Positions 1-64,000 of a stretch of 64,000 nucleotides of DNA are shown piece by piece. The notes under the pieces are model-generated. The model was not told where the DNA came from, searched no databases, and saw nothing but the letters and a program-made list of their open reading frames with translations. The DNA is from Siphonodentalium dalli. Taxonomy: Eukaryota > Mollusca > Scaphopoda > Gadilida > Siphonodentaliidae. The translations under genes were made by a program, and so were the position numbers. Location of the stretch: NCBI GenBank assembly GCA_032622095.1, contig CP136062.1, forward strand, positions 33,604,918-33,668,917. The letters are read 5' to 3'. Positions within the stretch are counted from its first letter, which is position 1; every line of letters begins with the position of its first letter.

Positions 1-991
1 CTTTTGTTCGTTAGCTAAACAACCATACGTTTTGAGACCAGAAACCTTTTGAAATATAATAAATATTTATCTATAGAAGCATTTCCGGACAGGAGTCTTC
101 GGCTCATATCTAATAATGTATACCACGGTAACTATATAGTACACGTTTACAAAGAGATAGAACATCTTTAAATACAAGTAAGGCGTACTGATATACTGGT
201 TCTGAAGTTTATTGAGATTCGGTTGTGGTATGAATGACATGTTGCACTGTTTACATAATGTTGGTTAGTCTGTGTGTGTGTATGCGCAGATATGTATAAC
301 TCTTGGTTAATTTCCGGTTCATTCAAATGTATGTGCATGGTGATGAATTAAACAATAGAGGGTTTTATTGATAACTGCGGTCATCCAGTTAGGATAATCT
401 GCGTGAATGTAAACCCGCCGGAACATGTTCCTGGTCAGAGTTTGGTTTTCTCCCGGTGTTTGATCACGGATCGTAGTATTGACGGTCCACTGTTCCTGGA
501 CCAACAAAAGCAGACAGGATCCTCCGTATACATACGAATTATCGGGGTGCAGATCCTCTCAATAACATACGTGGGATCCTCCGCTTCAATGGCTATCGAG
601 GTAGGATTCATCGATAAATCATAATAGACGATCTTCTGCTGAAGCAGAAGGAAGCTTAAGGGTGATAACTCTAAATAGAACGTATTTTAACGAAATAATA
701 TGTCCGTCATTTAGTCAATAATAATCGTTAAAAAACGTTTTTCAAATATCTCAGTTATTTCGTTAAAACACTTCTTGAAACTTTCTGGCTGTATATCCCA
801 CGTATATAGCTTATCGACACGAACCACCGCGGGAGTATACGTATATTTATATACGGTGGATCCTGGAAGGTTCCTGAACACACAATAACGTGGATTTGAT
901 CACATATACACAATCGCATTGGCATGCTGTTTTTTATGTTTATTGCGACTGGATTGTGACCAGAATCTTCCGCTGGAGGATGTCAAGTCCG
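1..991. other. Non-coding stretch, no gene seen
   Basis: AT-rich sequence without a credible coding region. Small items only: a short GT run near 270-285; two similar patches around 515-535 and 568-585, each containing GGATCCTCCG; and a block at about 737-776 whose reverse complement resembles the 35-bp direct repeats at 16767-16832. A block at 362-405 recurs in diverged form at 3373-3412. These look like remnants of dispersed repeats. Confidence 0.6.
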
Positions 992-1777
992 CTGGTACGC
1001 GGGATTCATATCCCTCTGTTAACTGGTATGTGGGATTCACACCCATTGTCAATTGGTACGCGGGATTCACACCCTTTGTTAACTGGCATATGCGGGATTC
1101 ACACCAAGCGTTAACTGGTACGCAGGATTCACACAATGTGCTAACTGGTACGCGGGATTCACACCATGTGTTAACTGGTACGCGGGATTCACACCATGTG
1201 TTAACTGGTACGCGGGATTCACACCATGTGTTAACTGGTACGCGGGAATCACACAATGTGTTAACTGGTACGCGGGAATCACACAATGTGCTAACTGGTA
1301 CGCGGGATTCACACCATGTGTTAACTGGTACGCGGGATTCACACAATGTGCTAACCGGTACGCGGGATTCACACCATGTGTTAAGTGGTACGCTGGAATC
1401 ACGACATGTGTTAACTGGTATGCGGGATTCACACCATGTGTTAAGTGGTACGCGGGCATCACACCATGTGTTAAGTGGTATGCGGGATTCACATCCTCTA
1501 CTAACTGGTACGCGGGATTCACACACTGTCAACTGGTACGCGGGATTCACACACTGTCAACTGGTATACCCGGAAGTCACACCCTATGTTAACTGGTACG
1601 CGGGATTCGTAACCTCGGTCAACTGGTACGCGGGATTCACATCCCTCTGTTAACTGGTACGCGAATTTCATACCGTCTGTTAACTTGTACGCGGAATTCA
1701 GACCATGTGCATGCGGTACGTATGCGCGGGATTCATGGCAGATTCGTGCCCCTCTGTTAACTGGTACACGGGAGTAA
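992..1777. repeat. 30-bp minisatellite, about 26 units
   Basis: Tandem units of about 30 bp built on the core CTGGTACGCGGGATTCACAC followed by a variable CATGTGTTAA or CCTCTGTTAA tail. The centre (about 1100-1500) is the most homogeneous and keeps exact 30-bp spacing; both edges are more diverged and irregular. Because 30 is a multiple of three, open frames run along both strands (for example 919-1653 plus, 900-1550 minus). They encode only the repeat and are not taken as genes. A single unit-like piece occurs at about 3336-3367, so the array probably expanded from a dispersed repeat. Confidence 0.9.
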
Positions 1778-2320
1778 TATGCACAATGTAACCGCAGTCA
1801 GGATTCAACAAACATGCTGATATACGCAGTTTGTGTAGCACACCATTACACTGTTTTGTATTATTTGCCAGCCCGAATGACAATTGTAGATGTAATTAAA
1901 TCCAATATCGTTTTATATGTTGAAGTCATCGATACTATTTCAGAAAATATGTGAAATATATGATATAATATAACATTATTAAGTATGTATTCCATATATA
2001 CCGCCATCAACGTCGCTTTTTCTGTTGATCTATGACTATGAGCCTATTGATGGATCAGTAGACGAATAGCATACTGATAATGCCGCGAAGCGGATTATAC
2101 TACATGTACGTACGTTAATCATCTACTGGTGCAGCTATAGACTCATATATCAACCGAAAACGACTCTGATGGCTTATACTTACAACGATATCATTTGATT
2201 TCGAACTATCTGCTATTAATCCACCTTAGAAAATTAATTGACAAAACAGGATTTTCCGTTGGACGATTTCCGAATCATGTTTAAAATGACGCTAAAACGT
2301 CTCAATAGTTATCAACACAC
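1778..2320. other. Non-coding stretch, nothing recognised
   Basis: No coding region, RNA gene or clear repeat seen between the 30-bp and 37-bp minisatellites. Composition is AT-rich with scattered short TA runs. Confidence 0.5.
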
Positions 2321-2470
2321 AGAGTCGAATCCGAAGCGATGGTCCCTGACTGGTTACAGAGTCGAATCCGAAGCGATGCTCCCTGGCTGGTTACAGAGAG
2401 TCGAATCCGAAGCGATGGTCCCTGTCTGGTTACAGAGTCGAATCCGAAGCGATGGTCCCTGGCTGGTTAC
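2321..2470. repeat. 37-bp tandem repeat, 4 copies
   Basis: Four copies start at 2321, 2358, 2397 and 2434. Each begins AGAGTCGAATCCGAAGCGAT and ends near CTGGTTAC. Spacing is 37, 39 and 37 bp; the 39 comes from one extra AG. The copies differ by only a few substitutions. The small open frame at 2238-2477 merely reads through them. Confidence 0.9.
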
Positions 2471-2943
2471 AGATTAGCGATCGATCTCCGGTAAACTTAT
2501 AATCTCCCGGTGTAAACACTGAAATGCCCTTGCAATATTTGTGACAAATGCCATGGCACTATCAGTAGTATGAAGCAGTCAAAATGTTAATAGGGTTGTA
2601 ATCGAGTAAAACATTTTATTTATTTCCAATCATATTGTCCATGTTCATCAGCCCCGTCGATCAGTCTGACTCATTAATTTTCGCAGTACATTGTAACTAC
2701 ACGTTGTCATGGACGCTTTTCCGAAAATTTGCCAAATGAAAATCACGGCACGAATTTTGAGCGTTCATTCGAGTATTACAGAAACATGAATACGACTGAA
2801 ATGCAATGACATAAGTATCATATCATATCATATTACACATTTCTTGTATAGCACACATATCACCGAGGTTTCAATGCGCTTGACAACATTAAAATAAATT
2901 CACAAATTTACACTTCAATATTTCGTGAATAAAGGAGTTTTAA
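2471..2943. other. Non-coding stretch, nothing recognised
   Basis: No gene or defined element seen. A short run of ATCAT-type repeats lies at about 2818-2832 and resembles the arm of the hairpin that follows. Confidence 0.5.
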
Positions 2944-3024
2944 AAAGACCTTTGAATTCATCATATCATATCCAGCACAGTTGTGGGTCCTGGATATGAT
3001 GATATGATGAATTCAAAGGTCTTT
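2944..3024. repeat. 81-bp foldback (31-34 bp arms)
   Basis: The left arm (2944-2974) and right arm (2991-3024) are reverse complements except for a 3-nt extra ATC in the right arm, around a 16-nt loop. The arms begin AAAGACCTTTGAATTC. A transcript of either strand would fold into a long, nearly perfect hairpin. It may be a tiny MITE relic or a hairpin RNA precursor; the sequence does not decide. Confidence 0.8.
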
Positions 3025-3446
3025 GTGGGGACCAACGGTAGTACAGCCTCCATAAAGAACATAAACAAGCATTATAATCATCATCTACTTTGGCAAATGT
3101 TTATAGCATTTCGTTTTCGAGTTGTTTTTTCACTAAGATTCTACCGGAATTCTCTATCCGCTATTTCGCGTCATCGGGTGACTGTTGGACTCGCCCATTT
3201 TTCTTGGAAGTATCACTACGAGGTGACTCGTCTACTGTAATATCTATGCACTTATATATCGGGTCCCGCTAGCCTCTCGACCAATCAAATGCCCGCAATT
3301 CAATGCAGTCGAAAGTACAAAGTACAAAGGATTCACTCCCCTCTGTTCATTGGTATTCAGGAAACAGTGATAGTTTTGTTGATAATTTCGGTCATTCAGT
3401 TATTATCTGCGTTTAAAGGGGCCAATGCCTTCGAAGTGGGGTTATG
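3025..3446. other. Non-coding stretch with relics of dispersed repeats
   Basis: No credible gene. About 3336-3367 resembles one unit of the 30-bp minisatellite, and 3373-3412 resembles 362-405 (shared stretches such as CGGTCAT and ATCTGCGT). The two blocks are adjacent here but separated near the left end of the window, which suggests a common dispersed ancestor. Confidence 0.5.
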
Positions 3447-6400
3447 CTATATAACATACACGTCTGTAACATAACTGTATAATATAACATACACGTCTGT
3501 ACCATAACTGTATAATATAACATACACGTCTGTAACATAACTGTATAATATAACATACACGTCTGTAACATAACTGTATAATATAACATACACGTATGTA
3601 ACATAACTGTATAATATAACATACACGTCTGTAACATAACTGTATAATATAACATACACGTCTGTAACATAACTGTATAATATAACATACACGTCTGTAA
3701 CATAACTGTATAATATAACATACACGTCTGTAACATAACTGTATAATATAACATACACGTCTGTAACATAACTGTATAATATAACATACACGTCTGTAAC
3801 ATAACTGTATAATATAACATACACGTCTGTAACATAACTGTATAATATAACATACACGTCTGTAACATAACTGTATAATATAACATACACGTCTGTAACA
3901 TAACTGTATAATATAACATACACGTCTGTAACATAACTGTATAATATAACATACACGTCTGTAACATAACTGTATAATATAACATACACGTCTGTAACAT
4001 AACTGTATAATATAACATACACGTCTGTGACATAACTGCATAATATAACACACACGTCTGTAACATAACTGTATAATATAACATACACGTCTGTAACATA
4101 ACTGTATAATATAACATACACGTCTGTAGCATAACTGTATAATATAACATACGTCTGTAACATAACTGTATAATATAACATACACGTCTGTAACATAACT
4201 GTATAATATAACATACACGTCTGTAACATAACTGTATAATATAACATACACGTCTGTAACATAACTATAATATAACATACACGTCTGTAACATAACTGTA
4301 TAATATAACATTCACGTCTGTAACATAACTGTATAATATAACATACACGTCTGTAACATAACAGTATAATATAACATACACGTCTGTAACATAACTGTAT
4401 AATATAACATACACTTCTGTAACATAACTGTATAATATAACATACACGTCTGTAACATAACTGTATAATATAACATACACGTCTGTAACATAACAGTATA
4501 ATATAACATACACGTCTGTAACATAACAGTATAATATAACATACACGTCTGTAACATAACTGTATAATATAACATACACGTCTGTAACATAACAGTATAA
4601 TATAACATACACGTCTGTAACATAACTGTATAATATAACATACACGTCTGTAACATAACAGTATAATATAACATACACGTCTGTAACATAACAGTATAAT
4701 ATAACATACACGTCTGTAACATAACTGTATAATATAACATACACGTCTGTAACATAACAGTATAATATAACATACACGTCTGTAACATAACTGTATAATA
4801 TAACATACACGTCTGTAACATAACTGTATAATATAACATACACGTCTGTAACATAACTGTATAATATAACATACACGCCTGTAACATAACAGTATAATAT
4901 AACATACACGTCTGTAACATAACTGTATAATATAACATACACGTCTGTAACATAACTGCATAATATAACATACACGTCTGTAACATAACTGTATAATATA
5001 ACATACACGTCTGTAACATAACAGTATAATATAACATACACGTCTGTAACATAACAGTATAATATAACATACACGTCTGTAACATAACTGTATAATATAA
5101 CATACACGTCTGTAGCATAACTGTATAATATAACATACACGTCTGTAACATAACAGTATAATATAACATACACGTCTGTAACATAACAGTATAATATAAC
5201 ATACACGTCTGTAACATAACTGTATAATATAACATACACGTCTGTAACATAGCTGTATAATATAACATACACGTCTGTAACATAACTGTATAATATAACA
5301 TACACGTCTGTAACATAACTGTATAATATAACATACACGTCTGTAACATAACTGTATAATATAACATACACGTCTGTAACATAACTGTATAATATAACAT
5401 ACACGTCTGTAACATAACTGTATAATATAACATACACGTCTGTAACATAACTGTATAATATAACATACACGTCTGTAACATAACTGTATAATATAACATA
5501 CACGTCTGTAACATAACTGTATAATATAACATACACGTCTGTAACATAACTGTATAATATAACATACACGTCTGTAACATAACAGTATAATATAACATAC
5601 ACGTCTGTAACATAACTGTATAATATAACATACACGTCTGTAACATAACTGTATAATATAACATACACGTCTGTAACATAACTGTATAATATAACATACA
5701 CGTCTGTAACATAACTGTATAATATAACATACACGTCTGTAACATAACTGTATAATATAACATACACGTCTGTAACATAACTGTATAATATAACATACAC
5801 GTCTGTAACATAACTGTATAATATAACATACACGTCTGTAACATAACTGTATAATATAACATACACGTCTGTAACATAACTGTATAATATAACATTCACG
5901 TCTGTAACATAACTGTATAATATAACATACACGTCTGTAACATAACAGTATACTATAACATACACGTCTGTAACATAACTGTATAATATAACATACACGT
6001 CTGTAACATAACAGTATAATATAACATACACGTCTGTAACATAACAGTATAATATAACATACACGTCTGTAACATAACTGTATAATATAACATACACGTC
6101 TGTAACATAACTGTATAATATAACATACACGTCTGTAACATAGCTGTATAATATAACATACACGTCTGTAACATAACTGTATAATATAACATACACGTCT
6201 GTAACATAACTGTATAATATAACATACACGTCTGTAACATAACTGTATAATATAACATACACGTCTGTAACATAACTGTATAATATAACATACACGTCTG
6301 TAACATAACTGTATAATATAACATACACGTCTGTAACATAACTGTATAATATAACATACACGTCTGTAACATAACTGTATAATATAACATACACGTCTGT

Positions 6401-6839
6401 AACATAACTGTATAATATAACATACACGTCTGTAACATAACTGTATAATATAACATACACGTCTGTAACATAACTGTATAATATAACATACACGTCTGTA
6501 ACATAACTGTATAATATAACATACACGTCTGTAACATAACTGTATAATATAACATACACGTCTGTAACATAACTGTATAATATAACATACACGTCTGTAA
6601 CATAACTGCATAATATAACACACACGTCTGTAACATAACTGTATAATATAACATACACGTCTGTAACATAACTGTATAGTATAACATACACGTCTGTAGC
6701 ATAACTGTATAATATAACATACACGTCTGTAACATAACTGTATAATATAACATACACGTCTGTAACATAACTGTATAATATAACATACACGTCTGTAACA
6801 TAACTGTATAATATAACATACACGTCTGTAACATAACTG
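3447..6839. repeat. 33-bp minisatellite, about 103 copies
   Basis: Head-to-tail 33-bp units containing ACATACACGTCTGTAACATA followed by ACTGTATAATATA. Most units differ by zero to two bases. The commonest variant replaces CTGTATAAT with CAGTATAAT and is concentrated in the middle. Two units lack two bases (near 4151 and 4265) and shift the frame. All three minus-strand frames lack stops within a unit, giving open frames up to 1058 codons of an 11-residue repeat (such as MLYYTVMLQTC). The plus strand has stops in every unit. I treat the open frames as artefacts of unit length. Rare marker variants recur in the same order 2,570 bp apart. Confidence 0.95.
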
Positions 6840-8104
6840 CCATCAACAAGTACATGTAAATATAGATTGACTTTGTTCTTATTTTCATTATTAATAACTC
6901 TCAAATACAGAGAGTTCACATATCAAAACCGGAGTTTAATATGTAAGAACTACTATTAAAGTGGAATACTGATAAAAGTCAAATTAGTCCAATAAGACAA
7001 CAAATTGTAATCATATATTGACGATGTACATTGTAAAATCACACCCTATGGAAATTAACATAGGCTTTTAATATGAGGTATAATAATGTAAAATGCTAAA
7101 GCATTGAAAAATATTCTGAAAATCATATTCAGACTAAAATATTTGAACTTACTACACGATTAGCGATGTTTGATGACAAATCACTGTAACAGTTTTGTTT
7201 ACATAACAATGGTTTCCACACGCACACTTTCGTTACATGATAAAAATAAATGATGTATATTAGAACAATGTTTATCTATTTCTCCATGTTCTTCTTAGTG
7301 GTGATGTTTTTAGATACTTAAGTATGTTTGGCACAATTCCCACTGCGAGAGCCTTGCTTTCTTTAAAGATACAGGCGGCGTTGGCGGTGGGTATGCTGTA
7401 AAAATATCCGCCTCCGTCAAAAACCGCCATAAACAGAAATAATAGTAAAATATAGACAGACCTTGTTCTTATACCAATCAGAAATATGGCATAAATAGTA
7501 TGTTATTGTCAAATGTTTTTCCTTTGTTATGTAAACAAAGGCAAAAAAAGTTACAGAACCTGGCTTTTGTTTAGATCGATCCGGATATGGTAAACATAAA
7601 GAGCGTTATTTGTTAATGTTTTCCTGATATGGATATAATAAAGAGCGTTTATATCATTTGTTTGTGATTAACCAATAGAATTGCGCTGGTTATGTAAACA
7701 GCAGCAAACTTCTGTAACACGAGCAGGCTCTTGTTTACGTACACCATCGTTCGTCTTGACGACAATATACTATGTATACGCGCTGATTATGTTTGGCATA
7801 TGAACAAAACTTATATATTTTAATATTCCTTCTGTTGATGGCGATTTGAACAAATATGAATATTTCTGCAACGAACACCGCCCGTGTCTTTAACTGCATA
7901 TAATGTTCAAGATGTGGCCTGCACTTGGCGATTCAAACAGCAGGAACAGGCAAATAATATATGTGCGCTAGGCTTGGCCTGCCAACATGACACCACAGTT
8001 TGCCTGTGATAGTTCTCGACGTTTAGAAACACTAAAAACCTAATTTCGGTGTGTGGCCATGGTTGATTCAAGATAAATATCTTGAAGTTGGTATGCTTGG
8101 TTTG
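6840..8104. other. Non-coding stretch with a diverged duplication
   Basis: No gene seen. Two related segments, roughly 7476-7570 and 7671-7740, share ACCAAT, TTATGTAAACA, GTTACAGAAC/CTGTAACACG and CTTTTGTTTA-type blocks in the same order, as an old tandem duplication would. Two shorter related blocks, each with AAAGAGCGTT, lie near 7578-7615 and 7626-7650. Confidence 0.45.
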
Positions 8105-8407
8105 CTTTATTGCTAGATATGATTTAACATATTACATGCAAAAACATATATACATATATACAAATGTGGATTAGGATGCCTACAATGGGAGACAGACACA
8201 GGCCACTGGACTGACAACTCTATATGCCACATGTCCTTTGATGTGAACCAAACATGCATTGGTACTATATGGCTATTGTTTTGCATAAAGGGCAACGTGA
8301 ACAGTGCACACCCACATCGAGAAAGCAGGGGCTAGATAAATATATCCCCTGTGTGAGACAATTAGGACGTGGTGAAAGTGATGCCCAAATACCCAGTCGC
8401 ACGCAGA

Positions 8408-9625
8408 TTAAGTCTTCATGCTGTATTCTCTCATGGCTAGCTTCAAATATATAGCCACATTTTTCAATACGGCTATATTCTCAACGTAGAGAAGTTTATG
8501 AAATTTATACACGTTTGGGTATTTCCAGTAATATTCGGGTATATACTTTTGTCTAATTTCTGAGAAACATATGCAAGTTATCATCAGGTGATATTCGTCC
8601 CCTGTTCCATTCTTACACAAGGTACATAATCTCTCTTCTTTGTTCGTTTTCTTCCACCGCCCACTTTCAATGGCAAGCCTATGATTCGATGTCCTAATCT
8701 TCATAACATATTCAGATAAGTGGCTTGGCAAATCTGTTAGGTATTTTCTCATTTTGGGGGACGGGGTTATAGCTCTATAGAGATGGCCCCTCGATGTGGA
8801 TGCTACACTTGTGCCCCATTCTTGTATAAACTGATCTGTCAAAATTCGTTTAAGTAATTGTATTTTCGCTCTAGACAACTCTGTTTGTTCTTCCCACATA
8901 TAATTGAGGCCTGCCCCGTTTATAGTTTTCTGTATGAACACCATCCATCTTAATTTTGTATCGAACATTGGGTCGCGCTCGTGGATAACTTTGGTCAGTT
9001 TGTATACATTTTTCGTGATTTCGGATCCTTCATTTGAGAGTAATTTTGACCAATAGGATATTGCTCTACATTTAACTTCGATCGACAATGGGTGTCGTCC
9101 GAGTTCACCATATACCATATAATTTGGTGTACATGATTTCATACCTAGTACCATTTTACAAAACTTAAGATGCACACTTTCAATGGATTTTATATCCTCG
9201 TGGCACCAAATTTCGCTACCATACAGAAGTATTGGCACAACCATTACATCAAACAAATATAACATCACATCGACTGGCAACTCCAGGTTTCTGACTTTGT
9301 TAAACAGCGCGTAAATCGCTTTTGTTGCCAATTTACAAGTTCTCTTAATCGATCTACAGAACCTACCATTATAGAAAAATTCTACACCCAGATACACGAA
9401 TTCTTTAACAATCTTCAATTCAGAATCGTTAATCTTGAATATTGGTAATCTTTTTGGTTGTTTCTTACAGAAAATTACTACCTTCGTTTTATTAGTGTTT
9501 ACTTGCAGACCCCATGCGTCAGTATAGTCCTGAAAAGCCGAAAGTGCCCTATGCATGCATGCTTCGTCGTCGGTCATGAGTACAGTGTCATCGGCAAAAG
9601 TAAACACAATAGACATATATAGCAT
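8408..9625 (-). pseudogene. LINE RT catalytic box and C-terminal domain
   Basis: A 405-codon frame that continues the RT. FTFADDTVLM at residues 8-17 is the catalytic ADD box, followed by WGLQVNTNKTKVVIF, typical of the thumb region, and YLGVEF. The downstream block VPILLYGSEIWC plus SVHLKFCKMVLGMKSCTPNY is characteristic of one group of invertebrate LINEs. Near the C-terminus CTLCKNGTGDEYHLMITC forms a CCHC-type finger as in many LINE ORF2 tails. The frame ends at a natural-looking stop. The Met start is within the RT and is not a true start. Confidence 0.85.
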
Positions 9626-10803
9626 TTCAAATTTTCGTAGAACAGTTCATCAATAAATTTGAGATTACCTATGGCGCAGTCATTTAGATAACTCTGTAAG
9701 TCATTTACGTAAAGTGAAAATAGGAAAGGTGACATTATTTCCTCCTGGAAAAGACCTATGTTGCTGCTGAAGAACTCAGATCGATCAACTTCATTCTTCA
9801 CACAAGTTTTTACTTGGCTATACATGTTTTTAATTACCCTAAAAAGCTTCCCGTTGATACCGTTTCGCAACAATTTAAGAAATAGAGCTTCCCGCCAAAT
9901 CGTATCGTATGCCTTCCTGAAATCGATGAACGTGCAGTACAGTTTTCTCCCACTTGCCAGGTATATATTGATAAGACTACCAAGAACAAATATGTTATCA
10001 GATGTCGAATAATTCTTTCGAAACCCGGTCTGGTTGTCATTAATTAGCTTCATCTCATCTGAAAATTTTGATAGCCTTACATTTAGTATCGATGTGAAAA
10101 TTTTTGAGAAACAGCTTAAAAGCGTAATTCCCCTGTATGAATCAGGATTATTTACATCCCCGCTCTTTTTGTAAATCGGTCTTATGACCCCAGTGGCCCA
10201 ATATGTGGGATATAATCCCGTATCTAGTATTAAGTTAAACATTTTTACATAAACATCAATCAATACATCAACAGAAGATTTGAAATATTCATTGCATAGA
10301 TGATCGAGTCCTGAAGCTTTGTTGTTACGCAAATTGTGAATTGCCGTGCGGATTTCTTCCTCTGTTATTTTGTTGTTCATTTCATTCAGATTTAATTCAC
10401 AAAACAACTCATCTATATGATCTGCCAGATCTGCTTTTTCGTCTGTATCTTCATTCATTGCTTTAAAATATTCATAAAAATCATTTATATCAACTTTACT
10501 ACTATTCGGTGCTGATCTATCGCTATTTGTGAGTTTGTCTAATTGTTTCCAAAAGTCACCACCAGCCTCAGAGCGAAAGCTCCGTAATTCGGCGATGTTT
10601 GAGTTACGTTCGTTTCTTATTTTATTATCCATCATTTTACGATAATCTATACCGGTTAATCTTAATATATTTTCGATCATGTTGATAATCGGATTTTGCT
10701 CTATGGAAACAGTCGCGTTGTTTCTTACAATCTTCGTCAAACCATGGTTTGTGTATTTTTCGCTGTCGTGTGGATTTATGGTTACCACATTGAAACGTTC
10801 CAC
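9574..10803 (-). pseudogene. LINE reverse-transcriptase core (frameshifted)
   Basis: A 409-codon frame holding most of the RT palm and fingers. Visible motifs: SYRGITLLSCFSKIF, NDNQTGFRKNYST, FIDFRKAYDTIW (first catalytic Asp kept), and MSPFLFSLYVNDL. The preceding G-x-x-Q-G motif is altered to GLFQEE, losing the conserved Gly after Gln. The frame fails just before the catalytic FADD box: the T-run at about 9596-9600 appears to lack one base, so FADD lies in the neighbouring frame. The first ~70 residues overlap the endonuclease frame; real homology in this frame starts near DYRKMMDNK. Confidence 0.85.
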
Positions 10804-11503
10804 ACGTCTTGCTTGCGGCTTCTACTAAAACTCCAGTTATGTCGCTGCAGATTCGGTTTACTTCTGCGTGCGTAGGTTTATTACTATACTTGAGGCCATC
10901 TAGTTGCGAAACGAGTTTCCCGACAGATTCCTCACTAATTTGTTGCGCAAATACGCCTTTAAATTCCGGTTTCCACCGTTTTGGCCTCATCTCTTGTTGA
11001 TTAACATGGTTATTTGGAAAATCCAGGTTATCTTTTCGGTTCCACATATTAATTTCAATGTGGATACCATTGTGTATATCAGAGAACAGTGGTGAGTGAT
11101 CTAGGATACCGAACGTCCTGATGTCTTGGAATAGGTTTCGGCTACATATTGCGTAATCTATAAGACTTCGATCTCGACATGTCAGTTTACCGATAGCATT
11201 ATCCTCTCCGCACCTGCCGTTCATAATAAGTATTTTACAATTGATACATAAATCAATCAGCTTATACCCATAGCTGTTGACATTCCCTACATCTTCACTG
11301 CATCTGACAGGAATATCACATACCCTACTGCAATTATCATATGTGGGTCTATCACAAATATAGTCAATTAATGTTTGAGGAACATTTGTTGCGTGTTGGA
11401 TATCACGATGGTCGACAAGGAGAATATCACTCAGTTCTTCAGTTCGGGCATAAATATCTTGAACACATGAAAGCTGCAGTGTTGCCATATCGCAGAGTTC
11501 CAT
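10637..11503 (-). pseudogene. LINE endonuclease C-terminal part (pseudogene fragment)
   Basis: This 288-codon frame is the C-terminal two thirds of an endonuclease/exonuclease/phosphatase-fold domain plus the linker to the RT. Family motifs are visible but worn. The GDFNAR-type motif has become QDIYAR at residues 15-20, keeping the Asp but losing the Asn. SLIDYAICS (about residue 113) and LDHSPLFSD (about residue 133) match the late endonuclease motifs of such LINEs. HKPWFDEDC near residue 250 is the usual post-endonuclease linker. The first Met is not a true start; the N-terminus is missing. The frame ends by a one-base shift near 10645-10665, and the protein continues in the next frame at DYRKMM. 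Confidence 0.8.
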
Positions 11504-11586
11504 ATTTGACCTGCATGTTTCGCTGATGGTTTAGAAACACGCGTGGCACAATGATTTAACCCTTTACCCAATTGAACGGCCCTGTT

Positions 11587-11653
11587 CCAATACATTCTCT
11601 TATATATGCGAGTCGATCATAGGTCGCCTCGCATATATAAGAGAATGCATTGG
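11587..11653. repeat. 67-bp palindrome, copy 1
   Basis: CCAATACATTCTCTTATATA forms one arm and the reverse complement of CCAATGCATTCTCTTATATA the other, around a centre with GAGTCGATCATAGGTCGCCTC. Only a few mismatches interrupt the stem. Related copies lie at 11715-11783 and 12731-12799. Confidence 0.85.
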
Positions 11654-11714
11654 CTTAACACATATTAACAATGATAAAATTGTCAATGAATGTAGAAAAA
11701 TATTTTTTTTTTAG

Positions 11715-11783
11715 GCCAATGCATTCTCTTATATATGCGAGGCGACCTTTGGTCGACTCGCATATATAAGAGAATGCATTGGC
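11715..11783. repeat. 69-bp palindrome, copy 2 (inverted orientation)
   Basis: Same arms as the copy at 11587 but with the centre reversed (GAGGCGACC then GGTCGACTC), so this copy is inverted relative to the other two. The stem is nearly perfect from GCCAATGCATTCTC to GAGAATGCATTGGC. Confidence 0.85.
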
Positions 11784-11936
11784 ACAGGACATAACTGTAA
11801 CCATCACAATGTGGTCAATGAACCGGTTCCAATGATATCCATATTTGTATGGTGTTATTGAGACAGACCGAAGATATTTTAGGCTGTTGAAGCTTTATTT
11901 GGGCGTTTTTGGCCGGTTTGTTGGGTAAAGGGTTAA

Positions 11937-12172
11937 ACTTTAAAGCACATGTGCATGCATGATATGTTATATTTGTTTTATTTATAATGAGAAGTGTAAT
12001 ACATAATTATGTTTATTAACATAAAGGTAAATATAATAACATGTACATCACATGACTCATAATAAGACGACACATTGCATTGCATTCGAGGTTCCCAATG
12101 AGTATACATCACAATATTCACCATTTTGTAACTGCAATCTGAGTCTATGACTCCCATAGCAGATGAGGCCAT
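11937..12172. other. Non-coding spacer
   Basis: AT-rich sequence between the piggyBac-like MITE and the next foldback. Nothing recognised. Confidence 0.4.
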
Positions 12173-12265
12173 GCAGAATGGGGTCCCCAGGGGGTGAATT
12201 TGGTGATACTAGCCCGATGTGCGAGATAGCGTCACTAAATTCACCCTCTGGAGACCTCATTCTGC
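12173..12265. repeat. 93-bp foldback with 37-bp imperfect arms
   Basis: The left arm starts GCAGAATGGGGTCCCCAG and the right arm is the reverse complement of GCAGAATGAGGTCTCCAG, both continuing into GGGTGAATTT and GTGA. Five or so mismatches in 37 bp. The loop is about 19 nt. No target duplication could be recognised. It is likely a small non-autonomous element. Confidence 0.75.
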
Positions 12266-12730
12266 AAATGACAGCCCCAGTAAACTCAGGCATGTGCAGG
12301 GATGTCTCGATCCATGCGAATGAGTAATCGTGATGGTCAGGTGAGCGTGAGAAGGAATCCCAACCGGGAAGGTCTGGATTTACGACCTTGACCGGACAAT
12401 TTGTGAGGCCACATTCAATGTGATAGAAAGCGCTGTCATTTCAAGTTTAAAACATGGCGAAAACATACGAATTAGTCAACATAATTAAACTAATTATATA
12501 ATATAACTGCAACATGGACTAGTTAATATGTCATTACATGGATTATGTATGCTACAGTAAGTCGCCGTAGTTTTATATCAAATGAACATTTTTCAGCGAA
12601 ATTTGCGATTGTTACGTTGAGTCTATTTTTAGCACTGCTTAACAGTAACACTCATCACAATGGGGACCAGTTAACTTTATGATACATGTACCCTCTGCTG
12701 GATGTAAGCCTTGAAACAGTTTTACCCTGT
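12266..12730. other. Non-coding stretch, nothing recognised
   Basis: No gene or repeat identified. The short open frames here overlap the foldbacks and show no recognisable domain. Confidence 0.45.
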
Positions 12731-12799
12731 GCCAATGCATTATCTTATATATGCGAGTCGACCATAGGTCGCCTCGCATATATAAGAGAATGCATTGGC
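12731..12799. repeat. 69-bp palindrome, copy 3
   Basis: Nearly identical to the copy at 11587, with one arm reading TTATCTTATA instead of TTCTCTTATA. The bases just before it (CCCTGT) also match those before the first copy (CCCTGT at about 11580), so it is probably a piece of a second, disrupted element of the same family. A truncated fourth arm lies at 13043-13066. Confidence 0.85.
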
Positions 12800-12869
12800 C
12801 AAACAATTTTGTATAATTTGTTATCAATTTTTACTTTTTCTTACATTTTTCAACAAACAAAAAAATTAT

Positions 12870-12947
12870 CCCATAGAGAGCCCCACACAGACTGAGCAGA
12901 CGACACTCTGTAGTGCATGCTTCCATCTGTGTGAGGCTCCATGTGGG
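12870..12947. mobile_element. Tiny TTAA-type foldback element
   Basis: A 78-bp element with inverted arms: CCCATAGAGAGCCCCACACA on the left and the reverse complement of CCCACATGGAGCCTCACACA on the right. It is flanked by TTAT on the left and TTAA on the right, compatible with a slightly mutated TTAA target duplication. The CCC start and TTAA flank suggest mobilisation by a piggyBac-type transposase. It appears to sit inside an older copy of the element that carries the 69-bp palindromes (12731-12799 and the partial arm at 13043). Confidence 0.55.
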
Positions 12948-13042
12948 TTAATTTTTATTTTTATGAAAGTTGGAAGAATAGTACAAAATTATTAAAATTG
13001 TAAAAAATTGTAAAAAATAATAACAAATAATGAAAAATTGTT

Positions 13043-13066
13043 AGGCCAATGCAATCTCTTATATAA
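13043..13066. repeat. Truncated arm of the 67-69 bp palindrome
   Basis: GGCCAATGCAATCTCTTATA matches the left arm of the copy at 11715, including the preceding TTA, but the centre and right arm are missing. Confidence 0.6.
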
Positions 13067-14992
13067 TTATCAGAATTATGTCATTCGATCCATATTGATG
13101 GCATTCTATGCATACGATCTCAAATAATGACATAGAAGAAATAGTGGTCTTGGAGCAATGTCGAGGTGGTGGGAGAGATCACCATAATGATTGGGGGGGG
13201 GGGTAGATGAGTGGTGTGACAATACTGATAAACACTAAATCAAATCCTGGAACATTGAATCGTGTTGATTAATCAAATTGGCACAATCATTTAAATCATA
13301 AATGCTATGATTCAAAATACCATTTTGTCATTTTTTATGAATACTTTCTATTTTAATCACGCTGGCTAAAAGTAAAACATAACGATAAGGCATTTGTTTA
13401 CGATAACCCACCAGCCCCTAATTCAGATATCCACCCCTACTAATTGTATTGTATGGTACCTACACATTTTCACACTGTTTGGACAACAAATTATGACACT
13501 AAATACTGTTTTGAAATTCAAGCTATCACTGTGGTATCTGATTGAGATCAGTTTCAACTACTTTCAATCTGTTTTGGTCTGAAATTTCCAAAGGTGTACT
13601 TGTGTTAGGCATAAATTTCCAATTGTTGACCATTATTTTTTACCAAAATTTGGGATTAGACAGTCAGCTAACAGTGTCACACCCCACCACGTCCGCTGCT
13701 CAAAGGCCGTGAAGTGAAGAGGAGTCTTAAATTAAAAATCGTCCCCCAATGTCAGTCACTCATCGACTGAAACTCTCAATAAATTATTCTAACAATGACA
13801 AACTATTACAAGTATTAATCACTAACTTTTATTTTATTTCGTTCTTGTGGATATTAAATAGATCGTGATTTATAATCGATTATTCAGCTTTTCACGTTCA
13901 AATCGGCATCTTCAAAACTTTGTTGATATCCGCACACTGTTAATGCTAGATAGATTGCGAAGAAAGACCTTCTTGTTAAATGTGTGTCCATGCGTAAATC
14001 GGACCTTTACCGTTGGGGTTCCTTCTCACGCTTACCTGATGGTCAAGTCAATTAACACTCAATTGATCTAAATTGTAGTTATGAATGAGAGATTGAGTTA
14101 GTAAGTTGTTCGATCGTTCATGGATACAGATGGGTATTCTCTGCATGATAGTATATATCCCTTTCCGTGTGTCAGACAGCTAGGGGAGGTCCGGTCGGTG
14201 CCTTTTTTTGTTGTGCGTTCCTGGCGTAACCGGTCGTATGTTACTGGTTAACAACAATGGTGGTTCCGCTAGAGTTACCGACTTGGAGAATGGTCCTTTG
14301 TTACATATAGGTCTATTATGCACGGTCATGCAAGAACCATCTCCAGGTGGTGCGGTCGGTTGTTACCCTTTGTTTGCGTACGTGCATATAGCGAATCCTA
14401 CCGTATATATCGGGGGTTAATATATCCACTCCCGCCTTAGATAACAGTTTGTCCATCACGTATGAGTACATATGGGTATTCGGTGCATGCTAGTATAATA
14501 ATGAAGGAACCATCTCGTTCGGACCCCTGCGGGACATATATGGCAGATTTTGGTGCAGAAAAAAAATACGACGCAATTGTAACCAGTACGTCGTGCATTT
14601 TTTTCCAAGTCGATTTTTTTCAAAGTCGACTCAACGTTTGCTCGTACGTTAGCGGGACCATTAGTAACCAATGCAGCGGATACTAGGCGCCGCCTTGAAA
14701 TGGTTTCTGCACCTCAGTCCGTTCAATGTGTTAATTCTTCGATACGTATCGAACGTAAATTTATTGTAAATACATGCCGTACATGTATTTATTGTTATAC
14801 GCAATGATGCAATTGGAACATTAAGATATAACAATCTATATAAAAGACGACGGACGTTCAAAATACACCGACGGGCTTTGTGCTATTGGCCGGTAGCTAG
14901 TTTATGGTACGCTTTCAGTTGTGGAAGGACGACTTGACGAAGTTATATGGGAAAAATCCACATCTATAATTGTACACTTATACCCTTCAATA
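13067..14992. other. Non-coding stretch with small palindromes
   Basis: No credible gene. A run of 11 G occupies 13193-13203. Two related blocks, about 14114-14157 and 14457-14498, share ATGGGTATTC and GCATG.TAGTATA and may be an old direct duplication. A perfect 16-bp palindrome TTCGATACGTATCGAA is at 14738-14753, and a 10-bp-arm hairpin (TAAATACATG / CATGTATTTA) at 14767-14791. Small open frames at 14208-14420 and 14462-14686 show no recognisable domain. Confidence 0.5.
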
Positions 14993-15394
14993 GAGACCTT
15001 TCGCAAAATCACGAATACGATTACGGATATGGAAATATCCTGCCATTATACGGCCAAAATTCGATCTTTACGCATGGGGGTTCTTATGTGAGATAACATA
15101 TACACCATGCATGCAGTTTAATTATGTGCATATGTGTCAAGAATGTGCCATCGGTCCTGCTTGGGGACGCTCTAACATTATCCGTGTGGTGTATTACACA
15201 CGGATAAGAACATGGGATCTGAAAAGAGACACACATTACTTTTTCCATCAAATATATGTGAATTACTAAATATAGTGGGACATAATTATGCCGTCTTAGC
15301 AATTAGCCATCGCAGGTAAATTGTTATGGTGTCAACATTACTAGGACAACATATCCTCTCCGTAATCGTAATCGTAATTTTTGCTAAAGGTCTC
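14993..15394. mobile_element. 402-bp TA-flanked MITE
   Basis: Inverted ends of about 36 bp: the left begins GAGACCTTTCGCAAAATCAC and the right, read on the minus strand, GAGACCTTTAGCAAAAATTA. Both continue into ACGATTACGGA-type sequence. TA lies directly outside both ends (14991-14992 and 15395-15396), the duplication expected for Tc1/mariner-like or other TA-targeting transposons. There is no transposase frame inside, so it is non-autonomous. The inner part has no further recognisable structure. Confidence 0.75.
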
Positions 15395-15620
15395 TAATAA
15401 AACACATTTCTACTTTGCGCCCATATCCGGTGGCGGGATTTGTTGTCACTGTTAATCGAGTTTACCCCACATATTTACGCGCGATTTCCATTGAGAAAGC
15501 CGTAATTAAAATTGTAATGCCTCTAGTAAATTGTATCATTTCTCGTAACGTCATTGACGTCGCTTACTGATCTAGACTGAATTGTATATGGTTCGATTAT
15601 CTGTATCCACAAGTGTAATA

Positions 15621-15632
15621 CATAGTGTAATC
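15621..15632. repeat. Left target-site duplication of the SINE
   Basis: CATAGTGTAATC, repeated exactly at 15943-15954 on the other side of the SINE. Confidence 0.9.
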
Positions 15633-15942
15633 GGGGGCCTCGGTGGCTCAATCGGTTAGGGGTACAACTCCAAGCCGTTTCGCCTTCCAGCGCTGGCGAT
15701 AAGGGTTCAAATCCACATGTTTCCATCGTGGACTTTGTAACTCGAAATCGTTATCTGGGAAAGTTGCCAGTTACTTGCCGATGGCCGGTGGTTTGCCGCA
15801 CATGGTCGACGAGTTTATCAGCCATTGAAATCACCGTTAGATTAGCCGTAAGTGTGCCTATTTCCTCCACCATTAAAACTGGCAATGTCGTGATATGGCC
15901 TTAGTGGCTAAAGCGACATAAAACAAACCCCAATCAATCAAT
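15633..15942 (+). mobile_element. tRNA-derived SINE, full length
   Basis: A 310-bp SINE. The head is tRNA-like with RNA polymerase III promoter boxes: box A TGGCTCAATCGG at 15644-15655 and box B GGGTTCAAATCC at 15703-15714. The body ends in a block with CCTCCACCATTAAAACTGGC and GGCTAAAGCGACATAAAACA, then a CAAT/TCAA tail (15930-15942). I recall this 3' block as widespread in molluscan SINEs; that attribution is from memory, not a search. A perfect 12-bp target-site duplication brackets it, which shows L1-like endonuclease-mediated insertion and relative youth. The minus-strand frame at 15523-15726 is an accidental reading of its head. Confidence 0.9.
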
Positions 15943-15954
15943 CATAGTGTAATC
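15943..15954. repeat. Right target-site duplication of the SINE
   Basis: CATAGTGTAATC, identical to 15621-15632. It overlaps the left edge of the foldback at 15951-16093, so the SINE landed at the boundary of that element. Confidence 0.9.
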
Positions 15955-16093
15955 AATTAGTTCCGAGAATTACGTTAAACAACTCACACAAGGTAAGATT
16001 CGTCGGTAAGAACTAACTGACGCGCAATCGTGTCTTACCGACGTTTCTCGCCTCTCGTGAATTAGTTAATGTAATTCTAGGAACCAATTGATT
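15951..16093. repeat. 143-bp foldback
   Basis: Imperfect arms of about 60-70 bp. The outer part pairs AATCAATTAGTTCCGAGAAT with the reverse complement of AATCAATTGGTTCCTAGAAT. The inner part pairs CGTCGGTAAGA with TCTTACCGACG (about 15989-16043). The arm between is more diverged. Likely a hairpin-type MITE. No clear target duplication because the SINE abuts the left end. Confidence 0.7.
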
Positions 16094-16658
16094 ATTCTCT
16101 ATATAATTTAACGTTAAATATAGCATATATGAGTAACCTCAGTTTGTTTACATTTAATTCACTTCACTTCGCGAGGTCATATGAGTTCGTATTTATGTAA
16201 ACATTGTGATAAAATATATTTTCCACATTACATTACTAATTTTAATTAACAACTCTTGTATACTTCAGAACAAATATAGCATGTTCCTGTGGAATAAGCC
16301 ATGCAGTTTGCTGCCACTATTGTGACATTATATTACAATTAATGGGGATTTTATGAGCGGGTCGACAACGCTAGACCCAGATATGTAAGACGTATACATG
16401 AAATAATTAATGAGAGCAGGCACGTTGTAAAAAGCACGAGAGCGAAATGCGCTCGAATGTTTTGCAAAATAGTCACCAGTTCAATAAAGTGATTATTCTG
16501 TTATTATATTCCACAATAGACATCTGATTTTCCAGAAACCCGAATACTCAGCCATGCGCACGGGTGTATATATAAAACAATATGTGATCCTCCGTAGGAT
16601 AGGGTATCATATAATATGTGATCCTCATCTCAGGAGTCACTCGTGGCTCAACGAAGGT
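16094..16658. other. Non-coding stretch with GGATC-type short repeats
   Basis: No gene seen. Several short copies of ATGTGATCCTC and its complement occur at 16580-16660 and resemble the arms of the following hairpin, which suggests rearranged pieces of one element. Confidence 0.5.
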
Positions 16659-16740
16659 AGGATCATATATCAAAATGAGAGGATATGGTGATCCCATGAA
16701 AAGGGGATCATCATATCCTCTCATTTTGATATGTGATCCT
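16659..16740. repeat. 82-bp near-perfect hairpin
   Basis: The left arm starts AGGATCATATATCAAAATGA and the right arm is the reverse complement of AGGATCACATATCAAAATGA. Both continue into GAGGATATG and GATCCC. Arms are about 37 bp with only two or three mismatches around a loop of about 6 nt. It could be a MITE end-product or a hairpin RNA source. Confidence 0.85.
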
Positions 16741-16766
16741 AAAATAAGAAAATATTTTTATTAACT

Positions 16767-16832
16767 AAATAACGGAGATATTTGAAGAAGTGTTTTTGAC
16801 GAAATAACGGAAATATTTGAAGAAGTGTTTTA
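16767..16832. repeat. 35-bp direct repeat, 2 copies
   Basis: AAATAACGGAGATATTTGAA at 16767 and AAATAACGGAAATATTTGAA at 16802, both followed by GAAGTGTTTT. The reverse complement of 737-776 is clearly related, so this is a dispersed repeat. Confidence 0.7.
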
Positions 16833-17288
16833 AAGAGCGTGTTTAAAAGTGTTTTAAGGAGCCAGAGTTGATCTATTGTGGTGTTGTAATTTCTCATACA
16901 AATCGCCGTTATTTAGTAAAGGTACATTCTTTATAGAGTTCTTACCCTTCATATAAAATCACTAAAAACAGATAAAGATCGCATATCAAAACTTATGTTA
17001 TCCTCTGTAGGATCAGATATCGTTTATAGTCTACACTCGTGCGCATTAGGTGGAATACTACCGCCATCATACCTGACGCACACAATTCGATAGCGCGTAT
17101 GTATACATAACGCGCTATAGTTAAAGTGACATAATTCACTAACTAGTGAAATTATCATTTATAATCACTCGAGAAATCAAGGTAAATCACACATATATAG
17201 GAATTAAATGCAATACATAAATCTTTTTCAAAAGCTAAATTGTGTCGAAGGAAACATGGACTGTCTGTCATCCAGAGTTATGTATACG
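16833..17288. other. Downstream flank of the GPCR gene
   Basis: Non-coding. It includes the 29-bp palindrome at 17090-17118. On the minus strand this is where the GPCR mRNA would have its 3' end. The nearest AATAAA-type signal I noticed on that strand is near 16757, about 530 bp past the stop codon, so the 3' UTR extent is uncertain. Confidence 0.4.
17090..17118. repeat. 29-bp palindrome
   Basis: ATAGCGCGT and ACGCGCTAT are exact inverted arms around ATGTATACATA, which is itself largely self-complementary. The whole 29 bp could extrude as a cruciform. It lies about 170 bp beyond the GPCR stop codon. Confidence 0.75.
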
Positions 17289-18368
17289 CTATGGAACCGT
17301 CGACGAAACAAGATTTGGTGTGTTTCCATTTCCCGGAGGAAATCGTGCCCCCGGTCGATGAGAGTCACCAACAATAAAGGCAACAGAGTTTATGTATATC
17401 ACGCATCGCTCTTTCCTGTTTTTACAACAGACTAGCTTCTTGATCTCCTTCCTAAAGTTCAGATTACAACAAGCGAATACTGTCGGGTTGGCTAAAGTGT
17501 GCCCGTAGGCAATGGACCACAAAACAGCCGTCACTGCACATGTACCACGATCGTCGTACGTAGCGAACACTGGGGCAATAAAGGCTGAACCCCAGCACAC
17601 AGACGACACGATAACGATCATAAGAACAATCTTAGAACTCCTATAAGCAGCGCGGGTAGTCACGTGATTAATTGGTTCTGGGCGTGGCGTCCTCGAAATG
17701 TCAGAGAAATCCGTCCGAGTGTTGATTGGCGTCGGCGCTATATACATCGTTCTACGCTTCACAAGATGGCAGATAATCCTGGTGTTGGCATAGATAGTGT
17801 ATGCATATGGAACCACCATGCCAATCATAACCGCGGTATGATATGTAGTTAATCCAGGTATATCGCCCTCCTTTGATCCTGTGAAACAAGCTGTCTCATT
17901 CACACGAGAAAGACGTGTCGGTCGGATTTCCATGCCAACGGTTGATGTGAACAAAATTGGCAACGTCATTGCCGCAGAAATGAACCAAATTAAGGCTACG
18001 ACAACTACGGCTTTTCTATAGGTCATGTAATGTTTCGAAACCATGGAAACATTATAGTAACGATCCGCGCTTAATAAAGCAAGAAGGAGCAATGCTGTTA
18101 TCGGAACAAATGTGAAGCTTGCGGTGTAGACAGAACACAATAGTTCACCAAGAAACCACTCACGTGACCCCGAGTAGATCGAATGAATGATACCGTATGT
18201 GAAATTCGTAAGCAAATCGACAACCGCTATGTGAAATATGAAGAACTCAGTTACGTTGTTGGCGTTTCTGTTTATCATGATGACGCCGATAACGGATGTG
18301 TTCCCGATAATTCCGAGCAGCGTTATGATTGGCGTAATAAGTGCGTGAATGAGCATGTCAACAGCCAT
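17289..18368 (-). CDS. Rhodopsin-class (class A) GPCR, orphan, intronless
   Basis: A 359-residue seven-helix receptor expected in the plasma membrane. Class A landmarks in order: GN at 22-23 in TM1; IAVVD with D51 in TM2; C78 at the TM3 entry and C161 in loop 2 for the disulfide; DRY at 102-104; W128 in TM4; P187 in TM5; CW at 258-259 in TM6; NPTVF at 294-298 in TM7; CC at 300-301 and 314-315 as possible palmitoylation sites. A glycosylation sequon NET is at 157. Oddities: TM6 lacks the usual Pro after CW (CWGS, not CWxP), TM7 ends NPxxF rather than NPxxY, and the extracellular N-terminus is only about 6-10 residues. The ATG is in good context (GCCATGG on the minus strand), but an upstream exon cannot be excluded. 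Ligand unknown; similar orphan receptors are numerous in molluscs (general knowledge, not searched). Confidence 0.85.
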   Translation of the reverse strand: MAVDMLIHALITPIITLLGIIGNTSVIGVIMINRNANNVTEFFIFHIAVVDLLTNFTYGIIHSIYSGSREWFLGELLCSVYTASFTFVPITALLLLALLSADRYYNVSMVSKHYMTYRKAVVVVALIWFISAAMTLPILFTSTVGMEIRPTRLSRVNETACFTGSKEGDIPGLTTYHTAVMIGMVVPYAYTIYANTRIICHLVKRRTMYIAPTPINTRTDFSDISRTPRPEPINHVTTRAAYRSSKIVLMIVIVSSVCWGSAFIAPVFATYDDRGTCAVTAVLWSIAYGHTLANPTVFACCNLNFRKEIKKLVCCKNRKERCVIYINSVAFIVGDSHRPGARFPPGNGNTPNLVSSTVP

Positions 18369-18510
18369 GGCAACGTTTATGACGGCAACGAGATGACAAA
18401 GTTCACATCCATCTCAGTTTCTCACAGCTGGAAAATAAAAACAACTCGATATCAGTGAACTGCAATTCATACTTAATATACTTTCTGAGAGAGAGATATA
18501 TATATAGATA
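18369..18510 (-). promoter_or_regulatory. Upstream flank of the GPCR (possible promoter)
   Basis: About 140 bp between the start codon and the foldback at 18511-18612. A GAGA run followed by a TATATATATA stretch at about 18491-18507 could serve as a TATA-like element for minus-strand transcription. This is inferred from position and composition only. Confidence 0.25.
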
Positions 18511-18612
18511 GGATCTTCAACGAGTTATGTTGGGATATAAGATCGAGTTGTGAATCAAATTTATGAAACGATTTCATTAAATCTTACATCCCAACAGAAC
18601 TTGTTGAAGATC
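18511..18612. repeat. 102-bp foldback upstream of the GPCR
   Basis: Arms at 18511-18543 and 18581-18612. GATCTTCAACGAGTTATGTT pairs with the reverse complement of GATCTTCAACAAGTTCTGTT, and both continue into GGGAT.TAAGAT. Three or four mismatches over about 32 bp. It looks like a small MITE and lies in the likely promoter region of the receptor gene. Confidence 0.8.
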
Positions 18613-19680
18613 TTATATCAAATGTAACAAATAGAGCTTTCTGCATTTTAACAAATCAAAATTCTTAAAATAAGCTGAGAAATGCATGCAAAATGTTTAC
18701 ATTTTCGGCGTTGGCTGAGATATTGACGACAACCTAACTTGGAACACATATATTGGTAATATATGCACAAAGACATACACACGCCAGTCGCAATTGCGTA
18801 AACTAAGAACAATGCTAAATCCCGAAACTTCAAACCCTTTCTTTCAATGCGGTGATGGCGAAGAAAACTAATTTCATTATTTTTTTTCCAATGTCAGTTG
18901 CATATTATTCCAAGAATAAATTTGCAGGCTTCTACGATTCAATATTTATTTAGTAAAAACTTAACTTTTTGAAGATCAAATCTTATCAAATTCCAATAAT
19001 GAAGAAATTTTCAAGGGTGTCCAAATCTTTATAAGCGACACATCCCAGAAAGAGAACATACGAATTGCAACAGCAGATGACTATTAGGAAAAAATATATA
19101 TACAAAAAAAAAATAATAACTAGAGGTCTGATTCCATGAATCAGATATACTTCCATGGTATCCCATTCCATGTGTGTGTTCTGTTTATAGGTGTGTTACT
19201 CTTCATGTGAATGTATTCTGGTGCCTTGTGTCCTGATGGTGGACTTGAATTGACATTTCTAAATAAGATATATATTCCAAACGTTTTAATGTCATTTGGT
19301 TCGACTCAGCGTGGATTCTTAATGACAGTCTCATGCATCATGGTCCAGACCACATGAGCCACAGTTCACCCCAACCAAACGTTCAGTTTTATTCGATAGG
19401 GTTACATTTTAGGGCTAATTACACCCCTCCCCATGACGCCCAAGTCCTGTTCAATGGTCACACAAGTTGGCGTGTCTGATTACATAAAGCATATTAATGT
19501 ACCATAACTCTGTTATTTCGCATTTATAGATAATTCTTTCAGTTTCGGATTCAGAATCTTTTAGAACTTTGAATGGCGGAGGAAAGACCGCCTAGTTAAT
19601 CAATACTTTATGTATTTCAGTGCCTCATCCCTACAGAGTCGTTAGCGTCTCTGTAATAGAAGTTAACTGTAAGAGAGATT
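18613..19680. other. Non-coding stretch, nothing recognised
   Basis: AT-rich. Short open frames at 18648-18833 and 18986-19171 (minus) are hydrophobic, low-complexity readings of AT-rich DNA without recognisable domains. No RNA gene seen. Confidence 0.5.
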
Positions 19681-20695
19681 ACCCTATCACAATCGATAAC
19701 GCTAGCTGAGTGCTTACCCGTCCGCTCTAAAACCTGGAAAATCGCATTAATGCTGTCCGTATATGCTATTCAACACATGCAGTGTTCAAAATATAAAACA
19801 CTAGATTCGCGATTTTCCATTTTTTCCCTTTTACGAGTTTTGGTGTAACTTGCCAAAGTACGCGCGTTTTCCATTTGGGAAAGTTGCTTTCATAGTAGAC
19901 CAGTGAAACTTTGGAGGCATATCTACGGCATATCGATGTACCTGCCCATCCATTGGCCTTGCTCATTTAGAAGCCCGCTTGAATTTGGCGTCAAGAGTGG
20001 GTTTGAATTTGAATAATATATATCACCCGTTAACAAAGCTACACGCTACCAGGAGTAAACCATCCACTCTAGAACTTTGAAAATCGTACTAAAGTTGCGC
20101 GTAGATACTGCTAACCACGTTCAGTCGTCAAATAGTTTTTATCTCAATGTTTTATTTTTGGAGAAATTTTCCCCAATTGTTTTCGGTAGAATTTGCCAAG
20201 TCTGAACCCACCCCGACGCAAGCTATCCGTTGATCAGGTTGCATTTATAATAGAGCGGTAAAATTTTGGAGGCGTACCTACAGTATACCGACGTACATGC
20301 TCCTGCATTAAACTCGCTCCATCATTAGCCCGTTTGGATTTGGGGCTAAAAATAGGTTAGTGATAGATTACTCAAGTATACGTTATATATGTTATATACC
20401 GTTCCCTCTGAAAATTAGAAAATCACATTCTAGATGGGCGTGAGCACTACCCATCAGATGCACTAGTCAACAAAAATTGTATCTCAAAGTGGGAATTTAG
20501 CCCCTTTACGATTTTCGGTGGAATTTCCCAAAAGTCTCAACCCACCCCGACTCGCAGTCTCCTTTGGCAGGTTGCGTTTGGAGTATAGCGGTCAAACTTT
20601 GGGGGAGTACCTACAGTATGCCGACGTACTTGCTACGGCATTACCTTGCTCTTTAGTTAGCCAGTTTGAATTTGGCGGGAAAAGTAGGTGCTAAT
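19681..20695. repeat. Diverged ~340-bp tandem repeat, 3 copies
   Basis: Three copies, with the landmark AAAATCGCAT/AAAATCGTAC/AAAATCACAT at about 19738, 20087 and 20420 (spacings about 350 and 333 bp). Each then has a GATTTT or GTTTTCGGTG.AATTTGCCAA block, an AACTTTGGAGGC.TACCTACAG block, CGACGTACNTGC, and a CGTTTGAATTTGG block, always in the same order. Copies 2 and 3 are the closest (shared CAACCCACCCCGAC-type sequence). No open frame is shared, so this is not a coding repeat. It is either an old satellite remnant or a tandemly duplicated element. Confidence 0.75.
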
Positions 20696-21140
20696 TTTCC
20701 GTTCCGCGTATAGCGGAAAGGCATAGGAGAAAAAACTTTTATGTGGTATATTCTGGTCCAAGTCACTCTTCCCATTCCGAAAATGAAATAAAAAAATTAT
20801 AGCGCTGGGGGAAAAAAACCTCAATTTTGACATCCTTGTGTATTGTTTGCTATCTATGGGGCGATAACTCCACAGGGAAAGGGCGGACACAAGTTTTGAT
20901 GCCCGTGGTCAGTAGGGCATATCGAGGTGTACATACGGTCCAAACCTGGATGCTCTGCTCCTCTTAATTTCCGAGAAAATAAAATGACATTTTATCAGAT
21001 AAAGGGAGATAAATCCGCAGGGAAAACGCGGACAATATTAATTAGACTTTCACCGGTTACAACTCATTGTCCCAAACATACGTACCAAATTTTAGTTTGT
21101 TACTCCTCATACTTTCAGATATTAAGGCGTTGAAAAATTG
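20696..21140. other. Non-coding stretch with a short direct repeat
   Basis: No gene. Blocks at about 20860-20890 and 21003-21035 both read roughly GATAA.TCC.CAGGGAAA..CGGACA, an imperfect direct repeat. The short frame at 20927-21133 overlaps the second block and has no recognisable domain. Confidence 0.45.
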
Positions 21141-21731
21141 TTAAAGGGGTACTGTACGCCAAATGTTGTTGTTGGTTTCTATAGTCTCCGAGTCGGAGAA
21201 TAAGGTAACAATTTTTCCATTATTTGAAAGTCTGTTGAGTACGAAGTCATGTTACGGATGACAAATTTACCGGAATGCGAAAATACAAATTGTCGTTGTC
21301 GAGTAATTTTTGTAAAGTTTTCAACCAAATGAATCAAATAAAAGTTATATTATATACATACTAGTCCCATATAATCATTTAAGTTATTGTATCGTCGCTT
21401 GTCAGTGAGTGGCTTGAGTGTTCTCCCCGTATCATCATAATATTTTAAGCGATCGTGTGTGCGATCGGTTTAACAATCCAGTATCCCTCAATTACTGTTT
21501 TTGATTACGGTAATTCGTAATTTAATTGACGCCATTTTATGGCTCCAGTCATAAATTCAATTTATATCAAATTATTGACTTTTAAATTATAAAATTTTAA
21601 GATAGCCTATTAACCTGAGCGTTTACAGAATACTTATTCGACTCAAATTACTTATGTTTCTATATATTATCGATATTAGATCGTTGTTGTCACCGGAAAT
21701 TTAATGAAAATGGCGTACAGTACCCCTTTAA
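21141..21731. mobile_element. 591-bp MITE with TTAA ends
   Basis: The ends are inverted repeats of about 21 bp: TTAAAGGGGTACTGTACGCC on the left, and the same read from the minus strand at 21712-21731. If TTAA is the target duplication, the element proper runs from AGGGGTAC to GTACCCCT, in piggyBac style; a TA duplication is also compatible. Internal sequence is AT-rich and non-coding. Outside the right end is a (TAA)n microsatellite. Confidence 0.75.
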
Positions 21732-21733
21732 GT

Positions 21734-21753
21734 ATAATAATAATAATAATAAG
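21734..21753. repeat. (TAA)n microsatellite
   Basis: About six uninterrupted TAA units directly after the MITE. Confidence 0.9.
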
Positions 21754-21928
21754 AAGAAAAATATTTATATTTTAATTTCACTCTGCCTTGAAGCGTTGAG
21801 ACGAGATCGCGATACCTTCATTTTGAGTATCCCTTAGATGCCTACATTCGCTAGAGATTTCGCGGTCCTCCGCCTATTAGTTTTTGAGTATTTCCAATAA
21901 AACAGAAAACGGCCGCAGTAGAAAAACA

Positions 21929-21959
21929 ATATACTTCCTTGGTTACACCAAGGAAGTAT
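21929..21959. repeat. Perfect 14-bp-stem hairpin
   Basis: TATACTTCCTTGGT and ACCAAGGAAGTATA are exact complements around a 3-nt TAC loop. In eukaryotic DNA this is a cruciform or MITE-core candidate, not a bacterial terminator. Confidence 0.85.
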
Positions 21960-23123
21960 AATAATTATGAGTATAGGTGACAACAATCAAAAACGCCTTA
22001 AGAACTTAGCCACAGCATTTTTATCTTACCATTGTTAAGGACAGATGACCAAAGCATATTTTAGCGCAACAAGATACTTTCGATATATGAATTCAAACAG
22101 ATTGGGAGAGACTAGAACAACAACCTATACCATTATACACCACTTAAATACCATATGTACAATTATTTAATGCTATGTTCAGTTTTTTCACTTGAGTGTC
22201 TGGTGATCGGGAGAAAAGTAGCATACTAGTGGTCGCACTTGTTCTTCAATCCCAATTGCCGGATGTATGTATTTATATACATATACAGCGAATAAATATG
22301 TTTAAACTAAGTAAGAAAAATAGACGATCTATGGATCGGACGTCGCTGACGTCTAATATGTCATGTGATATCAACTAGTTCGAAACTGTCAGGGCAATGG
22401 TAAAGCATCTACCTCCGATGTTTCACTTGCTCGTGTATAGGTTTCGCGCTGCCACTTACATGTACCCAAATTTGCCAAAATATTTTCATCTGGCATAAGT
22501 TTTGGCAAGTCACTTTTTAATTCCTCAAGAAAGTTGAAAAATATTGACCAATCAATACCATGCATATCAGGAAACTCTGACAATATAATTATACTAGTGG
22601 TGTTTTGTAAGGTCTAGGAAACGTTAACACCTTTATTAAGCATTTAACGTGGTGGTGGTGTTTACATGGCTAATCCTCTTGTAATGTGCCCTTCTGGTGA
22701 AGAAACCGTTCTACAATTTTATTGTTCGGCGATTGGTTTATTGTTGTATGATAAACCACAAAATAAAACTCAATGTGAAAATTATACTATCAGTGATAGC
22801 TTTTGGCAAATTCTAAAAGAATTTGGCAAAACATATTTTCAATTGGCAAATTATTTGGCAAAACTAAATGTTGGTCCAGCGCGGACCTTGCTCATGTACA
22901 CTCGATGTCCTTGCTGACGGGGGAGTTGGTTTGAACGTGGCATTGTAACCGATCAGAGTACCATTAAAACTGGATGTGGGGACAAACAAATAGTGTACGA
23001 TGGTTCAATACTTAGCTACAGTAACTGCTGAGGCACACATTGTGGGAGTACTTACCTGTTTTTTTTATTAAAGCGACATTATATTCTTAAGCATAGCATT
23101 AACCCGTTCTATACTAAAGCATC
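21960..23123. other. Non-coding stretch; cluster of TTGGCAAA motifs
   Basis: No gene supported. Four TTGGCAAA motifs occur at 22803, 22823, 22843 and 22855, the first three spaced 20 bp apart, which looks like a worn 20-bp tandem repeat. TTGGC is also the half-site of NFI transcription factors; I cannot tell which explanation holds. A 64-codon minus frame at 22389-22583 has no recognisable domain. Confidence 0.4.
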
Positions 23124-23219
23124 AACAATGAGTAGTTATCCCTTATGAACAATGAGTAGTTATCCCTTATGAACAATGAGTAGTTATCTCTTATGAACAA
23201 TGAGTAGTTATCCCTTATG
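23124..23219. repeat. 24-bp tandem repeat, 4 copies
   Basis: AACAATGAGTAGTTATCCCT plus TATG, four times head to tail (23124, 23148, 23172, 23196), with a single C-to-T change in the third copy. Such identity suggests recent expansion. Confidence 0.95.
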
Positions 23220-24097
23220 AAATATTCAGATAATAAGTTCAACAAACGGCCATAACGTATTATCTGAACATTCCCCTCAATAAATAGGGATTTTTCTGCA
23301 TTTTATATATCTGTCATCTGCTTTTATCACTGTAACACCCCCACCCCCACATGAATGATATACCATTAAAATGTATATACGTTTATAACTGGATGGGAAA
23401 ATCCATTTAGTGTATATAGGGCTAAACGTGATTGGTTACACCCAGAATAGTATATTATTGAACTCATAACTTCTTTTATTCGTATCATAATGCCTCTGAT
23501 ATTATGTATATCGTATGTAAACATGTTTTCTTTCAAACATTGATGTATTGTAAAATAAATAAATGTTTAATCTATCTAAAATGCATTGTGCAGATGTATC
23601 GACGGAATCGCCTAGTTAACCCTAGCGTTCACGACGGGAGCTGCGCTGGTGCAGCATTGAATATGCTGCGCCAGTCTATTCTCTTATATAAAGTATAAAG
23701 CATAGGGTTTCGAAAAAATTCAGGAAGCTCCAGTTATGGACAAACCATTAAAAAATAAGAACGAGATAATTATGGTAACATGATTTAGTTTAGAAGTGGA
23801 CGAAGGCGGTCTAACAACAAATGGGTTTAATCAGAGAAGAACAACATGCATAAGATAATGTAGAAGGGTTGATTGATAGGATGCGGAGTTGAAGAGAGAA
23901 CATGTTGATGCGAATTGGTTGATCGAAAATGAAAATGATGAGAAAACAAATAATTTCAGAAACGTATGAATCAATGTGATGGAAGGGGCGAGTGGGTTAT
24001 CACGCGCCGCTGTGCGTTTATAAAATATCGCAATCAAATCTTTATTTATATTGTTTAACTATAATTGAACAATTGCATAATTTTAACGCAAATCCAC
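23220..24097. other. Non-coding stretch with a small foldback
   Basis: No gene. At 23620-23706, CCCTAGCG and CGATAGGG-like ends (GCATAGGG) surround a 12-bp-stem hairpin (CTGGTGCAGCAT / ATGCTGCGCCAG, 23646-23674). TTAA lies just left (23616-23619) but TTTC just right, so this may be a decayed TTAA-type element. A second small inverted pair (CAGATAATA / TATTATCTG) lies at about 23227-23270. Confidence 0.4.
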
Positions 24098-27000
24098 CGG
24101 GTTGATGGATTTCGATTGATATAATTTGTGGTTAATTTCGTGCCCGTGTTGAGGTAGATGTGTGATTTCTACTATTTGTGGTTAGTTTGCTTGCCCGGAT
24201 TGATGGAGTTGTGTGATTGATATTATTTGTGGTTAATTTGCTATCCCGGACTGATGGAGGTGTGTGATGACTATGATTGTGGTTAATTTACTAGCCTGGG
24301 TTGATAGAGTTGTGTGATGACTATGATTGTGGTTAATTTACTAGCCTGTGTTGATGGAGTTGTGTGATGACTATGATTGTGGTTAATTTGAGAGCCCGTG
24401 TTGATTGAGTTGTGTGATTGAGATGATTTGTGGTTAATTTGCTATCCCAGATTGATGGAGTTGTGTGTTGCTATGTGTTGTGGTTAATTGCTTGACTGAG
24501 TGGGAATTGCATCTGTGATATATAATTTGTGGTTAATTTGCTATCCCGGATTGAAGGAGTTGTGTGATGACTATGAGTTTAGTTAATTTACTAGCCTGGG
24601 TTGATGGAGTTGTGTGATGACTATGAGGTTGGTTAATTTACTAGCCCGGATTGATGGAGTTGTGTGATGACTATGAGTTTGGTTAATTTACTAGCCTGGG
24701 TTGATGGAGTTGTGTGATGACTATGAGGTTGGTTAATTTACTAGCCTGGGTTGATGGAGTTGTGTGATGACTATGAGGTTCGTTAATTTACTAGCCTGGG
24801 TTGATGGAGTTGTGTGATGACTATGAGGTTCGTTAATTTACTAGCCTGGGTTGATGGAGTTGTGTGATGACTATGAGGTTGGTTAATTTACTAGCCTGGG
24901 TAGATGGAGTTGTGTGATGACTATGAGGTTGGTTAATTTACTAGCCTGGGTTGATGGAGTTGTGTTATGACTATGAGGTTCGATAATTTACTAGCCTGGG
25001 TTGATGGAGTTGTGTGATGACTATGAGGTTGGTTAATTTACTAGCCTGGGTTGATGGAGTTGTGTTATGACTATGAGGTTGGTTAATTTACTAGCCTGGG
25101 TTGATGGAGTTGTGTGATGACTATGAGTTTCGTTAATTTACTAGCCTGGGTTGATGGAGTTGTGTGATGACTATGAGGTTGGTTAATTTACTAGCCTGGG
25201 TTGATGGAGTTGTGTGATGACTATGAGCTTGGTTAATTTACTAGCCTGGGTTGATAGAGTTGTGTGATGACTATGAGGTTCGTTAATTTACTAGCCTGGG
25301 TTGATGGAGTTGTGTTATGACTATGAGGTTGGTTAATTTACTAGCCTGGGTTGATGGAGTTGTGTTATGACTATGAGGTTCGTTAATTTACTAGCCTGGG
25401 TTGATGGAGTTGTGTTATGAATATGAGGTTGGTTAATTTACTAGCCTGGGTTGATGGAGTTGTGTTATGACTATGAAGTTGGTTAATTTACTGGCCTGGG
25501 TTGATGGAGTTGTGTTATGACTATGAGGTTCGTTAATTTACTAGCCTGGGTTGATGGAGTTGTGTGATAACTATGAGGTTGGTTAATTTACTATCCTGGG
25601 TTGATGGAGTTGTGTTATGACTATGATTTTTGGTTAATTTACTAGCCTGGGTTGATGGAGTTGTGTAATGACTATGATTGTGGTTAATTTACTAGCCTGG
25701 GTTGATGGAGTTGTGTGATGACTATGAGGTTGGTTAATTTACTAGCCTGGGTTGATGGTGTTGTGTTATGACTATGAGTTTGGTTAATTTACTAGCCTGG
25801 GTTGATGGAGTTGTGTGATGACTATGAGGTTGGTTAATTTACTAGCCTGGGTTGATGGAGTTGTGTTATGACTATGAGTTTGGTTAATTTACTAGCCTGG
25901 GTTGATGAAGTTGTGTTATGACTATGAGGTTGGTTAATTTACTAGCCTGGGTTGATGGAGTTGTGTGATGACTATGTGGTTCGTTAATTTACTAGCCTGG
26001 GTTGATGGAGTTGTGTGATGACTATGAATTTGGTTAATTTACTAGCCTGGGTTGATAGAGTTGTGTGATGACTATGAGGTTGGTTAATTTACTAACCTGG
26101 GTTGATGGAGTTGTGCTATGACTATGCTTGTGGTTAATTTACTAGCCTGGGTTGATGGAGTTGTGTTATGACTATGAGGTTGGTTAATTTACTAGCCTGG
26201 GTTGATGGAGTTGTGTGATGACTATGAGGTTGGTTAATTTACTAGCCTGGGTTGATGGAGTTGTGTGATGACTATGAGGTTGGTTAAAATTTACTAGCCC
26301 GGATTGATGGAGTTGTGTGATGACTATGAGGTTGGTAATTTACTAGCCTGGGTTGATGTAGTTGTGTTATGACTATGATTGTGGTTAATTTACTAGCCTG
26401 GGTTGATGGAGTTGTGCTATGACTATGATTGTGGTTAATTTACTAGCCTGGGTTGATGGAGTTGTGTTATGACTATGAGGTTGGTTATTTTACTACCCTG
26501 GGTTGAAGGAGTTGTGTGATGACTATGAGGTTGGTTAATTTACTAGCCTGGGTTGATGGAGTTGTGTAATGACTATGAGGTTGGTTAATTTACTAGCCTG
26601 GGTTGATGGGGTTGTGTGATGACTATGAAGTTGGTTAATTTACTAGCCTGGGTTGATGGAGTTGTGTGATGACTATGAGGTTGGTTAATTTACTAGCCTG
26701 GGTTGATGGAGTTGTGTTATGACTATGATTGTGGTTAATTTACTAGCCTGGGTTGATGGAGTTGTGTTATGACTATGAGTTTGGTTAATTTACTAGCCTG
26801 GGTTGATGGAGTTGTGTGATGACTATGAGGTTGGTTAATTTACTAGCCTGGGTTGATGGAGTTGTGTGATGACTATGAGGTTGGTTAATTTACTAGCCTG
26901 GGTTGATGGAGTTGTGTGATGACTATGAGGTTGGTTAATTTACTAGCCTGGATTGATGGAGTTGTGTTATGACTATGAGTTGGTTAATGTACTAGCCTGG

Positions 27001-30000
27001 GTTGATGTAGTTGTGTTATGACTATGAGGTTGGTTAATTTACTAGCCTGGGTTGATGGAGTTGTGTGATGACTATGAGGTTGGTTAATTTACTAGCCTGG
27101 ATTGATGGAGTTGTGTTATGACTATGTGTTTGGTTAATTTACTAGCCTGGGTTGATGGAGTTGTGTGATGACTATGAGTTTGGTTAATTTACTAGCCTGG
27201 GTTGATGGAGTTGTGTGATGACTATGAGTTTGGTTAATTTACTAGCCTGGGTTGATGGAGTTGTGTGATGACTATGAGTTTGGTTAATTTACTAGCCTGT
27301 GTTGATGGAGTTGTGTTATGACTATGAGTTTGGTTAATTTACTAGCCTGGGTTGATGGAGTTGTGTTATGACTATGAGGTTGGTTAATTTACTAGCCTGG
27401 GTTGATGGAGTTGTGCTATGACTATGATTGTGGTTAATTTACTAGCCTGGGTTGATGGAGTTGTGTTATGACTATGAGTTTGGTTAATTTACCAACCTGG
27501 GTTGATGGAGTTGTGTGATGACTATGAGGTTGGTTAATTTACTAGCCTGGGTTGATGGAGTTGTGTGATGACTATGAGGTAGGTTAATTTACTAGCCTGG
27601 ATTGATGGAGTTGTGTGATGACTATGAGGTTGGTTAATTTACTAGCCTGGGTTGATGTAGTTGTGTTATGACTATGAGGTTGGTTAATTTACTAGCCTGG
27701 GTTGATGGAGTTGTGTGATGACTATGAAGTTGGTTAATTTACTAGCCTGGATTGATGGAGTTGTGTTATGACTATGTGTTTGGTTAATTTACTAGCCTGG
27801 GTTGATGGAGTTGTGTGATGACTATGAGTTTGGTTAATTTACTAGCCTGGGTTGATGGAGTTGTGTGATGACTATGAGTTTGGTTAATTTACTAGCCTGG
27901 GTTGATGGAGTTGTGTGATGACTATGAGTTTGGTTAATTTACTAGCCTGTGTTGATGGAGTTGTGTTATGACTATGAGTTTGGTTAATTTACTAGCCTGG
28001 GTTGATGGAGTTGTGTTATGACTATGAGGTTGGTTAATTTACTAGCCTGGGTTGATGGAGTTGTGCTATGACTATGATTGTGGTTAATTTACTAGCCTGG
28101 GTTGATGGAGTTGTGTTATGACTATGAGTTTGGTTAATTTACTAGCCTGGGTTGATGGAGTTGTGTGATGACTATGAGGTTGGTTAATTTACTAGCCTGG
28201 GTTGATGGAGTTGTGTGATGACTATGAGGTTGGTTAGTTTACTAGCCTGGGTTGATGGAGTTGTGTGATGACTATGAGGTTGGTTAATTTACTAGCCTGG
28301 ATTGATGGAGTTGTGTTATGACTATGAGTTTGGTTAATTTACTAGCCTGGGTTGATGGAGTTGTGTGATGACTATGAGGTTGGTTAATTTACTAGCCTGG
28401 ATTGATGGAGTTGTGTTATGACTATGAGTTTGGTTAATTTACTAGCCTGGGTTGATGGAGTTGTGTGATGACTATGAGTTTGGTTAATTACTAGCCTGGG
28501 TTGATGGAGTTGTGTGATGACTATGAGTTTGGTTAATTTACTAGCCTGGGTTGATGGAGTTGTGTGATGACTATGAGTTTGGTTAATTTACTAGCCTGGG
28601 TTGATGGAGTTGTGTTATGACTATGAGGTTGGTTAATTTACTAGCCTGGGTTGATGGAGTTGTGTGATGACTATGAGTTTGGTTAATTTACTAGCCTGGG
28701 TTGATAGAGTTGTCTTATGACAATGAGGTTGGTTAATTTACTAGCCTGGGTTGATGGAGTTGTGTTATGACTATGAGGTTCGTTAATTTACTAGCCTGTG
28801 TTGATGGAGTTGGGTGATGACTATGAGGTTGGTTAATTTACTAGCCTGGGTTGATGGAGTTGTGTTATGACTATGAGGTTGGTTAATTTACTAACCTGGG
28901 TTGATAGAGTTGTGTGATGACTATGAGTTTGGTTAATTTACTAGCCTGGGTTGATGGAGTTGTGTTATGACTATGAGGTTGGTTAATTTACTAGCCTGGG
29001 TTGATGGAGTTGTGTTATGAATATGAGGTTGGTTAATTTACTAGCCTGGGTTGATGGAGTTGTGTAATGACTATGAGGTTGGTTAATTTACTAGCCTGGG
29101 TTGATGGAGTTGTGTGATGACTATGAGATTGGTTAATTTACTAGCCCGGGTTGATGGAGCTGTGTTATGACTATGAAGTTGGTTAATTTACTAGCCTGGG
29201 TTGATGGAGTTGTGTGATGACTATGAGGTTCGTTAATTTACTAGCCTGGGTTGATGGAGTTGTGTGATGACTATGAGTTTCGTTAATTTACTAGCCTGGG
29301 TTGATGGAGATGTGTTATGACTATGAGGTTGGTTAATTTACTAGCCCGGGATGATGGAGCTGTGTTATGACTATGAAGTTGGTTAATTTACTAGCCTGGG
29401 TTGATGGAGTTGTGTGATGACTATGAGGTTGGTTAATTTACTAGCCTGTGTTGATGGATTTGTGTGATGACTATGAGTTTGGTTAATTTACTAGCCTGTG
29501 TTGATGGAGTTGTGTAATGACTATGAGTTTGGTTAATTGACTAGCCTGTGTTGATGGAGTTGTGTGATGACTATGAGGTTGGTTAATTTACTAGCCTGGG
29601 TTGATGGAGTTGTGTAATGACTATGAGTTTGGTTAATTTACTAGCCTGTGTTGATGGAGTTGTGTTATGACTATGAGGTTGGTTAATTTACTAGCCTGGG
29701 TTGATGGAGTTGTGTGATGACTATGAGGTTGGTTAATTTACTAGCCTGGGTTGATGGAGTTGTGTTATGACTATGATTGTGGTTAATTTACTAGCCTGGG
29801 TTGATGGAGTTGTGTTATGACTATGAGTTTGGTTAATTTACTAGCCTGGGTTGATGGAGTTGTGTGATGACTATGAGGTTGGTTAATTTACTAGCCTGGG
29901 TTGATGGAGTTGTGTGATGACTATGAGGTTGGTTAATTTACTAGCCTGGGTTGATGGAGTTGTGTGATGACTATGAGGTTGGTTAATTTACTAGCCTGGA

Positions 30001-33000
30001 TTGATGGAGTTGTGTTATGACTATGAGTTGGTTAATGTACTAGCCTGGGTTGATGTAGTTGTGTTATGACTATGAGGTTGGTTAATTTACTAGCCTGGGT
30101 TGATGGAGTTGTGTGATGACTATGAGGTTGGTTAATTTACTAGCCTGGATTGATGGAGTTGTGTTATGACTATGTGTTTGGTTAATTTACTAGCCTGGGT
30201 TGATGGAGTTGTGTGATGACTATGAGTTTGGTTAATTTACTAGCCTGGGTTGGTGGAGTTGTGTGATGACTATGAGTTTGGTTAATTTACTAGCCTGGGT
30301 TGATGGAGTTGTGTGATGACTATGAGTTTGGTTAATTTACTAGCCTGTGTTGATGGAGTTGTGTTATGACTATGAGTTTGGTTAATTTACTAGCCTGGGT
30401 TGATGGAGTTGTGTTATGACTATGAGGTTGGTTAATTTACTAGCCTGGGTTGATGGAGTTGTGCTATGACTATGATTGTGGTTAATTTACTAGCCTGGGT
30501 TGATGGAGTTGTGTTATGACTATGAGTTTGGTTAATTTACTAGCCTGGGTTGATGGAGTTGTGTGATGACTATGAGGTTGGTTAATTTACTAGCCTGGGT
30601 TGATGGAGTTGTGTGATGACTATGAGGTTGGTTAATTTACTAGCCTGGATTGATGGAGTTGTGTGATGACTATGAGGTTGGTTAATTTACTAGCCTGGGT
30701 TGATGTAGTTGTGTTATGACTATGAGGTTGGTTAATTTACTAGCCTGGGTTGATGGAGTTGTGTGATGACTATGAGGTTGGTTAATTTACTAGCCTGGAT
30801 TGATGGAGTTGTGTTATGACTATGTGTTTGGTTAATTTACTAGCCTGGGTTGATGGAGTTGTGTGATGACTATGAGTTTGGTTAATTTACTAGCCTGGGT
30901 TGATGGAGTTGTGTGATGACTATGAGTTTGGTTAATTTACTAGCCTGGGTTGATGGAGTTGTGTGATGACTATGAGTTTGGTTAATTTACTAGCCTGTGT
31001 TGATGGAGTTGTGTTATGACTATGAGTTTGGTTAATTTACTAGCCTGGGTTGATGGAGTTGTGTTATGACTATGAGGTTGGTTAATTTACTAGCCTGGGT
31101 TGATGGAGTTGTGCTATGACTATGATTGTGGTTAATTTACTAGCCTGGGTTGATGGAGTTGTGTTATGACTATGAGTTTGGTTAATTTACTAGCCTGGGT
31201 TGATGGAGTTGTGTGATGACTATGAGGTTGGTTAATTTACTAGCCTGGGTTGATGGAGTTGTGTGATGACTATGAGGTTGGTTAATTTACTAGCCTGGGT
31301 TGATGGAGTTGTGTGATGACTATGAGGTTGGTTAATTTACTAGCCTGGATTGATGGAGTTGTGTTATGACTATGAGTTTGGTTAATTTACTAGCCTGGGT
31401 TGATGGAGTTGTGTGATGACTATGAGGTTGGTTAATTTACTAGCCTGGGTTGATGGAGTTGTGTGATGACTATGAGGTTGGTTAATTTACTAGCCTGGAT
31501 TGATGGAGTTGTGTGATGACTATGAGGTTGGTTAATTTACTAGCCTGGGTTGATGTAGTTGTGTTATGACTATGAGGTTGGTTAATTTACTAGCCTGGGT
31601 TGATGGAGTTGTGTGATGACTATGAGGTTGGTTAATTTACTAGCCTGGATTGATGGAGTTGTGTTATGACTATGTGTTTGGTTAATTTACTAGCCTGGGT
31701 TGATGGAGTTGTGTGATGACTATGAGTTTGGTTAATTTACTAGCCTGGGTTGATGGAGTTGTGTGATGACTATGAGTTTGGTTAATTTACTAGCCTGGGT
31801 TGATGGAGTTGTGTGATGACTATGAGTTTGGTTAATTTACTAGCCTGTGTTGATGGAGTTGTGTTATGACTATGAGTTTGGTTAATTTACTAGCCTGGGT
31901 TGATGGAGTTGTGTTATGACTATGAGGTTGGTTAATTTACTAGCCTGGGTTGATGGAGTTGTGCTATGACTATGATTGTGGTTAATTTACTAGCCTGGGT
32001 TGATGGAGTTGTGTTATGACTATGAGTTTGGTTAATTTACTAGCCTGGGTTGATGGAGTTGTGTGATGACTATGAGGTTGGTTAATTTACTAGCCTGGGT
32101 TGATGGAGTTGTGTGATGACTATGAGGTTGGTTAATTTACTAGCCTGGGTTGATGGAGTTGTGTTATGACTATGAGGTTGGTTAATTTACTAACCTGGGT
32201 TGATAGAGTTGTGTGATGACTATGAGTTTGGTTAATTTACTAGCCTGGGTTGATGGAGTTGTGTTATGACTATGAGGTTGGTTAATTTACTAGCCTGGGT
32301 TGATGGAGTTGTGTTATGAATATGAGGTTGGTTAATTTACTAGCCTGGGTTGATGGAGTTGTGTAATGACTATGAGGTTGGTTAATTTACTAGCCTGGGT
32401 TGATGGAGTTGTGTGATGACTATGAGATTGGTTAATTTACTAGCCCGGGTTGATGGAGCTGTGTTATGACTATGAAGTTGGTTAATTTACTAGCCTGGGT
32501 TGATGGAGTTGTGTGATGACTATGAGGTTCGTTAATTTACTAGCCTGGGTTGATGGAGTTGTGTGATGACTATGAGTTTGGTTAATTTACTAGCCTGGGT
32601 TGATGGAGATGTGTTATGACTATGAGGTTGGTTAATTTACTAGCCCGGGATGATGGAGCTGTGTTATGACTATGAGGTTGGTTAATTTACTAGCCTGTGT
32701 TGATGGATTTGTGTGATGACTATGAGTTTGGTTAATTTACTAGCCTGTGTTGATGGAGTTGTGTAATGACTATGAGTTTGGTTAATTGACTAGCCTGTGT
32801 TGATGGAGTTGTGTTATGACTATGAGGTTCGTTAATTTACTAGCCTGGGTTGATGGAGTTGTGTAATGACTATGAGTTTGGTTAATTTACTAGCCTGTGT
32901 TGATGGAGTTGTGTTATGACTATGAGGTTGGTTAATTTACTAGCCTCGGTTGATGGAGTTGTGTGATGACTATGAGGTTGGTTAATTTACTAGCCTGGGT

Positions 33001-36000
33001 TGATGGAGTTGTGTTATGACTATGAGGTTCGTTAATTTACTAGCCTGTGTTGATGGAGTTGGGTGATGACTATGAGGTTGGTTAATTTACTAGCCTGGGT
33101 TGATGGAGTTGTGTTATGACTATGAGGTTGGTTAATTTACTAACCTGGGTTGATAGAGTTGTGTGATGACTATGAGTTTGGTTAATTTACTAGCCTGGGT
33201 TGATGGAGTTGTGTTATGGCTATGAGGTTGGTTAATTTACTAGCCTGGGTTGATGGAGTTGTGTTATGACTATGAGGTTGGTTAATTTACTAGCCTGGGT
33301 TGATGGAGTTGTGTAATGACTATGAGTTGGTTAATTTACTAGCCTGGGTTGATGGAGTTGTGTGATGACTATGAGATTGGTTAATTTACTAGCCCGGGTT
33401 GATGGAGCTGTGTTATGACTATGAAGTTGGTTAATTTACTAGCCTGGGTTGATGGAGTTGTGTGATGACTATGAGGTTCGTTAATTTACTAGCCTGGGTT
33501 GATGGAGTTGTGTGATGACTATGAGTTTGGTTAATTTACTAGCCTGGGTTGATGGAGATGTGTTATGACTATGAGGTTGGTTAATTTACTAGCCCGGGTT
33601 GATGGAGCTGTGTTATGACTATGAGGTTGGTTAATTTACTAGCCTGTGTTGATGGATTTGTGTGATGACTATGAGTTTGGTTAATTTACTAGCCTGGGTT
33701 GATGGAGTTGTGTAATGACTATGAGTTTGGTTAATTGACTAGCCTGTGTTGATGGAGTTGTGTTATGACTATGAGGTTCGTTAATTTACTAGCCTGGGTT
33801 GATGGAGTTGTGTAATGACTATGAGTTTGGTTAATTTACTAGCCTGGGTTGATGGAGATGTGTTATGACTATGAGGTTGGTTAATTTACTAGCCTGGGTT
33901 GATGGGGTTGTGTGATGACTATGAGGTTGGTTAATTTACTAGCCTGGGTTGATGGAGTTGTGTGATGACTATGAGGTTGGTTAATTTACTAGCCTGGGTT
34001 GATGGAGTTGTGTGATGACTATGAGGTTGGTTAATTTACTAGCCTGGGTTGATGGAGTTGTGTGATGACTATGAGGTTGGTTAATTTACTAGCCTGGGTT
34101 GATGGAGTTGTGTGATGACTATGAGTTTGGTTAATTTACTAGCCTGGGTTGATGGAGTTGTGTGATGACTATGAGTTTGGTTAATTTACTAGCCTGGGTT
34201 GATGGAGTTGTGTGATGACTATGAGTTTGGTTAATTTACTAGCCTGGGTTGATGGAGTTGTGTTATGACTATGAGGTTGGTTAATTTACTAGCCTGGGTT
34301 GATGGAGTTGTGTAATGACTATGAGTTTGGTTAATTTACTAGCCTGGGTTGATGGAGTTGTCTTATGACAATGAGGTTGGTTAATTTACTAGCCTGGGTT
34401 GATGGAGTGGTGTTATGACTATGAGGTTCGTTAATTTACTAGCCTGGGTTGATGGAGTTGGGTGATGACTATGAGGTTGGTTAATTTACTAGCCTGGGTT
34501 GATGGAGTTGTGTTATGACTATGAGGTTGGTTAATTTACTAACCTGGGTTGATAGAGTTGTGTGATGACTATGAGTTTGGTTAATTTACTATCCTGGGTT
34601 GATGGAGTTGTGTTATGACTATGAGATTGGTTAATTTACTAGCTCGGGCTGATGGAGCTGTGTTATGACTATGAGGTTGGTTAATTTACTAGCCTGTGTT
34701 GATGGAGTTGTGTGATGACTATGAGTTTGGTTAATTTACTAGCCTAGGTTGATGGAGTTGTGTAATGACTATGCGTTTGGTTAATTGACTAGCCTGTGTT
34801 GATGGAGTTGTGTTATGACTATGAGGTTCGTTAATTTACTAGCCTGTGTTGATGGAGTTGTGTAATGACTATGAGTTTGGTTAATTTACTAGCCTGTGTT
34901 GATGGAGTTGTGTTATGACTATGAGGTTGGTTAATTTACTAGCCTGGGTTGATGGAGTTGTGTGATGACTATGAGGTTGGTTAATTTACTAGCCTGGGTT
35001 GATGGAGTTGTGTGATGACTATGAGGTTGGTTAATTTACTAGCCTGGGTTGATGGAGTTGTGTTATGACTATGAGGTTGGTTAATTTACTAGCCTGGGTT
35101 GATGGAGTTGTGTGATGACTATGAGGTTGGTTAATTTACTAGCCTGGGTTGATAGAGTTGTGTGATGACTATGAGTTTGGTTAATTTACTAGCCTGGGTT
35201 GATGGAGTTGTGTTATGACTATGAGATTGGTTAATTTACTAGCTCGGGCTGATGGAGCTGTGTTATGACTATGAGGTTGGTTAATTTACTAGCCTGTGTT
35301 GATGGAGTTGTGTGATGACTATGAGTTTGGTTAATTTACTAGCCTAGGTTGATGGAGTTGTGTAATGACTATGCGTTTGGGTAATTGACTAGCCTGTGTT
35401 GATGGAGTTGTGTTATGACTATGAGGTTCGTTAATTTACTAGCCTGGGTTGATGGAGTTGTGTAATGACTATGAGTTTGGTTAATTTACTAGCCTGTGTT
35501 GATGGAGTTGTGTTATGACTATGAGGTTGGTTAATTTACTAGCCTGGGTTGATGGAGTTGTGTGATGACTATGAGGTTGGTTAATTTACTAGCCTGGGTT
35601 GATGGAGTTGTGTTATGACTATGAGGTTGGTTAATTTACTAACCTGGGTTGATAGAGTTGTGTGATGACTATGAGTTTGGTTAATTTACTAGCCTGGGTT
35701 GATGGAGTTGTGTTATGACTATGAGGTTGGTTAATTTACTAGCCTGGGTTGATGGAGTTGTGTTATGACTATGAGGTTGGTTAATTTACTAGCCTGGGTT
35801 GATGGAGTTGTGTAATGACTATGAGGTTGGTTAATTTACTAGCCTGGGTTGATGGAGTTGTGTGATGACTACGAGATTGGTTAATTTACTAGCCCGGGTT
35901 GATGGAGCTGTGTTATGACTATGAAGTTGGTTAATTTACTAGCCTGGGTTGATGGAGTTGTGTGATGACTATGAGGTTCGTTAATTTACTAGCCTGGGTT

Positions 36001-36055
36001 GATGGAGTTGTGTGATGACTATGAGTTTGGTTAATTTACTAGCCTGGGTTGATGG

Positions 36056-39000
36056 AGATGTGTTATGACTATGAGGTTGGTTAATTTACTAGCCCGGGTT
36101 GATGGAGCTGTGTTATGACTATGAGGTTGGTTAATTTACTAGCCTGTGTTGATGGATTTGTGTGATGACTATGAGTTTGGTTAATTTACTAGCCCGGGTT
36201 GATGGAGTTGTGTAATGACTATGAGTTTGGTTAATTGACTAGCCTGTGTTGATGGAGTTGTGTTATGACTATGAGGTTCGTTAATTTACTAGCCTGGGTT
36301 GATGGAGTTGTGTAATGACTATGAGTTTGGTTAATTTACTAGCCTGGGTTGATGGAGATGTGTTATGACTATGAGGTTGGTTAATTTACTAGCCTGGGTT
36401 GATGGAGTTGTGTGATGACTATGAGGTTGGTTAATTTACTAGCCTGGGTTGATGGAGTTGTGTGATGACTATGAGGTTGGTTAATTTACTAGCCTGGGTT
36501 GATGGAGTTGTGTGATGACTATGAGGTTGGTTAATTTACTAGCCTGGGTTGATGGAGTTGTGTGATGACTATGAGTTTGGTTAATTTACTAGCCTGGGTT
36601 GATGGAGTTGTGTGATGACTATGAGTTTGGTTAATTTACTAGCCTGGGTTGATGGAGTTGTGTGATGACTATGAGTTTGGTTAATTTACTAGCCTGGGTT
36701 GACGGAGTTGTGTTATGACTATGAGGTTGGTTAATTTACTAGCCTGGGTTGATGGAGTTGTGTAATGACTATGAGTTTGGTTAATTTACTAGCCTGGGTT
36801 GATGGAGTTGTCTTATGACAATGAGGTTGGTTAATTTACTAGCCTGGGTTGATGGAGTGGTGTTATGACTATGAGGTTCGTTAATTTACTAGCCTGGGTT
36901 GATGGAGTTGGGTGATGACTATGAGGTTGGTTAATTTACTAGCCTGGGTTGATGGAGTTGTGTTATGACTATGAGGTTGGTTAATTTACTAACCTGGGTT
37001 GATGTAGTTGTGTGATGACTATGAGTTTGGTTAATTTACTAGCCTGGGTTGATGGAGTTGTGTTATGACTATGAGATTGGTTAATTTACTAGCTCGGGCT
37101 GATGGAGCTGTGTTATGACTATGAGGTTGGTTAATTTACTAGCCTGTGTTGATGGAGTTGTGTGATGACTATGAGTTTGGTTAATTTACTAGCCTAGGTT
37201 GATGGAGTTGTGTAATGACTATGCGTTTGGTTAATTGACTAGCCTGTGTTGATGGAGTTGTGTTATGACTATGAGGTTCGTTAATTTACTAGCCTGGGTT
37301 GATGGAGTTGTGTAATGACTATGAGTTTGGATAATTTACTAGCCTGTGTTGATGGAGTTGTGTTATGACTATGAGGTTGGTTAATTTACTAGCCTGGGTT
37401 GATGGAGTTGTGTGATGACTATGAGGTTGGTTAATTTACTAGCCTGGGTTGATGGAGTTGTGTGATGACGATGAGGTTGGTTAATTTACTAGCCTGGGTT
37501 GGTGGAGTTGTGTGATGACTATGAGTTTGGTTAATTTACTAGCCTGGGTTGATGGAGTTGTGTGATGACTATGAGGTTCGTTAATTTACTAGCCTGGGTT
37601 GATGGAGTTGTGCTATGACTATGAGGTTGGTTAATTTACTAGCCTGGGTTGATGGAGTTGTGTGATGACTATGAGGTTGGTTAATTTACTAGCCTGGGTT
37701 GATGGAGTTGTGTGATGACTATGAGGTTGGTTAATTTACTAGCCTGGGTTGGTGTAGTTGTGTGATGACTATGAGGTTGGTTAATTTACTAGCATGGGTT
37801 GATGGAGTTGTGTGATGACTATGAGGTTGGTTAATTTACTAGCCTGGGTTGATGGAGTTGTGTAATGACTATGAGGTTGGTTAATTTACTAGCCTGGGTT
37901 GGTGGAGTTGTGTGATGACTATGAGATTGGTTAATTTACTAGCCCGGGTTGATGGAGCTGTGTTATGACTATGAAGTTGGTTAATTTACTAGCCTGGGTT
38001 GATGGAGTTGTGTGATGACTATGAGGTTCGTTAATTTACTAGCCTGGGTTGATGGAGTTGTGTGATGACTATGAGTTTGGTTAATTTACTAGCCTGGGTT
38101 GATGGAGATGTGTTATGACTATGAGGTTGGTTAATTTACTAGCCCGGGTTGATGGAGATGTGTTATGACTATGAGGTTGGTTAATTTACTAGCCCGGGTT
38201 GATGGAGCTGTGTTATGACTATGAGGTTGGTTAATTTACTAGCCTGTGTTGATGGATTTGTGTGATGACTATGAGTTTGGTTAATTTACTAGCCCGGGTT
38301 GATGGAGTTGTGTAATGACTATGAGTTTGGTTAATTGACTAGCCTGTGTTGATGGAGTTGTGTTATGACTATGAGGTTCGTTAATTTACTAGCCTGGGTT
38401 GATGGAGTTGTGTAATGACTATGAGTTTGGTTAATTTACTAGCCTGGGTTGATGGAGATGTGTTATGACTATGAGGTTGGTTAATTTACTAGCCTGGGTT
38501 GATGGAGTTGTGTGATGACTATGAGGTTGGTTAATTTACTAGCCTGGGTTGATGGAGTTGTGTGATGACTATGAGGTTGGTTAATTTACTAGCCTGGGTT
38601 GATGGAGTTGTGTGATGACTATGAGGTTGGTTAATTTACTAGCCTGGGTTGATGGAGTTGTGTGATGACTATGAGTTTGGTTAATTTACTAGCCTGGGTT
38701 GATGGAGTTGTGTGATGACTATGAGTTTGGTTAATTTACTAGCCTGGGTTGATGGAGTTGTGTGATGACTATGAGTTTGGTTAATTTACTAGCCTGGGTT
38801 GACGGAGTTGTGTTATGACTATGAGGTTGGTTAATTTACTAGCCTGGGTTGATGGAGTTGTGTAATGACTATGAGTTTGGTTAATTTACTAGCCTGGGTT
38901 GATGGAGTTGTCTTATGACAATGAGGTTGGTTAATTTACTAGCCTGGGTTGATGGAGTGGTGTTATGACTATGAGGTTCGTTAATTTACTAGCCTGGGTT

Positions 39001-40255
39001 GATGGAGTTGGGTGATGACTATGAGGTTGGTTAATTTACTAGCCTGGGTTGATGGAGTTGTGTTATGACTATGAGGTTGGTTAATTTACTAACCTGGGTT
39101 GATGTAGTTGTGTGATGACTATGAGTTTGGTTAATTTACTAGCCTGGGTTGATGGAGTTGTGTTATGACTATGAGATTGGTTAATTTACTAGCTCGGGCT
39201 GATGGAGCTGTGTTATGACTATGAGGTTGGTTAATTTACTAGCCTGTGTTGATGGAGTTGTGTGATGACTATGAGTTTGGTTAATTTACTAGCCTAGGTT
39301 GATGGAGTTGTGTAATGACTATGCGTTTGGTTAATTGACTAGCCTGTGTTGATGGAGTTGTGTTATGACTATGAGGTTCGTTAATTTACTAGCCTGGGTT
39401 GATGGAGTTGTGTAATGACTATGAGTTTGGATAATTTACTAGCCTGTGTTGATGGAGTTGTGTTATGACTATGAGGTTGGTTAATTTACTAGCCTGGGTT
39501 GATGGAGTTGTGTGATGACTATGAGGTTGGTTAATTTACTAGCCTGGGTTGATGGAGTTGTGTGATGACGATGAGGTTGGTTAATTTACTAGCCTGGGTT
39601 GGTGGAGTTGTGTGATGACTATGAGTTTGGTTAATTTACTAGCCTGGGTTGATGGAGTTGTGTGATGACTATGAGGTTCGTTAATTTACTAGCCTGGGTT
39701 GATGGAGTTGTGCTATGACTATGAGGTTGGTTAATTTACTAGCCTGGGTTGATGGAGTTGTGTGATGACTATGAGGTTGGTTAATTTACTAGCCTGGGTT
39801 GATGGAGTTGTGTGATGACTATGAGGTTGGTTAATTTACTAGCCTGGGTTGGTGTAGTTGTGTGATGACTATGAGGTTGGTTAATTTACTAGCATGGGTT
39901 GATGGAGTTGTGTGATGACTATGAGGTTGGTTAATTTACTAGCCTGGGTTGATGGAGTTGTGTAATGACTATGAGGTTGGTTAATTTACTAGCCTGGGTT
40001 GGTGGAGTTGTGTGATGACTATGAGATTGGTTAATTTACTAGCCCGGGTTGATGGAGCTGTGTTATGACTATGAAGTTGGTTAATTTACTAGCCTGGGTT
40101 GATGGAGTTGTGTGATGACTATGAGGTTCGTTAATTTACTAGCCTGGGTTGATGGAGTTGTGTGATGACTATGAGTTTGGTTAATTTACTAGCCTGGGTT
40201 GATGGAGATGTGTTATGACTATGAGGTTGGTTAATTTACTAGCCCGGGTTGATGG
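36056..40255 (+). repeat. 2,100-bp higher-order repeat, 2 near-identical copies
   Basis: Within the 50-bp satellite, about 36056-38155 and 38156-40255 (42 units each) agree at every position I compared line by line. The agreement includes private variants such as GACGGAGTTG, GGATAATTTACT, TGATGACGATG and AGCATGGG. The copies part only at the ends. Confidence 0.9.
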
Positions 40256-43200
40256 AGCTGTGTTATGACTATGAGGTTGGTTAATTTACTAGCCTGTGTT
40301 GATGGATTTGTGTGATGACTATGAGTTTGGTTAATTTACTAGCCTGGGTTGATGGAGTTGTGTAATGACTATGAGTTTGGTTAATTGACTAGCATGTGTT
40401 GATGGAGTTGTGTTATGACTATGAGGTTCGTTAATTTACTAGCCTGGGTTGATGGAGTTGTGTAATGACTATGAGTTTGGTTAATTTACTAGCCTGTGTT
40501 GATGGAGTTGTGTTATGACTATGAGGTTGGTTAATTTACTAGCCTGGGTTGATGGAGTTGTGTAATGACTATGAGGTTGGTTAATTTACTAGCCTGGGTT
40601 GATGGAGTTGTGTGATGACTATGAGATTGGTTAATTTACTAGCCCGGGTTGATGGAGCTGTGTTATGACTATGAAGTTGGTTAATTTACTAGCCTGGGTT
40701 GATGGAGTTGTGTGATGACTATGAGGTTCGTTAATTTACTAGCCTGGGTTGATGGAGTTGTGTTATGACTATGAGGTTGGTTAATTTACTAGCCTGTGTT
40801 GATGGATTTGTGTGATGACTATGAGTTTGGTTAATTTACTAGCCTGGGTTGATGGAGTTGTGTAATGACTATGAGGTTGGTTAATTTACTAGCCTGGGTT
40901 GATAGAGTTGTGTGATGACTATGAGATTGGTTAATTTACTAGCCCGGGTTGATGGAGCTGTGTTATGACTATGAAGTTGGTTAATTTACTAGCCTGGGTT
41001 GATGGAGTTGTGTGATGACTATGAGGTTGGTTAATTTACTAGCCCGGGTTGATGGAGCTGTGTTATGACTATGAGGTTGGTTAATTTACTAGCCTGTGTT
41101 GATGGATTTGTGTGATGACTATGAGTTTGGTTAATTTACTAGCCTGGGTTGATGGAGTTGTGTAATGACTATGAGTTTGGTTAATTTACTAGCCCGGGTT
41201 GATGGAGCTGTGTTATGACTATGAGGTTGGTTAATTTACTAGCCTGTGTTGATGGATTTGTGTGATGACTATGAGTTTGGTTAATTTACTAGCCTGGGTT
41301 GATGGAGTTGTGTAATGACTATGAGTTTGGTTAATTGACTAGCATGTGTTGATGGAGTTGTGTTATGACTATGAGGTTCGTTAATTTACTAGCCTGGGTT
41401 GATGGAGTTGTGTAATGACTATGAGTTTGGTTAATTTACTAGCCTGTGTTGATGGAGTTGTGTTATGACTATGAGGTTGGTTAATTTACTAGCCTGGGTT
41501 GATGGAGTTGTGTAATGACTATGAGGTTGGTTAATTTACTAGCCTGGGTTGATGGAGTTGTGTGATGACTATGAGATTGGTTAATTTACTAGCCCGGGTT
41601 GATGGAGCTGTGTTATGACTATGAAGTTGGTTAATTTACTAGCCTGGGTTGATGGAGTTGTGTGATGACTATGAGGTTCGTTAATTTACTAGCCTGGGTT
41701 GATGGAGTTGTGTTATGACTATGAGGTTGGTTAATTTACTAGCCTGTGTTGATGGATTTGTGTGATGACTATGAGTTTGGTTAATTTACTAGCCTGGGTT
41801 GATGGAGTTGTGTAATGACTATGAGGTTGGTTAATTTACTAGCCTGGGTTGATGGAGTTGTGTGATGACTATGAGATTGGTTAATTTACTAGCCCGGGTT
41901 GATGGAGCTGTGTTATGACTATGAAGTTGGTTAATTTACTAGCCTGGGTTGATGGAGTTGTGTGATGACTATGAGGTTGGTTAATTTACTAGCCCGGGTT
42001 GATGGAGCTGTGTTATGACTATGAGGTTGGTTAATTTACTAGCCTGTGTTGATGGATTTGTGTGATGACTATGAGTTTGGTTAATTTACTAGCCTGGGTT
42101 GATGGAGTTGTGTAATGACTATGAGTTTGGTTAATTGACTAGCCTGTGTTGATGGAGTTGTGTTATGACTATGAGGTTCGTTAATTTACTAGCCTGGGTT
42201 GATGGAGTTGTGTAATGACTATGAGTTTGGTTAATTTACTAGCCTGTGTTGATGGAGTTGTGTTATGACTATGAGGTTGGTTAATTTACTAGCCTGGGTT
42301 GATGGAGTTGTGTAATGACTATGAGGTTGGTTAATTTACTAGCCTGGGTTGATGGAGTTGTGTGATGACTATGAGATTGGTTAATTTACTAGCCCGGGTT
42401 GATGGAGCTGTGTTATGACTATGAAGTTGGTTAATTTACTAGCCTGGGTTGATGGAGTTGTGTGATGACTATGAGGTTCGTTAATTTACTAGCCTGGGTT
42501 GATGGAGTTGTGTTATGACTATGAGGTTGGTTAATTTACTAGCCTGTGTTGATGGATTTGTGTGATGACTATGAGTTTGGTTAATTTACTAGCCTGGGTT
42601 GATGGAGTTGTGTAATGACTATGAGGTTGGTTAATTTACTAGCCTGGGTTGATGGAGTTGTGTGATGACTATGAGATTGGTTAATTTACTAGCCCGGGTT
42701 GATGGAGCTGTGTTATGACTATGAAGTTGGTTAATTTACTAGCCTGGGTTGATGGAGTTGTGTGATGACTATGAGGTTCGTTAATTTACTAGCCTGGGTT
42801 GATGGAGTTGTGTGATGACTATGAGTTTGGTTAATTTACTAGCCTGGGTTGATGGAGTTGTGTGATGACTATGAGGTTCGTTAATTTACTAGCCTGGGTT
42901 GATGGAGTTGTGTTATGACTATGAGGTTGGTTAATTTACTAACCTGGGTTGATAGAGTTGTGTGATGACTATGAGTTTGGTTAATTTACTAGCCTGGGTT
43001 GATGGAGTTGTGTAATGACTATGAGGTTGGTTAATTTACTAGCCTGGGTTGATGGAGTTGTGTGATGACTATGAGATTGGTTAATTTACTAGCCCGGGTT
43101 GATGGAGCTGTGTTATGACTATGAAGTTGGTTAATTTACTAGCCTGGGTTGATGGAGTTGTGTGATGACTATGAGGTTCGTTAATTTACTAGCCTGGGTT

Positions 43201-43398
43201 GATGGAGTTGTGTTATGACTATGAGGTTGGTTAATTTACTAACCTGGGTTGATAGAGTTGTGTGATGACTATGAGTTTGGTTAATTTACTAGCCTGGGTT
43301 GATGGAGTTGTGTTATGACTATGAGGTTGGTTAATTTACTAGCTCGGGCTGATGGAGCTGTGTTATGACTATGAGGTTGGTTAATTTACTAGCCTGTG

Positions 43399-43409
43399 TT
43401 GATGGAGTT
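43399..43409. repeat. Left target-site duplication of the satellite-borne LINE
   Basis: TTGATGGAGTT, the last forward satellite bases before the inverted segment. The same 11 bases stand at 50167-50177, where the forward satellite resumes. The first four (TTGA) could instead belong to the LINE's ATTGA tail, so the safe core is TGGAGTT. Confidence 0.65.
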
Positions 43410-43508
43410 AACCAACCTCATAGTCATAACACAACTCCATCAACCCAGGCTAGTAAATTAACGAACCTCATAGTCATCACACAACTCCATCAACCCAGGC
43501 TAGTAAAT
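43410..43508 (-). repeat. Inverted 99-bp satellite segment at the LINE 5' junction
   Basis: Two satellite units in reverse orientation. Their reverse complement is identical over all 99 bases to forward satellite at 43134-43232, and equally to 42834-42932. The turn point has the sequence GGAGTTAACC. This is the only inverted satellite I found in either part of the array. Confidence 0.9.
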
Positions 43509-43742
43509 AGAGTTACTTCCCTTGTGACATGTTCGATTAAATTTTCGTTCGTTTATCAACTGCTATTTTCCTCAAAAATGGACCAGCGACACAGTATACA
43601 CCCGTTATCCATTTGATGAAGATTACAAGTAAAATCGTTATTTGATGAAATAATATGTTTGCAACGATATGACTGTGTAATTTGCTGAAGTGCGAATAGC
43701 TCTCCTATTTTCGTCGCAATATAAACACGTGCGTCAACAAGT

Positions 43743-44409
43743 ATGACGACTACAGGTGATAGTACCACCCAAATGATTTCGACAAGTTTAAACAGAGATG
43801 ACTGTAATGTGAAAGATGTTCTAACCTGTATGCAATCTATGAACACAACTATGATAAATAACTTTCAGAAAATTGTAAGTGACCTTCAAGGTTTCAAAGC
43901 AGAGGTAGAAGAAATAAAATCTGCAATGAATACAATCAGTGACGACCATGTTTCTCTCCAAGCAAATGTCACCAAGATGGGGGAGAAAGTGGAAGATATA
44001 GAGACAAATGTAATCCCCAGTGTCTATAATCAACTGAACACGAAACTTGAAAATGTATCAGAGGATCTGATGAAACTTCTTATACACGATCGAAAGTACA
44101 ATCTGCTTGTGTATGGTGTGCCACAACTAAATAATGAGGACCCGTATGAGATAATTCATACTTTTCTTATCAAGGATCTCAATCTTAATATTCAGCTGGC
44201 AACGGGCATTGTCAAAAAAGAGCGTTCGAACTGATCTACCACCATCTCTGAAGCGCGAGAGAGCATTATTGGCAAATACGGCATATGAGCTCAGGAAAAA
44301 CAGGAAACTCAGGACACGCATTAGAGTGGATGGCACCAAAGTAGTCCTTGAAGTTCGTAAGGATTCCACCGTAGCTTGGACAAAATACCATAAACCAGCT
44401 TCTACTTAG
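43743..44409 (+). pseudogene. LINE ORF1 (RNA-binding chaperone), internally deleted
   Basis: The first frame (43743-44234, 163 residues) starts at ATG and has a long coiled coil (about residues 40-110, heptads in QKIVSDLQGFKAEVEEIKSA and beyond), then NLLVYGVPQ, the first strand of the RRM domain of L1-type ORF1 proteins. Near 44207-44215 it breaks. The C-terminal domain (VRTDLPPSLKRERALL onward) is in the +1 frame up to 44409. The middle of the RRM, normally with HRLG and RPIIVRF-like motifs, is absent, so a deletion of roughly 35-40 codons with a frame change is likely. ORF1p would normally coat the element RNA and aid target-primed reverse transcription. This copy probably cannot make a working one. 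Confidence 0.75.
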
Positions 44410-46629
44410 TCATGAAAAGACTACTATCAAGGACACATTATATTTACATGTATCACAATTATGGTGATAAATATAGGAAATTGATTTTTACTTTTCGTCA
44501 TTGAAGACTGTTATAGTATAACAGTATTAGCAATATTGGTCGAACAAGGAAACTTTGGAAAGGAAAACAATTATACAAATATTAAATTTCTGTTATAATC
44601 AGTTATAATGAGAAATTAAAAAAAAAAAAAACACAGTTGAATATTAATTATTGAAAAATTGCTCCTTAAATACTTGACCTATAAATTGTGATATCTAGTA
44701 TTTCATTGCATCATAAGTGTTTGAAATTGATATTTGTCTTAAATTTTTCATTAATTTAGTTGTTACATTGCAACTGCGTGTACTAATAATATGGATCTAC
44801 CATAATGGTGATATCTACATGTAAGTAAAAATCTAATATATCTGAGTTCCTGACAGTATGCAGGTGTTCCAGTTGGCCTTGACCTGAGTATGATGTGCCC
44901 ATGGCTTCCCTTGCTCATGCCTTGGACTTTGCTGGTACTCTTGTCTGGTGTCTGGGAGTTACAAGAATTAAAACTGGGTTACAGTTGGATTATCAAGCTA
45001 TACATGTTACATGGTAACATGGACTGTGTTTTAAATATTGACTAATGTGATACTTTTGTGTTTCTATATTAACTGTTCCAACAGAGTATCGGCTACATAA
45101 TTTCTTCAGCCAGTAGATCTTATGGTACCCAATTTGTTTATTAAACTCCATTATCAGTTACATGGATCGAATGGTAACAAAGTAACAGAATTAATACTGG
45201 AGCAAAACTTACTGTAATATCATTTAAAACGAACAGAGTACTCAAATTTTATTACATATTACTGAGAAATTTATCAGCTGATATAAAACAGGTGTAATTC
45301 TTGTGCATTGCGATATGGTGTTTATGGCTTATTCGTCTCATGACCTCCTTGATTCCACTTGATAACCTTGAACCGACCCCAAAGTAGTACTTCACTTGAA
45401 TGTACTGTCCGCACTCCGCTGAAATGGTCACGCGATAACCATGAACCGACCCCTAATAACATTTACCAAGAATGTACATGAGGCCAGTAAAATTAACTGT
45501 TCGCTCTCGGCCACACTGAATATTACTTTCAGGAGCTCGTTTACAATTATATCATTAGTTTCTGTAACAACTCAATTAAACAAATGAAATGCCAAATAGC
45601 AAAGTGGCATGTTATTCAAGCAACATTTTCTATGTTAAGTTAAGAGTGCTGCATATCAAAACTCAGTATTTCGACAATCCAACTTCCTTAGTGTGACAAT
45701 GAAAGTTTAGTTTTTGAAACCCTGACTAGTTACAACACTATTATTAGTTGTTATTCATATAACCAATTTGCTTATTTATTTGCATTTTCTCAATGCCGAT
45801 GAAGTATTAATCGTTACGTAAACACGTGATTGTTTTTCAATGTATTGTTGACACGGTAATGATTTTACCGGGTGACCGTATTGGTGTGGCCTGTGATATG
45901 ACATTGTTTATTTCTCCACTGTGACCTTCAATGCGACCTATGAGATTACTTGCCGTGTTCGGCTAACGGGGGAACTGTCAATATTCCCGCCACGCGCTGT
46001 CTTAGCCAATGTAAATGAAGCGCAGTTAATTATTTGTTTAAGGCATCAGCTGTTTTTTCGAACAGCCGCTTGTATGAATTGTTCTGGAGTTACCGTTACT
46101 CTAAATAATATCTCTTAGTGCCATAACAGTAATAGCTACTTTGAACATCATTAAAACCTTGGTTATTTAAGTTTACCATTGACCTGAATATGTTTATACC
46201 AGAATTTAAAGGCGCATCTTACTTTCTTTTAAAACGTTAAACGTTTAATTTAACACATAACTATATATTTTAACATGACTCTACATGACAAAAGACTATA
46301 TAACGTAATCCAAATATTTCACATATAATGTAACTATACCATTCAAAGTATTAAACTATTTCAAGTCGCAAAGAAAGCTCACGATATGACCAGTGAGGAA
46401 ATAAGCATGTTGCATATTTATAGCGAAATGCCATCTTACCATCGGGGAGGTATATTATTGTTTTGTATTAGTTATTTGAATAAGTATAACATGATTGTGA
46501 TTCCGATTTATATTCCGACTCTGGGTCTAAATAGACTGTCTCGTCCTGCATTTAATATCTTATTGGTGTTACCAAACCACATTGCCATAGTTATAAAGTT
46601 TTCCATTGAGTGTGGCCTCTTACTTTGTG
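44410..46629 (+). other. 2.2-kb interval between LINE ORF1 and ORF2
   Basis: No frame with recognisable homology. A 13-A run lies near 44619. A diverged 74-bp direct duplication lies at about 45360-45480 (two blocks with GATAACC.TGAACCGACCCC). Small frames at 45921-46118 and 46386-46637 lack known domains. LINEs usually have ORF1 and ORF2 close or overlapping, so this spacer is unusual. It may be family-specific, or sequence acquired by a later insertion whose ends I could not find. Confidence 0.5.
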
Positions 46630-49600
46630 ATGGCTAATCGCAAAACTATAGAGCTTGATGATATAGAAAACAATGATGTTTTTGATTTCTTAGAAACCTA
46701 CCAATCACGTTCAGACGGACTAGAGGGCTCGTGCGATAATCCCATAAATGGATTAGTTCCGACTAAATATTTTTTACCCGAGGAATATAACAATATTGTA
46801 GCCAGAACAAAAAGTCAAGTTTCATTGTTTTCCTTAAATTGTCAAAGTCTCAATGCCAATTGGGATGCTTTCAACACTTTGATTTACGAACTACAAAATA
46901 CGAATGACAAATTTGGAGTCATAGGTCTCACTGAAATATTTCGCACCCCTGATAACATTAATTTCTCATTAGTAGGTTATCATCCTCTCATAAAAAAATG
47001 TAGACCCGATGATGATGATTCAAGAGGGGGCGTTGGGCTTTTCATTAGAGATGACCTGAACTTTAAAATTCGGGAAGATTTATCAATTTTTTTGCCTCAC
47101 GTTTTTGAATCACTCTTCATAGAGATATCCGAACATCATAGAAAGCCGTATATTGTTGGAATTATATACAGACCTAACACTCAGCCAAAGGCTGATATAG
47201 ATAAATTTATCAAAACAATGAAGGAGATAATGACAAAAATTAATTCTGAGCACAAAAAAGGGTTTTTAATGGGTGATTATAATATTGACTTGTTGAAATT
47301 CGGATTACACGTGAAAACAAATGAATTTATTAACTCGTTTTTTGCTGATGGGTTTCTACCAACCATTCTTAGACCGACGAGAGTTACCACATATACTGCC
47401 ACATTGATAGATCAAATACTTACTAATGACCCCTTGATGAGCTTCCAATCGGGTATTGTTATAACCGATGTCAGTGACCATTTTGGTATATTTTATCGGG
47501 AAAAGGCAATTCTCCACAGTCATCAACAGTTAGGAACACAATTACAGAGGAGCTTTTGTGAAGATAATGTATCATGTTTTAAACGTATATTGTCTTCGAC
47601 AAATTATGACTCTGTGTTACATGCATCTAGTCCTGATGGGTCGTATGACTCATTCATGAATCTGTTTTTAAAAGGTTATGATGTTGCCTTTCCTCTTAGA
47701 GTAGTACAAATCAAACGAAAACACATAAAACTAAAGCCTTGGATGACCGGTGGGCTCCTTAAATCGTCTTTGCACAAAGATAAATTATATAGAAAGAAAT
47801 TGAAGAACCCCACTGACGGTAATATTGAACTATATAAGGAGTATTGCAGATACTTTAATCGAATTAAAAGATACAGCAAACGGACATACTATGAGAATAT
47901 TCTGAACTCTTGCAGATCTGACATGAAAAAAACTTGGAACATATTACGCGAAGTCATTCAAAAGAGCAATAAGAAACCTCAATACCCCCACATTTTTGTG
48001 ATTGAAGGGAAACCTATCCACAATAAACAACAAGTGTCTGAAGAATTTAACAAATTCTTCTCAACAATCGGCGAACGCGAAGCAGATAAAATATCGACTA
48101 ACTCTAATATGGATTTCTCTAGCTATCTTGGCCAACCTGAAATTAGAAGTATGTTCGTGCGACCCACCACCGTAGAAGAATTGGGTTATATTGTTAACAA
48201 AATGAAGAATAAACAAAGCAAAGATAACAAGGGGATTTCAGCAGGTTTATTGAAACAAATTATTGAGGAAATTTCAATACCTCTATGTCATATAATAAAT
48301 AATTCATTAGAGGCAGGCATTGTTCCAAAAGAGATGAAAATAGCTAGAGTTATTCCTCTTTTTAAATCGAATGAAAGAAATATGATTCAAAATTATCGTC
48401 CAATTAGTATTCTCCCCACATTTTCTAAAATCCTAGAGAAAGTGGTATGTAACAGGTTAGTGGAATTTTTCCATGATAAATTCTATAAAGAACAATATGG
48501 CTTCCGGAGAGGCCATTCTACAGTTCACCCAATAATCCGACTTCTTAACGACATTGTGATTAATAATGACAAGAAATCAAAAGATTGTACATTAACAACT
48601 TTTATTGACTTCTCAAAAGCTTTCGATACCATAAATCACGATATACTATTATCTAAACTTGAATTTTATGGAGTTCGAGGCAATATAAAACATTGGTTCG
48701 AGAGTTACTTAAGAGATAGAGTGCAATATGTAGATTTAGACGGTTGTGTATCAAGTGAAATCCATATTACAACTGGTGTCCCTCAAGGATCTATCTTAGG
48801 CCCTTTACTTTTTCTTATCTATGTGAATGACATGCACCGGAGTACATCATTATCCCTTTTATCATTTGCAGATGATACCACTGTTTATGCGTCTCATCAT
48901 AATTTAGATTTACTTTTTAAGCGCACAAATATTCAACTTGAATTACTCAATAAATGGTGCAAGGCTAACAAACTGTCATTAAATGCCAAGAAAACCAAAT
49001 ATATTTTATTTCAACCAACTGGTGGAAACTATAATTGCACGAAACATACTCTACAGATAAATGGTCAAATAATTGAAAGAATAGGAAGCAACTGCAAAGA
49101 AAAATCCTTCAAATTCCTTGGTATTCATCTCGACGAAAATTTAACATTCAACAACCACACAGCTTTAATTGCAACAAGAATGTCTAGAGCTCTATATGCA
49201 ATTAACAGAGTTAAACACATTCTTCCAGAAAGGAATTTACGACAGTTGTATTACAGTCTAATTCATAGTCACCTAACATATGGCATAGAAATTTGGGGAA
49301 ATTCGAATACGTTTAATAAATTAATAGTATTGCAGAAAAAGGCAATTCGCATTATACATAATAAAAGATATAACAGCCACACCGATCCACTTTTCAAAAA
49401 AAGTAATATACTAAAAGCTCACGATCTTTATAAATTACGCACCTATCAATTCATGAACGATTGGTTCTGCAACCAACTACCTATCTCATTTCAGAACACT
49501 TATCGCATATACCACAACCCAACAATGGTAACAAGACAAAGTGGCAAATTAGGTGGAACAAAATCTAGAACATCCTTTACCGAAAACCTTCCTTACCATA

Positions 49601-49779
49601 TCTTCCCGAAACTTTGGAAAGAACTAGATACATCTTTACAGTTAGTTTTACCACGTTCCAAATTTAAACGAGACGTATCTGAAGATATCATAAGCAGCTA
49701 TCTTGACAGTGTTCTTTGTAAAAACCTATACTGTTTCGACTGTTATCCGTTCATGGATGAATCAACTTTATATATGTAA
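46630..49779 (+). CDS. LINE ORF2: endonuclease and reverse transcriptase, intact
   Basis: 1049 residues from the ATG at 46630; the open frame extends 24 nt further upstream but without an ATG. The endonuclease spans about residues 60-290: N70 in SLNCQSL, E102 in LTEIF, GDYNID at 215-220 and VSDHF at 281-285 supply the catalytic set that nicks target DNA. The RT spans about 550-800: NYRPISILP (588-596), YGFRRGHST (623-631), FIDFSKAFD (658-666, catalytic D660), TGVPQGSILGPLLF (715-728), FADDT (746-750, catalytic D748 and D749). Then KLSLNAKKTKYILF and FLGIHLDENL of the thumb, and a C-terminal region with HLTYGIEIWG (881-890) and a Cys-rich end (CKNLYCFDC). No stop or frameshift and every catalytic residue is present, so the enzyme may be functional although its ORF1 partner is broken. 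Confidence 0.93.
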   Translation: MANRKTIELDDIENNDVFDFLETYQSRSDGLEGSCDNPINGLVPTKYFLPEEYNNIVARTKSQVSLFSLNCQSLNANWDAFNTLIYELQNTNDKFGVIGLTEIFRTPDNINFSLVGYHPLIKKCRPDDDDSRGGVGLFIRDDLNFKIREDLSIFLPHVFESLFIEISEHHRKPYIVGIIYRPNTQPKADIDKFIKTMKEIMTKINSEHKKGFLMGDYNIDLLKFGLHVKTNEFINSFFADGFLPTILRPTRVTTYTATLIDQILTNDPLMSFQSGIVITDVSDHFGIFYREKAILHSHQQLGTQLQRSFCEDNVSCFKRILSSTNYDSVLHASSPDGSYDSFMNLFLKGYDVAFPLRVVQIKRKHIKLKPWMTGGLLKSSLHKDKLYRKKLKNPTDGNIELYKEYCRYFNRIKRYSKRTYYENILNSCRSDMKKTWNILREVIQKSNKKPQYPHIFVIEGKPIHNKQQVSEEFNKFFSTIGEREADKISTNSNMDFSSYLGQPEIRSMFVRPTTVEELGYIVNKMKNKQSKDNKGISAGLLKQIIEEISIPLCHIINNSLEAGIVPKEMKIARVIPLFKSNERNMIQNYRPISILPTFSKILEKVVCNRLVEFFHDKFYKEQYGFRRGHSTVHPIIRLLNDIVINNDKKSKDCTLTTFIDFSKAFDTINHDILLSKLEFYGVRGNIKHWFESYLRDRVQYVDLDGCVSSEIHITTGVPQGSILGPLLFLIYVNDMHRSTSLSLLSFADDTTVYASHHNLDLLFKRTNIQLELLNKWCKANKLSLNAKKTKYILFQPTGGNYNCTKHTLQINGQIIERIGSNCKEKSFKFLGIHLDENLTFNNHTALIATRMSRALYAINRVKHILPERNLRQLYYSLIHSHLTYGIEIWGNSNTFNKLIVLQKKAIRIIHNKRYNSHTDPLFKKSNILKAHDLYKLRTYQFMNDWFCNQLPISFQNTYRIYHNPTMVTRQSGKLGGTKSRTSFTENLPYHIFPKLWKELDTSLQLVLPRSKFKRDVSEDIISSYLDSVLCKNLYCFDCYPFMDESTLYM

Positions 49780-50166
49780 GAATTGTTAAGTGAATCCAAC
49801 GCATGTACGCCCATTATGTGTGAAGAATACAACTATATCATCAGTCTTATATTATACCAAAATTTATATTATATATCATAATTGAACGATATTTTACTGA
49901 ATTGCCACTTAGGCTATGGAAAAAACTAAACCACAAAAGTATCGTTGTCTACACTACTATAGATAAAAAAAAAAACTTGTATCACCATTATATACTGTCA
50001 TTTGGGATCAGAGTCGGAATATAATTATCTAAGTTTGGGAGAGTGCAGGAAGACGACCAGTAGGTCATGCCATCTCCCAGTAATATATACTATATTTTGT
50101 TTGATTTTTGTATTATACATTATCATGTTTGTTATATATTACTAAATAAAATTGAATTGAATTGAA
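49780..50166 (+). other. LINE 3' UTR with (ATTGA)n tail
   Basis: 387 bp from the ORF2 stop to the satellite. An AATAAA signal at 50145-50150 is followed at once by four ATTGA units (50151-50170), the last of which merges with the satellite's own TTGATGG. Such short-repeat tails are where the reverse transcriptase starts copying in several LINE groups. Confidence 0.8.
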
Positions 50167-50177
50167 TTGATGGAGTT
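50167..50177. repeat. Right target-site duplication of the LINE
   Basis: TTGATGGAGTT, matching 43399-43409. It begins the resumed forward satellite. Confidence 0.65.
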
Positions 50178-53100
50178 GTGTGATGACTATGAGTTTGGTT
50201 AATTTACTAGCCTAGGTTGATGGAGTTGTGTAATGACTATGCGTTTGGTTAATTGACTAGCCTGTGTTGATGGAGTTGTGTTATGACTATGAGGTTCGTT
50301 AATTTACTAGCCTGGGTTGATGGAGTTGTGTAATGACTATGAGTTTGGTTAATTTACTAGCCTGTGTTGATGGAGTTGTGTTATGACTATGAGGTTGGTT
50401 AATTTACTAGCCTGGGTTGATGGAGTTGTGTGATGACTATGAGTTTGGTTAATTTACTAGCCTGGGTTGATGGAGTTGTGTGATGACTATGAGGTTGGTT
50501 AATTTACTAGCCTGGGTTGGTGGAGTTGTGTGATGACTATGAGTTTGGTTAATTTACTAGCCTGGGTTGATGGAGTTGTGTGATGACTATGAGGTTCGTT
50601 AATTTACTAGCCTGGGTTGATGGAGTTGTGCTATGACTATGAGGTTCGTTAATTTACTAGCCTGGGTTGATGGAGTTGTGTGATGACTATGAGGTTGGTT
50701 AATTTACTAGCCTGGGTTGATGGAGTTGTGTGATGACTATGATGTTGGTTAATTTACTAGCCTGGGTTGGTGTAGTTGTGTGATGACTATGAGGTTGGTT
50801 AATTTACTAGCATGGGTTGATGGAGTTGTGTGATGACTATGAGGTTGGTTAATTTACTAGCCTGGGTTGATGGAGTTGTGTTATGACTATGAGGTTGGTT
50901 AATTTACTAGCCTGGGTTGATGGAGTTGTGTAATGACTACGAGTTTGGTTAATTTACTAGCCTGGGTTGATGGAGTTGTCTTATGACAATGAGGTTGGTT
51001 AATTTACTAGCCTAGGTTGATGGAGTTGTGTAATGACTATGCGTTTGGTTAATTGACTAGCCTGTGTTGATGGAGTTGTGTTATGACTATGAGGTTCGTT
51101 AATTTACTAGCCTGGGTTGATGGAGTTGTGTAATGACTATGAGTTTGGTTAATTTACTAGCCTGTGTTGATGGAGTTGTGCTATGACTATGAGGTTGGTT
51201 AATTTACTAGCCTGGGTTGATGGAGTTGTGTAATGACTATGAGTTTGGTTAATTTACTAGCCTGTGTTGATGGAGTTGTGTTATGACTATGAGGTTGGTT
51301 AATTTACTAGCCTGGGTTGATGGAGTTGTGTGATGACTATGAGGTTGGTTAATTTACTAGCCTGGGTTGATGGAGTTGTGTGATGACTATGAGGTTGGTT
51401 AATTTACTAGCCTGGGTTGATGGAGTTGTGTGATGACTATGAGTTTGGTTAATTTACTAGCCTGGGTTGATGGAGTTGTGTGATGACTATGAGTTTGGTT
51501 AATTTACTAGCCTGGGTTGATGGAGTTTTGTGATGACTATGAGTTTGGTTAATTTACTAGCCTGGGTTGATGGAGTTGTGTTATGACTATGAGGTTGGTT
51601 AATTTACTAGCCTGGGTTGATGGAGTTGTGTAATGACTATGAGTTTGGTTAATTTACTATCCTGGGTTGATGGAGTTGTCTTATGACAATGAGGTTGGTT
51701 AATTTACTAGCCTGGGTTGATGGAGTGGTGTTATGACTATGAGGTTCGTTAATTTACTAGCCTGGGTTGATGGAGTTGGGTGATGACTATGAGGTTGGTT
51801 AATTTACTAGCCTGGGTTGATGGAGTTGTGTTATGACTATGAGGTTGGTTAATTTACTAACCTGGGTTGATAGAGTTGTGTGGTGACTATGAGTTTGGTT
51901 AATTTACTAGCCTGGGTTGATGGAGTTGTGTTATGACTATGAGGTTGGTTAATTTACTAGCTCGGGCTGATGGAGCTGTGTTATGACTATGAGGTTGGTT
52001 AATTTACTAGCCTGTGTTGATGGAGTTGTGTGATGACTATGAGTTTGGTTAATTTACTAGCCTAGGTTGATGGAGTTGTGTAATGACTATGCGTTTGGTT
52101 AATTGACTAGCCTGTGTTGATGGAGTTGTGTTATGACTATGAGGTTCGTTAATTTACTAGCCTGGGTTGATGGAGTTGTGTAATGACTATGAGTTTGGTT
52201 AATTTACTAGCCTGTGTTGATGGAGTTGTGTTATGACTATGAGGTTGGTTAATTTACTAGCCTGGGTTGATGGAGTTGTGTGATGACTATGAGGTTGGTT
52301 AATTTACTAGCCTGGGTTGATGGAGTTGTGTGATGACTATGAGGTTGGTTAATTTACTAGCCTGGGTTGGTGGAGTTGTGTGATGACTATGAGTTTGGTT
52401 AATTTACTAGCCTGGGTTGATGGAGTTGTGTGATGACTATGAGGTTCGTTAATTTACTAGCCTGGGTTGATGGAGTTGTGCTATGACTATGAGGTTGGTT
52501 AATTTACTAGCCTGGGTTGATGGAGTCGTGTGATGACTATGAGGTTGGTTAATTTACTAGCCTGGGTTGATGGAGTTGTGTGATGACTATGAGGTTGGTT
52601 AATTTACTAGCCTGGGATGGTGTAGTTGTGTGATGACTATGAGGTTGGTTAATTTACTAGCATGGGTTGATGGAGTTGTGTGATGACTATAAGGTTGGTT
52701 AATTTACTAGCCTGGGTTGATGGACTTGTGTGATGACTATGAGGTTGGTTAATTTACTAGCCTGGGTTGATGTAGTTGTGTGATTACTATGAGGTTGGTT
52801 AATTTACTAGCCTGGGTTGATGGAGTTGTGTGATGACTATGAGGTTGGTTAATTTACTAGCCTGGGTTGATGGAGTTGTGTGATGACTATGAGTTTGGTT
52901 AATTTACTAGCCTGGGTTGATGGAGTTGTGTGATGACTATGAGTTTGGTTAATTTACTAGCCTGGGTTGATGGAGTTGTGTGATGACTATGAGTTTGGTT
53001 AATTTACTAGCCTGGGTTGATGGAGTTGTGTTATGACTATGAGGTTGGTTAATTTACTAGCCTGGGTTGATGGAGTTGTGTAATGACTATGAGTTTGGTT

Positions 53101-56100
53101 AATTTACTAGCCTGGGTTGATGGAGTTGTCTTATGACTATGAGGTTGGTTAATTTACTAGCCTGGGTTGATGGAGTCGTGTGATGACTATGAGGTTGGTT
53201 AATTTACTAGCCTGGGTTGATGGAGTTGTGTGATGACTATGAGGTTGGTTAATTTACTAGCCTGGGATGGTGTAGTTGTGTGATGACTATGAGGTTGGTT
53301 AATTTACTAGCATGGGTTGATGGAGTTGTGTGATGACTATAAGGTTGGTTAATTTACTAGCCTGGGTTGATGGAGTGGTGTTATGACTATGAGGTTCGTT
53401 AATTTACTAGCCTGGGTTGATGGAGTTGGGTGATGACTATGATGTTGGTTAATTTACTAGCCTGGGTTGATGGAGTTGTGTTATGACTATGAGGTTGGTT
53501 AATTTACTAACCTGGGATGATAGAGTTGTGTGATGACTATGAGTTTGGTTAATTTACTAGCCTGTGTTGATGGAGTTGTGTTATGACTATGAGGTTGGTT
53601 AATTTACTAGCCTGGGTTGATTGAGTTGTGTGATGACTATGAGGTTGGTTAATTTACTAGCCTGGGTTGGTGGAGTTGTGTGATGACTATGAATTTGGTT
53701 AATTTACTAGCCTGGGTTGATGGAGTTGTGTGATGACTATGAGGTTCGTTAATTTACTAGCCTGGGTTGATGGAGTTGTGTAATGACAATGAGGTTCGTT
53801 AATTTACTAGCCTGGGTTGATGGAGTTGTGCTATGACTATGAGGTTGGTTAATTTACTAGCCTGGGTTGATGGAGTTGTGTGATGACTATGAGGTTGGTT
53901 AATTTACTAGCCTGGGTTGATGGAGTTGTGTGATGACTATGAGGTTGGTTAATTTACTAGCCTGGGTTGATGTAGTTGTGTGATGACTATGAGGTTGGTT
54001 AATTTACTAGCATGGGTTGATGGAGTTGTGTGATGACTATGAGGTTGGTTAATTTACTAGCCTGGGTTGATGGAGTTGTTTGATGACTATGAGGTTGGTT
54101 AATTTACTAGCCTGGGTTGATGTAGTTGTGTGATGACTATGAGGTTGGTTAATTTACTAGCATGGGTTGATGGAGTTGTGTGATGACTATGAGGTTGGTT
54201 AATTTACTAGCCTGTGTTGATGGAGTTGAGTGATGACTATGTGGTTGATTAATTTACTTGCCTGGGTTGATGGAGTTGTGTGAAGACTATGAGGTTGGTT
54301 AATTTACTAGCCTGGGTTGATGGAGTTGTGTTATGACTATGAGGTTGGTTAATTTACTAGCCTGGGTTGATGGAGTTGTGTTATGACTATGAGGTTCGTT
54401 AATTTACTAGCCTGGGTTGATGGAGTTGTGTTATGACTATGAGGTTCGTTAATTTACTAGCCTGGGTTGATGGAGTTGTGTGATGACTATGAGGTTGGTT
54501 AATTTACTAGCCTGGGTTGATGGAGTTGTGTGATGACTATGAGGTTGGTTAATTTACTAGCCTGGGTTGATGGAGTTGTGCTATGACTATGAGGTTCGTT
54601 AATTTACTAGCCTGGGTTGATGGAGTTGTGTGATGACTATGAGGTTGGTTAATTTACTAGCCTGGGTTGTTGGAGTTGTGTGATGACTATGGGGTTGGTT
54701 AATTTACTATCCTGGGTTGATGGAGTTGTGTGATGACTATGAGGTTGGTTAATTTACTAGCCTGGGTTGATGGAGTTGTGTTATGACTATGAGGTTCGTT
54801 AATTTACTACCCTGGGTTGATGGAGTTGTGTGATGACTATGAGGTTGGTTAATGTACTAGCCCGGATTGATGGAGTTGTGTGATGACTATGAGTTTGGTT
54901 AATTTACTAGCCTGGTTTGATGGAGTTGTGTGATGACTATGAGGTTGGTTAATTTACTAGCCTGGGTTGATGGAGTTGTGTGATGACTATGAGTTTGGTT
55001 AATTTACTAGCCTGGGTTGATGGAGTTGTGTGATGACTATGAGGTTGATTAATTTACTAGCCTGGGTTGATGGAGTTGTGTGATGACTATGAGTTTGGTT
55101 AATTTACTAGCCTGGGTTGATGGAGTTGTGTTATGACTATGATGTTCGTTAATTTACTAGCCTGTGTTGATGGAGTTGTGTGATGACTATGATGTTGGTT
55201 AATTTACTAGCCTGGGTTGATGGAGTTGTGTGATGACTATGAGGTTGGTTAATTTACTAGCCTGGGTTGATGGAGTTGTGTTATGACTATGAGGTTGGTT
55301 AATTTACTAGTCTGGGTTGGTGGAGTTGTGTGATGACTATGAGGTTGATTAATTTACTAGCCTGGGTTGATGTAGTTGTGTTATGACTATGAGGTTGGTT
55401 AATTTACTAGCCTGGGTTGATGGAGTTGTGTGATGACTATGAGGTTGGTTAATTTACTAGCCTGGGTTGATGGAGTTGTGTGATGAGTATGAGGTTGGTT
55501 AATTTACTAGCCTGGATTGATGGAGTTGTGTGATGACTATGATTGTGGTTAATTTACTAGCCTGGGTTGATGGAGTTGTGTGATGACTATGAGGTTGGTT
55601 AATTTACTAGCCTGGATTGATGGAGTTGTGTTATGACTATGAGGTTGGTTAATTTACTATCCTGGGTTGATGAAGTTGTGTTATGACTATGAGGTTGGTT
55701 AATTTACTAGTCTGGGTTGATGGAGTTGTGTGATGACTATGAGGTTGGTTAATTTACTAGCCTGGGTTGATGGAGTTGTGTAATGACTATGAGGCTGGTT
55801 AATATACTAGCCTGGGTTGATGGAGTTGTGTGATGACTATGAGTTTGGTTAATTTACTAGCCTGGGTTGATGGAGTTGTGAGATGACTATGAGGTTGGTT
55901 AATTTACTATACTGGGTTGATGGAGTTGTGTTATGACTATGATTGTGGTTAATTTACTAGCCTGGGTTGTTGGAGTTGTGTGATGACTATGAGGTTCGTT
56001 AATTTACTAGCCTGGGTTAATGGAGTTGTGTGATGACTATGAGGTTGGTTAATTTACTATCCTGGGTTGATGGAGTTGTGTTATGACTATGATTGTGGTT

Positions 56101-59100
56101 AATGTACTAGCCTGGGTTGATGGAGTTCTGTGATGACTATGAGGTTGGTTAATTTACTAGCCTGGGTTGATGGAGTTGTGTTATGACTATGAGGTTGGTT
56201 AATTTACTAGTCTGGGTTGATGGAGTTGTGTGTTGACTATGAGGTTGGTTTATTTACTAGCCTGGGTTGATGTAGTTGTGTTATGACTATGAGGTTGGTT
56301 AATTTACTAGCCTGGGTTGATGGAGTTGTGTAATGACTATGAGGTTCGTTAATTTACTAGCCTGGGTTGATGGAGTTGTGTGATGACTATGAGGTTGGTT
56401 AATTTACTAGCCTGGGTTGATAGAGTTGTGTGATGACTATGAGGTTGGTTAATTTACTAGCCTGGGTTGAAGGAGTTGTGTTATGACTATGAGGTTGGTT
56501 AATTTACTAGCCTGGGTTGATGGAGTTGTGTGAAGACTAAGAGTTTGGTTAATTTACTAGCCTGGGTTGATGAAGTTGTGTGATGACTATGAGGTTCGTT
56601 AATTTACTAGCCTGGATTGATGGAGTTGTGTTATGACTATGAGGTTCGTTAATTTACTAACCTGGGTTGATGGAGTTGTGTGATGACTATGAGGTTCGTT
56701 AATTTACTAGCCTGGGTTGATGGAGTTGTGTTATGAATATGATTGTGGTTAATTTACTAGCCTGGGTTGATGGAGTTGTGTAATGACTATGAGGTTGGTT
56801 AATTTACTAGCCTGGGTTGATGGAGTTGTGTGATGACTATGAGGTTCGTTAATTTACTAGCCTGGGTTGATGAAGTTGTGTGATGACTATGAGGTTCGTT
56901 AATTTACTAGCCTGGGTTGATGGAGTTGTGTTATGACTATGAGGTTCGTTAATTTACTAGCCTGGGTTGATGAAGTTGTGTTATGAATATGAGGTTGGTT
57001 AATTTACTAGCCTGTGTTGATGGAGTTGTGTGATGACTATGAGGTTGGTTCATTTACTAGCCTGGGTTGATGAAGTTGTGTTATGACTATGAGGTTGGTT
57101 AATTTACTAGCCTGTGTTGATGGAGTTGTGTGATGACTATGAGTTTGGTTAATTTACTAGCCTGGGTTGATGGAGTTGTGTATTGACTATGAGTTTGGTT
57201 AATTTACTAGCCTGGGTTGATGGAGTTGTGTAATGACTATGAGTTGGGTTAATTTACTAGCCTGGGTTGATGGAGTTGTGTGATGACTATGAGGTTGGTT
57301 AATTTACTAGCCTGGGTTGATGGAGTTGCGTGATGACTATGAGGTTGGTTAATTTACTAACCTGGGTTGATTAAGTTGTGTAATGACTATGAGGTTGGTT
57401 AATTCACTAGCCTGGGTTGATGGGTTGATGGAGTTGTGTGATGACTATGAGGTTCGTTAAATTACTAGCCTGGGTTGATGGAGTTGTGTGATGACTATGA
57501 GGTTCGTTAATTTACTAGCCTGGATTGATGGAGTTGTGTTATGACTATGATTGTGGTTAATTTACTAGCCTGGGTTGATGGAGTTGTGTTATGACTATCA
57601 GGTTCGTTAATTTACTAGCCTGGGTTGATGGAGTTGTGTTATGACTATGAGGTTGGTTAATTTACTAGCCTGGGTTGATGGAGTTGTGTGATGACTATGA
57701 GGTTGGTTAATTTACTAGCCTGGGTTGATGGAGTTGTGTGATGACTATGAGGTTGGTTAATTTACTAGCCTGGGTTGATGGAGTTGTGTGATGACTATGA
57801 GGTTGGTTAATTTACTAGCCTGTGTTGATGGAGTTGTGTGATGACTATGAGGTTCGTTAATTTACTAGCCTGGATTGATGGAGTTGTGTTATGACTATGA
57901 GGTTCGTTAATTTACTACCCTGGGTTGATGGAGTTGTGTGATGACTATGAGGTTGGTTAATGTACTAGCCCGGATTGATGGAGTTGTGTGATGACTATGA
58001 GTTTGGTTAATTTACTAGCCTGGTTTGATGGAGTTGTGTGATGACTATGAGGTTGGTTAATTTACTAGCCTGGGTTGATGGAGTTGTGTGATGACTAAGA
58101 GTTTGGTTAATTTACTAGCCTGGGTTGATGGAGTTGTGTGATGACTATGAGGTTGATTAATTTACTAGCCTGGGTTGATGGAGTTGTGTGATGACTATGA
58201 GTTTGGTTAATTTACTAGCCTGGGTTGATGGAGTTGTGTTATGACTATGATGTTCGTTAATTTACTAGCCTGTGTTGATGGAGTTGTGTGATGACTATGA
58301 TGTTGGTTAATTTACTAGCCTGGGTTGATGGAGTTGTGTGATGACTATGAGGTTGGTTAATTTACTAGCCTGGGTTGATGGAGTTGTGTTATGACTATGA
58401 GGTTGGTTAATTTACTAGTCTGGGTTGGTGGAGTTGTGTGATGACTATGAGGTTGATTAATTTACTAGCCTGGGTTGATGTAGTTGTGTTATGACTATGA
58501 GGTTGGTTAATTTACTAGCCTGGGTTGATGGAGTTGTGTGATGACTATGAGGTTGGTTAATTTACTAGCCTGGGTTGATGGAGTTGTGTGATGACTATGA
58601 GGTTGGTTAATTTACTAGCCTGGATTGATGGAGTTGTGTGATGACTATGATTGTGGTTAATTTACTAGCCTGGGTTGATGGAGTTGTGTGATGACTATGA
58701 GGTTGGTTAATTTACTAGCCTGGATTGATGGAGTTGTGTTATGACTATGAGGTTGGTTAATTTACTATCCTGGGTTGATGGAGTTGTGTTATGACTATGA
58801 GGTTGGTTAATTTACTAGTCTGGGTTGATGGAGTTGTGTGATGACTATGAGGTTGGTTAATTTACTAGCCTGGGTTGATGGAGTTGTGTAATGACTATGA
58901 GGCTGGTTAATATACTAGCCTGGGTTGATGGAGTTGTGTGATGACTATGAGGTTGGTTAATTTACTAGTCTGGATTGATGGAGTTGTGTGATGACTATGA
59001 GGTTGGTTAATTTACTATACTGGGTTGATGGAGTTGTGTTATGACTATGATTGTGGTTAATTTACTAGTCTGGGTTGTTGGAGTTGTGTGATGACTATGA

Positions 59101-62100
59101 GGTTGGTTAATTTACTAGCCTGGGTTAATGGAGTTGTGTGATGACTATGAGGTTGGTTAATTTACTATCCTGGGTTGATGGAGTTGTGTTATGACTATGA
59201 TTGTGGTTAATGTACTAGCCTGGGTTGATGGAGTTCTGTGATGACTATGAGGTTGGTTAATTTACTAGCCTGGGTTGATGGAGTTGTGTTATGACTATGA
59301 GGTTGGTTAATTTACTAGTCTGGGTTGATGGAGTTGTGTGTTGACTATGAGGTTGGTTTAATTACTAGCCTGGGTTGATGTAGTTGTGTTATGACTATGA
59401 GGTTGGTTAATTTACTAGCCTGGGTTGATGAAGTAGTGTAATGACTATGAGGTTCGTTAATTTACTAGCCTGGGTTGATGGAGTTGTGTGATGACTATGA
59501 GGTTGGTTAATTTACTAGCCTGGGTTGATAGAGTTGTGTGATGACTATGAGGTTGGTTAATTTACTAGCCTGGGTTGAAGGAGTTGTGTTATGACTATGA
59601 GGTTGGTTAATTTACTAGCCTGGGTTGATGGAGTTGTGTGAAGACTAAGAGTTTGGTTAATTTACTAGCCTGGGTTGATGAAGTTGTGTGATGACTATGA
59701 GGTTCGTTAATTTACTAGCCTGGATTGATGGAGTTGTGTTATGACTATGAGGTTCGTTAATTTACTAACCTGGGTTGATGGAGTTGTGTGATGACTATGA
59801 GGTTCGTTAATTTACTAGCCTGGGTTGATGGAGTTGTGTTATGAATATGATTGTGGTTAATTTACTAGCCTGGGTTGATGGAGTTGTGTAATGACTATGA
59901 GGTTGGTTAATTTACTAGCCTGGGTTGATGGAGTTGTGTGATGACTATGAGGTTCGTTAATTTACTAGCCTGGGTTGATGAAGTTGTGTGATGACTATGA
60001 GGTTCGTTAATTTACTAGCCTGGGTTGATGGAGTTGTGTTATGACTATGAGGTTCGTTAATTTTCTAGCCTGGGTTGATGAAGTTGTGTTATGAATATGA
60101 GGTTGGTTAATTTACTAGCCTGTGTTGATGGAGTTGTGTGATGACTATGAGGTTGGTTAATTTACTAGCCTGGGTTGATGGAGTTGTGTGATGACTATGA
60201 GGTTGGTTAATTTACTAGCCTGGGTTGATGGAGTTGTGTTATGACTATGATTGTGGTTAATTTACTAGCCTGGGTTGATGGAGTTGTGTTATGACTATGA
60301 GGTTGGTTAATTTACTAGCCTGTGTTGATGGAGTTGTGTGATGACTATGAGTTTGGTTAATTTACTAGCCTGGGTTGATGGAGTTGTGTATTGACTATGA
60401 GTTTGGTTAATTTACTAGCCTGGGTTGATGGAGTTGTGTATTGACTATGAGTTTGGTTAATTTACTAGCCTGTGTTGATGGAGTTGTGTGATGACTATGA
60501 GGTTGGTTAATTTACTAGCCTGGGTTGGTGGAGTTGTGTGATGACTATGAGTTTGGTTAATTTACTAGCCTGGGTTGATGGAGTTGTGTGATGACTATGA
60601 GTTTGGTTAATTTACTAGCCTGTGTTGATGGAGTTGTGTTATGACTATGAGGTTGGTTAATTTACTAGCCTGTGTTGATGGAGTTGTGTGATGACTATGA
60701 GTTTGGTTAATTTACTAGCCTGGGTTGATGGAGTTGTGTATTGACTATGAGTTTGGTTAATTTACTAGCCTGGGTTGATGGAGTTGTGTAATGACTATGA
60801 GTTGGGTTAATTTACTAGCCTGGGTTGATGGAGTTGTGTGATGACTATGAGGTTGGTTAATTTACTAGCCTGGGTTGATGGAGTTGTGTGATGACTATGA
60901 GGTTGGTTAATTTACTAACCTGGGTTGATTAAGTTGTGTAATGACTATGAGGTTGGTTAATTCACTAGCCTGGGTTGATGGGTTGATGGAGTTGTGTGAT
61001 GACTATGAGGTTCGTTAAATTACTAGCCTGGGTTGATGGAGTTGTGTGATGACTATGAGGTTCGTTAATTTACTAGCCTGGATTGATGGAGTTGTGTTAT
61101 GACTATGATTGTGGTTAATTTACTAGCCTGGGTTGATGGAGTTGTGTTATGACTATCAGGTTCGTTAATTTACTAGCCTGGGTTGATGGAGTTGTGTTAT
61201 GACTATGAGGTTGGTTAATTTACTAGCCTGGGTTGATGGAGTTGTGTGATGACTATGAGGTTGGTTAATTTACTAGCCTGGGTTGATGGAGTTGTGTGAT
61301 GACTATGAGGTTGGTTAATTTACTAGCCTGGGTTGATGGAGTTGTGTGATGACTATGAGGTTGGTTAATTTACTAGCCTGGGTTGATGGAGTTGTGTGAT
61401 GACTATGAGGTTCGTTAATTTACTAGCCTGGATTGATGGAGTTGTGTTATGACTATGATTGTGGTTAATTTACTAGCCTGGGTTGATGGAGTTGTGTGAT
61501 GACTATGAGGTTGGTTAATTTACTAGCCTGGGTTGATGTAGTTGTGTGATGACTATGAGGTTGGTTAATCTACTAGCCTGGGTTGATGTAGTTGTGTGAT
61601 GACTATGAGTTTGGTTAATTTACTTGCCTGGGTTGATGAAGTTGTGTGATGACTATGAGTTTGGTTAATTTACTAGCCTGGGTTGATGGAGTTGTGTTAT
61701 GAGTATGAGGTTGGTTAATTTACTAGCCTGGGTTGATGGAGTTGTGTGATGACTATGAGGTTAGTTAATTTACTAGCCTGGGTTGATGGAGTTGTGTGAT
61801 GACCATGAGGTTGGTTAATTTACTAGCCTGGGTTGATGGAGTTGTGTGATGACTATGATGTTGGTTAATTTACTAGCCTGGGTTGGTGGAGTTTTGTGAT
61901 GACTATGAGGTTCGTTAATTTACTAGCCTGGATTGATGGAGTTGTGTGATGACTATGAGGTTCGTTAATTTACTAGCCTGTGTTGATGGAGTTGTTTGAT
62001 GACACTGATGTTGGTTAATTTACTAGCCTGGGTTGATGGAGTTGTGTGATGACTATGAGGTTCGTTAATTTACTAGCCTGGATTGATGGAGTTGTGTGAT

Positions 62101-64000
62101 GACTATCAGGTTCGTTAATTTACTAGCCTGGGTTGATGGAGTTGTGTGATGACTATGATGTTGGTTAATTTACTAGCCTGGGTTGATGAAGTTGTGTTAT
62201 GACTATGAGGTTGGTTAATTTACTAGCCTGGGTTGATTGAGTTGTGTGATGACTATGAGGTTCGTTAATTTACTAGCCTGGGTTGATGGAGTTGTGTTAT
62301 GACTATGAGGTTCGTTAATTTACTAGCCTGGGTTGATGGAGTTGAGTGATGACTATGAGTTTGGTTAATTTACTAGCCTGGGTTGATGTAGTTGTGTGAT
62401 GACTATGAGGTTGGTTCATTTACTAGCCTGGGTTGATGGAGTTGTGTGATGACTATGAGTTTGGTTAATTTACTAGCCTGGGTTGATGGAGTTGTGTTAT
62501 GACTATGATGTTCGTTAATTTACTAGCCTGTGTTGATGGAGTTGTGTGATGACTATGAGGTTGGTTAATTTACTAGCCTGTGTTGATGGAGTTGTGTGAT
62601 GACTATGAGGTTGGTTAATTTACTAGCCTGGGTTGATGGAGTTGTGTTATGACTATGAGGTTGGTTAATTTACTAGTCTGGGTTGATGGAGTTGTGTGAT
62701 GACTATGATGTTGGTTAATTTACTAGCCTGTGTTGATGAAGTTGTGTTATGACTATGAGGTTGGTTAATTTACTAGCCTGGGTTGATTGAGTTGTGTGAT
62801 GACTATGAGGTTCGTTAATTTACTAGCCTGGGTTGATGGAGTTGTGTTATGACTATGAGGTTCGTAAATTTACTAGCCTGGGTTGATGGAGTTGTGTGAT
62901 GACTATGAGTTTGGTTAATTTACTAGCCTGGGTTGATGTAGTTGTGTGATGACTATGAGGTTGGTTCATTTACTAGCCTGGGTTGATGGAGTTGTGTGAT
63001 GACTATGAGTTTGGTTAATTTACTAGCCTGGGTTGATGGAGTTGTGTGATGACCATGAGGTTGGTTAATTTACTAGCCTGGGTTGATGGAGTTGTGTGAT
63101 GACTATGATGTTGGTTAATTTACTAGCCTGGGTTGGTGGAGTTGTGTGATGACTATGAGGTTCGTTAAATTACTAGCCTGGATTGATGGAGTTGTGTGAT
63201 GACTATGAGGTTCGTTAATTTAATAGCCTGGGTTGATGGAGTTGTTTGATGACACTGATGTTGGTTAATTTACTAGCCTGGGTTGATGGAGTTGTGTGAT
63301 GACTATGAGGTTCGTTAATTTACTAGCCTGGATTGATGGAGTTGTATGATGACTATGAGGTTCGTTAATTTACTAGCCTGGGTTGATGGAGTTGTGTGAT
63401 GACTATGATGTTGGTTAATTTACTAGCCTGGGTTGATGAAGTTGTGTGATGGCTATGAGGTTGGTTAATTTACTAACCTGGGTTGATGGAGTTGTGTAAT
63501 GACTATGAGGTTGGTTAATATTCTAGCCTGGGTTGATGGAGTTGTGTGATGACTATGAGGTTGGTTAATTTACTAGTCTGGATTGATGGAGTTGTGTGAT
63601 GACTATGAGGTTGGTTAATTTACTATCCTGGGTTGATGGAGTTGTGTTATGACTATGATTGTGGTTAATTTACTAGCCTGGGTTGATGGAGTTGTGTGAT
63701 GACTATGAGGTTGGTTAATTTACTAGCCTGGGTTGATGGAGTTGTGTTATGACTATGAGGTTGGTTAATTTACTAGTCTGGGTTGATGGAGTTGTGTGTT
63801 GACTATGATTGTGGTTAATTTACTAGCCTGGGTTGATGGAGTTGTGTGATGACTATGAGGTTGGTTAATTTACTAGCCTGGGTTGATGTAGTTGTGTTAT
63901 GACTATGAGGTTGGTTAATTTACTAGCCTGGGTTGATGGAGTTGTGTAATGACTATGAGGTTCGTTAATTTACTAGCCTGGGTTGATGGAGTTGTGTGAT
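50167..64000 (+). repeat. 50-bp satellite array, right part, about 277 units, runs off the window
   Basis: Same unit, phase convention and orientation as the left part. The first units reproduce the order of variants that follows the AGCTCGGGCT unit elsewhere (AGCCTAGG, then CTATGCG with TTAATTGACT). Further right a different set of variants dominates and higher-order repeats are longer. Marker TTAATGTACTAGCCCGG occurs at 54849 and again 3,108 bp later. Marker TTCACTAG plus an 8-bp GATGGGTT insertion occurs at 57403 and again 3,558 bp later. Marker GTTGTTTGATGACACT occurs at 61991 and again 1,250 bp later. The array has no right edge in this window. Confidence 0.97.

Follow-up and report, generated by a model that had tools for sequence, protein, structure and literature searches.

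Snap-back 5′ junctions have been defined for R2 insertions, in which nearby rDNA is a less frequent template (Zhang et al., 2024; PMC11371274), and the follow-up study describes snap-back as the fusion of reverse-complemented cDNA or nearby rDNA (PMC11331408); both reports attribute these junctions to priming of the cDNA 3′ end on nearby DNA. Extra nucleotides, for which template jumping is favoured, have been reported at the 5′ junctions of ZfL2-2 (PMC2666801; Suzuki et al., 2009), and about 40% of the zebrafish copies carry such nucleotides according to work cited there. Furthermore, template jumping and twin priming have been described for L1 (PMC2912911, PMC2837659), and the junctions of Drosophila R1 and R2 include duplicated and non-templated bases (PMC2718515).

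The locus considered here lies in the window, a 64,000-nucleotide stretch of the scaphopod Siphonodentalium dalli (C2:33604918-33668917 of a genome assembly of 2.23 Gb in 9 contigs), where a 6.66-kb LINE is embedded in a satellite array and the reverse complement of nearby target sequence is fused to the LINE 5′ end. Reverse-complemented nearby target DNA likewise stands beside the 5′ end of the element in the R2 snap-back junctions obtained with PRINT (PMC11371274, PMC11331408); whereas that work employed an avian R2 protein in human cells with rDNA as the target, the present case is a natural insertion of an APE-type LINE into a satellite array, in which the 5′ end is full-length and the two seams can both be read. 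Given that the R2 class has already been described, we place the present case, as a natural example, in the snap-back class.

The other described systems are similar in more limited respects. The locus shares with ZfL2-2 the extra sequence between the target and the LINE 5′ end, but no inverted copy of the target was seen in PMC2666801, in whose main text the word "inverted" does not occur. The insertions made by polymerase theta resemble the proposed event in that a 3′ end snaps back and is extended by copying in cis; they are characterized as short tracts accompanied by non-templated bases (PMC4912351), in contrast to the single clean tract of about 100 nt found here. In the 5′ inversions of L1 that result from twin priming (PMC2912911, PMC2837659), inverted sequence also lies near the LINE 5′ end, but there it is a part of the LINE that is inverted, whereas here the target is inverted and the LINE is not. 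No natural case in which target satellite stands inverted beside a LINE 5′ end was found in the literature searched, the coverage of which was limited; to judge from these searches, the novelty lies in the type of LINE, in satellite as the target and in an empty site that can be read.

The LINE and its relatives

The LINE is a full-length element that occupies positions 43509..50166 on the forward strand, limits that were set by the 5′ and 3′ ends of sibling copies; it may begin at 43507, given the AT that precedes AGAGTTAC in some siblings, and its tail, a short repeat of the form (TTGAA)n, may reach 50170. A domain search of ORF2 (46606..49779, forward strand; 1057 aa as listed) identified an endonuclease/exonuclease/phosphatase domain (PF03372, E 3.9e-07) followed by a reverse transcriptase domain (PF00078, E 5e-40), the arrangement of an APE-type non-LTR retrotransposon. 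Membership of a CR1/L2-like clade is a putative placement, suggested by the short repeat that forms the tail and by the short duplications.

ORF1 as it stands (43743..44234, forward strand) is shortened by a 158-bp deletion near position 44212 of the window (LINE position ~704), the ends of which overlap by the 2-bp motif GT. The deleted segment is kept in all four near siblings checked (L075-L078), and the spacing of matches suggests that the copies at C8:166067448 and C2:39169760 keep it as well. Such a deletion is compatible with a jump in the very round of reverse transcription that produced this copy; it may also have been borne by the RNA or have arisen later. RNA splicing was considered and rejected: by eye the ends are unlike GT-AG, and a jump over the 2-bp repeat is the simpler account.

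A search with the first 601 bases of the LINE returned 15 matches including the query itself (all 15 candidates were scored), four of the others being 98-100% identical to it. Copies L005 and L009 and the near-duplicates L010 and L011 carry the AT before AGAGTTAC, as does the window; L001 starts at AGAGTTAC without the preceding AT; L003, L007, L013 and L014 match from 2-4 bases after the start of AGAGTTAC; and the divergent L012 is matched only from position 49. The 5′ flanks were fetched for 10 of the 14 other matches, the remaining four being matches without the first 340 bases of the query. BLAST detected satellite in none of 69 fetched stretches of the family, and the window's own junction, which served as the positive control, gave clear matches. 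Given the common base region of the sibling 5′ ends, the flanks of which are unrelated, and the lack of satellite in these 69 stretches, the 5′ end of the RNA looks native and the reversed satellite is not part of the LINE family. At the opposite end of the element, the 3′ end is common to at least 39 other copies among the matches listed (the best 40 of 342 candidates), and L002, L004 and L006 have the same tail.

The LINE in the window is collinear with its siblings from its 5′ end onward. Twin priming was rejected, since no antisense LINE piece was detected in 36 stretches around 3′ copies (15 of these 36 copies extend past the sequence retrieved) or in another 19. An earlier note on this DNA, made from the sequence alone, had likened the junction both to filler DNA and to LINE 5′ inversions, but with satellite as the template; 5′ inversion is a different process, of which these stretches showed no instance.

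A comparison of other 5′ junctions of the family for inverted local sequence had been proposed in the same note: no inverted flank copy of at least 12 bp abuts any of 46 other 5′ ends (42 distinct), save a 14-bp match in an AT microsatellite, (AT)n, at L032. The matches sought lay within the last 130 bp before the LINE and had a partner at most 600 bp to the left. The 46 ends (31 + 15) were defined by BLAST or genome search and are not all certain junctions; the flank was shorter than 600 bp in 15 of the 31 and 11 of the 15, and only 81 and 77 bp at L053 and L057. The distinct set omits the second members of L010/L011, L013/L014, L053/L057 and L056/L058; in addition, the true end of the divergent L012 is perhaps further out, the match at L060 is rearranged, and the 5′ end of L059 was not counted. 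At a distance from the LINE, the inverted matches of 27 bp (L038) and 17 bp (L061) form part of a palindromic hairpin element whose arms lie 36-125 bp away, and at L062 the distance is 75 bp for a match of 13 bp. With the window included, an inverted block is thus present at 1 of 43 distinct 5′ ends; as none of the other 42 is similar, apart from the (AT)n match, a general tendency of the family toward such joins was rejected.

Some features of these flanks are recorded here in their own right. The short palindromic hairpin element lies beside or around two insertions (at ~395-465 in L038 and in the left flank of L061), and by eye the LINE of L061 seems to sit within it. Copies L061 and L062 (500-501) have unrelated flanks and both start at internal LINE position 2899, which could reflect either an RNA start used repeatedly inside the element or a lineage of truncated copies.

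An inverted block in a one-way satellite array

The satellite has a 50-bp unit and runs forward on both sides of the insertion, at 24193..43409 on the left (tandem repeat scan and orientation map) and from 50178 to the end of the window at 64000 on the right, whence it continues to C2:33780321, extended position 175404 (tandem repeat scan and 12-mer map). The whole array, which was read to its end, spans 24193-175404 in window-extended coordinates, or about 151 kb, of which 144.5 kb is satellite and the rest the insert. In the 12-mer map, which reports stretches of at least 13 bp, all of it is forward save a single block at 43408-43508; minus-strand BLAST of 315 array chunks yielded, apart from this block, only one 13-bp match (E 0.07), very short or strongly diverged reversed pieces being of a kind that could escape both searches. 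The claim of the earlier note that no other inverted satellite occurs in 33 kb therefore extends to the whole array, and the many inverted blocks elsewhere that would have spoken for an origin before the LINE were looked for with the same outcome. A separate tandem array with a 33-bp unit (103 copies, 97% matches) lies at 3449-6839 of the window.

The inverted block lies between forward satellite and the LINE, directly preceding the LINE 5′ end at ~43507-43509. It comprises at most 101 bp on the reverse strand, 97 bp of them unambiguous, and sequence comparison showed it to be the exact reverse complement of 43134-43234; two bases (TT) are common to the block and the left flank, and two (AT) are possibly common to the block and the LINE 5′ end, overlaps that are within chance. 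The earlier note had described 99 bp complementary to 43134-43232 and sealed at a GTTAAC turn. The match is indeed exact and now longer by two bases, but the copy at 43134 is not the sole exact one; similarly, there is a seam at GTTAAC, but forward GGAGTT simply meets reverse AACC there, the TT possibly belonging to both, and the idea of a special turn signal was rejected because no signal separate from the seam was seen.

The 99-bp core occurs in the assembled genome in 12 forward copies and one reverse copy, the block itself, and all 12 forward copies match the block over the full 101 bp. Five of them, starting at 40684, 41634, 42434, 42834 and 43134, lie in the window within 2.8 kb upstream of the insertion, their near edges being 2,625, 1,675, 875, 475 and 175 bp from it, respectively; the other seven are at extended positions 151769-164269, 101-114 kb past the LINE. 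The nearest copy (43134..43234, forward strand), which ends 175 bp before the insertion point, is the probable template or a twin of it. Among 101-mers taken from the rest of the array, 1.2% (1,718/143,756) have an exact copy at most 500 bp to the left of the insertion and 1.8% (2,521/141,530) have one at most 2,726 bp to the left. Hence, the odds favour a local template over one drawn from anywhere in the array by a factor of about 50 to 80, a figure that is rough because neighbours in the array resemble each other; with 7 of the 12 exact copies more than 100 kb away, a nearby template is favoured rather than proven.

The insert is flanked by an apparent target-site duplication of 11 bp, TTGATGGAGTT, at 43399..43409 and 50167..50177 (both on the forward strand; flank comparison and seam test), 7 bp of which extend beyond the LINE tail, the other four, the first on the right, being ambiguous with it. 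When the insert is removed and the duplication collapsed, the flanks join as ordinary forward satellite, with scores of up to 594/600 against other stretches of the array; this is the best of 49 joins tested (300+300 bp, the alternatives shifted by whole units on either side), the next scoring 589, and 60 internal control windows of the left array had best non-self scores of 528-600 (median 594). Apart from the block, the LINE and the duplication, nothing seems to have been gained or lost at the site.

The duplication provides only moderate evidence because the target repeats every 50 bp, and the probability that an apparent duplication of this size arises by chance is appreciable, roughly 0.15-0.2 by estimate, not computation. 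Together with the 3′ end common to the siblings, the 7-11 bp of apparent duplication, read with this caution, indicate an element otherwise inserted through target-primed reverse transcription (TPRT). Among 38 other copies of the family with both ends (a set that includes two duplicated pairs), 9 have a duplication of at least 6 bp, one of them in an AT microsatellite, compared with a rate of 2.3% among 300 shuffled pairings; the block was omitted when the window was scored, and the remaining 29 copies have no duplication of 6 bp or more. Short duplications in this LINE family thus exceed chance, yet are not general. At the near-identical sibling L001, on the reverse strand, a 7-nt extra segment separates an 8-bp target duplication from the LINE, and a similar word precedes the LINE in L003. 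Copies L032 and L045 have exact direct repeats of 18 and 20 bp in both flanks, 120 and 37 bp to the left of the LINE, respectively, and were perhaps inserted into other tandem repeats.

Origin of the inverted block

The block is real, probably of biological origin and a one-off of a known kind, and most likely it and the LINE arrived together. The seamless empty site, the siblings free of satellite and the status of the block as the sole reversed one detected in the array favour one event at the LINE 5′ join, and we consider it quite probable that the block is a snap-back scar, that is, the trace of a template switch onto the target during this joining. The earlier note had anticipated such an event, and these three observations support it.

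Four other origins have to be weighed. Conceivably, the reversed satellite arrived as RNA, through 5′ transduction from a source LINE situated in reversed satellite, through ligation into a chimeric RNA, or through a jump of the reverse transcriptase onto a satellite transcript of antisense orientation; fusions with non-coding RNA, almost always U6, do form a described class of 5′ junctions, the "extra template" class (PMC11371274). Such an origin is unlikely, given that the reversed 99-mer occurs only once in this assembly, that the 14 other 5′-region matches provide no source flanked by satellite (the 10 fetched flanks are free of it and the other four matches lack the first 340 bases), and that a source drawn at random from the array would have an exact copy nearby just 1.2-1.8% of the time. 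An artefact of assembly or amplification is less probable still: satellite arrays are difficult to assemble and amplification chimaeras can form inverted copies, but a random artefact would hardly fall exactly between the apparent duplication and the LINE 5′ end, once in 151 kb.

The two remaining origins separate the block from the LINE in time. Inversions do occur in satellite arrays generally, and the LINE could by chance have landed at the edge of a reversed block already in place; however, the 144.5 kb of satellite yielded no other such block, and because the apparent duplication encloses the block and the site reads seamlessly once the block is taken out, this account needs a coincidence exact to the base, which makes it very improbable. 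Conversely, an error of replication or repair could have added the block to an already integrated LINE, polymerase theta being established as capable of snap-back extension (PMC4912351). Such an error would have had to strike the exact bases where the LINE begins, and the insertions reported in that study are short, with a median of 7 bp, compared with about 100 error-free bp here; we regard it as very unlikely.

Under the snap-back reading, reverse transcription of the LINE RNA would have yielded first-strand cDNA reaching the normal 5′ end of that RNA. While this cDNA had yet to be linked to the left flank, the 3′ end of either the cDNA or the cut top strand would have annealed to upstream satellite through about 2 nt and been extended on this DNA for some 97-101 nt, whereupon the new end would have been joined, again with possible pairing of about 2 nt. 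In the first of two conceivable routes, the cDNA 3′ end (CTCTAT if the RNA starts with ATAGAG) would anneal to the AT that precedes 43136 on the bottom strand, with extension proceeding rightwards. In the second, the top-strand 3′ end GAGTT would fold back on AATTT at 43233-43237 through TT:AA and wobble pairs, be extended leftwards and then move onto the cDNA. Read along the cDNA strand, the junction consists of antisense LINE, then forward-sense satellite from 43134 to 43234, then the complement of the left flank. By eye, both routes lead to the same product with an overlap of about 2 bp at each seam, so that the two candidate priming ends cannot be told apart. The single event and the use of local DNA as template are what we infer from the junction; as for the enzyme, the clean, error-free tract of about 100 nt favours the LINE reverse transcriptase or a processive polymerase over polymerase theta. 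We tentatively entertain the possibility, which we would not call the probable one, that the reverse transcriptase of a natural APE-type LINE, having finished its RNA, primed anew on the target DNA and made a reversed copy of about 100 nt of satellite.

The joining of the 5′ end is the less understood half of LINE insertion, and both seams, the empty site and the probable template can be read here because the target is an ordered repeat. This case supports the view that joins of the snap-back type known from engineered R2 arise, if rarely, when LINEs integrate naturally as well, and illustrates one way for an inverted block to enter a satellite array. If the proposed copying by the LINE is correct, a satellite array that runs in one direction can receive its first inverted block through a LINE insertion, and palindromes and foldback inversions might start from such a block.

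Follow-up and report, generated by a model that had tools for sequence, protein, structure and literature searches.

LINEs that insert by target-primed reverse transcription, such as L1, L2, CR1 and their relatives, share an ORF2 with endonuclease and reverse transcriptase domains, a short target duplication, a family-specific 3′ tail and 5′-truncated genomic relatives. The LINE described here has all of these features and differs in carrying ~2.2 kb between its ORFs. In 5′-inverted L1 insertions, which are attributed to twin priming, an inverted segment lies between the left duplication and the sense LINE, with short microhomology at the 5′ junction. The same order of parts is found at our locus, with 2 bp of microhomology that lie within the chance range, except that the inverted segment is LINE-derived in L1 whereas here it is target satellite. 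According to the accessible portions of PMC2912911, the 5′ junctions of 5′-inverted L1 depend on microhomology, with ~70% showing 2–5 bp. Dual priming, as outlined in section 11 of PMC2837659, likewise anneals a second template to the upper-strand end; the second template in that section is a second L1 RNA, whereas here it would be satellite, and the proposal is itself unproven.

A LINE within a satellite higher-order array has a counterpart in L1 copies of human alpha-satellite, although organism, LINE and satellite all differ and the available text of PMC13174521 describes no inverted segment. UnaL2-type LINEs similarly end in a tail of 5-nt repeats, with the unit TGTAA instead of the AATTG found here (available text of PMC3747384). 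Listings from the open-licence literature, and passages of PMC2837659, PMC2912911, PMC3747384, PMC13174521 and PMC4619696, contain no account of a LINE whose 5′ junction carries inverted satellite from its target; such a report may nevertheless exist elsewhere.

Because satellite units resemble one another, insertion sites among them are difficult to interpret. In the locus analysed here, part of a 64-kb stretch of DNA that we refer to as the window, the order of satellite variants allows the empty site to be reconstructed at single-base resolution, apart from a 4-bp ambiguity at the tail, and the same variants indicate which part of the array was the probable source of an inverted 5′ filler. 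This exposes the upper-strand end of a LINE insertion, a step otherwise difficult to observe. Combining paralogous empty sites with private filler variants is a method applicable to any satellite array that has been assembled.

Site of insertion

Tandem Repeats Finder and a unit scan delimit a plus-strand satellite array with a 50-bp unit on both sides of the insertion, at 24097–43409 on the left and 50167–64000 on the right. Three further stretches beyond the window (L036–L038), 24 kb in total with a 10-kb sampling gap between the second and third, likewise consist of satellite. The last satellite base on the left is 43409, at the end of TTGATGGAGTT, and the array restarts with TTGATGGAGTT at 50167. 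The empty site was reconstructed by joining the left flank, up to 43409, to the right flank, from 50178, and comparing the product with the array. With 60 + 60 bp of joined flank, five plus-strand places matched without mismatch, at junctions 34710, 35310, 37160, 39260 and 52028. Extending to 110 + 110 bp identified junction 52028, to the right of the LINE, as the closest empty paralogue (51918–52137; 0/220 mismatches), followed by 39260 (39150–39369), 37160 (37050–37269) and 34710 (34600–34819) with 1/220 each and 35310 (35200–35419) with 2/220; the sixth-best place in the array had 6 mismatches. Blocks 37160 and 39260 are identical to each other from about −1115 to +998.

We compared this fit with that of randomly chosen, non-contiguous pairs of array cuts. 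Such pairs attained the observed fit in 1486/20000 cases at 60 bp, and in 109/20000, 130/20000 and 35/20000 cases at 110, 150 and 200 bp; truly contiguous cuts attained it in 378/645, 237/641, 288/640 and 222/637 cases at the same four lengths. Flank continuity is therefore firm, because agreement over 110–200 bp beats the chance control, where 60 bp alone would be weak. The fit of the joined flanks falls with length, to 6–9/600 mismatches at 300 + 300 bp and 24–31/1000 at 500 + 500 bp, and at 2000 + 2000 bp the best place is 37410, outside the five empty paralogues. On the left, departures from the block begin at −231 bp and fall at shared positions (231, 285, 302 and 315 in 5/5 paralogues; 249, 281 and 301 in four of five), indicating that the left flank tracks the block for only ~230 bp. 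The first 500 bp of the right flank differ from 52028 by 3 mismatches, from 37160 and 39260 by 4 each, from 35310 by 10 and from 34710 by 11.

An overlap scan from 0 to 259 bp, with 120 + 120 bp flanks, identified 11 bp as the sole clean length (0/240 mismatches; runner-up 7), placing the plus-strand copies of the target site duplication, TTGATGGAGTT, at 43399–43409 and 50167–50177. The 3′ tail of AATTG repeats (50150–50170, plus strand) runs into the right copy, and its final TTGA is common to tail and target. The duplication is thus 7–11 bp and not strictly 11 bp, because TTGA also continues the tail. The flank match in uninterrupted satellite, together with the sole clean overlap of 11 bp, supports the conclusion that the LINE entered a single satellite higher-order block, identifiable among its copies, without visible loss of target. 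The empty sites presented here are paralogues within the array, not alleles.

The original prediction of a single LINE insertion into one known higher-order block is borne out by the joined-flank alignment, the chance control and the overlap scan; that alignment, which it had named as a possible refutation, returned the continuation expected. The four places it listed, uninterrupted from 37091 and 39191 and nearly so at 34641 and 35241, are correct and correspond to junctions 34710, 35310, 37160 and 39260; the closest paralogue, 52028, was missing from the list. Its 11-bp duplication is the unique optimum of the scan, with a true length of 7–11 bp given the TTGA ambiguity.

Inverted satellite at the 5′ junction

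Between the left duplication and the LINE lies a 99-bp segment of inverted satellite (43410–43508, minus strand). The inserted DNA begins at 43410, but the LINE itself only at ~43509; the earlier statement that no loss is visible holds for the target and overlooked this 99-bp gain. In the window, the unit scan found minus-strand satellite as one clean match and one overlapping the junction, compared with 656 plus-strand matches, and the 24 kb sampled beyond it contained 0 minus-strand units against 474 plus-strand units. Four other full-length copies of the LINE lack the segment, which is therefore not the 5′ end of the family.

Five exact copies of the 99-mer are present, all within 40684–43409 and so no more than 2.7 kb to the left (5/53 in-phase 99-mers), whereas none occurs among the window's remaining 593 in-phase 99-mers or in L036–L038. 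The nearest template candidate, on the plus strand at 43134–43234, spans the 99 bp together with the 2 bp of microhomology at the junction; the other four start at 40684, 41634, 42434 and 42834, and the five are indistinguishable from one another. In each of the five empty paralogues, the corresponding segment shows 2–3 base differences from the inverted segment. Copies with one mismatch occur at 12 further places in the window, 8 to the left and 4 to the right of the LINE, and at least 15 times in L036–L038, so that locality is not absolute: a single later mutation could hide another source. The 2.7-kb limit of the near-left stretch was chosen after the copies had been seen, and 52/593 far 99-mers also have an exact copy within it.

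Microhomology amounts to 2 bp at the junction of flank and inverted segment and 0 bp at that of inverted segment and LINE; 2 bp is expected by chance in ~1 in 16 cases and hence lies within the chance range. Templated insertions made by polymerase-theta end joining likewise leave short stretches copied from nearby flank at junctions that have ~2 bp of microhomology, and 99 nt is long for that pathway. Judged from these sequence comparisons, the inverted segment was probably copied from adjacent satellite, and it appears to record how the insertion was closed.

Structure and family of the LINE

The LINE, a non-LTR retrotransposon (43509–50166, plus strand), comprises a 5′ UTR, ORF1, a ~2.2-kb inter-ORF region, ORF2, a 3′ UTR and the tail. 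ORF2 (46630–49779, plus strand) is open for 1049 aa from the ATG at 46630 and encodes domains of the endonuclease/exonuclease/phosphatase type (PF03372, 3.8e-07) and reverse transcriptase (PF00078, 5e-40), the association of endonuclease and reverse transcriptase in one ORF that is expected of a LINE. ORF1 (43743–44234, plus strand) is shortened to 163 aa by a 158-bp deletion at about 44212, compared with 274 aa in the four other full-length copies fetched. The copy therefore does not have both ORFs open, as an autonomous LINE would: ORF2 is open and ORF1 is broken. Splicing was rejected as the cause of the ORF1 gap, as the gap cannot be positioned so as to begin with GT and end with AG. A nested insertion behind the 2.2-kb inter-ORF region was also rejected, since matching blocks span this region in the copies L017, L018, L022 and L031. 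Predicted structure in the 3′ UTR was unremarkable (z of −1.1 and −1.6), and the search for tRNA genes and for Rfam families at gathering score returned none. An inverted repeat at 46508–46532 and 50000–50024 is of similar strength to other pairs in the same list.

The LINE has at least 46 matches in the genome, counting the window's own and some copies in pieces, with 40/1422 candidates scored. Of 20 loci fetched, 18 end at the equivalent of window positions 50161–50166 with varied 5′ ends, and L022 and L031 end earlier; multiple copies with a common 3′ end and variable 5′ truncation are characteristic of a LINE. The four full-length copies begin at the equivalents of 43513 (L017), 43509 (L018), 43512 (L022) and 43506 (L031), so the window copy is full length, having a 5′ end common to four independent copies. 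None of the four has satellite at its 5′ end (0/4); for L031 and L022 the upstream sequence in view was limited to 33 bp and 51 bp, respectively. The satellite unit occurs in 0/20 fetched loci (best 22/50 mismatches), leaving satellite-specific targeting unsupported. Local inverted copies at the 5′ junction were sought in 12 of the 20 fetched copies, none of which exceeded its control range. Target site duplications elsewhere measure 8 bp in L018 and 10 bp in L023 and are unclear in most other copies examined.

Insertion mechanism and alternatives

On balance, we think it probable that a young LINE inserted by target priming into the satellite block, its upper-strand end first copying local satellite before joining. 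The insertion itself is of an ordinary kind, and its nearest reading is an event like twin priming or dual priming. The lower strand would have been nicked to the left of TTGATGGAGTT, with cDNA then primed from the AATTG-repeat tail, and the upper strand would have been nicked after GGAGTT. Rather than joining the LINE cDNA directly, the upper-strand 3′ end may have annealed through 2 nt (TT with AA) to satellite of like orientation and been extended by a 99-nt copy, whose template most likely lay in the adjacent left flank, as at 43134–43232. The copied end would then have joined the 5′ end of a near-full-length LINE cDNA, in a scheme resembling twin priming with satellite, not LINE RNA, as the second template. 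We favour fold-back or local DNA copying over satellite RNA as the template, as a preference and not as a proven step: a fold-back DNA template in cis would require a hypothetical ~276 nt of single-stranded left flank, and the local-copying reading draws on one example.

The same product could have arisen by 5′ transduction, if a source LINE oppositely oriented in this satellite had been transcribed from upstream satellite and had carried the 99 bp in its RNA. This would yield exactly an inverted satellite followed by a near-full-length LINE, and the inverted satellite does join at or near the family's 5′ end. As a feature of the whole family, transduction is rejected by the lack of 5′ satellite in the other full-length copies fetched (0/4). 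As a single event it appears improbable given that same count, the 0/20 fetched loci with a satellite unit, the confinement of exact segment copies to the local left flank within the DNA searched (where 52/593 far segments would match by chance) and the absence of an inverted array from the window and the 24 kb sampled beyond. Satellite arrays do acquire inversions, and the inverted satellite could have pre-existed or arisen later, unrelated to the LINE. We consider this very improbable: the segment has the left duplication on one side and the LINE on the other, five places show the flanks cleanly joined without it, and the sampled array contains no other inverted unit. Assembly of satellite arrays is difficult and fold-back reads occur, yet a read of that kind would be expected to continue in inverted satellite rather than change over to a LINE start after 99 bp, and we give an assembly or read artefact at the left junction almost no credence.

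Dual priming on satellite RNA is conceivable but unlikely. In this reading the upper-strand end at the nick would have paired with a sense transcript of the satellite, 99 nt of which were then copied by the reverse transcriptase of the LINE. The product would be identical, 2-nt microhomology is common in 5′-inverted L1 (accessible portions of PMC2912911) and dual priming with a second RNA has been proposed for L1, in a section that its authors call speculation (PMC2837659); against it, a DNA template explains the local match at least as well. If satellite RNA was the template, the locus would be a naturally occurring case of dual priming in which the second template is not a LINE, and would preserve a fossil trace of satellite transcription in the germline.

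Relatives in other records

Viral contigs yielded neither relatives of ORF2 nor matches to a satellite pattern of 29 bases. A search of genome contigs returned 7 loci in prokaryotic records, probably in part eukaryotic contamination. No AATTG-repeat tail occurs in the stretches of these loci examined, and the end of one (L004; AATAAA-TGAATT) is loosely similar. Among solved structures, the best matches are L1 ORF2 and R2 proteins, a result that does not settle the clade of the LINE as CR1, L2 or other.

Reconstruction of the empty site

The LINE (43509–50166) and the 99 bp of inverted satellite before it (43410–43508) lie inside a 50-bp satellite array that spans from ~24.1 kb to the window's right end, with one large interruption in the window, between 43409 and 50167. 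Joining the left flank (to 43409) to the right flank (from 50178) and sliding the product along the window gave five perfect matches at 60+60 bp, with junctions at 34710, 35310, 37160, 39260 and 52028. At 110+110 bp these uninterrupted satellite blocks carry 1, 2, 1, 1 and 0 mismatches, respectively, and the next-best site in the window has 6. Of the presumed overlaps scanned, 0–259 bp, 11 bp alone left 0/240 mismatches; every other value left 7 or more. We compared random non-adjacent pairs of array cuts (n = 20000) with truly contiguous cuts as a chance control. Equally good fits arose in 1486, 109, 130 and 35 of the 20000 non-adjacent pairs at 60, 110, 150 and 200 bp, versus 378/645, 237/641, 288/640 and 222/637 contiguous cuts; the chance level is below 1% from 110 bp upward. 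The flank fit, the overlap scan and this control together uphold the original prediction that the LINE entered a single block. Its list of empty paralogues included the first four junctions and omitted the closest match, 52028, which lies to the right of the LINE.

The fit drops with flank length: flanks of 500+500 bp leave 24–31 mismatches per 1000, and the top match for 2000+2000 bp is 37410, outside the five junctions. Beyond 231 bp, the left flank departs from the blocks at positions shared among them (4 in all five blocks, 3 more in four), and is thus a mosaic on that side. The available text of PMC13174521 already describes a LINE inside a satellite higher-order array; the worth of the present case, a single instance, lies in the exact reconstruction of the empty site together with the inverted local filler.

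Inverted satellite before the LINE

The account of a LINE in one block overlooked the 99 bp at 43410–43508, which are satellite in inverted orientation. Unit hits in the window number 656 on the plus strand, and those on the minus strand comprise one clean hit and one overlapping the junction; three stretches sampled beyond the window's right end (24 kb, with a 10-kb gap) contained 0 inverted versus 474 plus units. The reverse complement of the segment has exact copies at 43134, 42834, 42434, 41634 and 40684, all five left of the insertion and near it. The window's remaining 593 in-phase 99-mers and the three sampled stretches include no exact copy, and the counterpart segments in the five empty paralogues differ by 2–3 bases. 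As exact copies are confined to the nearby left, are absent elsewhere in the DNA searched and the paralogue segments differ, the pattern points to a local template. We regard the strength of this as only moderate because one-mismatch places are frequent (12 others in the window, at least 15 in the sampled stretches), 52/593 far 99-mers are likewise copied exactly in the near-left stretch, whose limit was chosen after the copies had been seen, and 43/646 99-mers have an exact copy as near as 177 bp.

Four full-length copies elsewhere in the genome, L017, L018, L022 and L031, start at window equivalents 43513, 43509, 43512 and 43506, after unrelated DNA (518, 450, 51 and 33 bp in view, respectively), and the satellite unit was absent from all 20 loci fetched (best 22/50 mismatches). 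Since these copies start without the inverted segment and the loci lack satellite, it belongs to the window insertion, not to the LINE family. Twelve of the 20 loci were searched for an inverted copy of local DNA at the 5′ junction, within 500 bp of flank; the longest such copy spanned 13 bp, and none exceeded its own control range. L018 has an 8-bp duplication with 7 extra bases between duplication and element, and another locus, L023, a 10-bp duplication with 13.

Target duplication and insertion mechanism

The 11 bp TTGATGGAGTT are present on both sides of the insertion, as predicted, but the first four bases, TTGA, also prolong the AATTG repeats that form the LINE 3′ end. Because TTGA fits tail and target alike, the target duplication is 7 to 11 bp long. 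In the observed phase, the consensus 50-bp unit offers one tail-continuing 4-base position on the plus strand and none on the minus strand (2 and 1, respectively, in any phase), and that single plus-strand position is the one used by the insertion. We infer from this one event that the choice of site is compatible with an RNA tail annealed to the target.

Standard target-primed reverse transcription accounts for the LINE, its tail and the target duplication. The inverted segment would have arisen when the nicked upper-strand end after GGAGTT was extended on same-orientation satellite and then met the LINE cDNA; an equivalent jump of the cDNA is an alternative step that would yield it. Junction microhomologies, 2 bp where copying would start and 0 where the copy meets the LINE, are compatible with upper-strand extension on satellite, the 2 bp being within the range of chance. 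The second may reach up to 3 bp, as L031 shares three further bases, AAT, directly before the family start. For 5′-inverted human L1, the available text of PMC2912911 reports a microhomology-dependent 5′ junction (~70% with 2–5 bp), more so than the inversion junction. Three templates are conceivable: the adjacent strand in a fold-back, another DNA copy nearby, or a transcript of the satellite. Such an RNA may have served, and the dual-priming proposal, as set out in section 11 of PMC2837659, involves a second RNA molecule at the upper-strand nick. Local DNA is the template that we favour.

Coding content and relatives of the LINE

ORF2 (46630–49779) is open over 1049 aa and contains endonuclease and reverse transcriptase domains. 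Among the 120 proteins listed of 205 found, the best relatives share ~45% identity with it, and the names attached to them are missing or uninformative. ORF1 encodes 163 aa versus 274 aa in L017, L018, L022 and L031, owing to a 158-bp deletion at 44212 (the break is ambiguous by 2 bp). Given 99.5–99.9% identity to L017 and L018 in long matches, and the shortened ORF1, the window copy is young and, as it stands, non-autonomous. A genome search with ORF2, in which 40/1422 candidates were scored, gave at least 46 matching rows, including the window copy and some copies in pieces.

Two further loci with differing flanks, L016 and L019, share a LINE start in BLAST alignment at the equivalent of 46407, 223 bp upstream of ORF2; this common start suggests a shorter LINE RNA form with its own 5′ end. 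Part of the inter-ORF stretch (44641–45099 equivalents) is matched once in the window copy and twice in L020, L022 and L031, consistent with a tandem duplication there. Three loci on contig C3 (L027, L028 and L029) hold the same insertion in near-identical flanks, which points to a probable duplication of the DNA around it.

Array setting and other features

The window corresponds to C2:33604918-33668917 in an assembly of 2.23 Gb and 9 contigs. Divergent units make up the array's left edge (24097–24660). The satellite blocks at 37160 and 39260 lie 2100 bp apart and do not differ between roughly −1115 and +998, which marks a recent array duplication. Two 58-bp variant units, 8 bp above normal unit length, form an identical pair 3558 bp apart (57367–57424 and 60925–60982). 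Outside the array, the minus strand carries a remnant of a different LINE-like element with reverse transcriptase in two frames (8408–11530) and an open frame with a rhodopsin-family seven-helix receptor domain (17289–18413). Other tandem arrays comprise ~24 copies of 30-bp units at 992–1709 (83% matches) and ~103 copies of 33-bp units at 3449–6839 (97% matches).
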